Below are positions 1-46,463 of a DNA stretch of 46,463 nucleotides, piece by piece (the stretch's first letter is position 1; each line of letters starts with the position of its first letter). The position numbers and the translations under genes are program-made. Under the pieces are notes generated by a model that searched no databases, was not told where the DNA came from, and saw nothing but the letters and a program-made list of their open reading frames with translations. The stretch is from a virus. The stretch is taken from IMG/VR virus record IMGVR_UViG_3300010885_067607, positions 1 to 46,463 of that record. The stretch is one strand, 5' to 3'.

Positions 1-369
1 ACCACCTATGGAAGAGCCCCAAGATAAACAAGTAATTTCATTACACCTACCACCCAATATCGTTGATTGATAAGATTGAAAATATATTTTATTATATTTG
101 CCAGAAACAATTGAATCACAAGAACACTCAGAAATTATATTTGAACACCCACCAATTATGGTTGATTGACAAGATTGTGTAGCAATTGTATTAAAACGTC
201 CACCAATTATTGAAGAATTACAAGAATTACATTGAAGTGTATTACTGTATCCACCAACTAATATTAGTTCAGAATTGATAGAAATAGCTTCACCATTTAG
301 TTCAATATATTTACTGGATGTAGGACCACCAAATAAAATTTTATTGACCCATGGATTCTGTATTTGCAT
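1..369 (-). CDS. Cys-rich repeat tail fibre/adhesin, N-terminal part (runs off window)
   Basis: An open frame starts at ATG 369 and runs off the left edge, so only the first 123 residues are visible. After about 35 residues opening with MQIQNPWVNKILFGG, the protein settles into 16-17 residue repeats of the form S-[ST]-I-I-G-G-x-x-N-x-I-x-x-x-S, about four copies in view. Such Ile/Gly/Asn ladders suggest a beta-helical or beta-roll shaft as in phage fibres and adhesins. About eight cysteines occur within the visible repeats, which is unusual for a fibre. A TTAATATATA box lies about 27 bases upstream on the same strand, and the gene lies beyond the small cupin gene on the same strand. The role in host attachment is inferred; the tip domain is outside the window. 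Confidence 0.6.
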   Translation of the reverse strand, partial: MQIQNPWVNKILFGGPTSSKYIELNGEAISINSELILVGGYSNTLQCNSCNSSIIGGRFNTIATQSCQSTIIGGCSNIISECSCDSIVSGKYNKIYFQSYQSTILGGRCNEITCLSWGSSIGG

Positions 370-395
370 TTTAAAATATTTATTCTATTATATTG

Positions 396-405
396 TATAT
401 ATTAA
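396..405 (-). promoter_or_regulatory. Candidate late promoter box TTAATATATA
   Basis: Exact TTAATATATA on the minus strand, 26 bases before the fibre start at 369. It matches the box found before many other genes in the window. Confidence 0.45.
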
Positions 406-416
406 AATGACAGAAT

Positions 417-680
417 TCATAATTTTATAATTTTAATCCTTAAATCACCAGTACCTTTTATCAATCTATGATATACTCCTTTTGGAATAAATATTTCTTT
501 ATTTAATTTTTGGGGTAATTTATTATCAATTTGAAAAGTCCAATCAGTTTCATGGGTTGATTCTATTATTCTATCCTCATGATCCCGATGCCAGTGTAAA
601 TCTCCAGAATCAACATTTTCATAGAATGTTCTGATATAAGCGGATTCTGATATTTGTGATTCTTCAAATGGTAATATCAT
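417..680 (-). CDS. Small cupin-like protein
   Basis: An 87-residue protein. The frame can be extended to a GTG at 782, but that would overlap the conserved 3' end of the preceding gene, so ATG 680, 13 bases after its stop, is preferred. Residues 29-36 (HWHRDHED) give a cupin-type H-x-H-x3-E metal-binding motif. FIPKGVYHR around residues 64-72 fits the second cupin motif, with H71 as the fourth ligand. The length fits a single minimal cupin barrel. Similar short proteins are common in T4-type phages without a known function; the substrate cannot be read from the sequence. It is probably co-transcribed with the gene at 694-1275. There is no Shine-Dalgarno sequence. Confidence 0.6.
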   Translation of the reverse strand: MILPFEESQISESAYIRTFYENVDSGDLHWHRDHEDRIIESTHETDWTFQIDNKLPQKLNKEIFIPKGVYHRLIKGTGDLRIKIIKL

Positions 681-693
681 ATAAAAAGGTATT

Positions 694-1275
694 TTACCAA
701 TAACCAGGATAGGTTTTTCCACCCCACAGGTTAGCATATCTGTTTGCTCTACAAGCCCAATATCCGGGTTTGGTGCGGTCACGTTTCAAATGGCATTGGT
801 GTCTAGAAGCAAAAGCTTTTCTAGCTTTAGGATCAGAAACTTTAGCACTTAAACCACCGTGAACATCACCAAAAGAAATCTTTTTAATATTTCCATTTTT
901 TGGATTTTTAACATAGACATAGTATTTTTTACCAGCTCCGCTATTCCTCATTGGTTTTCCTATTGGAACTTTTTTACCGTGATATTCAGCCTCATTCACT
1001 TCTTCTATTTCTTCCATAGGTAGGTCTAAAGGAACAATTTCACCTTCAAATTCTGCAAACTTACCCAAATCAGTTGATTCAAATAAAATTTTATCTATAC
1101 CTGATAATTCAACTTTACGATTATCAAACAAATCCCTTGCTTCTTTTATGAGTTCAAAGAAAGATTTAGAACCTGGTCTAAATATATTTTCCAATACTGG
1201 TAGATTATTATCAACGTGATACTTTAGATTTTCACTGATTGGTTCAAAATTTTCAAAAAGGTTGATATATTTCAT
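694..1275 (-). CDS. Putative packaged phage protein with capsid-targeting-like N-terminus
   Basis: A 193-residue protein. The N-terminus MKYINLFENFEPISEN resembles the T4 capsid-targeting peptide, with an I-S-E|N site matching the gp21 cleavage rule (I/L)xE. The middle is acidic (PMEEIEEVNEAEYHGKK). The C-terminal ~85 residues are basic: KYYVYVKNPKNGNIKK, then RHQCHLKRDR and GYWACRANRY, a His/Cys-containing module that I recall from T4-like cyanophage and jumbo-phage proteins of unknown role. An ATAATATATA box lies 25 bases upstream. The likeliest reading is an internal or structural head protein released from its N-terminal tag by the prohead protease; that part is inference. The gene diverges from the giant baseplate gene. 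Confidence 0.5.
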   Translation of the reverse strand: MKYINLFENFEPISENLKYHVDNNLPVLENIFRPGSKSFFELIKEARDLFDNRKVELSGIDKILFESTDLGKFAEFEGEIVPLDLPMEEIEEVNEAEYHGKKVPIGKPMRNSGAGKKYYVYVKNPKNGNIKKISFGDVHGGLSAKVSDPKARKAFASRHQCHLKRDRTKPGYWACRANRYANLWGGKTYPGYW

Positions 1276-1299
1276 GGTATCTAATTTTTTTCTTACAGA

Positions 1300-1309
1300 T
1301 ATATATTAT
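1300..1309 (-). promoter_or_regulatory. Candidate late promoter box ATAATATATA
   Basis: Minus-strand ATAATATATA, 24 bases before the start at 1275, in the divergent spacer with the baseplate gene. Confidence 0.4.
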
Positions 1310-1334
1310 TTATTTTAGTATCAAAACTTGGCTT

Positions 1335-1344
1335 TTAATATATA
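1335..1344 (+). promoter_or_regulatory. Candidate late promoter box TTAATATATA
   Basis: Exact TTAATATATA followed by CC, 22 bases before ATG 1367. Its position argues against the upstream TTG at 1328 as the start of the giant gene. Confidence 0.5.
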
Positions 1345-1366
1345 CCTAAAATACGTAAGCCATTTA

Positions 1367-4300
1367 ATGCAATCACTGATTTTTTTCAACAAGGAAGGGG
1401 ATAATTTAAATTTTAGATATAATGAAGACGATGAACTCTGGCAGGGTGATATAATCTTTCATCAGAACAGCGATGATACATTCAAAACAGCGGGATTGTA
1501 CGTTTTCGAAAAAATACCTTCTTTTGAATATGAAAGACCTGGTGATTTACAGTTGGAAAAATTCCAATTATTTAATGAGTATGGATTTGATATTTATGGT
1601 AGTGCATTTTTCACACAATCTATTTATGGTATAGAATTGCCAAATACAGATCCAAATTTTTATTCAAAATGGATCTATGGTACCAGATTAAACAGGTATT
1701 TTCCGGTGGGTTCACAGATAAGGTTCAATAAACCAATTCTTGAGTTTCAAAATCCTAATGTTACATACACCGTAGTAAAGACCAAAAAAAATGGGATTAT
1801 GATATTGTCTGATGTAGATAATAGATCATTCAATGAGCAATACGGTAATTTCATATCTGATAATAATAATTTTTATAGTTCTTTTACGGTCAGTGGTACT
1901 GATGGTTCTATAGTACCCACTGGTGGATTCACTTATTCAATTGGTGGTGTGAATTCAATAGGTATATATGATTATATTAAACCGGACCTTACTGAGAATG
2001 TATCTTCGTGGTCAGAGCCAAATTTTTATGATAGATTATTCAATGGTCGTGTTTTAAATCTAATTGGCACTGAAAAAAATGATGGTATTTACACAGTAAA
2101 GAACATAGAATTAAATGATAAAGTTTATAGTAGGTATATTTATGATGCCAGATTGTTAAAAGAAAGTTATGATGTCTTAATTGATATAACAATAAAAACA
2201 GAACTTCCAACAGTTTACTCCGGACCGGTGACCGTTACTGGTAGTAGGGTTGAATTTGGAAGTAGGGTGCCAACTATTTTGAAACCTGGTGTTGAATTTT
2301 ATTTACCGGATTCCAATATAAATAGTAATCGGATAGTTATATCCGATATACCACAATATTCAAAGATAAATCAACAACAGTTCTTTGCAACTGGATCTCA
2401 AGTTTTATATAATAATCTTATTTATGAATGTATACAATCTCACACCTGGTCTTATACTTTAGAAAATGGACCAAGTAATGCTGAATTTTGGAAGAGATCT
2501 TTTTATGTTCCTGTAGTTGGTACTTTATCAAGTGAAAATTTTTTTTATACAGAGATACATTTAGTAAAAAATAGATTTACATACTCACAGTCTTTCACTC
2601 AGAGTATGGATGTAACATTTGGTTCGTCAGTACAGAAATACGCTGAGGATTTGAAATTTTATAATATCGATTATTATTATGATGGTGGTATTTTACATGC
2701 TGATTTAATGTATCCCAGTGATTATGCTGATGTTAGATTTTTCTTAGGATCTAGTTCATTTTTCGAAGTTACTAATAAAAAGTTTATAAAGGAAAAAAAC
2801 ATTGAAACTGAAGAAATACTCAAACCAGAAATAGTTGATAATTTTAGTAAAAATTATGACTATACTATTGTATTTACTGATGTTGATGAATTTGGAATTA
2901 GGTTTACAATAAATGACCAAATATACTATGAAGATGTTGAATTCTTATATGATGGTTTAGATTTGAACTTGGAGAGAACTATAGACAAGACTCTGAGAAA
3001 CTGGTTTACAAGTTGGTATATTCCCCTTGCGAGACTTGGTGTTATACCAAAATTAAAATTCAGTGGTAAGTCATTTTCTCCTTATTTTAATGCTATATCT
3101 TTAACCACTGAATATCCGAATGTGCCTCTCAAATTCAAAGTGGAAGTTGGTACAACCGCAAACTTCTACATACCTAGGAAGCAGGTCATACTGAACAAGT
3201 TGGGATCCAACTTAGATGTCATTATAAATGGTCGAACATATGGTATTTTATGTGTTTCGAATAATGGGGTAGTTGATATAATAAGTACTTTAGAAAATTG
3301 GATTGACACATATTCTGAGGATGGGATACTTTATACTAACCCAATTGATCCGGATTTGGGTGGGGGTCAAATTTATGTAGAGCAAATCCTAACTATGTTA
3401 TTTTTCAAAGTAAAGGAAATGGATGTTAGAATTGAGATATCGGTGAATCCTGGTATATCAGTTCTTCCGGGATCAAAAGACTTTTTAATAAATGATTTAT
3501 TTGAAGGTAATGTCGGAGCTCTATTAACCTCTAATTCTGTTGTGTTGAAATATGCAACTTATTCCTTTGAAGAAGAATTATTTTCAACCGGTCAAGTTTT
3601 GAGTGTAAATAACAGTGTTAGAGTCTGGAATAATCAAGAATATAATATTGAGTACCTTGGTCCACGAATGATGAATTTGAGTTATCAGGGACCATTTTGG
3701 CCAACTCTTGACCCAATTTGTGATATTTCCCCTTATGTAACTATTGCATTATCAGCTGATGCGTATGGTGCAACAGGATGTAGCGTATCCGTTCCATTTT
3801 CTCCTAGTGGTGAATTCAATCTAGATTTTAGATCTGATTTCTCGGTGTATTTTGGAGCTTCTAATAGTTATGTCATTAAAAATGATTTCAATACCAATGA
3901 TAAAAAGAGATTTGTTGATATCATTTATTTAGGACTAGCAAAGAGGATTTATGTAATGGGTGAGAGACTAACAATAATTGACTCAATAACCGGATTTATT
4001 ATGGGGGAAGTTGAATTGCCTAATATAGTTACTGGTATTTCTCTGAACTTCAATGAATATAATAATTATTTATATTGTCTATCAGACTCTTATATTTATG
4101 TAGTAGATCCATTATATCCCAAATTAGATTATACTATACCATTGACATTGAATAGAACCGCTTTTAATATGGGTATTAATCCTGACAATGGAGATGTTTA
4201 TGTTTCATATGGTGATAATCAAATAGATATTTGGTACCAAGATAATTTTTTAAGTACTCCATCAAAGCAATATCCCGATGTTCCAGATTCGAAAAATTAT

Positions 4301-7300
4301 TACAGATTTGGGTATAATAAGTCTGAAAAAGATATGTATGTAACTGCGGACAACTATTTAGTAAGATTTAATGGTTCTGATAGAACTTTGCAGTATGAAT
4401 ACCAAATAGATGGATTAAAGCCTGATATTTTCTATCAACCACAAAATTCTTCATTTTATGTATTTAACACAGATACCATCTTAAATGTAAATGGTGGTGA
4501 TATAATAGAATATAATCTTGGTTTGAAAATATCAGATTGGTTGAAACAACCAACGGGTACTACAAGTAATTTGAGTGATATTTATTTCTTTGATAAAGAT
4601 ACGGCAGTCGCAGTTGGTGCTAATGGGACTATTTTGAAAACTACAAATGCTGGGGAGAATTGGAATAAAGTCACTACAGCAGTAACGACCAATATAAATA
4701 CCTTATCAATTATAAAATCTGGATCATTTGAGGGTACACTTGTAGCAGCTGGTGACAGTGGTAGAATCTTAACTTCTACGGATTATGGTGATACTTGGTC
4801 GGTTACAACACAGGGTATAAATAAGTTTATTGACATTAAGTTTTATAGCCCTACCAAGGGGTTTTTATTAGTGGAGACAACTGGTGGTAATAATTTAATA
4901 CAACTTAATTACAATGGTACTCCAGTTCAAGGTTTTTCTATTGGAATTGCTAATACAAAGATGAACTCGATTTGGGGTAATGACCTAGGTTCTTTTATTG
5001 TAGTAGTTGGTACACAAGACCAAATACTAGTCTCAACTTCTCATTTCGCTCAAAATAGTACTTCACAAATCAGAAGAACTAGATTGAATTCGGTCTCAAC
5101 TGTACCATCTTCCAATTTTATAGTAACAGTCGGTGATAGTGGTGTTATATTAAGAACAACTGATAAAACTGATTGGCACACAAGGTATGCTGGTACCACA
5201 AGAAATTATAAATCAGTTACATTCCCAACATCTACTGTTGGGTGGTTAGTGGGTGCTAGTGGTTCAATCGCTCGTACTGGAGATTCTGGTTTGAATTGGA
5301 CCGGACAAAATTCGGGTATATCGACAACTTTTGATTTGAATTCAGTTCATGCATCAGATTCTTCGACCGTTTTAGCTGCAGGTGATGGTGGGTCGATAGT
5401 TTGGAATGAAAGCGGGACTTGGAATCAACACCTAACATTGACCGGTACCCGTTGGACTCAAAATAAATTAAATGGTGCATTTCTAATAAATAAGGAAACA
5501 AAGATAGTAGTTGGTGATTCTGGTACAATACTCAGGGTTGATCCATTGAATTATAGAAAAATAAACACATTTTCTTACGCGGTCGTTGGGACATATAGTT
5601 CCGATGGTATCTACAACAATACGGCATTTACGAGTCAGACTGATAGTGGTGCAAATGCAACATTTGATATTATAATTTCAAATTCTATTGTCACATCTGT
5701 GCAAATTAATAACAGAGGTAAGGATTGGTTTAATAGTAATAAATTGTTTATAAATAACGCGGGATTGGGTGGTTATTCTAATGGTTACATTGAAATAACT
5801 GTAAATAGTACAATAAGTACGTTTGATAACATTCCTTCGGGTACGAATAATAATTTGAATGCTGTATTTTTCGTAGGTGGATTTGGTGTAATAGTTGGAA
5901 ATAATGGAACTTGTCTACAAAGTAGTAACGGTGGTGTTAATTGGGTGTTGAAAACTCTTGGTGGAGTTGGTACAACTAATTTATTTTCGGTAGCTGGATC
6001 AGCTAACACATTCTGGGTTTGTGGTGCTGGTGGTAAAATTTGGAAAAGTTCTGACGGTGGTAATAGTTGGGGTGGCCCAACAACTATTGGGATAATAGAC
6101 CTAACCTCAATATCATTTAAGGACATATCAAATGGAACAGTGGTGGATGCTTATGGTAGAATCTATACTACTACTGATGGTGGATCTTCTTGGCAGAGAA
6201 ATTATTTTGATTACAATTCTGTTCATTTCTTTAATGATTCGGTTGGTCTGGTTGCTGGTAGAAATGGTATAGTTTTAAAAACTACCGATGGTGGTAATTT
6301 ATGGGATTATGTTCACATAGGTACCACTGCTAGTTTGAGTGCTGCATATTTAGCGGCTGAAAATATTGCATATGTTGCTGGAACAGATGGTTTAATAAGA
6401 AAAAGTAGCACAGGTGTAAGATCTAGTATTTGGATAAATCAAGATAGTGGTTCTTCTAATTTAAAGAATTTTGCTTTTACAGATGCACTGACTGGTTATG
6501 TAGTGGGTGATGGTGGTATAATTTTCAAAACAGAAAAAGATCCACCGTTGGTCAGAAATTTAGCTTTTGATAACATTAATAGTATAATGCACTTGTCAAC
6601 TCCTGAGGGTATAACGACTTTTGATTTAGAGGGCAATTTGATCAATAAAGGACTTACTCCGGATTTTGGTCCAATAGTAATGAATCAATTTGATGGTGAT
6701 ATTTACTTAGCTTCACAAGTGAATCAGCAACTTTACGTATATGATAGCAAAAGATACTACTTCAAATATAGTAAATATTTTTCAGACGGTAGAGTGAAAA
6801 AAGTGATCTATAATCCAGATCGACAAGGTGTTATGGGTATAATACCAAATAACATAGTACAGTTACAATCTATTTTTGAAATAACCGTATCAATAGGTGC
6901 TGAGATTTCAAATAAACCATTCACTTATTCATATGTTGGTGAAAATAATTACGGTACATTGGACCCAAATTATATACCTCGCCCTAGCTTATGGTTAAAG
7001 ACTAGAGAGTATATTAGAAGGCCACGAGCTAATTATAACGATGAGCCGAATGTTCAGTTAATTTGGAGTTGGGAAGAAGATCAGACACCAGAAATTTTCT
7101 TATATGATTTTAGTGGTGATCAATTAGTAACTGGTACTAGACTATCTTATACTGGTCCAAAACCTCTTCCATTGGTTGCTCTCAATAGAAAAGTAAATAA
7201 AAACCTTGATAGGACTGAGTTATCTGAGTTTCAACAAACAATTTTTGATGAAATTAAACAGACTCTGGTTCATGTGGATTATTCTGAAGACCTTTCTCTT

Positions 7301-9220
7301 AAACCTACTCCTATAGAAATTTTCATGGGTGTAAATTCACAAAATGAGGGTGTGTTGACATCTGTTTTAAACCTTTACAAAAGAGAGGACATTTCTTTCA
7401 CGGTTATACCAAATTCAACAAACAGTGATGTGATACATTTCAGTATAGGTGTCAATGATGAGATTGGACTTTACGGTATGATAGTATTTGATAATAATTC
7501 AACCATGAATTTTAGACAAACACCAGAGGGAGTTTCTCGTGGATTGAAACCAAATCAACTGTTAAGAATTACTGTCATTGATAATGTTAATAATAAAAAC
7601 AAATATATTTCTTTAAATAATGGTATAACTGTTAAGATAAGATCGGTGTTTACCAAATATCTTATAGTTGATTTCATTGAAGAAATTTTAACGGATGAAT
7701 TTACTCAAATAGATAATTATCCAAAAAGTGGTAATATAACATATCTGACTGTTACATTTCAAGTTGTGGATAAACTAATCGGTAGGTTTAATATTCACTC
7801 ACAGACAGAAATTGAAGATATAAGGTATAAAATTGAATTATCAAATACTGGTCATCTTGTAGATCCCTATGATAGTTTTATCTTCAAAGAGTACGATATA
7901 AATGAACAGGGAGTCGACTGGACATTTCTTAATAGAAAGAGAAAAGAGATGTTGATGGTAAGAGACCAAATATTCCCTTATATTGGTTCTTATAAATCTC
8001 TAATTAATGCTATAAATTTCTTTGGATACAATGATTTAGAATTGTACGAGTATTATAGAAACATTGATATTAACTCAAAAGATTTTTATAAGTTATTCAA
8101 GATAGAAATTCCAGACATCTTTGATACTTCGGTAGCTGGGTGGACTGAAAATGATTTTATAAAACATACACTCCCTAATCCAAAATTTGAAGATACTAAC
8201 CTCTTCAATTTGACTTTCAAAATTACGGATAAGGAAGGTACGAATGTATTACAATATTCATTAGCGGAAGTCTTGATGAAACTTCAGGGATTGAAAATCT
8301 GGCTTGAAAAGAAGGTTATACCAATTACTCATAGAATATTGGATATAACTGGTAGGGCTGATTTTGTTGGGGTAAATTCAATTCAACACGAATGTTATGA
8401 TGTAAAGATCATAAATAGTAGACAAGAATTGACTCCAATTGATTTTGCACTGACGGAGGCCTATTTAATGCCGATAAATAGTGGGTCCACCGTTTATACT
8501 TGTCATGTTGAGTTCTTCATGGGATATGTACCGACTTATTCAGTTGCTCCTGATTATTTTAATGTTAAAATAAGAACTTATAAAACTTATAAGGAGTGGA
8601 ATCCGTTCACAACTTATCAAATTGGGGATAGAGTAATTTATTACGATGTTATTTATGAATCTGTTATGTCGAACAATAAATTGAGGAATCCGAGAAAATA
8701 TAGAGGGATTCCAACTTGGGCTGGATTCAATGACTACACATTGGGTGACTATTCAAACTATAATAGAGAAATTTATCAGTACATAGGCACTCAATCATCG
8801 TTTGTAATATTTGGTTCTGCATCGACGGTTAATCCATATCAAGACATATCTAATAATGGTGCTTACGCTTCATGGTTCAACATGACTGAGTGGAAAAATG
8901 TTGATTTAGTACCAGTTCAAACTCTACAAGAATATAGAATTACAGCCACATTCAGTCTTGAGGTGATGAGGGAAAACCCACCACCACCAGGAGAACAACC
9001 TCCACCAATTAAAGCTGGCAAACCATTCAATTTCACGGTAGATTCGAATATAGACCCTTTTATTGTTATCGAAGTTACATCTGATAATGGGTATGGTCAA
9101 ATTTATACCACTAAGAAGAATTACGAAATCCGTGGATTGAACGATATTTCGGATCCTATTCGAGGTATAGAACAGATTGGTCCCTTCCAACCACTTACTA
9201 AAGTTGGAAATTCCCTATAA
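1367..9220 (+). CDS. Giant baseplate/tail protein with YCF48-type beta-propellers
   Basis: A 2617-residue protein from ATG 1367; a TTG at 1328 would add 13 residues but overlaps a promoter-like box. Residues ~844-1054 look like NHL-type propeller blades (YVVDPLYPKLDYTIPL, MGINPDNGDVYVSYG). Residues ~1058-1395 and ~1490-1724 are YCF48/BNR-type blades with recurring VGANGTILKTTNAGENW and VAGRNGIVLKTTDGGNLW motifs, split by a small domain. Residues ~1728-1834 return to NHL-like blades. Residues ~2144-2384 include RKEMLMVRDQIFPYIGSYKS and INAINFFGY, resembling the P2 gpI / T4 gp7 baseplate wedge region. Two segments (~338-376 and ~2410-2435) look like carbohydrate-binding module 5/12 (YQIGDRVIYYDVIYES). 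A baseplate wedge/periphery location is inferred, with the propellers perhaps contacting host glycans. It ends at a bidirectional terminator. Confidence 0.65.
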   Translation: MQSLIFFNKEGDNLNFRYNEDDELWQGDIIFHQNSDDTFKTAGLYVFEKIPSFEYERPGDLQLEKFQLFNEYGFDIYGSAFFTQSIYGIELPNTDPNFYSKWIYGTRLNRYFPVGSQIRFNKPILEFQNPNVTYTVVKTKKNGIMILSDVDNRSFNEQYGNFISDNNNFYSSFTVSGTDGSIVPTGGFTYSIGGVNSIGIYDYIKPDLTENVSSWSEPNFYDRLFNGRVLNLIGTEKNDGIYTVKNIELNDKVYSRYIYDARLLKESYDVLIDITIKTELPTVYSGPVTVTGSRVEFGSRVPTILKPGVEFYLPDSNINSNRIVISDIPQYSKINQQQFFATGSQVLYNNLIYECIQSHTWSYTLENGPSNAEFWKRSFYVPVVGTLSSENFFYTEIHLVKNRFTYSQSFTQSMDVTFGSSVQKYAEDLKFYNIDYYYDGGILHADLMYPSDYADVRFFLGSSSFFEVTNKKFIKEKNIETEEILKPEIVDNFSKNYDYTIVFTDVDEFGIRFTINDQIYYEDVEFLYDGLDLNLERTIDKTLRNWFTSWYIPLARLGVIPKLKFSGKSFSPYFNAISLTTEYPNVPLKFKVEVGTTANFYIPRKQVILNKLGSNLDVIINGRTYGILCVSNNGVVDIISTLENWIDTYSEDGILYTNPIDPDLGGGQIYVEQILTMLFFKVKEMDVRIEISVNPGISVLPGSKDFLINDLFEGNVGALLTSNSVVLKYATYSFEEELFSTGQVLSVNNSVRVWNNQEYNIEYLGPRMMNLSYQGPFWPTLDPICDISPYVTIALSADAYGATGCSVSVPFSPSGEFNLDFRSDFSVYFGASNSYVIKNDFNTNDKKRFVDIIYLGLAKRIYVMGERLTIIDSITGFIMGEVELPNIVTGISLNFNEYNNYLYCLSDSYIYVVDPLYPKLDYTIPLTLNRTAFNMGINPDNGDVYVSYGDNQIDIWYQDNFLSTPSKQYPDVPDSKNYYRFGYNKSEKDMYVTADNYLVRFNGSDRTLQYEYQIDGLKPDIFYQPQNSSFYVFNTDTILNVNGGDIIEYNLGLKISDWLKQPTGTTSNLSDIYFFDKDTAVAVGANGTILKTTNAGENWNKVTTAVTTNINTLSIIKSGSFEGTLVAAGDSGRILTSTDYGDTWSVTTQGINKFIDIKFYSPTKGFLLVETTGGNNLIQLNYNGTPVQGFSIGIANTKMNSIWGNDLGSFIVVVGTQDQILVSTSHFAQNSTSQIRRTRLNSVSTVPSSNFIVTVGDSGVILRTTDKTDWHTRYAGTTRNYKSVTFPTSTVGWLVGASGSIARTGDSGLNWTGQNSGISTTFDLNSVHASDSSTVLAAGDGGSIVWNESGTWNQHLTLTGTRWTQNKLNGAFLINKETKIVVGDSGTILRVDPLNYRKINTFSYAVVGTYSSDGIYNNTAFTSQTDSGANATFDIIISNSIVTSVQINNRGKDWFNSNKLFINNAGLGGYSNGYIEITVNSTISTFDNIPSGTNNNLNAVFFVGGFGVIVGNNGTCLQSSNGGVNWVLKTLGGVGTTNLFSVAGSANTFWVCGAGGKIWKSSDGGNSWGGPTTIGIIDLTSISFKDISNGTVVDAYGRIYTTTDGGSSWQRNYFDYNSVHFFNDSVGLVAGRNGIVLKTTDGGNLWDYVHIGTTASLSAAYLAAENIAYVAGTDGLIRKSSTGVRSSIWINQDSGSSNLKNFAFTDALTGYVVGDGGIIFKTEKDPPLVRNLAFDNINSIMHLSTPEGITTFDLEGNLINKGLTPDFGPIVMNQFDGDIYLASQVNQQLYVYDSKRYYFKYSKYFSDGRVKKVIYNPDRQGVMGIIPNNIVQLQSIFEITVSIGAEISNKPFTYSYVGENNYGTLDPNYIPRPSLWLKTREYIRRPRANYNDEPNVQLIWSWEEDQTPEIFLYDFSGDQLVTGTRLSYTGPKPLPLVALNRKVNKNLDRTELSEFQQTIFDEIKQTLVHVDYSEDLSLKPTPIEIFMGVNSQNEGVLTSVLNLYKREDISFTVIPNSTNSDVIHFSIGVNDEIGLYGMIVFDNNSTMNFRQTPEGVSRGLKPNQLLRITVIDNVNNKNKYISLNNGITVKIRSVFTKYLIVDFIEEILTDEFTQIDNYPKSGNITYLTVTFQVVDKLIGRFNIHSQTEIEDIRYKIELSNTGHLVDPYDSFIFKEYDINEQGVDWTFLNRKRKEMLMVRDQIFPYIGSYKSLINAINFFGYNDLELYEYYRNIDINSKDFYKLFKIEIPDIFDTSVAGWTENDFIKHTLPNPKFEDTNLFNLTFKITDKEGTNVLQYSLAEVLMKLQGLKIWLEKKVIPITHRILDITGRADFVGVNSIQHECYDVKIINSRQELTPIDFALTEAYLMPINSGSTVYTCHVEFFMGYVPTYSVAPDYFNVKIRTYKTYKEWNPFTTYQIGDRVIYYDVIYESVMSNNKLRNPRKYRGIPTWAGFNDYTLGDYSNYNREIYQYIGTQSSFVIFGSASTVNPYQDISNNGAYASWFNMTEWKNVDLVPVQTLQEYRITATFSLEVMRENPPPPGEQPPPIKAGKPFNFTVDSNIDPFIVIEVTSDNGYGQIYTTKKNYEIRGLNDISDPIRGIEQIGPFQPLTKVGNSL

Positions 9221-9249
9221 AAAAACCCCTCTTTTGAGGGGTTTTTTTA
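9220..9249. terminator. Bidirectional intrinsic terminator
   Basis: The stem CCCCTC (9226-9231) and GAGGGG (9236-9241) with a TTTT loop is flanked by A7 on the left and T7 on the right. It works from either strand and separates the convergent ends of the baseplate gene and the gene at 9250-9906. Confidence 0.9.
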
Positions 9250-9906
9250 TTAAAGATTGTAATTGAAATCCAACTGTTGGGGCTCCATTGGATTAATTGG
9301 TGCATCAAATCCAGCTACCCACTCTTGTATTTTTTTGGAGAGTGATTTTGCATGTGTATCATAGTATGAAACAATCTTAGAAATTTCACCAATTTTTAAA
9401 AGGATTTCGGAGAACAATTTTGTCTCATCATTCATCCCTTTAACTTTGTGTTTGGCTAAAAGGTGATAGATATATGTTGTTTCCGTAGCATCGGCTAAAT
9501 ATCCTTTTAAGTTGCCAGCATCGTTGGTTCCTGATTCGGACCACTCTCCTAAAAGGTTAATTAGTTCCATAGCGAAGAAAACGGTATTAACATCATATTC
9601 TAGTTTATTTTTAAGTAGGTCCATGATGTAGGTATATTGATCTTTATTTAGATAGAATGTGTAAACAACTTCTTTAAATTCGTTTGTGAATGAATGCCAA
9701 ATGGTTTTAGCTTGTTCATAGATTTTATCTTTTTCCTCTTCTGATTTGCCAAATCCATTATTTGAAATCATATAAAATTCAATTTTGGAAATTTTTTCAT
9801 CTAAACTTACTTCAGATGATTCGGGTAAGAGACGATATTCGGTGGAATTATCGAAAATACTTACCGATGGTTTGATTACATGGTTTTCTAGTGTTGTTTT
9901 TTCCAT
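9250..9906 (-). CDS. Unknown 218-residue phage protein
   Basis: Starts at ATG 9906; the last gene of a minus-strand run that begins with the tape measure. The protein is soluble-looking and helical. It has a long acidic stretch (SLDEKISKIEFYMISNNGFG), many aromatic residues and an acidic/polar tail ending DFNYNL. I see no recognised motif. Position between tape measure and baseplate gene suggests a tail-assembly or hub-associated role, but this is context only. It terminates at the bidirectional hairpin shared with the giant baseplate gene. Confidence 0.6.
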   Translation of the reverse strand: MEKTTLENHVIKPSVSIFDNSTEYRLLPESSEVSLDEKISKIEFYMISNNGFGKSEEEKDKIYEQAKTIWHSFTNEFKEVVYTFYLNKDQYTYIMDLLKNKLEYDVNTVFFAMELINLLGEWSESGTNDAGNLKGYLADATETTYIYHLLAKHKVKGMNDETKLFSEILLKIGEISKIVSYYDTHAKSLSKKIQEWVAGFDAPINPMEPQQLDFNYNL

Positions 9907-9930
9907 AAACTATTTTTTTTTTATTTTTTT

Positions 9931-10356
9931 TTAATTTAAGAAATCTTCTTGATTATCTTCTTTTTGTTGGCTATAAAGTTCTTCAACTTTATTTGCTCTT
10001 GCAATTTTTTCAATACCATATTTATTGATAAGACTTGAAAATGTAGTTAAATCGGGTTTGATCATTTTAATTTTTCCGGTATCCATGTTGACAGAAATTT
10101 TATCAATTTCTTGTTCCATTAAAATTTGTATTGATTCTTCATCGAAAACACTCATCAAATCTTCGTTGATCTGAACTAGCAATTCTTTTTCAAGAGTAAA
10201 TGCAAATTGATCTGGGAGTTTAGAGATTTTAATAAGATTTTTTTGAGATTCACATCCAATAAATTCAAATCCTACATTAAATGGAAAAGATTTCTTTTGG
10301 AATATTTTTTTGAATACATTGGTTGTGTCATCTGAAATTTTGTAAAATTTTGCCAT
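9931..10356 (-). CDS. Conserved T4-type phage protein, possibly a degenerate metallopeptidase fold
   Basis: A 141-residue protein starting at ATG 10356. FEFIGCESQKNLIKISKLP, then KELLVQINEDLMSVFDEES and LMEQEIDKI, is laid out like phage metallopeptidase-type domains, where the last helix normally carries HExxH. Here that position reads EQEID, so no zinc-binding His pair is present and catalysis is unlikely. The C-terminal half (MIKPDLTTFSSLINKYGIEK) is followed by a Gln/Glu-rich tail. I recall similar small proteins in Bacteroidota T4-like phages without a known role. It lies 24 bases upstream of the next gene in the run. The fold comparison is from memory and tentative. Confidence 0.5.
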   Translation of the reverse strand: MAKFYKISDDTTNVFKKIFQKKSFPFNVGFEFIGCESQKNLIKISKLPDQFAFTLEKELLVQINEDLMSVFDEESIQILMEQEIDKISVNMDTGKIKMIKPDLTTFSSLINKYGIEKIARANKVEELYSQQKEDNQEDFLN

Positions 10357-10363
10357 ATTTGAT

Positions 10364-10795
10364 TTATTTTATTATTAAATAAGTTATTATAGATATTATA
10401 GTTAAAATAGTAAGCGGGGTCCAAAAATACATCAAAGAATTTGCAAATCTTTTAGTATTAATTAAAGAAAATCCAAAAATAATTAAGTAACTATACTTAT
10501 CAACTTTCTCTAAATCATAGAGTTTGAATAGTTCAGTCATTCCTCTTTGGTTCAAATAAAGACTCATTTGGTTACTATACTCATTTATATAATTTCTACT
10601 TATTATTTCTATATCCGATTTCCTAAAATTATACGGTTCCTCAATTATCTCCTTTGGGATATTGAGAACTGTGTAAAATCTGAATATGTTATCTACCCTT
10701 ATGTTGTATAGTAATTTCAAATCTGTTTCAGATTTCAATAAAATTTTTCTATAAACAAAAAAAAGATATATCTTCTTAAATATATTTGTATTCAT
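10364..10795 (-). CDS. Unknown protein with C-terminal membrane segment
   Basis: The start is set at ATG 10795 rather than the in-frame TTG three bases upstream, giving 143 residues. The N-terminus is basic and aromatic (NIFKKIYLFFVYRKILLK). The middle is polar. The C-terminus is hydrophobic (SLMYFWTPLTILTIISIITY), a clear membrane helix ending LIIK. KYSYLIIFGFSLI at ~102-114 may be a second, weaker segment. It sits 35 bases downstream of the tape-measure stop and 7 bases before the next gene, so it is probably part of the same minus-strand run. A single-pass small protein beside a tape measure could act in assembly or lysis, but nothing specific is visible. Confidence 0.55.
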   Translation of the reverse strand: MNTNIFKKIYLFFVYRKILLKSETDLKLLYNIRVDNIFRFYTVLNIPKEIIEEPYNFRKSDIEIISRNYINEYSNQMSLYLNQRGMTELFKLYDLEKVDKYSYLIIFGFSLINTKRFANSLMYFWTPLTILTIISIITYLIIK

Positions 10796-10830
10796 CAAAT
10801 AATTATATTTGATTAAGTAAAATAAGTTTA

Positions 10831-13800
10831 TTATCCACCTAGTGGATTTCTTGTAGATTTCATTTTGGAAGCTATGTAAGTTTTTAAACTTACACCCTCG
10901 CCTGAGATGACAGAATTAATACCGGCAACTGCTGAGCTTAGAGATGACATGCTCTTAGCTAATTCCATCATCATCTTATCAGATTCGGATTCTTTAGGTG
11001 GTGCCGATTTCTTAACCTCTGGCGTCTTAACCTTTGCTCCCCCACCAGCACCACCAGATGTAACTCCTTTAGTAGCTCCACCACCTGGCTTGGTAGCACC
11101 TCCACCAGCAACTGGTTTAGTCTCAGCTTCTTTAGGAGCTGATGTTTTGGTATCGTCCATAACCTCTAAGAGAATCTTGGCTTTGTCCTCCAAAGCATCC
11201 ATCATACTTCCAAACTGGTCAGAATCCATCAGAGAGAGCATTACCACCGACCCAGCTAGATTCTTTAATAAGGTCATTTTTTCAACATCAACACCTCCTA
11301 ATTGGCCGTTCAGTTTCATTACTGCTTCTCCCAATTTATCATAAGCTTTGGCTAATTCAACCATTGAATCTGCCATATCAGCAACATTGTCATAATCTGC
11401 GTCTGCTTCTTCAACACTCTTTAAAATGTTAAGGTATGATGTTATATTCTGTGAAAGGTTCTTAAAGTAATTCGGATTGATCATAGTATTGAACCTGCCT
11501 TGAGCAAGTTTTCTTGACACCTGTACTAAACCTTCTGCTATGGCAAGTAATCCAGATTTAAATTTATCTTCACCGCTGGAGAATATTCCGTTGTTTTGTG
11601 AAATATAATTAAGACCTGGCATTATAGCATTCATTGCCATGCTAAATCCTTGTGACCACTGTGCTGATGGAACTCTTCTTACATCAAATGGGACTTTATT
11701 ATCATTAAATATTTTTGCTAATTCTATAATACCTTCTGCGAGGGTATTGACTTTTTCTTTTACAGAATCTTCAAAGAATGAGAATAAACCACCAGATTTG
11801 AACCCACTAAGCATCTGAGAGAAACTTACTAGGTTCAATCTCATTGATTTCATCCAATTTTCAGGAATCATTACAGAATAATTGCCTTTGGATATAATTT
11901 GGGAAATATCAACTATGCCTTGAGTATATTGCTTTGATAGATCCATCTCATCAGTGGATGCTTCTGAATTTTTAACATCAACCATCAGACTCAAGAAATT
12001 TGTCATATTACTATGGAGTTGCTCCATATAACCTTTTGGAATCTCTTTATAATTACCAGAGGCTAGAATATGACTGATGCTAACAACCGTTTTAGTAGTT
12101 TCTTGTAATTTAAAGAAGTCACCGTCTGAGTCCATATCAATTTCTGATTCATTGAGACTTTTCAAAATGATGACAAAATAATCAAATGAAATTTTGATAC
12201 CTCTACCCCATTTAGGATCGATCATCGTTGTGAAATTACCACCGCTCAATGTATTACCCGTATCGGCAATAGCTTGAGCGATTGCCTTCATACTTGTTAC
12301 TGTTGTCTCCGCTCCATCCGAGAACCAACCACTTTGTTCGTTGATATATTTAAGAGCCGGTATAAATGCTTGGAATGTATCACTAACTGCCTGTCCCCAT
12401 TCTTTCTTAGGTACTTTATTTAAATCATATGAAACGTCGGATCCACTTATTGCTTTAGCTGCTTCGGCAAGTCCCATTCCGACAGACTTGATTGCATTTT
12501 GATAATCTTCTGGTTTTAGAGATCCTTTGAACCAAGATGAGTTTGCTCCCAATGCTTGGAAAACACCTGTGAATGCTTGTAGTGCTGTCGAAACGCCCTC
12601 TGCCCAAGTTTTAGTAGGTCCCATTTTATAGGATGTGGTGCCGGTAGCGAGAATAGCAGCGGCTACAACTATACCACTTGAAATTGATACTATGGCATTT
12701 TTGAAATCATCTACACTAACACCGCTTTTCCAAATTCCCGCATTATCAACAAGTATCTTATAAATTGGTGCGAAACCACCCAGAGCCAATGATACACCCT
12801 CTGACCACTCTTTAGTAGGTCCCATTTTATATGCAACTGACCCCATAGAAAATACCATAGCAGCTGTTGTAATTCCTTGGGCGATTGTAACAATAGCAGT
12901 TGAGAATTGTTCTGGACTAACTCCACTTGCAAAGAAAGATGGGCCAGCATTATCAAGTAGCATTTTGTAAACAGAACTAAATGCTCCAATTGCAATTGCT
13001 ACACCCTGTGCCCATTCAAATTTCGGACCACCTGTGAAATTACCCCTACTTAATTGGTCTCCTGCACTATTGATTGACTGTGAAATCATTACAATAGATT
13101 CTCCGAATTCTTTAGGACCAATTCCCCCACCTCCGAATACTTCAAAGATGGCATTTGCCATTAACATCTTATAAACCTCACTGAAGGCTCCCAATGCTAT
13201 AGCTACACCAGAAGCCCATTGTAAAGTTGGACCAGCTGTATAATTCCCTTTTGATAAGATATTAGAAGCTTTAACAACAGTTTCGGCAACACCCAATACC
13301 GCGTCACCGCCGGCTGCTAAAGCTACCGCTCCGAGACCCAGTGTGCCAGCGATTATTGCTCCTAGTGCACCCATACCTGTGGCAAATTCTGCTAAGGTTA
13401 ATCCAACACCTTTTGCCCAATCAACGGATGGGTATTTATCATATTTACCACCGGATAGAATCTCGGCGGTTTTTACCACCACATATGAGATTCCAACGAT
13501 TGCTAATCCACCTAAGGCCAATAGTGGTAAGAAAGGTCCCAAGAAAGCTGCTGCTAATGCAAATGGTGCCATTATGGCAATTGTTGATGTTGTCCAGTTA
13601 ATAGGTACTGGTTTTGTGTAATCACCTTTTGATAGAATATAATCTGTGGCTAAAACAGTCGCGGCTACTGCAATAATTGCAGTAGCACCAAGAATAATTA
13701 GAGGCAATAACGGTCCTAAGAAAACTGCCGCTAAACCAAATGGTGCCATAATTGCTACCGTAGAAAGAGTCCAATTGATAGGTACTGGTTTTGTGAAATC

Positions 13801-16800
13801 ACCCTTAGAGAGTATAAAATCAACCGCTAATATGGTTCCTGCAATTGCAATTATAGATACGAGTCCAGCCAATAGGGCAACCGCACCAGCACCACTAGCG
13901 GCAATAGTTCCCAACAATACTGCTGCAATACCAAATGGTATCATAGCAGCTGCTGTTCCTAGTGTCCATTCAAAGGATGGGTACTTTGTGTAGTTACCAA
14001 CTGATAATATCAGTGATGTGGCCATTATCGTGGCTGCTATAAGTAAAATAGCAATTGAACCCTTTAATGCGGTTGCTGGAGTCAATCCAACTTTGTCGAG
14101 GATGTAAATGGCGAATCCAAAAGCAACCATCGATATAGCTGAGTACATCACCCACTCTATACTAGGATATTTGTTGTAAATACCAACTGAAAGTATCAGA
14201 GAGGTTGCCATAAGGGTAGCAGCTATGATTAAAATAGAAACAGCTCCTTTTTGAACCTTAGATTGGGTGAGTTTTAATTTATCAAGAGCGAAGAAAGCAA
14301 GTCCAAATGTGGCTAGTGAAATAGCTGTATGGAAGGTCCAAGTTAAACTTGGGTATTTGTTATAAATTCCAACAGAAAGAATAAACGAAGTTGCTACAAG
14401 AGTCGCGGCTATGATCAATATAGATTTAGCGCCCTTTTCGATTTTGGATTGTGTCAGTTTTAACTTATCTAAGGCTAATATCGCACCTCCAAATGCGACC
14501 ATAGATAGGGAAGTGTACATTAACCACGTAAATGATGGGAACTTGGTATATTGACCAACTGATAAAATCAGAGATGTTGCAACTATAGTTGCCGCTAAAA
14601 TAATAATTGATTTAGCACCCTTTTCAATTTTGGATTGAGTTAACTTCAACTTATCTAATGATACTATGGCACCTCCAAAAGCCACCATAGATAGCGATAC
14701 AAAGAATAACCATTCAAAAGTTGGGTATTTTTTGTATTGTCCGATACCTAAGATAAGTGATGAAGCCGCAATTACACCTGCTATTATAAGGAGATTCTTA
14801 CCCCCCTCCATTATGGTTTTTTCTTTATATCTAGCTAATTGAGGTAACACCTTACCCATGCCCAAACCTATAACACCTATAACAATTGATATACCAAGAA
14901 CTGACAATAATTTACCCATTGAAACTGGTTTAACTAATTGGAAGATATAGGAAGTTAACATTATAGTCACGGCCATTGCTACCATTACAACGGGTATTTT
15001 AGCCATTTGAGCCACATTAAGATTCTTGACCGCTTTGGCTATTGGTCCAACTGCATATGAGATTGGTATTAAGGCTACTCCTATGAATATTGCGGTTAAT
15101 AATTGGAACAATCCAACCGGTTTAATCATTGCAAAAAGGTGGGAAGATACCATTATTGCAGCAGAGATTGCCACCATTAAGATTGGTAACATAGCGGCAA
15201 TTAACATAGCTTGAGCAGGATTTTTAACAGATCCTATTCCTTTAATTATTTGCCCGAGTCCGTAACTGACAGCCGCAAAAACTGCTCCTATGAAAATTGC
15301 AGTTATTGCTTGGAACAACCCGATTGGTTTAACCTTTGCCAATAAGAAGGACGAGCCAAGGATTGCTAAAGATATTGATACTAATATTATGGGTAATAGT
15401 GGTATAAATATCATTGACTTTACACCCATTTTACCCAATCCAACTAATAAATTACCCAAACCATAAGATATAACAGCAAAAACACCTGCAATTAATATCG
15501 CAGTTATTGCTTGGAACAATCCAATTGGTTTTACACCTCTTAATATGTGTGAGGATAATGTTATAGCTAACGATATACCAACCATTATAAATGGTAGTAG
15601 TGGTAACATCAAAATACCTTTTGGTGAAATATTGGATATTCCTGTCAATAACTTGCCCAAACCATAAGATATCACGGTGAACATTCCGGCAATAAATATA
15701 GCGGTCAATAACTGGAAGATACCTATTGGTTTTACGCCTCTAAGTATAAGTGATGAGAGCATAACTGCTAGGGATATACCAACTAATACGGCAGTTAATC
15801 CTAAAACTTTTTTAGGTGTTAGCTCTTTTTGTTCGGCGAGTTTTGCAAAAGCTACTGCCAATAATGAAATAGCAATTGAAAGTCCAACTACTGATGCAAA
15901 ATTAATACCACCGACAAGCTTAAAGGCTAGTCCTATGGCTACAACTGCACCAGCTATCAATAGAATCATAGATATTCCACTCTTGATAGATTCTTTCATT
16001 TTTGGATCACCAGCCTTTCCGAAAACTCCACCATCATTTGTTTGAGTGACTTTACCCTTTGGTTTGCCGTATTCTGTTGGGATAATCACTTTACCTGGTT
16101 TTGGTAATTGTAACTTATTTAGTTTTCCATACTGTACCGGTATTATGAGGGTGTTTGGTTTAGCAATCTTCGGTAATTTTGGAAGTTTGCTATATTTTAA
16201 TTCAATTTCCTGAGATTTAATTTTTGGTAAATCGGTCAGTTTTGGAATTTTTGACCATTTTAAAGGAACCTCTTGTGTTGGTATCTTAGGGAATTTTTGA
16301 ATCTTATCAAGTTTGCCCCATTTTACAGGTATCTCTTGTGCCTCAAATTTGGATAATTTGGGTAATGTTGGAACCTCCCCATATTTCAATCCAATAACTT
16401 GATCTTCAAACTTAGCTAACTCTGGTAGGGTTGGAACTTCACCATATTTAATCGGAACGACTTGTTCAGTTTGTGCTAACTCTGGTAGGGTTGGAACCTC
16501 CCCATATTTTAATCCGATAACCTGATCTTCGAACTTAGCTAACTCTGGTAAAGTTGGAACTTCACCATATTTAATCGGAACGACTTGTTCAGTCTGTGCT
16601 AACTCTGGTAATGTCGGAACTTCACCATATTTTAATCCGATAACTTGGTCTTCAAACTTAGCTAACTCTGGTAATGTTGGAATATTACCATATTTCAATT
16701 CAATCTGTTGTGCTTCAAACTTAGCTAATTTTGGTAATGTTGGAACCACCCCATAATTCAAACTAATAGTTTGTGCCGGAATCTGATTGAACGTTGGTAA

Positions 16801-19062
16801 ATTCGGTAGACCACTGTATATCAACGGAATTACTTGACTATCAATTTGTTCTAATTCTAATGATGGTTGTTCTCCGTATTTTAGTGGAATTATTTGTTCA
16901 TCAAATTCGGATAATTTAGGTGAAGTAGGTACCTCTCCATATCTAAGAGAGATCAATTGTTCCATCTCTGCTAATTTAGGAAGAGTTGGTATAGGTCCAT
17001 AATTCAAAGAAATTATTTGAGTCGGTATTTGTTCCAAAGTTGGAATCTTTGGAACCTCCCCATATATTAGTGGTATAATTTGATTTTGAATTTCGGTTAA
17101 TTCCAATGGTGGCTCTTGTCCATACTTCAAAGGAATCATCTGTTCGTCAATCTTAGCCAGTTCTGGTAAAGTTGGAACATTACCATAATTTAAAGATATT
17201 ATTTGTGGTGAGATTGTATCTAAGGTTGGAATCTTTGGTACATCACCATATAATATTTGAATAACTTGTGGTGGTATTTCCTTTAATGGTGGATAGTTTG
17301 GAACTTCTCCAAATGATAATGGGATTAATTGTGGTTCCATCTTACCCAATTCTGGTAAACTTGGTATTTCACCATATTTTACTAGAATAGTTTGATCTTC
17401 GAATTGAGTTAATTTAGGTAAACTTGGTATTTCACCATATTTCAGTGAAATGACTTGTTCTTCAAATTGCGCTAATTTTGGTAATTCTGGTAGAATTCCA
17501 TATCTAAGATCTATTGTTTGTTTTATTTCACCAGATATTGGAACCTTTGGAATATTACCATATTTTATTTCTATTATTTGTGGTTCAAATCCGACTAATT
17601 TTGGTAAAGTTGGGGTTTCTCCATATTCAATTGGTATAACCTGCTTCTCAAAATTAGCTAATTTTGGTAAATTTGGAGTTGGTCCGTAATTTATAGGAAT
17701 AATTTGTGCCGGAATTTCATCAATAGTTGGCAACTTTGGTACTTGTCCATATAATAGTTCTACTACTTGTTTTGGTATTACTGGTAAAGATGGTGCACCT
17801 GGTAACTCACCATAAGATATTGGGATCAATTGTTCTTCAATCTTACCCAACTCTGGTAGAGTTGGTACATCTCCATAGGAAATTGGTATTACTTGAGTTT
17901 CAAATTTCGCTAATTCTGGTAATTGATTAGGAATTATGTAATCAATTGATACAAGTTGTGTAGGTATTTTGGCTAATTCTGGTAATTGTGGAATAGGTCC
18001 ATATGATATTCCTACAATTTGAGTTTCAAATTTCGCTAATTCCGGTAGAGTTGGTATTTCACCGTACTTTACTGAAATTATTTGATCATCTATTTTAGCA
18101 AGTTTTGGTAATATCGGATTTCCATAATTCAATTGAATTATTTGTGGGGGTATTTGATTTAAAGTGGGTAATACTGGAGTATCACCATACATTATATCGA
18201 CTACTTGAGGAGGTATTACCTTCGGTATAGGTAATTCTGGCACATCCCCATAACTTATAGGAACAATCACTTCTTGTACACTTCCCAATTTGGGTAAAGT
18301 TGGTACATCCCCATATTTTATTGGTATAATCTGTTCATCGAAACTGTCCAGTGTTGGTAAAATAGGAGATTTACCATAATCGAATGGGATTAATTGAGTG
18401 TCAAATGGTTTTAATTCAGGTAAGTTTGGTAATTTACCATATTCGACTTGAATTACAAGATTTTGTAGGGTTGGTAATTTGGGTATTTCAGAAAACTCAA
18501 AACCAATTGTTATGAGAGGTTGAGGAAGTTTTGGTAAGGTTGGTAATTTAGAAAATTTTAAATCAATCGCTGGAAACTTTATTGTTGGTAAAGTTGGAAG
18601 TGTGGGTTTATTGAAAGATATTGTGATTGGTTTTGGAATTGGTAACTTTAATGGTTCCAATTTACCATATCTCAAAGGTACTTCAATAGGTTTGATTTTG
18701 GGTATTTTGATTGTAGTTTCTTTTATTACAACCTCTGGCTTCATCTCACTCAAGCTTTTTTGGAGTGATAGAATCTTGTTATTGTTCTTTATTAATTCAT
18801 TAACTGAACTACCCAATTGATTCATTTGTTTTGATAGTGTATCAAAACCTAGATCCTTCTTAGTTTTCTTACTTTCCTTTCTAGACTCTTCTATGTTGTC
18901 TTTGAGAGACTTGTTGAGAGCTTCGAATTGTTTTGATAAATCGGCACTAGATAATGCCTTAGCTGTATCAGATTTTTTATCACCCTTTTTGGATAAGATA
19001 TCTGATATTGTATCTAAAGCAAATGATAGATTATTTAGAGCTTCTAGTAACTTCTTATCCAT
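10831..19062 (-). CDS. Putative tail tape measure protein with three-tier repeat architecture
   Basis: A 2743-residue protein from ATG 19062, among the largest in the window and next to sheath and baseplate genes, where a T4-type tape measure would be expected. Residues 1-~120 are helical and charged. Residues ~123-1006 contain 43 units of 19-21 residues, roughly [VI]-I-x-[LI]-x-Y-G-x-x-P-x-L-P-x-L-x-x-[FI]-x-x-Q. Residues ~1025-1920 are strongly hydrophobic, with dozens of apparent membrane-type helices in repeated pairs. A motif of the type G-N-Y-T-K-x-P-x-x-x-W recurs about 18 times from there to residue ~2530. The C-terminus is Gly/Ala/Lys-rich and ends with a helical segment. Hydrophobic stretches are usual in tape measures and may aid membrane passage of DNA; the Pro-rich tandem array is not usual. 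The function is inferred from size, context and hydrophobicity. Confidence 0.65.
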   Translation of the reverse strand: MDKKLLEALNNLSFALDTISDILSKKGDKKSDTAKALSSADLSKQFEALNKSLKDNIEESRKESKKTKKDLGFDTLSKQMNQLGSSVNELIKNNNKILSLQKSLSEMKPEVVIKETTIKIPKIKPIEVPLRYGKLEPLKLPIPKPITISFNKPTLPTLPTIKFPAIDLKFSKLPTLPKLPQPLITIGFEFSEIPKLPTLQNLVIQVEYGKLPNLPELKPFDTQLIPFDYGKSPILPTLDSFDEQIIPIKYGDVPTLPKLGSVQEVIVPISYGDVPELPIPKVIPPQVVDIMYGDTPVLPTLNQIPPQIIQLNYGNPILPKLAKIDDQIISVKYGEIPTLPELAKFETQIVGISYGPIPQLPELAKIPTQLVSIDYIIPNQLPELAKFETQVIPISYGDVPTLPELGKIEEQLIPISYGELPGAPSLPVIPKQVVELLYGQVPKLPTIDEIPAQIIPINYGPTPNLPKLANFEKQVIPIEYGETPTLPKLVGFEPQIIEIKYGNIPKVPISGEIKQTIDLRYGILPELPKLAQFEEQVISLKYGEIPSLPKLTQFEDQTILVKYGEIPSLPELGKMEPQLIPLSFGEVPNYPPLKEIPPQVIQILYGDVPKIPTLDTISPQIISLNYGNVPTLPELAKIDEQMIPLKYGQEPPLELTEIQNQIIPLIYGEVPKIPTLEQIPTQIISLNYGPIPTLPKLAEMEQLISLRYGEVPTSPKLSEFDEQIIPLKYGEQPSLELEQIDSQVIPLIYSGLPNLPTFNQIPAQTISLNYGVVPTLPKLAKFEAQQIELKYGNIPTLPELAKFEDQVIGLKYGEVPTLPELAQTEQVVPIKYGEVPTLPELAKFEDQVIGLKYGEVPTLPELAQTEQVVPIKYGEVPTLPELAKFEDQVIGLKYGEVPTLPKLSKFEAQEIPVKWGKLDKIQKFPKIPTQEVPLKWSKIPKLTDLPKIKSQEIELKYSKLPKLPKIAKPNTLIIPVQYGKLNKLQLPKPGKVIIPTEYGKPKGKVTQTNDGGVFGKAGDPKMKESIKSGISMILLIAGAVVAIGLAFKLVGGINFASVVGLSIAISLLAVAFAKLAEQKELTPKKVLGLTAVLVGISLAVMLSSLILRGVKPIGIFQLLTAIFIAGMFTVISYGLGKLLTGISNISPKGILMLPLLPFIMVGISLAITLSSHILRGVKPIGLFQAITAILIAGVFAVISYGLGNLLVGLGKMGVKSMIFIPLLPIILVSISLAILGSSFLLAKVKPIGLFQAITAIFIGAVFAAVSYGLGQIIKGIGSVKNPAQAMLIAAMLPILMVAISAAIMVSSHLFAMIKPVGLFQLLTAIFIGVALIPISYAVGPIAKAVKNLNVAQMAKIPVVMVAMAVTIMLTSYIFQLVKPVSMGKLLSVLGISIVIGVIGLGMGKVLPQLARYKEKTIMEGGKNLLIIAGVIAASSLILGIGQYKKYPTFEWLFFVSLSMVAFGGAIVSLDKLKLTQSKIEKGAKSIIILAATIVATSLILSVGQYTKFPSFTWLMYTSLSMVAFGGAILALDKLKLTQSKIEKGAKSILIIAATLVATSFILSVGIYNKYPSLTWTFHTAISLATFGLAFFALDKLKLTQSKVQKGAVSILIIAATLMATSLILSVGIYNKYPSIEWVMYSAISMVAFGFAIYILDKVGLTPATALKGSIAILLIAATIMATSLILSVGNYTKYPSFEWTLGTAAAMIPFGIAAVLLGTIAASGAGAVALLAGLVSIIAIAGTILAVDFILSKGDFTKPVPINWTLSTVAIMAPFGLAAVFLGPLLPLIILGATAIIAVAATVLATDYILSKGDYTKPVPINWTTSTIAIMAPFALAAAFLGPFLPLLALGGLAIVGISYVVVKTAEILSGGKYDKYPSVDWAKGVGLTLAEFATGMGALGAIIAGTLGLGAVALAAGGDAVLGVAETVVKASNILSKGNYTAGPTLQWASGVAIALGAFSEVYKMLMANAIFEVFGGGGIGPKEFGESIVMISQSINSAGDQLSRGNFTGGPKFEWAQGVAIAIGAFSSVYKMLLDNAGPSFFASGVSPEQFSTAIVTIAQGITTAAMVFSMGSVAYKMGPTKEWSEGVSLALGGFAPIYKILVDNAGIWKSGVSVDDFKNAIVSISSGIVVAAAILATGTTSYKMGPTKTWAEGVSTALQAFTGVFQALGANSSWFKGSLKPEDYQNAIKSVGMGLAEAAKAISGSDVSYDLNKVPKKEWGQAVSDTFQAFIPALKYINEQSGWFSDGAETTVTSMKAIAQAIADTGNTLSGGNFTTMIDPKWGRGIKISFDYFVIILKSLNESEIDMDSDGDFFKLQETTKTVVSISHILASGNYKEIPKGYMEQLHSNMTNFLSLMVDVKNSEASTDEMDLSKQYTQGIVDISQIISKGNYSVMIPENWMKSMRLNLVSFSQMLSGFKSGGLFSFFEDSVKEKVNTLAEGIIELAKIFNDNKVPFDVRRVPSAQWSQGFSMAMNAIMPGLNYISQNNGIFSSGEDKFKSGLLAIAEGLVQVSRKLAQGRFNTMINPNYFKNLSQNITSYLNILKSVEEADADYDNVADMADSMVELAKAYDKLGEAVMKLNGQLGGVDVEKMTLLKNLAGSVVMLSLMDSDQFGSMMDALEDKAKILLEVMDDTKTSAPKEAETKPVAGGGATKPGGGATKGVTSGGAGGGAKVKTPEVKKSAPPKESESDKMMMELAKSMSSLSSAVAGINSVISGEGVSLKTYIASKMKSTRNPLGG
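11470..14760 (-). repeat. About 18 degenerate G-N-Y-T-K-x-P-x-x-x-W units in the tape measure
   Basis: Examples in protein order: GQYKKYPTFEW, GQYTKFPSFTW, GIYNKYPSIEW, GDYTKPVPINW, GKYDKYPSVDW, GNYTAGPTLQW, GNFTGGPKFEW, GNYSVMIPENW. Each is normally preceded by [IL]-[LA]-S and spaced ~55-90 residues apart. The unit runs from the hydrophobic section into the soluble C-terminal third, so these sections probably share ancestry. Confidence 0.75.
16045..18695 (-). repeat. 43-unit Tyr-Gly/Pro-Leu-Pro protein repeat array
   Basis: Forty-three consecutive 19-21 residue units were counted by eye, covering residues ~123-1006. Typical units read YGEVPTLPELAKFEDQ and YGDVPKIPTLDTISPQ. Most start with a hydrophobic beta-like tetrad before Y-G. 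The outer units are the most divergent. Confidence 0.9.
16377..16690 (-). repeat. Recent 123-bp tandem duplication within the array
   Basis: Two-unit blocks (41 residues, 123 bp) repeat nearly identically at offsets 16398, 16521 and 16644, differing at only a few third-position bases. This marks the youngest expansion in the array. Confidence 0.85.
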
Positions 19063-19087
19063 TAAAATGTATAAACCTTATTAATTG

Positions 19088-19097
19088 TATATATAAT
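19088..19097 (-). promoter_or_regulatory. Candidate promoter box ATTATATATA for the tape measure
   Basis: An AT-rich minus-strand variant (ATTATATATA) 25 bases before ATG 19062. It is weaker than the TTAATATATA copies. Confidence 0.3.
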
Positions 19098-19112
19098 TTA
19101 TTAAAACATCCT

Positions 19113-19122
19113 TTAATATATA
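19113..19122 (+). promoter_or_regulatory. Candidate late promoter box TTAATATATA
   Basis: Exact box only four bases before ATG 19127. If it acts as a -10 element the transcript would be nearly leaderless. Confidence 0.45.
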
Positions 19123-19126
19123 CTTT

Positions 19127-19582
19127 ATGGCTTCTCAGAGTACAACAATATATAAAGATAGGTCTTCTGTGAAAGAAGAACATCTAAATGAGATCCTTGA
19201 AAAGATCAATAATGGTAAGTCATTAACATTATCCGAGGGAATATTTCTAAATAACTTCGAAATTTCTTCTGAAAACGACTTTAGAGAATTTTCACACCTA
19301 TCCAAAAATCAAGTTTTCGAAAAGTTATGTAATCTATTGGAAAGGGGAAAAATAGTAATTTGTAATTTATTTGATAAAGATGGTCGGATCAACGATAAAA
19401 TAATTAGTTTAGAAAATTTATTCGAAGAAGAATGTTGTGTTTTGGTACTGAAGCACGGAGATCGCTCAAAAATATACGATAAATTTTTGTATAAAATAAC
19501 CTATAATTTAAAAAAAGATGAATATTATCTTGAATCACAAGATGAATATTTCGAAAAAATAAACATGGAAAATGAGAATTAA
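19127..19582 (+). CDS. Unknown 151-residue protein with EILEKIN helix motif
   Basis: Starts at ATG 19127, directly after a TTAATATATA box. Residues ~20-45 (HLNEILEKINNGKSLTLSEG) resemble the DEILDKIN-x-x-G-x-x-SLT-x-x-E motif that ends two other small proteins here (25097-25516 and 28236-28601), but here it is near the N-terminus. The rest is charged and mixed alpha/beta, with a Cys pair (EEECCVLVLKHGDRS). No enzyme motif is visible. Its stop lies inside the next gene (11-base overlap), suggesting coupled translation. Confidence 0.6.
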   Translation: MASQSTTIYKDRSSVKEEHLNEILEKINNGKSLTLSEGIFLNNFEISSENDFREFSHLSKNQVFEKLCNLLERGKIVICNLFDKDGRINDKIISLENLFEEECCVLVLKHGDRSKIYDKFLYKITYNLKKDEYYLESQDEYFEKINMENEN

Positions 19583-19838
19583 AAATTGGAAATGGTTCAA
19601 AGAGGCAATAAGTGGTACATTTGATGTGATGCCATTCGGTCCCAATTCGCCGAGGCAAGAATTGAGAAACACAATAAGTAGTAAAGATACTACAGTTATA
19701 GAGGGTTCTGATGGTGTAATATATGATTTATATCAGTTTCAAGATCTCTACAATCTTTATTTAAAAGCTGGTGGGAAAGATAATATATCTGATTTCTCTA
19801 AAGAGAATATAGATAAGATACTTCAATTTTTATCCTAA
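19572..19838 (+). CDS. Unknown 88-residue protein
   Basis: ATG 19572 overlaps the end of the upstream gene by 11 bases, so the two are probably translated together. The protein opens basic and aromatic (MRIKNWKWFKEAISGTFDVM). It has a Gly/Pro-containing loop (PFGPNSPRQE) and ends in a helix with DISDFSKENIDKIL-like spacing (residues ~72-86). No family is recognised. An intrinsic terminator follows a few bases after the stop. Confidence 0.55.
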   Translation: MRIKNWKWFKEAISGTFDVMPFGPNSPRQELRNTISSKDTTVIEGSDGVIYDLYQFQDLYNLYLKAGGKDNISDFSKENIDKILQFLS

Positions 19839-19841
19839 AAT

Positions 19842-19869
19842 AAAAAAACCCTCTTTCGAGGGTTTTTTT
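19842..19869. terminator. Bidirectional intrinsic terminator
   Basis: The stem CCCTC (19849-19853) and GAGGG (19858-19862) with a TTTC loop lies between A7 and T7 runs. It separates the convergent small plus-strand genes and the tail sheath gene. Confidence 0.9.
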
Positions 19870-19891
19870 ATAATATCTATTGCTATGTGGA

Positions 19892-22800
19892 TTAAGCAAA
19901 TCCACCAGCTTCGATAGCTCCAGTTCTAAGGATTGTGATGTTGTTAACGATGATACCCATACCTTTGATTGGTTCAACATATGTATCGATTACACCGATT
20001 TGTCTGTCGATAAGGTCAGGTGTGTTGTTTTCTTCATCACACTTATTGAAGTAGTTATAGAGACCATTTCTAGCTACATAACTCTCACAAATTACATCAG
20101 CTTTCAACTTAATTTCAGCTCTCACATCTGGAGTGTTGAATTTCCACTGGAAGTCAAGAAGCATGTTACCAAGTTCTCTTTCAAGTTCAATTAACACCTC
20201 TCTAACGTGGATGTAAGAAAGAGCTGATTTGTAAATTGTTTGTGCTGTATTTTCAGTTTCGATTACGAATCCTCTATTTCTCTTGAACACGATTGGGTTC
20301 ATTTGAGCTAAGTTAAGGTTTTCTAAGTCGGTGAAACTGTAGTTTTGTTCGATACCTTGGATTCCAAGAATCTTACCGTTAGTTACGCCAGCTGCGATTG
20401 TCCAAGGAAGTACAGAAGTAACAAGTCCTAAGAACTTTCTCATATAAGTTGTAGCTGCGAACATAGCTGGTGGTAATTCAGTTGGTCTACCATTATCATT
20501 GATGATGAGGTATGGTAAGAAATAACCAGCTGATGTTGTACCCTTACCAGTTCCGAAAGAGTAGAGGAATTTAGGGTTCTTTTCAGCGTCGCCACCAGCA
20601 GCAATTAGTTCTGTTGATAGGTTACCATTTGCATCTGTGAAACTAGGGTTGGCTGAATTTCTGAATTGTCTCATTGAAGGCATGTTTAAGAATGCGAAAC
20701 AATCAAGTCTGTCTCCAACGATGTCTACTAATTGTTGCTTAGAGTATTCAGTTAATCCCAATCCAAAGGAGTCAACAACATATCTGTAATCGATAGAATC
20801 TTTGTTTACAAGGGCTTTGAATAATTGAGTACCTTTAGCTACAATGTTGAGGATTGAGTTCTGTGTATCTTCTGTTCCATCAGGTTGAGAAGCAGCTCTT
20901 GGTCTGAATCCTTTTAGTGGTATAGCTTTATAAGTATCAACATAAGTGTCGATTGAAGTATACTTCAATGTTTGCATTCCGTCTCCAATTGTATACTTTT
21001 TGATAGCCGAGTCGCAAGTTACTTCGGAATAGGTTGGATCAACAGACCAAGCTTTCTTGTTAAGAATCCTAGTAAGTCTTCTTCCAATCATCCCAGGTAG
21101 TAAAACATCTGGATCCTCATTAACCTCAGCTTGTAAGAAATCACCGGTTTTTAAGGTTGGGTATCTGCTGCCAAGGATGAGAACTTTGTTATCAATTGGT
21201 GTGTATCCAGCTGGTTCAACAATTTCAATTGTTTCTTTCAAATCTGTTAAGTCGGATATGAAGTTAAGGTCACCATTTGGAGTAACTGAGAAGGTTGATG
21301 AAAGAGTACTATCTTTGAATTTAACAGATAGGTTGTCACTTGTATCAATGTAACCTTCAGCGTAATACCTAGTACCAGGATTCCAGATTCTTGTTACTGT
21401 TCCAAGGTCTTCTAATGTTACGGTTTTATCTAGTACATATGGATAAGTTCCAGATGTGCTGAATGAGAAACCAGTTACTGGATTTATGATATCATTTGCA
21501 GTAGCTCCTGCAACTAGAGTGTACTTTTTGGTGTTTAAAGTAGATGAAGGAATAATAAATGATTCAGTACCTGAAACGATCCAAGTTTGTGAAGCTGTGA
21601 ATACAACTACATTGTTACCAGCTGTGTCAGTTGTGAATAAAACCCTACTAGAATTTACTGAATAGTCAGCGTAGAAATAGTCACCAGTGTTGTAGATACC
21701 ATTATAGAAATCTAAGTAAACATCTGAATACTTAGCAGCGACACCTATTTGTGGAGTAGCAACAGTATCTTTAGTCACATATCCTGTAGATCCATAAATG
21801 AATTCATTATCTAACTTGTAGAATACAAGGTTACCTGCTGCGATTGATGCCGGTGTGGTTGTTCCTGTGCCCAAATCAAGTGTGAATGATTTAACTTGAG
21901 ATGTTGATGTTACGATATTGGATACCGAAGCATTGACAAGAGATACTTTTTGACCTGTGCTAACATCAGCTAACATACACATTTTAGATAGATTACTAGA
22001 ATCAAGCATTGAAATTAAGAAATTGAACAATTTAATTTTTCTATAACTTGCGTATGCACTTGGGTCTGGTGTTACAGCTGTTCCAGGGAAAGTTACAGTG
22101 ATTACACCAGGGCTCACATTAGTTACAGTGAAATCAGTTGTTGGTTGGAAATCTATGAATCCAGTAGCGTAGGATGTACTAGCAGTTACGGAAACAGGTG
22201 TATATGTGTGATTTTTGAGGTCGCCACTGAACGCACTAACATCATAGCTTACGAAACCTAAAACGGTATCAGTGGTAGCAACTGATGGTGGTGTTGATGC
22301 TAAAGTTCCTTGAGATTTTTCAACATTTCCAGAAGTATTTACATAAAACGAACTGATAAAACTTTGTGTTGCTGAAGAAGTTGCGTAATCAGAAGAGGCT
22401 ATAGAGAAAGTATAAGTTGCCTTATCCACTCCACCACCAATTAAAATTTGTTGACCACCTGATACAATATATGGTTGTCCACCAAGTGAAGATGTTCCAA
22501 CTTGGAAAGTAACAATCATATTTGTAGATGATGTGAAACCACTAACAGCTGGACCAGAAAGTGCATCGGTGCCAAAAATTACACCATTAACGATACCTTC
22601 GGACATATAAGCAGTTCTTGCGGTAGCTCCGTGCCACTCAGCACCTCTAGCATTTCCGAAAGCTGTTCCAAAAGCTACTACACTCTGTCCTGCTGAACCT
22701 TCTGCGGTATCTAAATAAACACTCGGATAAGCATTTTGTTCAGTGATTGTTTCTTTATAAGAAAGGAAATCAATCTCATCCAACTCAGAATCAACAAGAG

Positions 22801-23764
22801 CATTGTTTACTGCTAAGTTGTTTCCGATGATATCAACCATACCATTTGGAAAATCTCCTTCTAACTTATCAGCGTTGAATGCACAGAAAACACCAGTTCT
22901 GTCAGTATCAGCATTGATTGTTGATTCGATGAAGATATTTCTTCCATTTTCATCCTTGAAATAAGGAATCAATGAACAACCTTCGTAGAATCCAAGAGTG
23001 TTAACGTTTCTATCTTGAGCAAAAGCTGATACAGCACTCTTCTTAAGACCAGTTGAATTAAAATATGCTGACCACTGTAAATCTACAGAAAGTTCAGCAT
23101 AATTTGACCAGTCACCACCGACGATTAAAACGTCAACTAAGTAATCAGAGGCAAAATCCAATTGATTAGTATAAGGTGGAACCTTATCAGCAGTACCGTA
23201 GTACTGAAGAAGTGGTTGGTTGTAACCAGTTAGTTTAGACTTGAAAATGAACACACTAACAAATCTGTTGGATAGGTTAGTAATGTGGAAAAGTCTTTCA
23301 GATCCTGATGTTTCAGTTGTGATGGTGTCGATGAAAGTTGTTGTATCTTTCTTCCAGAAACTTGAAGTATCATGTACCTTCCTATAAGGTATTTCAATTA
23401 TAGAACTGTTAACCTTACTGGTGGCTGTGGATAGCGACCTATATTCGATTTTATCTAATGTATCATTAGTAGCTAAGAGGTTCATAGCTAAAACTGGTCC
23501 AGATTCTAACATCTTCGCTACCGTTCTGTGGAAGAAAGAACCCTTTCTTTCCAAGTTTCTGTCTAAAGGACCATAGATCTTTTCTAGATCAGAAACATTA
23601 GAAATCAGTATTGGTGTATTTACAGGACCCTTTTTAGAAAAACCAACAACCAGCGTAGGTGGTATTGTGAGGGTAGGTACTACCGGATTTGGTATAATTG
23701 ACTGGTCGAACTCTTCGAAGAAGATACCGGGTCTCTTATATTTCCCAATTTGAATTGCTGCCAT
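19892..23764 (-). CDS. Contractile tail sheath protein (gp18-like), enlarged
   Basis: A 1290-residue protein from ATG 23764. The N-terminus has the sheath signature (KYKRPGIFFEEFDQS, then VVGFSKKGPVNTPILI and LEKIYGPLD). The C-terminal ~270 residues match the conserved sheath domain: GKILGIQGIEQNYSFTDLEN, NRGFVIETENTAQTIYKSAL, and a final beta strand IIVNNITILRTGAIEAGGF. T4 gp18 is about 660 residues; the extra length lies in the middle (~300-950), which is Ser/Thr/Gly-rich and beta-like and probably forms surface-exposed insertion domains. The third-position composition looks less AT-rich than in neighbours, as expected of a highly expressed structural gene. It contracts to drive the tube through the envelope. 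Confidence 0.93.
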   Translation of the reverse strand: MAAIQIGKYKRPGIFFEEFDQSIIPNPVVPTLTIPPTLVVGFSKKGPVNTPILISNVSDLEKIYGPLDRNLERKGSFFHRTVAKMLESGPVLAMNLLATNDTLDKIEYRSLSTATSKVNSSIIEIPYRKVHDTSSFWKKDTTTFIDTITTETSGSERLFHITNLSNRFVSVFIFKSKLTGYNQPLLQYYGTADKVPPYTNQLDFASDYLVDVLIVGGDWSNYAELSVDLQWSAYFNSTGLKKSAVSAFAQDRNVNTLGFYEGCSLIPYFKDENGRNIFIESTINADTDRTGVFCAFNADKLEGDFPNGMVDIIGNNLAVNNALVDSELDEIDFLSYKETITEQNAYPSVYLDTAEGSAGQSVVAFGTAFGNARGAEWHGATARTAYMSEGIVNGVIFGTDALSGPAVSGFTSSTNMIVTFQVGTSSLGGQPYIVSGGQQILIGGGVDKATYTFSIASSDYATSSATQSFISSFYVNTSGNVEKSQGTLASTPPSVATTDTVLGFVSYDVSAFSGDLKNHTYTPVSVTASTSYATGFIDFQPTTDFTVTNVSPGVITVTFPGTAVTPDPSAYASYRKIKLFNFLISMLDSSNLSKMCMLADVSTGQKVSLVNASVSNIVTSTSQVKSFTLDLGTGTTTPASIAAGNLVFYKLDNEFIYGSTGYVTKDTVATPQIGVAAKYSDVYLDFYNGIYNTGDYFYADYSVNSSRVLFTTDTAGNNVVVFTASQTWIVSGTESFIIPSSTLNTKKYTLVAGATANDIINPVTGFSFSTSGTYPYVLDKTVTLEDLGTVTRIWNPGTRYYAEGYIDTSDNLSVKFKDSTLSSTFSVTPNGDLNFISDLTDLKETIEIVEPAGYTPIDNKVLILGSRYPTLKTGDFLQAEVNEDPDVLLPGMIGRRLTRILNKKAWSVDPTYSEVTCDSAIKKYTIGDGMQTLKYTSIDTYVDTYKAIPLKGFRPRAASQPDGTEDTQNSILNIVAKGTQLFKALVNKDSIDYRYVVDSFGLGLTEYSKQQLVDIVGDRLDCFAFLNMPSMRQFRNSANPSFTDANGNLSTELIAAGGDAEKNPKFLYSFGTGKGTTSAGYFLPYLIINDNGRPTELPPAMFAATTYMRKFLGLVTSVLPWTIAAGVTNGKILGIQGIEQNYSFTDLENLNLAQMNPIVFKRNRGFVIETENTAQTIYKSALSYIHVREVLIELERELGNMLLDFQWKFNTPDVRAEIKLKADVICESYVARNGLYNYFNKCDEENNTPDLIDRQIGVIDTYVEPIKGMGIIVNNITILRTGAIEAGGFA

Positions 23765-23790
23765 AGTATTTACTTTTTTTTTTATTTTAA

Positions 23791-23802
23791 TGTATATATA
23801 AA
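23791..23802 (-). promoter_or_regulatory. Candidate promoter box TTTATATATACA for the sheath gene
   Basis: A minus-strand AT box 26 bases before the sheath ATG, a weaker variant of TTAATATATA. A 14-bp palindrome, AAAAATCGATTTTT, follows at 23807-23820. Confidence 0.3.
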
Positions 23803-23883
23803 AACAAAAAATCGATTTTTGATAATTTTTGCCTTATATTTTTAAAATTAAATTATATATTTGAACTAAAAAACGACTTTTTT

Positions 23884-24450
23884 CTAAGTTAAACTTCGTC
23901 CCTGTTTAATTTCTTTTGTCTCGTCTAAGATTCGTTTTTGGATATCCTTGATCTCAGTCATCGTCAGTCTTTCGAGTCTATCAGCTTCAGATTTTATTGT
24001 TGATAGTTTAGTTTTGATTCTTTCGATGTCGGTTTTTTTCGATTGTATGTCTTTCAGAAATCCATCTTTCGAACTAGGATTTTGACCAATCTGTGATTCA
24101 GTCTCTTTTATAGATGTGTCAATCTTAGATTGCTCCTTTTCCAAGTCCATCATTTGCTTCTGTAAATCACATACTCTAGAGTATTTAGCAAAAAGTGGAT
24201 TGAAAAACTCCATATTAGATTTAGTATTAACCGGATTAATAAATTTTCTTGATGATAGTTTTGAAACAAGGTCTTTTTCATCTATTGATGTTTTATAGAT
24301 GTTTTCCAATTCTATACGTCTAGTATTGAATTCTTTAATATTTTCTTCTAATTGGTTTATAGTATTGGCAGCAGATGCTACACTAGGTGTGTCACTATTC
24401 ACTACTGCTATTTTTTCATTTATGAATTTTTCGAAGTTTTTGATTATCAT
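23884..24450 (-). CDS. Coiled-coil protein with capsid-targeting-like N-terminus
   Basis: A 188-residue protein from ATG 24450. MIIKNFEKFINEKIAV resembles the T4 capsid-targeting tag, and F-I-N-E|K would be a gp21-type cleavage site. The rest is almost wholly helical with heptad-like Lys/Glu/Ile/Leu spacing (residues ~30-60 and ~90-185), so a long coiled coil is expected. A scaffold/core or internal head protein is plausible; a tail location near the sheath is the alternative. The spacer to the sheath gene (119 bases) is AT-rich with no gene. Confidence 0.55.
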   Translation of the reverse strand: MIIKNFEKFINEKIAVVNSDTPSVASAANTINQLEENIKEFNTRRIELENIYKTSIDEKDLVSKLSSRKFINPVNTKSNMEFFNPLFAKYSRVCDLQKQMMDLEKEQSKIDTSIKETESQIGQNPSSKDGFLKDIQSKKTDIERIKTKLSTIKSEADRLERLTMTEIKDIQKRILDETKEIKQGRSLT

Positions 24451-24481
24451 CCAAACAAATGTATTTTATAAAAAATTTCTT

Positions 24482-24491
24482 TTAATATATA
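24482..24491 (+). promoter_or_regulatory. Candidate late promoter box TTAATATATA, possibly bidirectional
   Basis: Exact box 22 bases before ATG 24514. It overlaps the palindrome AATATATATT (24484-24493), so it may also serve the divergent gene that starts at 24450. Confidence 0.45.
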
Positions 24492-24513
24492 TTCAAAATT
24501 GATATTATGAAAA

Positions 24514-25095
24514 ATGAAACATATTAGAAGATTCGATGAAGTTTTTTCGGGACTGGGTGGTTTGATTGGAAAGGGTGTTGGGTATTTGAGTAGAGCTTTA
24601 CCAGATGTGCATATAGTAGATAAACTCTTCAAGGAAGATGGTGATATGGGAAAGGCCATTTTGAAATATCTTGAAGATTTACCTAGAACCTATAATCGTT
24701 CTGGTGATTTTGATGAAACTACTGTGAATTCTGATGTGCACAATTGGTATTATATCATGGGTAAGATTTTTAAGAATAGTGGTGAGAAGTATAAAATTGA
24801 CATGATCAAACACCTAGACTTTAAAACTAAAAATGTTCCTGAATATACCATTGCTATAAGTAAAGTTGGTATGACTCAAAGACAACACGGTGACCGGTTG
24901 AGTGGTAGGGGGATTAAAATAAGAGATACACAGGGTGGTATGTTCCAAAAAAAGACCTACGGTGGTGGATCTGCCCATTCCGAATACGAAAGACTTGATA
25001 TAGATCAAGGATTGGCAAAGAACATATATTTGGAAGCTGAATCCATTTGGAAAGATGTACACAAGAACATCAAGGATGATGCTAGAGGTAAATAA
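24514..25095 (+). CDS. Unknown protein with capsid-targeting-like N-terminus
   Basis: A 193-residue protein from ATG 24514; an earlier ATG at 24507 gives only a six-codon frame. MKHIRRFDEVFSGLG matches the short tag shared by several proteins here, followed by a Gly-rich amphipathic stretch (GGLIGKGVGYLSRAL). The remainder is soluble, with conspicuous HGDRLSGRGIKIRDT and GGSAHSEYERLD segments rich in His, Arg and Gly. No (I/L)xE site follows the tag closely, so cleavage would have to use another site. No enzyme family is recognised. The stop is one base away from the stop of the convergent next gene. Confidence 0.5.
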   Translation: MKHIRRFDEVFSGLGGLIGKGVGYLSRALPDVHIVDKLFKEDGDMGKAILKYLEDLPRTYNRSGDFDETTVNSDVHNWYYIMGKIFKNSGEKYKIDMIKHLDFKTKNVPEYTIAISKVGMTQRQHGDRLSGRGIKIRDTQGGMFQKKTYGGGSAHSEYERLDIDQGLAKNIYLEAESIWKDVHKNIKDDARGK

Positions 25096-25096
25096 C

Positions 25097-25516
25097 CTAT
25101 TGGGATTGAAGAATTTGCAATTCTGATTCTGTTAGTGATTCCATACCGTAATTATTGATCTTATCCAAGATATCATCAATTGAGGTATATGTGGGGATTT
25201 GATCTTGATTTTCGGATGGTGTTAATTGTTCTACACCCTGACCGTGTTCCAAAGGTTCTAAAGAGTTCATATAATCTACAAATTCAACTGTGAACTTTGA
25301 TTCAGAGTCAGTTCGGTACGCGGTTACACAATAAGTGACCGAGTCGACCCAAACTTTATGTATTGGGGTACCATGTGTTAAATTACCAACCTTGGCATCA
25401 TAGAGATTAGTGGCAGTGAGATATTTATCAATATGATTGGATACAAGAAAATCGTGAATTTCTTCTTGTGAGTCAAACATTGTTAAATCGATACAGAAAC
25501 AATTGAACTTAAACAT
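25097..25516 (-). CDS. Small unknown protein, paralogue of 28236-28601
   Basis: A 139-residue protein from ATG 25516. The segment SKFTVEFVDYMNSLEPLEHG aligns with IQFTDDFVNYMFDLKPLQFK of the protein at 28236-28601. Both end with a helix motif: IDDILDKINNYGMESLTESE here, LDEILDKINLMGIKSLNQQE there. This ending resembles C-terminal helices of some Bacteroidota proteins. The N-terminal half is mixed alpha/beta with no enzyme motif. Upstream, on this strand, is a good match to a host-type promoter, unlike most genes here. This suggests expression by unmodified host polymerase early in infection, perhaps as a regulator; the role is unknown. Confidence 0.6.
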   Translation of the reverse strand: MFKFNCFCIDLTMFDSQEEIHDFLVSNHIDKYLTATNLYDAKVGNLTHGTPIHKVWVDSVTYCVTAYRTDSESKFTVEFVDYMNSLEPLEHGQGVEQLTPSENQDQIPTYTSIDDILDKINNYGMESLTESELQILQSQ

Positions 25517-25534
25517 AAATTTTGGATTATTCTA

Positions 25535-25566
25535 CAAATGTAAAGACAATTTGTGAGAAATACAAA
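25535..25566 (-). promoter_or_regulatory. Host-type (Bacteroidota) promoter TTTG-N20-TAnnTTTG
   Basis: On the minus strand TTTG (25563-25566) is followed after 20 bases by TACATTTG (25535-25542), fitting the Bacteroidota primary-sigma consensus of TTTG and TAnnTTTG. It ends 18 bases before ATG 25516. Confidence 0.5.
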
Positions 25567-25568
25567 TA

Positions 25569-28166
25569 TTATGGGATAGCTTTGAATTTTTCTTTAAGTT
25601 CTTCGATGAGTTTTTTACCCCCAACCATTTTTGCAAGATTTTCATCATGTTTTGCACTGTCACTAGCCATCAATTTAGCTTCAAATCCTTGCGGTAGTGA
25701 AATATCGTTTACTTTCACATCGTCATTGAAAACAAATTTGGAAGCTTTTACTTGGACTTTTCCTCCAACTATTTCTCTTTCCCCTTCTTGTACTTTGAAA
25801 TCTGTTGTATAAACATCCCGTATTGAATTTTGGTTCACATTGCCATAAACAATAGTGAAATCCTTACCATTAGATAACTTCAAGTTCGAAGCTTTGGAAG
25901 ACATCAATCCATAATATAAAAACAATGTGGGTGTTTTCGGTGAGGCCCAGTCAACATATTTTTTACCTTTGAGAAACTTATCATAATAAGCTTTCATAAT
26001 AAAAGGATGTTCATAACTGAACTTAACCAAAATTGCATCACCGGAGTTAGTAACAGTAATTTTTTTGATAACCTGTAAGAAAATCATATCTGCGTACTTA
26101 CCGCTACCAGCTTTACCAATTTCACGTTTCTTGATTGGAATAGCATAAAATTTTACATTAGTATTTAATGTCGGATCCTGTAATGAAGTAAAATAAGCTA
26201 CATTAGCTTCAAAATCTGCTTTTGTCGGTTCTCTATTAGGTTGATTACTTTCTGGTTGTTTTTGTTTATCAGAAAGACTAATACCAAAGTATTTAGACAT
26301 CAAGTTAGATCTTAAAGTATCGAAGTCATCCAATTTGTTCTTGTCTAACATACTATTCATAAAGTCAAATAAAATCTGCCCCTGAGACGCGTCTCTAGCT
26401 ATCTTTGCCGCATCATCTCCATCGGCTTCGAAAATACTTGTATCAAAATTATCATTGAATTTATCAGCAGCTCCAGGAACTACGAACTTCACATTAGCAA
26501 AAACTTTTCTATATTCTTGATTCATCATTAGTTTTTCAACACCTGTCTTCCATTTATTGAAAATTGATTTTACCGCAAAAGGACCTTCTGGTGCCACACC
26601 TTGTTCCCATTTAGCTGCAACTTTACCTAACTTATAGTATTCCCTGAAAGTTTTTTGGGAAACTCTACCATTTGGCCTGCCTGATGGAATTACATCGGTA
26701 AAATAAAGTTGATGAGCTTCTCCAAAAATTCTAGCAATAGAAACTATTGGATCTGGCCTTTTTTCTGGATCATATCTCATCTTATCGGTACCTTTGGTAA
26801 ATAGGTTTTTTAGTTCATCTACTTCTCTTTGGGTGAGTCTAGTCATTTCACGATTTTTATCCCATTCATAAAGGTCCCAAGTGCCCTTTACGGTTTGATC
26901 CTCGGTATTACTTGGACTTGTTCCACCAGAACCACTGGTTGAACCTGTAGTACCTGGTTGTGTGTTTAAACCACCGTTGGCTTCTAGAATAGTGTATATT
27001 GATTCCTTAACAATATCTGTTTTCAATTTATTTATACCGTCTACAAAAGATAAATCTTCCCCATCGAATTCTAAATTGATTTTTGAAACTTTATCTTTTG
27101 GTAGTTGACTTATTTTGTTCAATAAGTCTTTGACTTTTGGTTCTTCTTTAACTTTCTCTTGATCCTTTTGATTTTTAAGTATGTTTATAACCTCATCTAT
27201 CTCTTTTTTGGTAACCTGTGGTGTAGTAGAAGTTTTAATATCTTTAGTTGTAATATTTTGTGTATTTCCAGAAAGTGATGCCTCCGCCTCTCTCATCAAT
27301 CTTTTTCTTGTTCCCTCGCCCGGATTTGTATTCTGTCCAGCTGCTTGTTGATTTTTTTTCCAATCACTTAGTAATTGATTATATTTTTGGTCAATTTTTA
27401 CTTGGTTTTGATTTGTTTTAGCTTCTTGTTTTTGTATGGTTGTGGATTCGGCTTCGTAAACAAAATCAGAAAAAGTTGAAACGTTAAAACTAGCGGTAAT
27501 CAAACCACTTTTCTTCAGTTTGTCTAGTGTGTGTAAAAAATTTAAACTGAAATCACTTACCGCTGATTGTTGAGTTGGTTGTACCGGCGTTCCGGCCGGA
27601 ACTGTTAATTTCCTCAAATCATCACTAAAATCTGAAAGTTTGTCTATTAGTTTATTTCTTTCTTCTCCAAATATCTTTTCTAAATCTTCAAGGTCATCTG
27701 TGATAATATCAAGTGCTTCTTGTAATACTCCAATAGTTCTCTGATTTTTCTTAGGATCATTCGGATCATAAAGTCCTGTATCTTGACCAAGAAGCAATTT
27801 CAATTTTTCAGGATCCGTCCTATTACTCAAACAAATATCTCTCATCTCTTCCATAAATTGTTTTATGACTAATTCATTGAATTTCCTTAGAGTTTCCCCT
27901 TGGATTGAAGATTTAAGAAGATAATTTAATTCATCTTCCAATTTAGTAACTAATGGGTCAATTTTAGTTTGAGAATATCCGATCTTTACTCTTCTTATTG
28001 TGGAGTTTATCAATCTACCAATCATTGAACCACCCCATGTGATATCATTTTCGAAAGTTTCATTTATGATTGCTGAGGTTTTAATTTCCTCGTTAATATT
28101 AATATTTTCTAAAGTTTTGATATTTTTGTCTATCAAGAATTCGTTTCTTCTCTGTAAATATCGCAT
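25569..28166 (-). CDS. Large putative internal head/virion protein
   Basis: ATG 28166 is preferred over TTG 28175, giving 865 residues. The N-terminus MRYLQRRNEFLIDK is a looser version of the tag seen in other putative packaged proteins, followed by INE sites (NININ-E and IINE|T at ~23-40). WGGSMIGRLINSTIRRVKIG is a basic amphipathic segment, then a long helical region to ~200. Residues ~215-345 and ~390-430 are low-complexity (Gln, Asn, Thr, Gly, Ser linkers). The C-terminal half (~430-865) is globular, mixed alpha/beta (PDPIVSIARIFGEAHQLYF, WASPKTPTLFLYYGLMSSK). No catalytic motif is recognised. A virion-packaged or injected protein is inferred from the N-terminus, size and an ATAATATATA box 22 bases upstream. 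Confidence 0.5.
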   Translation of the reverse strand: MRYLQRRNEFLIDKNIKTLENININEEIKTSAIINETFENDITWGGSMIGRLINSTIRRVKIGYSQTKIDPLVTKLEDELNYLLKSSIQGETLRKFNELVIKQFMEEMRDICLSNRTDPEKLKLLLGQDTGLYDPNDPKKNQRTIGVLQEALDIITDDLEDLEKIFGEERNKLIDKLSDFSDDLRKLTVPAGTPVQPTQQSAVSDFSLNFLHTLDKLKKSGLITASFNVSTFSDFVYEAESTTIQKQEAKTNQNQVKIDQKYNQLLSDWKKNQQAAGQNTNPGEGTRKRLMREAEASLSGNTQNITTKDIKTSTTPQVTKKEIDEVINILKNQKDQEKVKEEPKVKDLLNKISQLPKDKVSKINLEFDGEDLSFVDGINKLKTDIVKESIYTILEANGGLNTQPGTTGSTSGSGGTSPSNTEDQTVKGTWDLYEWDKNREMTRLTQREVDELKNLFTKGTDKMRYDPEKRPDPIVSIARIFGEAHQLYFTDVIPSGRPNGRVSQKTFREYYKLGKVAAKWEQGVAPEGPFAVKSIFNKWKTGVEKLMMNQEYRKVFANVKFVVPGAADKFNDNFDTSIFEADGDDAAKIARDASQGQILFDFMNSMLDKNKLDDFDTLRSNLMSKYFGISLSDKQKQPESNQPNREPTKADFEANVAYFTSLQDPTLNTNVKFYAIPIKKREIGKAGSGKYADMIFLQVIKKITVTNSGDAILVKFSYEHPFIMKAYYDKFLKGKKYVDWASPKTPTLFLYYGLMSSKASNLKLSNGKDFTIVYGNVNQNSIRDVYTTDFKVQEGEREIVGGKVQVKASKFVFNDDVKVNDISLPQGFEAKLMASDSAKHDENLAKMVGGKKLIEELKEKFKAIP

Positions 28167-28188
28167 TTTGACCAAGCTAAATTTTAAG

Positions 28189-28198
28189 TATATATTAT
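28189..28198 (-). promoter_or_regulatory. Candidate late promoter box ATAATATATA
   Basis: Minus-strand box 22 bases before ATG 28166, within the divergent spacer. Confidence 0.4.
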
Positions 28199-28235
28199 TA
28201 TTCGAACTTTGAAAAATAAATAAATATATTATAGT

Positions 28236-28601
28236 ATGAATTGGTCTAATAATATTGTGAAATTAGATCTGAGGATGTGTAAGTCTTTGGAGGATTGTAG
28301 AATACTCAGAGACGATAATGATATTCCCCAAGATTTAATTTCTGAAGAAAAATTGTTCAGTTACAAAGATGTAATTGATGTATTCTTCTATGATAAATTG
28401 ACGTTCAACATTATAGCTATAATAAGTAGTGATTCCGAAAAGATTCAATTTACAGATGATTTCGTAAATTATATGTTTGATTTGAAACCCTTGCAATTCA
28501 AAAGAAGAAAGTTGGATTTAGATGAAATACTCGATAAGATAAACCTTATGGGCATAAAATCCCTTAATCAACAAGAAAAAAGGTTTTTAAGAAAATTATA
28601 A
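28236..28601 (+). CDS. Small unknown protein, paralogue of 25097-25516
   Basis: A 121-residue protein from ATG 28236. It shares the FVNYMFDLKPL block and the C-terminal DEILDKINLMGIKSLNQQEK helix with the protein at 25097-25516, and these two genes flank the 865-residue gene on either side. The N-terminal region (VKLDLRMCKSLEDCRI) is unrelated to its paralogue at a glance. No catalytic residues stand out. The host-type promoter of the paralogue is not matched here; the upstream stretch holds only AAATATATTATAG. Confidence 0.55.
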   Translation: MNWSNNIVKLDLRMCKSLEDCRILRDDNDIPQDLISEEKLFSYKDVIDVFFYDKLTFNIIAIISSDSEKIQFTDDFVNYMFDLKPLQFKRRKLDLDEILDKINLMGIKSLNQQEKRFLRKL

Positions 28602-28697
28602 ATAATTTTTTTCTTAGTAGTCTTTTTTTTTCAATAAATTTCAATAACTAAAAATTACTTATAAATCTATATAGATATATAAAAATGTTAGATATTT

Positions 28698-28985
28698 ATG
28701 CGATTTACAGAATTAATTTACGGGGACAAAAAGATTACAAATCAATCAGAGATAGAAGCCGTCCTCGAAAAAAATAATTTCCATTGGTTAATAGATTCAG
28801 AAATTGAAAATGCACAAATCGAAATCAGAAGAAACACTTTGATTTGGCATGGGGGTAATTTTTATTCAGGATTCTGGAATTACGGAATTTTTAAAAATGG
28901 TAATTTTTATGGTACTTTTGAAAATGGTATCTTTGAAAATGGAAATCTCTATGGTAAGTTTCTAAGTGGTGTAAAACTGGTCTAG
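28698..28985 (+). CDS. Small MORN-like repeat protein
   Basis: A 95-residue protein from ATG 28698; an out-of-frame ATG at 28685 opens only a short frame. The C-terminal 45 residues are a run of short aromatic-Gly repeats (GGNFYSGFWNYGIF, KNGNFYGTFENGIF, ENGNLYGKF), like MORN or related beta-hairpin repeats, about five or six in a row. The N-terminal half is an ordinary mixed domain. Such repeats can build a small beta-sheet platform for protein or lipid contact; no function can be assigned. It sits 23 bases upstream of the next gene, so both are probably on one transcript. Confidence 0.55.
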   Translation: MRFTELIYGDKKITNQSEIEAVLEKNNFHWLIDSEIENAQIEIRRNTLIWHGGNFYSGFWNYGIFKNGNFYGTFENGIFENGNLYGKFLSGVKLV

Positions 28986-29008
28986 ATATAAAAAATTAGA
29001 CTTTTTAT

Positions 29009-29458
29009 ATGGGAAAGAAACGATTAACAAGACAAAATTGTATCAAGGATGATTTATTGGACGATATTAGAGTCATCGAAAAGGAAAACGGGCAAACATT
29101 TTATGAAATCGAGGAGAATATAACAGAAGATGTAGCTGAAGCCGTTGCCTTAATGATGAGAAACACAAGAGTAGATAAATCTATCTGGGCAAAAGAATTG
29201 AATATTGATTTAGATACGGTTGATTGTCGAAGATGTTTATATTGGTTGACTGGTGGTGATAAGGAGTGGATAAAATTGAATAATTACTCGAAGCCTTGGA
29301 ATCAATGTGATAGTTTGTTTGGAGATGAATTTGAATTTGTGGTTAGGTGGATTTTAAAAAAGTCTAAAAATTTGGGAGAAATAAGAGATTCCTTTATTGA
29401 ACATTTGAATTTGCCAGTCCTGTATGAATTTGCATTGAGTAAAAATCTTGTAAAATAA
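29009..29458 (+). CDS. Unknown 149-residue protein
   Basis: ATG 29009 gives a soluble, mostly helical protein with a basic start (MGKKRLTRQNCIKDD), an acidic middle (EENITEDVAEAVALMM) and five scattered cysteines, including CRRC at ~74-77. The Cys pattern lacks a second CxxC, so a zinc site is not supported. AKELNIDLDTVDCRRCLYWL could be a helix-turn-helix-like segment, but this is weak. It is followed directly by an intrinsic terminator and ends the short run that starts at 28698. Confidence 0.55.
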   Translation: MGKKRLTRQNCIKDDLLDDIRVIEKENGQTFYEIEENITEDVAEAVALMMRNTRVDKSIWAKELNIDLDTVDCRRCLYWLTGGDKEWIKLNNYSKPWNQCDSLFGDEFEFVVRWILKKSKNLGEIRDSFIEHLNLPVLYEFALSKNLVK

Positions 29459-29463
29459 AAATT

Positions 29464-29491
29464 AACCCACCAAAATTGGTGGGTTTTTTAT
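29464..29491 (+). terminator. Intrinsic terminator
   Basis: A perfect 10-bp stem AACCCACCAA / TTGGTGGGTT (29464-29473 and 29476-29485) with a 2-base nominal loop (in practice 4 or more bases) is followed by a T run. It lies just after the stop at 29458. Confidence 0.9.
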
Positions 29492-29492
29492 T

Positions 29493-29502
29493 TAAATATA
29501 TA
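29493..29502 (+). promoter_or_regulatory. Candidate late promoter box TAAATATATA
   Basis: The box overlaps the T tail of the preceding terminator and ends five bases before ATG 29508, so one transcript ends and another begins within about 20 bases. Confidence 0.45.
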
Positions 29503-29507
29503 CTTAT

Positions 29508-30359
29508 ATGAATAAAGGTATTTTTATAGATCTTAATGTTTTATTAGAAATGGACAATCAAGCTTGGGTTGTTGATAAAACAAAAGCTAATACTCCTATT
29601 TTGAAGATTTCAAAATCAGACTTTAATTTAATTAAAAGTGGAATATTCAAAAATCAAGGAAATAAAATGGATTTCAATGGTAGAAATTATTACCTACCAA
29701 CTGATTTGATGAATAAAATAAAGATTAAAACAAAATCATATAATGTAGATTTTGCAAACCTTGGTATTTCATTGCAGGAATTTATGAATAAAGACTTGAT
29801 TGATTCTATGGACTTCAAAATAAATGAGGAACTTATAGATGAGTTGAAAAATGAAATCTATGATATATTTGTGATTTGTTCGAAGCAGACAAAAAGATCT
29901 CATGAAACAATTCTGGAAAAATTGAAAGAAGAATTTAATAGTAAAGGACTTCAAATAAAAACCTTTTATCCGATATCCGAAAATTTTATGAACATTAATG
30001 GTGATGATATAAAATATAAAAAGATGAAGTTATTGGTTCAACACTTAGTCGGATATAAAACAGATGGTAATAAATTCATCGACGAGGAAATTACAAGATA
30101 TGACCAAGTGCATTTCTACGATAATTATAATGAAACTTTGAAGATTCAAAAAGAAGTTAATAATCTATTAGAATTTCTATTATCGAGGACTGTGGATGGA
30201 TTGAGGAGTGTTATAAAAGAAAATGTACAAGATTTCAAACCTTGTCTTTGGGTACATAAAGAAAATGAAAATAAAATGAATAAGAGGAGTTCGGAAAAAG
30301 TTATCTTGAACATATCTAAGATAGTCAAAACTTTTGAGAATTTTAATCCTTATTCTTGA
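29508..30359 (+). CDS. Conserved T4-type phage protein of unknown function
   Basis: A 283-residue protein from ATG 29508. ILKISKSDFNLIKSGIF, then NGRNYYLPTDLMNKIKIK and GISLQEFMNKDLID, form a block I recall from T4-like cyanophage proteins of unknown role. The C-terminal half has a Rossmann/HAD-like rhythm: DIFVICSKQTKRSHETILEK, then a long helix, then YDQVHFYDNYNETLK. An acidic FIDLN near the N-terminus could be a HAD nucleophile loop, but the usual DxD is absent, so phosphatase activity is doubtful. The last 17 bases overlap the 3' end of the convergent gene at 30343-30951. Confidence 0.5.
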   Translation: MNKGIFIDLNVLLEMDNQAWVVDKTKANTPILKISKSDFNLIKSGIFKNQGNKMDFNGRNYYLPTDLMNKIKIKTKSYNVDFANLGISLQEFMNKDLIDSMDFKINEELIDELKNEIYDIFVICSKQTKRSHETILEKLKEEFNSKGLQIKTFYPISENFMNINGDDIKYKKMKLLVQHLVGYKTDGNKFIDEEITRYDQVHFYDNYNETLKIQKEVNNLLEFLLSRTVDGLRSVIKENVQDFKPCLWVHKENENKMNKRSSEKVILNISKIVKTFENFNPYS

Positions 30360-30951
30360 TTATTTTTTCGATCATATCATTAAGACTTCTCGCATCCACA
30401 ATCTTACCATCAGTCTTGGTTTCTAAACCTTGTTCAATCTTAACTTGTTTGATATTCTCCATCATACGATCATAGTCCTTTCTCATGTCTCGGTAATACT
30501 TTTCGAGTTCGGTTCTTTGACTTTGTGCAAACTTTATATTATCTCTTATTTGGGAAATTGATTGATTTACTACTTCGTGCATTCTAGCAGATGAATCTCC
30601 GTTATCAACTTGCTTCAACTGTGTCAAAAAGTTCTTTCTAGTCATTCTTTGAAGGAATATAGTTTCAGCATAGACTTGGGCGTCTTCTTTTACCTTTTTG
30701 ACCAAATATTTATTTTCTTCTATACCTGTAATATCTCCGAAATAAAGTTCAAAAAGAGCGTCTAAGACTTCTTCAGCCGATTCTACACTTTCAACTAAAT
30801 CTTTATCGTAGTCGTAAATTTGAATTTCCCCTAAATCGGGCAAGTCTTCCCTTTTAGCTAGGTATTTGGATATATCTAAATCCTTGTTTTCATCTTGGAT
30901 TCTTGAAAATTCTTCTTGTAAACTGTTTAATTTCTGCTCCTTCTTATTCAT
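30343..30951 (-). CDS. Coiled-coil protein, candidate small terminase subunit
   Basis: The frame opens upstream inside the large terminase gene, but ATG 30951, just outside it, is the plausible start, giving 202 residues. The protein is almost all helical and highly charged: an N-terminal coil (MNKKEQKLNSLQEEFSRIQ), an acidic middle (EIQIYDYDKDLVESVESAEE), a helical core and a long C-terminal coil (~140-180). T4 gp16 is a ~164-residue helical coiled-coil protein, and this gene starts 45 bases from the large terminase start, in the opposite direction. Function is inferred from position and coil content; no sequence motif proves it. Confidence 0.4.
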   Translation of the reverse strand: MNKKEQKLNSLQEEFSRIQDENKDLDISKYLAKREDLPDLGEIQIYDYDKDLVESVESAEEVLDALFELYFGDITGIEENKYLVKKVKEDAQVYAETIFLQRMTRKNFLTQLKQVDNGDSSARMHEVVNQSISQIRDNIKFAQSQRTELEKYYRDMRKDYDRMMENIKQVKIEQGLETKTDGKIVDARSLNDMIEKIIKNKD

Positions 30952-30996
30952 ACGAGCCTTGTAAATTTCCCATATATATCGAAAAAAAGGTCTTTC

Positions 30997-33132
30997 ATGG
31001 CTGAAAAAAGAGAAGCGGAAGAGGAAAGGAAGATTGTATTTACCAGTGATCTTGTTAACGAAACGACAAACAAGATCAATGATGGTGTAATTGTTAAGAG
31101 ATACCAAAACCCATGGTTTCAAAATGAAGTTGGGGTTAGAAGGTCCGGTTTGACCTTTATGGTAACCGATGAGGAAATACAAGAGTACATTCGATGTAAG
31201 TTAGATATTCAGTATTTCGCTGAAAAATACTGTAGAATAAAAACAGAAGATGGATCGGTTCAGAATATTAAACTTAGAGACTATCAAAGAGATATCCTGG
31301 ATCTTTATACAAAAAATAGATTTAGTATTCTATGTGGTTCGAGACAAATTGGTAAGACGGTAAATGCTGCAATAACCATGCTTCATTTTATCACTTTTAA
31401 TAATGATAAAAACATAATGATTGTTGCCAACATCAGAAGCACAACAATAGAAATCATAGACAAGATAAAGAACATTTATATACAATTACCATTCTTTTTG
31501 AAAGTTGGTATTAAAAACTGGAATCAACAATCGATAATTTTTGAGAATGGGTGTAGGATTAAATCTTCAGCTAGGAGTAAAACCCCAGCCATTGGTTATA
31601 CAATTGACTTTCTTTATCTTGATGAATTTGCCCACATACCAGCTAATATTATAGAACCATACTATACCGCTGCCTTTCCAACGGTATCAGCTATTGAAAA
31701 TTCTAAAATTGTTATAACTTCTACTCCTAATGGTATGAACTTATTTTATAAGTTATTAAGTGATTCGGAAAGACCAGAAGGTGATCCATTGAAAAATAAC
31801 TATAAAGCAATGAGAGTTTATTGGTATCAAGTTTCGGGTAGGTTTGTTACTTATTTCAAACTGAATAATCACAAACTACATGATTTCGGGTTGACAAAAG
31901 AAGAAGTTTTTAACAGTGTCCAAGATACATTTGGAGATATAACAAAGGTGGAAATGAAATTCCACACGGATAGTATGAAAGATATAATTTATGTGTATAA
32001 TAACGATCTTTGTAGTGATCAAATGGTTAAATCTCTCAACATGACAAATTCGGAGGGTAAAGAAATATCAATTTATAATATATCTGAGGTGACTACTTGG
32101 AAAGAGGAAGCGATAAAAGACATTGGTGGGGAGGATGCTTTTAATCAAGAGTATGGACTTAGGTTTATAAATGCTACTAGATCCTTACTAAGTGAACATA
32201 TAATAGAAAATTTACTTAATGGTAAAAAGAATTATATCTATGAAAAAATTGAAGAACTAGAAAATCGTTTAAAATTTCCATATTCTGAACTAGTTTGGGT
32301 AGATGATCCTTCTGTTTTTCTTCCTTTGGAGAGGAAGTCAATAAAGGGTATTATGTCAATTGACATCTCGGAGGGTCTAGGTCAAGATTATTCGATCATA
32401 AATATTTTCAAAATATCCTCTAAAGATGATTCTACAATTGAATCTCAACATCAAACTTACACAAATTTTTCTGATTTTTTCTGTTTAGAGCAAATAGGTA
32501 TGTATAGGTCAAACCATGTTTCTGTGAAACAATTAGCAGAGATATTCTACGTCTTGTTATTTGAATATTTCGACTATGAAAATTTCAAAGTTGTTTTAGA
32601 ATTAAATAATTACGGAAATGAATTTCTAGCACATTTGCCAAATATTTTCAATGGTAATAATAATTATGGTTCGAGTGTATTTTTTAGATACAAACATAGA
32701 GTCGATGCAACAGAAGAAAAAGTAGGTTTAAAGATTGGTGAAAATAAGAATATGTTAGTCAAAGAATACCAGGATTGTATGGATAAGAAAAACTTCATAA
32801 TAACTAATGAAGATAATATAAGAGAAATTACAACATTTGTCAAGCATATTACGAGTTCGGGTAATATCAGATACGCTGCTGATATGGGACATGACGATAC
32901 GGTCATGTCCATTATAAACCTATCGAGTGTTTTTTCAAAGTATGAGTTTAAAGAAATGGTTGAGGATTACGCTCCTAAATTATTAGATCCTACTAAAATG
33001 TCCTATTTCAGAAATCTTTTGGGAAAAGTAGATTATGTAGAGGGGGTAGATTACCAAGCTTTATTAAACGTAAATAAAAGAAGAAGGATGTATAATAATT
33101 TGGTATCTCAATCAACTAGAAACCTATTTTAG
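30997..33132 (+). CDS. Terminase large subunit (gp17-like packaging ATPase/nuclease)
   Basis: A 711-residue protein from ATG 30997. Walker A is GSRQIGKT (residues 114-121), with the SRQxGKT form typical of gp17. Walker B is LYLDE (~206-210), followed by FAHIPANII. The coupling motif is TSTPNG (~241-246). The C-terminal RNase-H-like nuclease has its acidic residues in MSIDISEGLGQDYS (~452-465), VVLELNNYG (~531-539) and AADMGHDDT (~627-635). It packages DNA into the prohead by ATP hydrolysis and cuts the concatemer. It is about 100 residues longer than T4 gp17. The upstream box is a weak CATATATATC. The stop is one base from that of the convergent clpS-like gene. Confidence 0.96.
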   Translation: MAEKREAEEERKIVFTSDLVNETTNKINDGVIVKRYQNPWFQNEVGVRRSGLTFMVTDEEIQEYIRCKLDIQYFAEKYCRIKTEDGSVQNIKLRDYQRDILDLYTKNRFSILCGSRQIGKTVNAAITMLHFITFNNDKNIMIVANIRSTTIEIIDKIKNIYIQLPFFLKVGIKNWNQQSIIFENGCRIKSSARSKTPAIGYTIDFLYLDEFAHIPANIIEPYYTAAFPTVSAIENSKIVITSTPNGMNLFYKLLSDSERPEGDPLKNNYKAMRVYWYQVSGRFVTYFKLNNHKLHDFGLTKEEVFNSVQDTFGDITKVEMKFHTDSMKDIIYVYNNDLCSDQMVKSLNMTNSEGKEISIYNISEVTTWKEEAIKDIGGEDAFNQEYGLRFINATRSLLSEHIIENLLNGKKNYIYEKIEELENRLKFPYSELVWVDDPSVFLPLERKSIKGIMSIDISEGLGQDYSIINIFKISSKDDSTIESQHQTYTNFSDFFCLEQIGMYRSNHVSVKQLAEIFYVLLFEYFDYENFKVVLELNNYGNEFLAHLPNIFNGNNNYGSSVFFRYKHRVDATEEKVGLKIGENKNMLVKEYQDCMDKKNFIITNEDNIREITTFVKHITSSGNIRYAADMGHDDTVMSIINLSSVFSKYEFKEMVEDYAPKLLDPTKMSYFRNLLGKVDYVEGVDYQALLNVNKRRRMYNNLVSQSTRNLF

Positions 33133-33133
33133 A

Positions 33134-33415
33134 CTAAGCAATCTCAATAGTTACACTAAGACCATTAGATTTTAGTTTCTCGTAAATACTTTTTATTGTA
33201 TCTTGATCTCCTCTTTTGACATCACATTTGCCCGTGAAATGTACAATGTGAGCACATTGTGAGGCTTGTTCGGGTCCATGTTCACAGTGTTTAATTAGAC
33301 AATTTATGACGTGGTCAAATGAATTGTAATCGTCGTTGTGGAGGATTAAGATATATGGTTGGCTCAAAAGCTCTTCTAGTTGATAACTGACTTGTTCTCT
33401 TGTAATTGTTGACAT
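33134..33415 (-). CDS. clpS: ClpS-like N-degron adaptor
   Basis: A 93-residue protein from ATG 33415. YILILHNDDYNSFDHVIN (residues ~21-38) and QCAHIVHFTGKCDVKRGD (~53-70) match the ClpS core. The Asn-Asp-Asp of the substrate pocket (27-29) and the conserved His (59) are retained. The C-terminal strand GLSVTIE is also typical. ClpS delivers proteins with destabilising N-terminal residues to ClpAP. The closest recalled likeness is to short flavobacterial ClpS, so acquisition from a host is likely. A TAAATATATA box lies 6 bases upstream, which would make it a late gene. It lies among virion genes, between terminase and putative lysis genes. Confidence 0.88.
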   Translation of the reverse strand: MSTITREQVSYQLEELLSQPYILILHNDDYNSFDHVINCLIKHCEHGPEQASQCAHIVHFTGKCDVKRGDQDTIKSIYEKLKSNGLSVTIEIA

Positions 33416-33421
33416 ATTAAC

Positions 33422-33431
33422 TATATATTTA
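33422..33431 (-). promoter_or_regulatory. Candidate late promoter box TAAATATATA for clpS
   Basis: Minus-strand box ending 6 bases before ATG 33415. Confidence 0.45.
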
Positions 33432-33448
33432 AATGGAAAACTATACTA

Positions 33449-33458
33449 CAAATATATA
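33449..33458 (+). promoter_or_regulatory. Candidate promoter box CAAATATATA
   Basis: Plus-strand box 16 bases before ATG 33475, divergent from the clpS box. Confidence 0.35.
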
Positions 33459-33474
33459 AAAAAAAAATCATTTT

Positions 33475-33912
33475 ATGCAAAAATTTCTCATAATATTTTT
33501 AATTATTTTTTTATTGGGGGGTATAGCTTATTGGGGAGTAAAGTTTAAGTTTCCAAATTTTGATTTTTCAAAACTAAATCCATTCAAAAAATCGGATTTA
33601 GAATTGACCGAAGAACGATTAATAAAAAGAATAAAACTACTAGAATCTAAAAGTGACTCATTAGATCCTATAATTTCTAGATATCAAACGAGAACAGATA
33701 GTCTTATCAAAGTAGACTCAATAATTGATTTGAAAATAATTAACCTAAAAGAAAAGGACTTGCAATTAGAAAAGAAATTTACACAGTCTAAAGATTCTTT
33801 ATCAAAATATAGAAATATACTAAAAGACGCTATGAAGAAATATGAAGAGTTGAAGAAAAATAAAAAGACTCCATCAAATAAAGAAACCATAGATTTTTTC
33901 AAAAAATATTAA
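33475..33912 (+). CDS. Single-pass membrane protein with coiled coil, possible inner-membrane spanin
   Basis: A 145-residue protein. Residues ~3-23 (FLIIFLIIFLLGGIAYWGV) form one membrane helix. The remaining ~110 residues are a charged, heptad-rich coiled coil with no globular domain. An N-terminal anchor plus periplasmic coil is the layout of an i-spanin. The next gene, 4 bases downstream, is a secreted coiled-coil protein, the arrangement expected of a spanin pair. However, spanins diverge too much for motif recognition, and no lysozyme or holin is evident beside them, so a structural role remains possible. Confidence 0.4.
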   Translation: MQKFLIIFLIIFLLGGIAYWGVKFKFPNFDFSKLNPFKKSDLELTEERLIKRIKLLESKSDSLDPIISRYQTRTDSLIKVDSIIDLKIINLKEKDLQLEKKFTQSKDSLSKYRNILKDAMKKYEELKKNKKTPSNKETIDFFKKY

Positions 33913-33916
33913 GTTT

Positions 33917-34408
33917 ATGAAAAAGATTATAACTCTAATTTTGCTATCAGTTTTTAACTATTGTGTTATTGCACAAGATCTTCCTAAATATTATATTATA
34001 AATGGTGATACGATTGGTATGACTTTATCAATGAAGCAGGTAAAAAAAATAAAAAATGATTTAGAAATAAAAAATGTTTTGGAAACGATGAAGATACAAT
34101 GTGATTCACTTTCCAACAAATCAAAAAATCAAGAAAAAGAGTGTGATGAAAGAATATCGTCTAAAGATAAAATAATTTATGGATTAGATACTTCCATAAT
34201 TTCCAAAAGGAACCGTATTTCTAGTCTAAATGGTGAATTATTAGCTACCAAAAGTCAAAGAGATATCCTCAAACAAGCTTCTCTATCGAAGGATAGTTTG
34301 AATACTACTGTAAATTTACGATTATCTGAGGTTAAAACATCTAGAAATTTTTGGATGGGTGGGTCAATATTATTTTTTATAACGACATTATCACTATTAC
34401 TTCATTAA
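33917..34408 (+). CDS. Secreted coiled-coil protein with C-terminal membrane helix, possible spanin partner
   Basis: A 163-residue protein starting 4 bases after the previous stop. Residues 1-19 (MKKIITLILLSVFNYCVIA) form a signal peptide with a VIA|Q cleavage site. NYC lacks a good lipobox, so lipoprotein processing is not supported. KYYIINGDTIGMTLSMKQV (~24-42) resembles a domain in Bacteroidota-phage periplasmic proteins. Residues ~45-140 form a coiled coil, and ~143-161 (NFWMGGSILFFITTLSLLL) a C-terminal membrane helix. Together these could bridge the periplasm like a unimolecular or paired spanin. This is an inference from topology. Confidence 0.4.
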   Translation: MKKIITLILLSVFNYCVIAQDLPKYYIINGDTIGMTLSMKQVKKIKNDLEIKNVLETMKIQCDSLSNKSKNQEKECDERISSKDKIIYGLDTSIISKRNRISSLNGELLATKSQRDILKQASLSKDSLNTTVNLRLSEVKTSRNFWMGGSILFFITTLSLLLH

Positions 34409-34427
34409 AAAAATTGATATTTTTATT

Positions 34428-34437
34428 ATAATATATA
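34428..34437 (+). promoter_or_regulatory. Candidate late promoter box ATAATATATA
   Basis: Plus-strand box 31 bases before ATG 34469. Confidence 0.4.
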
Positions 34438-34468
34438 ACATACACATTAAAAAAATTATTGTTTGAAA

Positions 34469-35032
34469 ATGAACCATATCAGAAAATTTCAGTCCTTTAG
34501 AAAGGGTAAAAAAAGAGAAGAAATCATCCAAGAAGCGGTGTTTCAAGTAAATGATATCTATAAAGTAAAAACCACTATTGATATCCCTCAATCTTTGATT
34601 AATGCTTATGTTAAGAAAGTAAAGGATAATACTGGTAAAAATCTGAGACAATTTTTCGGTGATATGGACATTGCTGAAGAAATTGTAAAATTTGTAGCTC
34701 AATCTGGATTAGATGCTGACACACTATCTGCAACAGCTTTAGTTGGTGGTGCACAGGGACAAGCACAGGGTCAAGGACAGGCTCAGCCACAAGCTCAGAC
34801 TGAACCACAGGCACAATCTCAACCACAAACGCAAGGTCAAGTTCAAGTTCAAACCCAAGGCGAAGAACAAGCTCAACCACAAGCTCAACCACAAGCTCAA
34901 GGTCAAGGTCAAGTTCAAACCCAAGGTGAAGGACAAGCTCAACCACAAGCTCAGGGTGAATTTGAGGAGGTTCAGGGTCAAGGACAGGCACAAGAAGAAG
35001 AGGAAGAGGGGGAAGAAGAGTTACCAGCTTAA
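34469..35032 (+). CDS. Gln/Ala-rich low-complexity protein with capsid-targeting-like N-terminus
   Basis: ATG 34469 is chosen over the TTG two codons upstream, giving 187 residues. MNHIRKFQSFRKGKKREE resembles the tag of other putative packaged proteins, and I-I-Q-E|A at ~20-24 fits a gp21-type cut. Residues ~20-92 form a compact domain that could bind DNA or protein. From ~93 on, the protein is GQAQ/PQAQ/VQTQ repeats, then an acidic tail (QEEEEEGEEELPA). Such acidic, disordered tails are seen in scaffold or internal proteins. The repeat DNA is imperfect, which suggests that the composition is maintained. Function unknown. Confidence 0.5.
   Translation: MNHIRKFQSFRKGKKREEIIQEAVFQVNDIYKVKTTIDIPQSLINAYVKKVKDNTGKNLRQFFGDMDIAEEIVKFVAQSGLDADTLSATALVGGAQGQAQGQGQAQPQAQTEPQAQSQPQTQGQVQVQTQGEEQAQPQAQPQAQGQGQVQTQGEGQAQPQAQGEFEEVQGQGQAQEEEEEGEEELPA
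34749..34993 (+). repeat. Imperfect Gln-Ala codon repeats (GQAQ/PQAQ)
   Basis: A low-complexity stretch of CAAGCTCAACCA-like hexamers and dodecamers encodes the Gln/Ala-rich tail. Period lengths vary, unlike the strict 24-bp repeat of the portal gene. Confidence 0.8.
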
Positions 35033-35068
35033 TATTAAACTTAGGCAGTTACTGAGATATAATTTTTT

Positions 35069-35833
35069 ATGATTGTGGCCTCAGTGGTGACCGTCCCTGG
35101 TCGGACAAATGATTTGATATCTGTACTTGATGACTTATTGAAAAGTACAAGATTGCCAAATTTTCTTTATGTTTCGGTCAGTAAATTTTACCCAAGATTG
35201 GATAAATCCTTCTCGGAAAAAGATTTAGAAATTTTAGAAAACTATTTAAAAAACTATCCTATCGAAAATAGGATAGTTTTTTATGATATAGACCTAGGCC
35301 CTTGTTTGAAATTATTGACACCTATCAAAGAACATGATTTTTCTGATGATGATGATATTTTGATATTTGATGACGATAACGGTTTGTTTCCAACTGCTTT
35401 GGAGTGTTTAGTTAATATCTCTGAAAGATGTGGGAAGAGTTCTGTTTATGGTATAATGGGTGTTTCTTCTGGTAATTTTATACATGGTGAATACATAACA
35501 AGTGGAGATTACTATCCAGTTGATGTTTTGGGTGGTTATCGAGGTGTTTTATACCCTGTTCGTACTATTGATATTGGGAAATTGGAAAAGTGGGTAGATA
35601 TGTTTGTAATGGGTTTTGGTGAACATAATATGATTGCGATGCATGACGATCATATTTTTAGTTATTATTTAAAATTTAATAAAATTGAAAGTAGGGTGGT
35701 AAATGTTCATCCTAAAGATGGTCTTAATTATTGGCCAAAACCTAATAATAATGGTATATTTCAAGATTCTAGATTGAACGAATCTTTGAAAATATTAGAT
35801 AAAGTATTATTAGATAACAATATAGTTCTATAA
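35069..35833 (+). CDS. Putative GT-A-type glycosyltransferase
   Basis: A 254-residue protein from ATG 35069. The N-terminal TVPGRTNDLISVLDDLLKS is a nucleotide-sugar-binding start, and DDDILIFDDDNGLF (~93-107) gives the DxD-type metal site at 101-103. GGYRGVLYPVRTI (~155-167) and AMHDDHIFSYYLKF (~190-203) fit acceptor and catalytic loops of GT-A enzymes. It would transfer a sugar to phage DNA, virion protein or host surface; the substrate cannot be read. There is no signal peptide. A strong hairpin lies inside the gene. It sits 36 bases after the Gln/Ala-rich gene and 36 before the next. Confidence 0.75.
   Translation: MIVASVVTVPGRTNDLISVLDDLLKSTRLPNFLYVSVSKFYPRLDKSFSEKDLEILENYLKNYPIENRIVFYDIDLGPCLKLLTPIKEHDFSDDDDILIFDDDNGLFPTALECLVNISERCGKSSVYGIMGVSSGNFIHGEYITSGDYYPVDVLGGYRGVLYPVRTIDIGKLEKWVDMFVMGFGEHNMIAMHDDHIFSYYLKFNKIESRVVNVHPKDGLNYWPKPNNNGIFQDSRLNESLKILDKVLLDNNIVL
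35248..35282 (+). promoter_or_regulatory. Perfect 15-bp hairpin with T-rich 3' arm inside the glycosyltransferase gene
   Basis: Arms 35248-35262 and 35268-35282 are perfect complements around the loop CGAAA. The 3' arm ends in a T run, like an intrinsic terminator, but the T run is part of the stem and the gene continues. Confidence 0.6.
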
Positions 35834-35855
35834 ATCAACGAAATATCTTTCTATA

Positions 35856-35865
35856 TTAATATATA
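35856..35865 (+). promoter_or_regulatory. Candidate late promoter box TTAATATATA
   Basis: Exact box four bases before ATG 35870. Confidence 0.5.
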
Positions 35866-35869
35866 GAAT

Positions 35870-36481
35870 ATGAACTATTTAAAACTTTTTGAAAGTTTTC
35901 AAAATGATGTACTACTTATTGTAGATGTGCAAAGGTCATTCAGAAAATTCTTTACGGAAATGTATCTCAATGAACTTAACAAATATTGTCAAAATTTTTC
36001 AGAAGTTTACCAATTATGGGATAACCATGTGGATGGAAAGAATGTAGGTACTGATTACTTATTCGATGAAAATCCAGATATACCTGTTCATATGGATTTA
36101 TACAATTTTCCAAATCAAAAGGACATTATAGAAAAAAGATATAATTATGATGTAGATGTTGATTTTTACAAAAAAATATTAGATAGACAAACTTACGAAT
36201 TAATAAAGTCGAAACAAGAAAAGGGTAGTATTAAAAGGGGTGATTTGTTTGAAACTAAAGAGGGTACGGTTATAGTTTACATTGGTAACAATCATAAATG
36301 GTTTCAGATGCCTAAGAAGCTATATGAACTGTTTAAGGATCTTGGTAATAAAAAAATAACTATAGTTGGTGGAGCTGACTCAGAATGTTTATCCGATATT
36401 TTCACATCTGCTGAGACGATGGGACTTGATATAAAAAGAGATTGGAAGTATATTTATACCGCCACTAGTTGTCCAATTTAA
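35870..36481 (+). CDS. Putative cysteine hydrolase (isochorismatase-like) with capsid-targeting-like N-terminus
   Basis: A 203-residue protein. MNYLKLFESFQND matches the shared N-terminal tag. VLLIVDVQRSFRKFF (~14-28) is the first strand of the isochorismatase/nicotinamidase fold, with D19 as candidate catalytic Asp. KKITIVGGADSECLSDIF (~161-178) places C173 where the nucleophile belongs. The middle Lys cannot be assigned with confidence, and ~60 extra residues (~45-110) separate the core strands. Such enzymes hydrolyse nicotinamide or isochorismate. The tag would imply packaging in the capsid. Ends by overlapping the gp25 gene by 4 bases. Confidence 0.5.
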   Translation: MNYLKLFESFQNDVLLIVDVQRSFRKFFTEMYLNELNKYCQNFSEVYQLWDNHVDGKNVGTDYLFDENPDIPVHMDLYNFPNQKDIIEKRYNYDVDVDFYKKILDRQTYELIKSKQEKGSIKRGDLFETKEGTVIVYIGNNHKWFQMPKKLYELFKDLGNKKITIVGGADSECLSDIFTSAETMGLDIKRDWKYIYTATSCPI

Positions 36482-36861
36482 ACCATTCTACCTATTTGGG
36501 TTATTATATCGTAGTCAGCAATAGTTAAATTTATAAACATCATTTCTTGGAAGTTCTCGGGATCTTCTACAAAAACCACTTTGATATCGAATGAGGTTCC
36601 CATAATTTCGGGAACATATGTCTGTAGTTGTTCCTGTATAACGTCCCTTACGAATGCTTCAGAAACTGTGGTTTCGTATAACAATTCATCCAAATTCGCC
36701 CCAAAATCTGGATCTCCCAATACCTCACCCTTTATTGTGAAAATAATTAGTTGATATTTTTGGATTATAACCCTAATTATTTCATCCTCAACTAATTCTG
36801 CTGAATTGTATTTTGGAACACCTTGATATTGTATATAAAAATCCGAAAAGTCAAAAGCCAT
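36478..36861 (-). CDS. Baseplate wedge protein, gp25-like
   Basis: A 127-residue protein from ATG 36861. KGEVLGDPDFGANLDELLYE (~44-63) is the signature of the GPW/gp25 family, followed by VRDVIQEQLQTYVPEI and a final pair of strands. gp25 links the baseplate wedge to the first sheath ring and starts sheath polymerisation. Length fits the family (T4 gp25 132 residues). A TTAATATATA box lies 4 bases upstream, inside the 3' end of the clamp loader gene. Confidence 0.93.
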   Translation of the reverse strand: MAFDFSDFYIQYQGVPKYNSAELVEDEIIRVIIQKYQLIIFTIKGEVLGDPDFGANLDELLYETTVSEAFVRDVIQEQLQTYVPEIMGTSFDIKVVFVEDPENFQEMMFINLTIADYDIITQIGRMV

Positions 36862-36865
36862 GATT

Positions 36866-36875
36866 TATATATTAA
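36866..36875 (-). promoter_or_regulatory. Candidate late promoter box TTAATATATA for gp25
   Basis: Exact minus-strand box overlapping the stop codon of the clamp loader gene and 4 bases before ATG 36861, so gp25 can be expressed separately from its upstream neighbour. Confidence 0.5.
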
Positions 36876-37846
36876 AATAAATCTCTTAACTTACCAATTA
36901 CAGTCATTCCCACAATTATGGGGTCTGTATTTGTTTCTAACAAATGATGGTGTTCACAGATTATATAATTTGCTTTAAATAATTTTTCTAAATTAGAATT
37001 TTTTTCTGAAATTGAATATTCTATAAACTGTTTTCCAAAAAGTGAAAGTAACTCATCGATTTTTTCTGGTCCGTAATTGCTCATAAAAAAGTGATAAATA
37101 TCGTCATATGATTTAGATTTATCGTAAATCAAGGAATAAGTCTCATTTCGGAGTTTTAGAGATACGTTTGTAGAAGATGAACTCGATCCGGTCAATTTAT
37201 AATTATCTAATTCTAAAAGTACTGATCTAAAATCTGGAAACTTCTTATTGATAATATTAACTAAATCTTCTTTTTTTATTTCAAAACCTTCATTTGGTAA
37301 AATATCATTTTTTATTTTTTTGTAAATCTCTTGCTTGAGATATCTTTCTTCATCAGTATTGAGACAATTAAAATCCACTTCAATTAATCTTGATCTGATA
37401 CCAGGTGAAACTTTATTTATGTGGTTTGTGGTGAATAAAAACCTAACATTCTTTTTTGAGTATTCTTCTATGTAAGCTTTTAGTGCATCTTGGTATTGAA
37501 TTGATGTTCTTTCAAATTCATCTAGAAAAACATATTTTATACTATCGGATGTTATATCGGTTTCAAGGTCAAACCCCATATAAACTTTAGAACAAAATTC
37601 ATCAATTTTGGTTCTCAGTGTCTCTATCGATGTGTAGAAGGAACTATTGATTTCAAGAAAGGGTTTATCCTTGGTATACTTACCGATTAAAATCCTAGCT
37701 AGTGTGGTTTTTCCTGTTCCAAAATGTCCACAAAAAATATAATTATTATTTAATCCATCTTTGAATAAATTTTTTATTCTTGGGAGTAGGATAACATCCT
37801 CTAACTTTTTTGGACGCCATCTTTCAGTTAGTAACAGATTTTTCAT
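36872..37846 (-). CDS. Sliding clamp loader large subunit (gp44-like AAA+ ATPase)
   Basis: A 324-residue protein from ATG 37846. RWRPKKLEDVIL is the usual RFC/DnaX-type opening. Walker A is GHFGTGKTT (40-48), Walker B VFLDE (106-110), sensor 1 FTTN (138-141), and GIRSRLIEVDF (149-159) holds the arginine-finger region. The C-terminal part is the clamp-loader collar. It loads the sliding clamp onto primed DNA, a replication function in an otherwise structural cluster. The small subunit (gp62) and clamp (gp45) are not in view. No TTAATATATA box is seen upstream, consistent with early or middle expression. Confidence 0.92.
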   Translation of the reverse strand: MKNLLLTERWRPKKLEDVILLPRIKNLFKDGLNNNYIFCGHFGTGKTTLARILIGKYTKDKPFLEINSSFYTSIETLRTKIDEFCSKVYMGFDLETDITSDSIKYVFLDEFERTSIQYQDALKAYIEEYSKKNVRFLFTTNHINKVSPGIRSRLIEVDFNCLNTDEERYLKQEIYKKIKNDILPNEGFEIKKEDLVNIINKKFPDFRSVLLELDNYKLTGSSSSSTNVSLKLRNETYSLIYDKSKSYDDIYHFFMSNYGPEKIDELLSLFGKQFIEYSISEKNSNLEKLFKANYIICEHHHLLETNTDPIIVGMTVIGKLRDLF

Positions 37847-37894
37847 GATTTTTTCTATTATTTACAATCCTCGAAGTTTCAAGAAATACCAATA

Positions 37895-37904
37895 TTAATA
37901 TATA
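37895..37904 (+). promoter_or_regulatory. Candidate late promoter box TTAATATATA
   Basis: Exact box five bases before ATG 37910. Confidence 0.5.
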
Positions 37905-37909
37905 AACTT

Positions 37910-39394
37910 ATGATTGGAGAAAGATTTAATTTTGAAGATGTTTTCTTCAGAGACCTCACCATTTGTGTATTAGATACGTTGGAGGGGGAGATAAAATGGG
38001 TTAATAAATTTAGTTCCGGAGATAGAGTTGTAAATGTTCCATTTTATTATTCCATGACTGGAGATGAAAGGTTTCTATTAGATTCCTTCACCGATGATGT
38101 AGTATCGAATAGTCGATATGTGGATTTAAACACTGATATAATACCAAGAGGACATTTAACTTTAACGAGTTATGAGATAAGAGCTGATGAATTTGCCAAT
38201 CCCAATGTTTGGTTGAAAATGGTTGTTGAAAATTCCACTGAGATTAGAAATATGTTAACCAAAGTTAGAGCCATACCAATAACTGTAAAGTATGATTTGG
38301 TGATGCATTTATCATCTGAAATTGACACTTTCAAGTGTAGTCAGGCTATTATGGATACCCTTTGGCTTTATAGGTATATGTATTTTGAATATAATTTTAT
38401 GAATATCGATGCTGTTATGCAGATACCTGATACAAATTCTATCGAAATTAACAGAGAAAAAAGTCTAACTTCGGATAATACAATTAAATTGACGGTATCA
38501 TTTGATGTGCAGACATATTATCCTGCTTTCAGAAAACCTAAGATGCCAGATGTGTTACCATATACCGTATCGACGAGTAATTTTATAAATAAAACACTTT
38601 CTGTTAGAACCGATATTTTCAAACCAAGACCGAAGTACTTTCAAGAGTCATTGGCTACAGCTACAATTATCTTGATTAATGCAATACCACAAGGTACGCC
38701 AATAACAGTTTATTCGGATTATCCTGCTCCAAATACAGTAGTTTTACAAAATTTCACCTTTAGTTCGATTACTGCGAGTGATCAAGCATCAGAACTTTCA
38801 AATTACATAAAAAATGAGACGGATTATTCATCAAAAAATAGTGGAACTAATGTAAAAGTAATAGCCCCGGTTGGTAGTGGTTCTCTTATTAATAATAAAG
38901 AATTTGTAGTAGTTGGGGCTCCAAATGATATTTCAATTACACCATTTAGTGGTGGTGATAGTGTGTCAAATGATGAAATTGATATTGTCTTTTCTGAAAG
39001 GCAAATTATGACAACTTCTTCTGATGGTAGTATGGTTATTCAATTAGGGGCCGGTTCTGCGATACAAGGGAGTTATTTGAATGTGAATTTAAAAGATCCT
39101 GGTTTGAAAATTAATATCTATGTAGATCCAAGTGGTGAGAGTAACTATGAAATTCTCGAATCTGGTCAAGATGTATTGCCTATCTTATCAAATGTTAATA
39201 ACGATACAAACTCAATAAATCAATTATTTTCAAATTCTTTCTCATTGCCGAGTGGGGATGGTGATTTTAGAGATATAATTACACTTCCCAAAAAGACAAG
39301 ATGGTATAGTAATTTATTGAATAGTCGTGGTAATACATCGAAATCTTCCACACCATATTCAAGTCAAGATTTGAATAACCAGAAAAAGATATAA
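37910..39394 (+). CDS. Tail sheath stabiliser/terminator, gp15-like, with C-terminal extension
   Basis: A 494-residue protein from ATG 37910. The first ~220 residues resemble T4 gp15. A basic N-terminal domain (KFSSGDRVVNVPFYYSMTG) is followed by AIPITVKYDLVMHLSSEIDT, a long helix pair, then TVSFDVQTYYP, matching the gp15 order of PxxMIYELSIFTRYEDD and WSLTFEVNGWMYPP. gp15 caps the tail tube and sheath and joins the neck. T4 gp15 is ~272 residues; the extra ~270 here are Ser/Asn/Thr-rich, beta-like, and end in a disordered tail. The match is from memory of motif order, so moderate certainty. Confidence 0.65.
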   Translation: MIGERFNFEDVFFRDLTICVLDTLEGEIKWVNKFSSGDRVVNVPFYYSMTGDERFLLDSFTDDVVSNSRYVDLNTDIIPRGHLTLTSYEIRADEFANPNVWLKMVVENSTEIRNMLTKVRAIPITVKYDLVMHLSSEIDTFKCSQAIMDTLWLYRYMYFEYNFMNIDAVMQIPDTNSIEINREKSLTSDNTIKLTVSFDVQTYYPAFRKPKMPDVLPYTVSTSNFINKTLSVRTDIFKPRPKYFQESLATATIILINAIPQGTPITVYSDYPAPNTVVLQNFTFSSITASDQASELSNYIKNETDYSSKNSGTNVKVIAPVGSGSLINNKEFVVVGAPNDISITPFSGGDSVSNDEIDIVFSERQIMTTSSDGSMVIQLGAGSAIQGSYLNVNLKDPGLKINIYVDPSGESNYEILESGQDVLPILSNVNNDTNSINQLFSNSFSLPSGDGDFRDIITLPKKTRWYSNLLNSRGNTSKSSTPYSSQDLNNQKKI

Positions 39395-39432
39395 GAGTTA
39401 CTATAAAAATGAAAAAAAAATAGTTTTAAGAA

Positions 39433-39442
39433 CTAATATATA
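39433..39442 (+). promoter_or_regulatory. Candidate late promoter box CTAATATATA
   Basis: Plus-strand box 31 bases before ATG 39474. Confidence 0.4.
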
Positions 39443-39473
39443 ATAAATAAAATAAAAAATAATAATCGCTATT

Positions 39474-40763
39474 ATGAAGAATCTCAAATTGGAGTTATTC
39501 AACTTTAGAAAAAACCTTTCAGTTGACGATATTCAGGTATCATCAATTGTGGAAGGCCACGTCAATGCTTGTAATAACCTTTCAGAAAAGCAAGTTATAT
39601 TGTCCCTAAATGAACAATTGAAGCAATATACTTTTGATAAGTCCGTAAAAGTTTTACTCGAAACATTGAATGATGATATGAACGAATATCAATTACTTTA
39701 TGAATTGAAGCATTTATATAATGTTTTAGATAGTAAAAATCAAGGTGAAATGTACAGACAACCAATCAATGTACTTTTGCAAACAATAAACTTGGACTCG
39801 GATCAAGATAGAATGTCTAAAATCCTTAACGAACTAGCTGTTTATGACTGGGTTCCTGAGATTAAATTATTTGTCCATAATTTAGTTAAATCTCCTGAGA
39901 AAAGAACTAATCTTCTTTCTGGTGGAAAGGGGGAATCGATTTATACAATTGTTGAACAAGTTGAAGATGGTTATATTTGCTTGGTTAGAGATTCTTGGTT
40001 TATTTTAACTGAAAATAATATAGAAAAGACTTTATTGGAAAATCATGTAAATGATCCTGAAAAATTAAGAACATTGAGAAATCTTGAAATTGGTATGAGA
40101 TTCGCCTCACTTACTGAAGATAGAGTTAATTTTAGAATTTCTGAAAATCTTACTATTGGTATTTCTACTAATAAAAAGGGTGTTATTTACATCAATGATG
40201 ATGAGATGAACAAAGAAACTACACTTGAAAGTTTATTTGCTTCGCCAATTATTCCAATTGTAAATAAAAATTTTTATCCAGTATTACTTGAAACTTCACA
40301 CAATTTAAATAAATTTGTTGAAATGGATGTGGTTAAAAGGGTTTCTAACCTAATTAATCCAAACTTAGAAGTGTTTGCATTCAATTATAAAAATGCAATC
40401 TATTTATACAGATGTGATGAAAGATACGGCAATTCGTTCTTTAAATATGAATCGGCTTTAGAGCTTGTTAATGAAGTTAAAAATGAACTTAATTATGATC
40501 TTACTTATTTTTATGAAAATAATTTAAGTAAAGAATTAGTTACAAAAAGAAAATTAGAAGATAAAGAAAGGGAAATCACGTTAAAACTTGAAGATGTTGA
40601 TTTAAATATTAGTAAAATTGAAAATTCAATTAAAATGATTGGTGAATCAAATACTTTATCAATCGCTTTGGGTAATCTTAGAAAAAGAAGGGATGTGTTG
40701 GAAGAAGAAATTTTGGCGGTTAGAGAATTACAATATAAAGAAAGAGAAAAAGAAAGAATATAA
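39474..40763 (+). CDS. Unknown 429-residue phage protein with C-terminal coiled coil
   Basis: ATG 39474. The first ~150 residues are helical, followed by a small beta-rich domain (ESIYTIVEQVEDGYICLVRD, ~155-240), another mixed domain, and from ~350 a continuous coiled coil (REITLKLEDVDLNISKIENS) ending with REKERI. Codons are very AT-rich, with runs of TTA/AAA and ATT. MKNLKLELFNFRKNLS is only loosely like the packaged-protein tag. A head core or scaffold role would fit its coil and the neighbouring late genes, but nothing identifies it. It ends at an intrinsic terminator. Confidence 0.5.
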   Translation: MKNLKLELFNFRKNLSVDDIQVSSIVEGHVNACNNLSEKQVILSLNEQLKQYTFDKSVKVLLETLNDDMNEYQLLYELKHLYNVLDSKNQGEMYRQPINVLLQTINLDSDQDRMSKILNELAVYDWVPEIKLFVHNLVKSPEKRTNLLSGGKGESIYTIVEQVEDGYICLVRDSWFILTENNIEKTLLENHVNDPEKLRTLRNLEIGMRFASLTEDRVNFRISENLTIGISTNKKGVIYINDDEMNKETTLESLFASPIIPIVNKNFYPVLLETSHNLNKFVEMDVVKRVSNLINPNLEVFAFNYKNAIYLYRCDERYGNSFFKYESALELVNEVKNELNYDLTYFYENNLSKELVTKRKLEDKEREITLKLEDVDLNISKIENSIKMIGESNTLSIALGNLRKRRDVLEEEILAVRELQYKEREKERI

Positions 40764-40767
40764 TTTT

Positions 40768-40797
40768 AAAAAACCCCCACCTCGGGGGTTTTTTTAT
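40768..40797 (+). terminator. Intrinsic terminator
   Basis: The stem AAAAAACCCCC (40768-40778) and GGGGGTTTTTT (40784-40794) with loop ACCTC follows the stop at 40763. Confidence 0.9.
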
Positions 40798-40833
40798 TTA
40801 ATATGTAAACAAAAAAATATAGAAATATATAAC

Positions 40834-40863
40834 ATGAAAGAATTTAAATCCATAAAAGATTAA
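40834..40863 (+). CDS. Possible 9-residue micro-ORF
   Basis: ATG 40834 encodes MKEFKSIKD and a stop. It sits three bases after an AAATATATA box and 44 bases before the sigma factor gene, which makes it a candidate leader peptide. The tag-like MK start and AT context are the only support, so it may be chance. Confidence 0.2.
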   Translation: MKEFKSIKD

Positions 40864-40907
40864 AAAATAATTCAACGGCTATTTATTTACATAATAAAGA
40901 CCTATAT

Positions 40908-41246
40908 ATGGAGATTATTGTCTCCAAGGCTCAAGGAAAACTCACCAAAGACTGCAAATTAATGTTGGAGGTTCTTGCTAAAAGAACTATTAAAAAAATG
41001 CGTTATTATAACAATGACGATAGGATGGATTGTTACCAATCAGGACTATTAGATATGTTCTCAAACTGGCACAACTTCAATGAAGAGAAGTCTGATAATG
41101 CTTTTGCTTACTTCACTGAAATCTTCAAAAGAGGTCTAGCAAAAGGATTTAATGAACTCTATAAGAAGAAGGGTGATAGTGACCACCAGATTAGATTAAT
41201 CTCAATAGAGTCATCTAATGATGGAATGGGTTTGCATTCCATTTAA
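40908..41246 (+). CDS. Late-transcription sigma factor, gp55-like
   Basis: A 112-residue protein from ATG 40908. DDRMDCYQSGLLDMFSNWHN, then FNEEKSDNAFAYFTEIFKRG and LAKGFNELYKKKGD, match the order of conserved blocks in T4/cyanophage gp55 (acidic helix, NFxxxKSxNxFAYFTxI, basic helix), which is the sigma region-2-like part. gp55 with gp33 and the sliding clamp directs host polymerase to late promoters (TATAAATA in T4). It is shorter than T4 gp55 (185 residues), with a short C-terminus. The presence of a clamp loader and a TTAATATATA box family in the same window supports the call. Confidence 0.82.
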   Translation: MEIIVSKAQGKLTKDCKLMLEVLAKRTIKKMRYYNNDDRMDCYQSGLLDMFSNWHNFNEEKSDNAFAYFTEIFKRGLAKGFNELYKKKGDSDHQIRLISIESSNDGMGLHSI

Positions 41247-41252
41247 TGAGTG

Positions 41253-41326
41253 TGGGCCCTGTTGGGATCGAACCAACTACCTATTGATTATGAGTCAATT
41301 GCTCTAACCTAATGAGCTAAGGGCCC
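41253..41326 (-). tRNA. tRNA-Met (anticodon CAT)
   Basis: On the minus strand the 7-bp acceptor stem GGGCCCT/AGGGCCC is perfect. The D arm starts AGCTC, the anticodon stem ATTGA/TCAAT holds the loop CTCATAA (CAT), and the T arm is TTGGTTCGATCCCAA. Length is 74 with the discriminator A; CCA is not encoded. A lysidine-modified Ile tRNA with the same anticodon cannot be excluded by reading. Confidence 0.9.
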
Positions 41327-41331
41327 TGATG

Positions 41332-41412
41332 TAGAGAGGGTGGGATTCGAACCCACGTTTGCAACTTCCCACTACGTGTATAGAATGTATAAGATTCCAA
41401 CGGTACCTCTCC
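41332..41412 (-). tRNA. tRNA-like element with no recognisable D arm
   Basis: Minus strand, 81 bases. The acceptor stem GGAGAGG/CCTCTCT pairs with one G-T at the end, and the T arm GTGGG-TTCGAAT-CCCAC is perfect. In the 49 bases between, GGAAT-CTTATAC-ATTCT can form an anticodon arm with anticodon TAT (Ile), but only seven bases precede it, so no D arm fits, and ~25 bases follow. It may be an aberrant or degenerate tRNA, or have another fold. It lies 5 bases from the tRNA-Met. Confidence 0.5.
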
Positions 41413-41423
41413 AAATGATGGTA

Positions 41424-41431
41424 CAAATATA
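41424..41431 (-). promoter_or_regulatory. Possible host-type -7 box for the tRNA pair
   Basis: TATATTTG on the minus strand fits TAnnTTTG and lies 11 bases before the tRNA-like 5' end. The matching TTTG at the proper distance is missing. Confidence 0.25.
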
Positions 41432-41500
41432 TTAGAATTTTTTGATATTGTTCTAATATTTTTGAAAAAAACTTTAGGTTATTTTTATCATAAACTTCAT

Positions 41501-41845
41501 ATGTCTACAATATTTTATTTACTCTCAATACTTTTCATTTGGGTAGAAATTTTCCAAATGAGGAATAGAATGAGAATTGATTATATTGAAGTTCAGTCAT
41601 TAAATCCAAAGAGATGGATCTTCTTTTACATTTCTAAGATTGCTTATTACTTTTGGATGGTTTTAGGTCTTTTTACTGATAATCCTCATTTATTTTCAAT
41701 ATTGATTATCTTAGGACTATTAAAATTCTTAATTGTTAAGACCAAAAAAGACTTTTGGATAAACCTATATGATTTAATTTCTTGTATTATTAGTGTAACT
41801 CTATTATCCCACATTACCTATTCAGGTGTTGTTCGGTTATTATAA
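41501..41845 (+). CDS. Small polytopic membrane protein
   Basis: ATG 41501 is preferred over the in-frame TTG 41462, giving 114 residues. Three or four hydrophobic segments are visible: STIFYLLSILFIWVEIF, WIFFYISKIAYYFWMVLGLF, FSILIILGLLKFLIV and LYDLISCIISVTLLSHITY. Charged loops lie between them (RNRMRIDY, KTKKDF). Holin or superinfection-exclusion roles are possible but not supported by any motif. Its last 32 bases overlap the 3' end of the convergent gp4-like gene. Confidence 0.5.
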   Translation: MSTIFYLLSILFIWVEIFQMRNRMRIDYIEVQSLNPKRWIFFYISKIAYYFWMVLGLFTDNPHLFSILIILGLLKFLIVKTKKDFWINLYDLISCIISVTLLSHITYSGVVRLL

Positions 41846-42320
41846 TAAATTCAAAATCTTTCCTCTCACAATATTCAATCATTGCTTTCCACTTACTCAA
41901 ATTTTTATTGTACATTTTCAATGAGTATTCAAAATTTTTGAGTTGTTTTGATGTTGGGTTATTGGCTAATTTAGGTTCAATCGTTTCGGAATGTGGTTTG
42001 ACTTCAGCCACGACTCTCGATATAGATCCATCCGACCTTCTTAATTCATAGTAGAAGTCTGGATAATAACTATGTTCGCTTGTTTTGAATTCTTGTCTTT
42101 CTGATATCCATTCGGTTTTTGAGTATGGTATTCTCAAATGTTCGGCCCCCCAATTTACTATATTTTCATTCATATCCAAATAAATCATCATTTTCTGTTC
42201 AAGTCCAGATCTATAATAAAGACCTCCTTGTGAATTTAATTTAATTACTTTGTCTTTATTATTTGGTGTATATAGACCTTGTTTGTATTTGGTGGGCTGC
42301 TTTGGGGCACTATTGATCAT
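41814..42320 (-). CDS. Head completion protein with TnsA-type nuclease fold, gp4-like
   Basis: A 168-residue protein from ATG 42320. YYRSGLEQKMMIYLDMN (~35-51), IVNWGAEHLRIPY (~54-66), SYYPDFYYELRRSDG (~84-98) and VVAEVKPHSE (~103-112) follow the layout of T4 gp4 and TnsA-like endonucleases. E41, D88 and E106-x-K108 are the expected catalytic set. gp4 with gp2 and gp13/14 finishes filled heads before tail joining. Retained active-site residues suggest it may still cut DNA. An AAATATATA box lies ~20 bases upstream in a near-palindrome shared with the divergent gene. Confidence 0.85.
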   Translation of the reverse strand: MINSAPKQPTKYKQGLYTPNNKDKVIKLNSQGGLYYRSGLEQKMMIYLDMNENIVNWGAEHLRIPYSKTEWISERQEFKTSEHSYYPDFYYELRRSDGSISRVVAEVKPHSETIEPKLANNPTSKQLKNFEYSLKMYNKNLSKWKAMIEYCERKDFEFIIITEQHLNR

Positions 42321-42333
42321 ATAGATTTATGAT

Positions 42334-42356
42334 TTTCGAATATATATTTGAAATAC
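42334..42356. promoter_or_regulatory. Near-palindromic divergent promoter box
   Basis: TTCGAATATATATTTGAA is palindromic except for one base pair and holds AATATATATT in both directions. It lies between the gp4-like start at 42320 and the next start at 42365, so it can serve both. Confidence 0.4.
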
Positions 42357-42364
42357 TTCATCTT

Positions 42365-43057
42365 ATGGGTTTATTGTTGGAAAGAATAAAGTTAAGTAAT
42401 TTAGTAAACGGTGATGGTATAGCTGATAACTATAAAAAGAATTCACTTTATTTTTTTAATAAGTACACGAAATCTGATAAAGAAGTTATGGCAGTTTCAT
42501 TGTCCAAGATAGAAGCTGGTAGGTTTTATTTCTTTCATTATATGGATGATTCAAACTGGATGAAATATTCGCCGGTATTTGTGATAGGTATTAAGAAATT
42601 TGAAAATCTACAAATAATTTTTGCCATTAATTTCAATTTTGTACCATTAGAAGTAAGGACTTCGGTATTTGATAATATCCTAATAGAGCCAAACTTTGAA
42701 AAGGATCTTCCATTAAAAGTTGATTTCAATGGGGTTTATCAAAGACTGAGAAAATATGGATTTGAGTATTCGATTGTAGAATATAATTTGATGCAGGTGA
42801 AACTTTGTCACAAAATAGAAATGGATTCTGTTCCTAGGTTTTTATATTCCGGGCACCCAAAGAATAAATACGACGCAAAAAAATTGTATGGTATATGGAA
42901 AGCAAAACTTAAAACTCGTGACCAGCGAGATGTTGAAATTTCCCAAGCACTCATCAAAGATTTTTTTAATGTTTCGGATACTATTTCTGATAATTATGAT
43001 GTATTAAAAGGTCATATAAAAAGACTTCAATCAAGTATTGAAAAATACGGGCGTTAA
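42365..43057 (+). CDS. Conserved T4-type phage protein of unknown function
   Basis: ATG 42365 is preferred; ATG 42329 would add 12 residues but overlaps the promoter-like palindrome. The 230-residue protein has a block EAGRFYFFHYMDDSNWMKYS, then PVFVIGIKKFENLQIIFAIN and NFVPLEVRTSVFD. I recall the layout GKxYFFxYxxxxxxxxPVxI...NxNxxPxxxR from T4-type cyanophage proteins of unknown role. The C-terminus is helical and basic (KAKLKTRDQRDVEISQAL). Its place just before the portal and beside the gp4-like gene suggests head assembly. Confidence 0.5.
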   Translation: MGLLLERIKLSNLVNGDGIADNYKKNSLYFFNKYTKSDKEVMAVSLSKIEAGRFYFFHYMDDSNWMKYSPVFVIGIKKFENLQIIFAINFNFVPLEVRTSVFDNILIEPNFEKDLPLKVDFNGVYQRLRKYGFEYSIVEYNLMQVKLCHKIEMDSVPRFLYSGHPKNKYDAKKLYGIWKAKLKTRDQRDVEISQALIKDFFNVSDTISDNYDVLKGHIKRLQSSIEKYGR

Positions 43058-43153
43058 TTATAGAACATAAACTTTATCATAAAATTTCCAAATAAATCCA
43101 TAGGCAGTATAATAATCACAATCAATGTTTTTGAAGCAACAGTAAATTGTAAA
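43058..43153 (-). pseudogene. Possible C-terminal remnant of a homing endonuclease
   Basis: The minus strand reads ~31 residues to a stop at 43058-43060, including CCFKNIDCDYYTAYGFIWKF. The AYGFIWKFYDK ending is like the NUMOD-type tail of phage homing endonucleases. There is no start codon and the frame enters the portal gene, so if real it is a decayed fragment. Confidence 0.25.
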
Positions 43154-43154
43154 A

Positions 43155-43164
43155 ATAATATATA
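43155..43164 (+). promoter_or_regulatory. Candidate late promoter box ATAATATATA for the portal
   Basis: Plus-strand box four bases before ATG 43169. Confidence 0.45.
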
Positions 43165-43168
43165 AGAA

Positions 43169-44875
43169 ATGAGTTCTTACAACCCACTTAATAACCAAAA
43201 CCAGACTACAAATCTTAATTCATCAGTCGAGAATAAGGGTCTTTTCAACAGGCTTCTTAGAAACTTATCAAACTTTGGCATGAAGTATGATGACATGATT
43301 CTGAGAAATACTGTCGGTGTTGGTATAAACGAAGATCCATATGCTCAGAAAAATAATTCTATGTATGATTTTTTCAGTCAGAAAGCAGTAGCTTCTGTAT
43401 TGAATAAAAAGTCAATTCCTTATCTTGATAGGTCGTATGCTGATAAAAGAAGAATACTAAGGGAATATTCAATTAAGGATGAAATAAGGGATTTTATTTC
43501 AGCCGTATCTGACGAAGGAATTATTTATGGTGTTGATAAAGACTTTTGTTCACCAGAACCACTATCTAATGATTTTTCACAAGATGTTCGTGACAAATAT
43601 CAAGAATACTTTGAAGTTATTTATAACAAGTTTGGATTCAATGATAACATAACTGCCTGGAATATGATGAGGGATTATCTTATTGATGGTTATGTTGCAA
43701 TTGAAATAGTGTGGGATGATAAGAAAAAGAATATTATCCACTTCAATAGGTTAAGACCAGAAACATTAGTTCCTGCTTACGAACCAGCTATAGGTAACTT
43801 ATGGATACAATTTCCCGAAGATCCACAACTTCGTAGGATTTTCTTGGATTCGCAGATTGTTTTCATTTCCTATTCTACACAAAATGATTATACAGAGACT
43901 TCGTATGTCGAAGGTCTAATTAAACCTTATAATCAATTAAAGATACTTGAGCAGACTAAAATAATGTTCAATATCATAAATGCTACAATCTACCAGAAAT
44001 TTACAATACCAATCAAGGGTCTTCCAAGACAACGTGCAGAAGAACAAATTGGACAGTTGATTGCAGATTATTCTGAAGAGATTGAGTGGGATGATACTTT
44101 GGGTACGGTATCAATTAATGGTAAGAAACACTTACCATATAACAAGCAAATTTGGTTCCCAGAAGGTGATGCTGGAACACCAGCAATGGAATTAGTTAGT
44201 CCAGAAGGTCACAATCTTAACGAAGATAATATGTTGACATGGTTTTATAATGTTCTAAAGAGGGCATCAAAGATACCATTCCAAAGATTTGACAAGGATA
44301 GTGGTGGTGGTACTGTATTTGACGATGCAGCTTCAATGACAAGGGATGAAGTTAAGTTCAATAACTTTATTAATAGATTAAGGGCAAACTACAAGGAATT
44401 GATTGTTAAACCTTTAAGACTTCAAATGTGTATGGAATTTCCGGAATTGAAAGATGATGAAATATTCTTAAACCAAGTTGATATTATTTTTGTTTCCAAT
44501 CAATTATTTGAAGAATGGAAAAGATTAGGTAACTTGGAAAAAAGAAGTGGTATCCTATCTACATTATTGGGAATCCAAACACCAGATGGAAAACCATATT
44601 TCCACATAGATTATTTGATGGATAAGGTTATGAAGCTTACACAAGAAGAAAAAGAAGAAAATAAAGCTTATTGGATCAAATCCGAAGGTGGTGGTGCTGC
44701 TCCTGAGGGTGGTGCACAGGCTGCTCCTGAAGGTGGTGCTCAAGCTGCTCCTGAGGGTGGTGCTCAAGCTGCTCCTGAGGGTGGTGCTCAAGCTGCTCCT
44801 GAGGGTGGTGCACAGGCTGCTCCTGAAGGTGGTGCTCAAGCTGCTCCTGAGGGTGGTGGTGAATTTGAATTCTAA
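43169..44875 (+). CDS. Portal protein, gp20-like
   Basis: A 568-residue protein from ATG 43169. EYSIKDEIRDFISAVSDEGI (~95-114), ITAWNMMRDYLIDGYVAIEI (~166-185), HFNRLRPETLVPAYE, and IWFPEGDAGTPAMELVSPEG (~330-349) are landmarks of the gp20 portal family, and FNNFINRLRANYKELIVKPL the stem helices. It forms the dodecameric ring for DNA entry and prohead nucleation. Residues ~508-565 are an extra low-complexity tail of Ala-Pro-Glu-Gly repeats absent from T4 gp20. The last 4 bases overlap the convergent gene. Confidence 0.95.
   Translation: MSSYNPLNNQNQTTNLNSSVENKGLFNRLLRNLSNFGMKYDDMILRNTVGVGINEDPYAQKNNSMYDFFSQKAVASVLNKKSIPYLDRSYADKRRILREYSIKDEIRDFISAVSDEGIIYGVDKDFCSPEPLSNDFSQDVRDKYQEYFEVIYNKFGFNDNITAWNMMRDYLIDGYVAIEIVWDDKKKNIIHFNRLRPETLVPAYEPAIGNLWIQFPEDPQLRRIFLDSQIVFISYSTQNDYTETSYVEGLIKPYNQLKILEQTKIMFNIINATIYQKFTIPIKGLPRQRAEEQIGQLIADYSEEIEWDDTLGTVSINGKKHLPYNKQIWFPEGDAGTPAMELVSPEGHNLNEDNMLTWFYNVLKRASKIPFQRFDKDSGGGTVFDDAASMTRDEVKFNNFINRLRANYKELIVKPLRLQMCMEFPELKDDEIFLNQVDIIFVSNQLFEEWKRLGNLEKRSGILSTLLGIQTPDGKPYFHIDYLMDKVMKLTQEEKEENKAYWIKSEGGGAAPEGGAQAAPEGGAQAAPEGGAQAAPEGGAQAAPEGGAQAAPEGGAQAAPEGGGEFEF
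44696..44857 (+). repeat. 24-bp tandem repeat (AAPEGGAQ)x7 at the portal C-terminus
   Basis: Seven units, the last partial, encode AAPEGGAQ. Copies differ at few bases (GAG/GAA, CAG/CAA), so recent slippage or unequal crossing-over is likely, and length may vary between relatives. Confidence 0.9.
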
Positions 44876-45276
44876 ACCTTAATTTTTCTACTTAAAATCT
44901 CTTTAGATTTGGATGGATTATCAACTCCAAATTTTTGGATCATTGTTTTCTCAATTTTTTTACGAATTTCTTTATTCTGTATTGGATATTCAACTCCCCA
45001 GTTTTCTTTTAAAGTTGCTTTACGTTTGGATTCAGAACATTTTCTACAAAAATATTCTCCCCATCGGTTGTCATATTTGACATAATTTTTAAATATGACT
45101 TCTTTTTGTACACCACATCCATCACATTTGCATTCAATTTTATAGTGACTTCCTGTGGATAGTAGCTCAATTGGTATTTCTATTGTTTCTCCTATAGTTA
45201 CATCATAACCCAATTCTTCATAATATGAATAATTGGATTCATTTATCTTTATTAATATTTCTCTGGTCAGGATCAT
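44872..45276 (-). CDS. Homing-endonuclease-like protein, possibly truncated
   Basis: A 134-residue protein from ATG 45276, overlapping the upstream stop in an ATGA. Cys pairs CKCDGC (~49-54) and CRKC (~77-80) form a zinc ribbon. The C-terminal part, KENWGVEYPIQNKEIRKKIE then QKFGVDNPSKSKEI, is the repeated YGVxxPxQxxEIxxK motif of phage endonuclease-like proteins. Family members usually go on to a nuclease domain, and this protein stops at the motif (ILSRKIKV), so it may be cut short. It lies against the portal stop, a usual insertion place for free-standing endonucleases. Confidence 0.6.
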   Translation of the reverse strand: MILTREILIKINESNYSYYEELGYDVTIGETIEIPIELLSTGSHYKIECKCDGCGVQKEVIFKNYVKYDNRWGEYFCRKCSESKRKATLKENWGVEYPIQNKEIRKKIEKTMIQKFGVDNPSKSKEILSRKIKV

Positions 45277-45740
45277 GCTGCTATATCTTCTGTTATATCA
45301 TAATCTATATCAAAAGTTCCAATTTTATATTTGGTGGATCCTTTTAATTTATGATAAACTGGTCTGAGAATCATCAGTTCATTATATTCTATTCTCCATA
45401 GTTCTATATTAGCATAGTATCTATTTTCTTCAATAGATATTGAATGTATGGTGTGTGATATATATGAAGGCTCACCATTTCTGTGATAGGATTGAAATGT
45501 GCTACCGTATTTTTCATCAATTGGAATTGGTGATAGTTTTTTGACAATATTATCGGGGGAAGTAACTTCATTTAATATATTATCAATAGAAAATTCTCTT
45601 TTGAAAATGGATGAATTTTCAAATAAATATTCTAATAGTTCTGAAGAGAAATCTTCATTTTTTGGAAAAATTCTAACCTTATATAATTCCATATTAAATT
45701 TTATATAACTCAATGTTTGTAAAGTTTTCGGGGGGTCCAT
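45273..45740 (-). CDS. Unknown 155-residue protein
   Basis: The open frame extends back to 45854, over the protease start, so an internal start is needed. ATG 45740 has AAGGA 8-9 bases upstream, unusual here; ATG 45692 (MELYKVRIFPKNEDF) has only AT-rich upstream sequence and is an alternative. The body is mixed alpha/beta (SIEENRYYANIELWRIEYNE, RPVYHKLKGSTKYKIGTFDI). No family is recognised. It ends with ATGA overlap with the endonuclease-like gene, so the two are probably co-translated. Confidence 0.5.
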   Translation of the reverse strand: MDPPKTLQTLSYIKFNMELYKVRIFPKNEDFSSELLEYLFENSSIFKREFSIDNILNEVTSPDNIVKKLSPIPIDEKYGSTFQSYHRNGEPSYISHTIHSISIEENRYYANIELWRIEYNELMILRPVYHKLKGSTKYKIGTFDIDYDITEDIAA

Positions 45741-45777
45741 AAAAAATCCTTCTTGAAAAAAATGTGGTTTTTTTAGG

Positions 45778-45787
45778 TCAATATATA
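45778..45787 (+). promoter_or_regulatory. Candidate promoter box TCAATATATA for the protease
   Basis: Plus-strand box 27 bases before ATG 45815. Confidence 0.35.
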
Positions 45788-45814
45788 CTATACTTAAAAA
45801 ATAAATCGCGATAA

Positions 45815-46463
45815 ATGAAACCAATCCTAATTGTTGAAAACAATACAAATCCATTGAAGGAGAATGTTCAGGTTAGTGGTGGTAAAAAAGAATATGTTTT
45901 AGGTGGTATTTTCACAGAGTTTGGGGTTAAAAACCGTAATGAAAGGATTTATACTGCTGATAGATTTTTACCTTGCCTTACAGAATTGAATGAGCGTATC
46001 AATACGATGGGTGTTGTATATGGTGAATTTGATCACCCTGATGTATTTGATACATCTCTTTCCAGAGCTTCTCATATCATTAAAAAAGTTGGTTATATGA
46101 AAGAATCCAACAGAGTTGAAGGTGAAATTAAACTTCTCAATACCTATTGGGGTAAAGAAGCTAAATCCCTTGTTGATGATAGTTGTCCAGTTTTTGTATC
46201 TTCAAGAGCTGCTGGTGTTACTGAGTCTGATGGCACTGTAACATTAAAAAAATTATTCACCTATGATATTGTTGCTGATCCTGGTTTTGCTTCAGCAAGA
46301 ATGAGCTCAATTAATGAGTCTTTAGGTTTTAAAAAAGAATCTAACTTTAGGATATATGAAATGTCCGATGAGTCAAAAATAAACGATATATTCACTATGA
46401 ACAAGAATGAATTCGTTACCAAACAACAATTGACTGATTACTCTAAGTATCTTATTAATGAAA
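45815..46463 (+). CDS. Prohead core protease, gp21-like (3' end outside window)
   Basis: ATG 45815 opens a frame that runs off the right edge after 216 residues. GGIFTEFGVKNRNERIYTAD (~30-49) and GVVYGEFDHP (~66-75) hold the conserved start and the candidate catalytic His (74). CPVFVSSRAAG (~124-134) holds the candidate Ser (129/130), followed by LFTYDIVADPGFASA, all typical of the T4 gp21 serine protease family. It processes core, capsid and internal proteins in the prohead, cutting after (I/L)xE. SSINES and LINE near its own C-terminal part in view (~170 and ~215) are possible self-cleavage sites. Confidence 0.92.
   Translation, partial: MKPILIVENNTNPLKENVQVSGGKKEYVLGGIFTEFGVKNRNERIYTADRFLPCLTELNERINTMGVVYGEFDHPDVFDTSLSRASHIIKKVGYMKESNRVEGEIKLLNTYWGKEAKSLVDDSCPVFVSSRAAGVTESDGTVTLKKLFTYDIVADPGFASARMSSINESLGFKKESNFRIYEMSDESKINDIFTMNKNEFVTKQQLTDYSKYLINE

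Follow-up and report, generated by a model that had tools for sequence, protein, structure and literature searches.

The locus and its genes

The window, by which we mean the whole 46,463-nucleotide stretch of viral DNA analysed here, has as its longest open reading frame a gene of the minus strand (10831-19062) that starts with ATG, contains no internal stop and encodes a protein of 2743 aa. This protein, most probably a tape measure, carries a long proline-rich tandem array between an N-terminal segment and a hydrophobic C-terminal part. Its features and the neighbouring sheath gene are listed below, with the basis of each assignment in brackets; L005, L088 and L090 are relatives of the protein in other viral contigs.

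19892..23764, minus strand: contractile tail sheath protein, 1290 aa, upstream of the putative tape measure gene (phrog_34521, E=2.3e-89)
10831..19062, minus strand: putative tape measure protein, 2743 aa (open reading frame; nearness to the sheath gene; fold match of a relative)
18709..19062, minus strand: N-terminal segment, residues 1-118 (MDKKLLEALNNLS...), predicted helical in the family (identity to relatives; model helices)
16054..18708, minus strand: proline-rich tandem array, residues 119-1003, 43 units of 20-21 aa (profile units; consensus)
18442..18708, minus strand: N-edge units, residues 119-207, of the F-S/N-K-x-P-x-L-P type that fills the L088 and L005 arrays (sequence comparison)
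16321..18441, minus strand: interior YG-type units, residues 208-914, like L090 units (profile; unit table)
16321..16692, minus strand: youngest part of the array, a two-unit block in three near-copies, residues 791-914 (TRF; unit scores)
16054..16320, minus strand: C-edge units, residues 915-1003, resembling the L090 C edge (sequence comparison)
12640..15969, minus strand: 26 strongly hydrophobic segments, residues 1032-2141, candidate membrane-spanning modules (hydropathy scan)
11623..14724, minus strand: 15 modules of ~60-70 aa marked by P-x-x-x-W, from residue 1447 (pattern count)

In the 1290-aa sheath protein, sheath models match chiefly within the C-terminal third (residues 881-1283), which suggests large added domains. 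Between the sheath gene and the putative tape measure gene lies a 151-aa gene on the opposite strand (19127-19582, plus strand); the relatives L005 and L007 have similar-sized opposite-strand genes directly before their putative tape measure genes. Elsewhere in the window, the plus strand encodes a 2630-aa protein (1328-9220) to which the YCF48-type repeat model PSII_BNR matches at five places (E 4.9e-23); it may be a fibre or a protein that binds the receptor. Two further repeats lie on the same strand: a 24-bp tandem repeat of 6.8 copies (44696-44858, 92% matches) close to the 3' end of the portal gene, and a Gln/Ala-rich repeat (CAAGCACAAGCT, 66-bp units) at 34760-34953 in overlapping open reading frames.

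A tandem array of 43 proline-rich units

A profile made from 37 of the window's units finds exactly 43 tandem units in the 2743-aa protein, spanning residues 119-996. This is the number given in a preliminary description of the sequence, which placed the array at 16045-18695 and was right to within one base, the frame being 16045-18696. The profile-detected units are 20-21 residues long, and mixed lengths of 18, 20 and 21 aa occur. Twenty-eight consecutive YG-to-YG steps measure 20 or 21 residues, whereas 1000 shuffled sequences gave 0.007 such steps on average and never more than 1. At both edges of the array the units vary or are without YG, and five units at the N edge score weakly (0.9-14.9 bits).

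The consensus of the window units is YGEVPTLPELAKFETQIIPLK. Tyr-Gly and P-x-L-P, which had been called invariant, proved nearly but not strictly so among 30 full-length 21-mers: Y1 is found in 27/30, G2 in 26/30, P5 in 28/30, L7 in 24/30 and P8 in 28/30. Other positions are kept as well, namely L10 (25/30), F/I13 (27/30), Q16 (28/30), I/V18 (30/30) and L/I20, with Q16 and I/V18 as well conserved as the two named motifs. The longest exact DNA repeat within the array is 41 bp, so that short-read assembly should give the right unit count. Since arrays of the same kind are also present in three other contigs, an artefact of assembly is unlikely.

Synonymous differences between units are near saturation (pS 0.62-0.76), which indicates that most units were not copied recently, apart from the two-unit block at 16321-16692 (TRF period 123 bp, 90% matches). 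The pN/pS values between units are 0.59 in the window, 0.31 in L090, 0.26 in L088 and 0.17 in L005; as unit pairs are not independent, these values are indications and carry no p-value. They point to units that are for the most part old and kept by selection. A neutral or selfish array produced by replication slippage would suit the local near-duplications in that block and the turnover of units between relatives described below. It is nevertheless very improbable, because the amino-acid sequence has been retained (pN/pS 0.17-0.59) even as synonymous sites have approached saturation.

Array-bearing and array-less relatives

Single-protein searches of viral contigs gave no relatives, which were found by family alignments. 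The family scan returned 79 viral loci, and a tree was built from 61 distinct proteins drawn from these and from loci found earlier. In 55 of the 61 members, the N-terminal segment of ~110 aa runs directly into the first hydrophobic module. The P-x-L-P array is present in four, always at the junction between N-terminal segment and hydrophobic module, and looks like an optional insert at one fixed site. Unit counts are 43 in the window, 32 in L090 (in a 464,605-bp contig; one of the 33 profile matches reported, that at residue 1444, is spurious), ~20 in L088 and ~14 in L005, whose protein is cut by the contig end.

The four array-bearing members form one clade (support 93/96), which makes a single origin of the array the simplest reading. 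Turnover of units between them is visible in their sequences. Interior units of the window match those of the more distant L090 at 18/21 consensus letters, while the arrays of L088 and L005, which are nearer relatives, are made up of units of the window's N-edge kind. The C-edge units are alike in the window and L090 and have the motif W-G/S-K-I-P-K-L ... VIIPTEY in common. Another pair of members, L091 and L092, carries unrelated repeats at the same junction, which seems prone to insertion: the insert of L092 (6806-9748) is Pro/Thr/Ser-rich (TTSIVKPVTPVGSSPIIPS) and that of L091 (9116-10003) is charged (ELTTTKIAKERQED).

Array-less homologues of 995-1691 aa are encoded by the huge phages LR745206, LR756502 and LR756501 (635-735 kb). 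Like the window protein they have a long hydrophobic helical C-terminal part; unlike it, they are without the array and fall well short of 2743 aa. The homologues of LR745206 and LR756502 have the N-terminus (MDKKLLEALNNLS) in common with the window protein, the N-terminal segment being kept at 46% and 40% identity, respectively, over ~55-60 residues, and the sheaths of these two phages, of 635 and 642 kb, are ~50% identical to that of the window. The phage is likely a Mahaphage-like, huge, contractile-tailed myovirus. Mahaphage genomes measure 634, 636, 642 and 735 kb, and genomes of more than 634 kb are predicted to infect Bacteroidetes (PMC7162821).

Identity of the array-bearing protein

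In searches of Pfam, PHROGs and NCBIfam, no model above cut-off names the family tape measure. The identity of the protein is therefore inferred from the adjoining sheath gene, the very large size, the tandem hydrophobic segments, and the helical prediction and structure match of a relative. The putative tape measure gene lies within 2-19 kb of the sheath gene in 12 of the 13 other contigs that hold both, a count biased towards closeness by the many short contigs, although those of 120-175 kb agree. The distance is 110 kb in the remaining contig and ~46 kb in LR745206. Among sequence models, TMP_3 matches weakly in 2/30 relatives (best E 0.0044) and does not match the window protein, while phrog_33360 (tape measure) matches L005 weakly (E 0.0073).

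An AlphaFold2 model of the array-less relative L007 consists of helices only, with no strands, at low confidence (pLDDT 47). Of the model's four Foldseek matches at E<=0.001, the three ranked 2, 3 and 4 (E 3e-5 to 9e-4) carry tape-measure annotations, a fold match that is only suggestive given the pLDDT of the query. The protein could instead be another virion or membrane protein, for example a channel protein that is ejected, in which case the tape measure proper would be encoded elsewhere. Such a role would suit the 14-26 hydrophobic segments, many for a tape measure, the distance from the sheath gene in some genomes (the 110-kb contig and LR745206), and weak PHROG matches to 'DNA ejection protein' in 5/30 relatives and to 'virion structural protein' in 6/30. 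We consider it distinctly improbable, because the gene lies by the sheath gene in most contigs, the protein is large, the relative's fold matches tape measures, and no other tape-measure candidate was found among the window open reading frames scanned. On this indirect evidence, the preliminary description was very probably right to call the protein a tape measure.

Conformation of the array

Only 3% of 15-mers in the array are free of proline, compared with 90% on its N side and 57% on its C side. Proline in nearly all 15-mers excludes a regular helix on general grounds, and the array is almost certainly non-helical, whereas a helical structure is predicted for the remainder of the family's protein. 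The contrast with a helical rod that was drawn from the sequence at the outset thus holds. Hydrophobic residues in the window, L090 and L088 units occupy positions 1, 4, 7, 10 and 13, then 17/18 and 19/20. The same 3-3-3-3 and then 2-residue spacing is kept in L088 units that the window profile misses, and L005 units keep most of the pattern but leave the 3-residue spacing at one point. On general principles of protein structure, a three-residue spacing suits a polyproline-II helix, which completes a turn every three residues, and a two-residue spacing suits a beta-strand. The spacing suggests that polyproline-II-like and beta-strand segments alternate within each unit and that the array is likely extended. 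For the window array as a whole, Fourier analysis of hydrophobicity told nothing of use, since the 20-aa units break the phase.

Eight units modelled with AlphaFold2 from an in-phase 8-row alignment gave a pLDDT of 40, a pTM of 0.11 and no secondary structure. No helical fold is predicted, in keeping with the preliminary description, which had offered either an extended or a beta-solenoid fibre; of these the extended chain fits better and the solenoid is unsupported, no strands being predicted. A compact beta-solenoid or rod in the tube, with one unit per coil (~0.5 nm per unit), would provide bulk or stiffness and not length. The regular 20-21-aa unit, its short strand-like stretches and weak, non-significant phmmer matches to leucine-rich repeat proteins with P-x-L-P in the PDB (E 0.004 and above) speak for it. 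It is decidedly unlikely, as no fold was obtained for eight units, units of 18, 20 and 21 aa are mixed, and the hydrophobic spacing differs from the LxxLxL of leucine-rich repeats. A leucine-rich repeat as such was rejected on the hydrophobic positions (1, 4, 7, 10, 13, 17, 18 and 20, not LxxLxLxxN) and on the lack of a predicted fold.

The same low confidence and lack of secondary structure would be expected if the array did not set tail length and were a disordered linker, or a series of sites at which tail chaperones, tube subunits or ejected cargo bind. The unrelated low-complexity inserts of L091 and L092 at the junction, as at a tolerant site, and the differing net charge of the arrays also fit such a linker. 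Purifying selection, near-invariant Y, G, P, Q and I and the kept hydrophobic spacing exceed what a plain linker needs, and we judge this explanation unlikely. If instead the extended array is ordered, the lack of a predicted fold for a lone chain implies that order would need partners, either other tape copies or the tube.

Comparison with known tape measures

The array is real and, within reach of our searches, undescribed. It had not been recognised from other tape measures when first noticed, and no such repeat is present in Pfam, PHROGs, the PDB, phage records or the literature searched. The literature search for proline-rich or polyproline tape-measure repeats, with subscription journals mostly outside its coverage, returned no such report. 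No relatives of the array were found in genome contigs, where one DNA-pattern match, in Nocardia, was obtained. Matches in Streptococcus, Listeria, Gordonia and Rhodococcus phages (E 0.004 to 7, 24-36% identity) were judged compositional, and hits of Pfam DUF2292, Transglut_C and Phage_fiber_2 on the relatives' arrays were rejected as sums of tiny matches, none passing alone.

Tandem repeats within a tape measure are known from the lactococcal phages TP901-1 and p2, in which repeats of 11 or 18 aa marked by Trp/Phe lie in a largely helical protein; deletions shorten the tails, and gain or loss of units has been proposed to tune tail length (PMC5099701). The window units differ from these in being 20-21 aa long and proline-dense, with P-x-L-P and Tyr-Gly, and cannot be helical. 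Phage G, like the phage of the window a huge-genome myovirus, likewise has a very large tape measure encoded near the sheath gene: the accessible part of its description gives gp183 2893 aa for a 450 nm tail (~1.56 A per residue), with 50% helix, 44% coil and C-terminal cell-wall hydrolase domains, and there describes no proline-rich tandem array (PMC8570332). In the Staphylococcus phage 80alpha, a siphophage, the tape measure is a trimer with N-termini at the neck and C-termini at the tip (PMC11661146); its resolved part is helical and no array such as that of the window is described. How the tape measure is arranged once the tail has been assembled has yet to be settled (PMC9022992).

Proposed model and tail length

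We propose that the array forms an extended, non-helical spacer between an N-terminal coiled coil, which by analogy with 80alpha would be the head-proximal end, and a membrane-active helical part at the tip end. Each unit would comprise ~12 residues of polyproline-II-like chain, hydrophobic at 1, 4, 7, 10 and 13, followed by a short beta-strand (18, 20, 1) ended by Gly. The hydrophobic stripe may let tape copies, probably three, pack along the lumen against one another or against the tube wall. Rules for tape length assume a helix. Per residue, an extended chain would reach about twice as far, making units a cheap means of stepwise lengthening, and a gain or loss in their number would set a new tail length. 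An effect of the array on tail length is plausible, and the model as a whole, a tape measure with an extended, adjustable spacer able to reset tail length, is in our view about as probable as not.

At 1.5 A per helical residue, 3.2 A per extended residue and 4.8 A per solenoid unit, the window tape would span an estimated ~411 nm as all helix, 562 nm with the array extended and 299 nm with the array as a solenoid. The array is not the sole length variable, since in array-bearing proteins the helical parts, too, are longer (1577-2236 aa, compared with a median of 1052). When proteins with other inserts are included the range is 1577-2541 aa against the same median (Mann-Whitney p 0.0002, which overstates the evidence, as the insert-bearing proteins come from two clades). 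The P-x-x-x-W modules are a second tandem system in the putative tape measure, and their number, ~5 to 25 among relatives, implies that the helical part also grows by modules.

A bolder reading, which we hold as possible but doubtful, is that one chain contains two rulers: a helix, at ~1.5 A per residue, and the polyproline/strand array, extended at ~3.2 A per residue. Since unit number varies from ~14 to 43 among relatives, the fixed step per unit suggested in the preliminary description is testable, with predicted steps of ~3.2 nm per unit for a helix, 6.7 nm for an extended chain and 0.5 nm for a solenoid. Relatives with 0, 14, 20, 32 and 43 non-helical units at one fixed site offer a natural experiment. 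If the two-ruler reading is true, each whole unit gained or lost would correspond to some 6.5-7 nm of tail, and the array would be a new ordered, non-helical, multi-chain rod in the phage tail tube.
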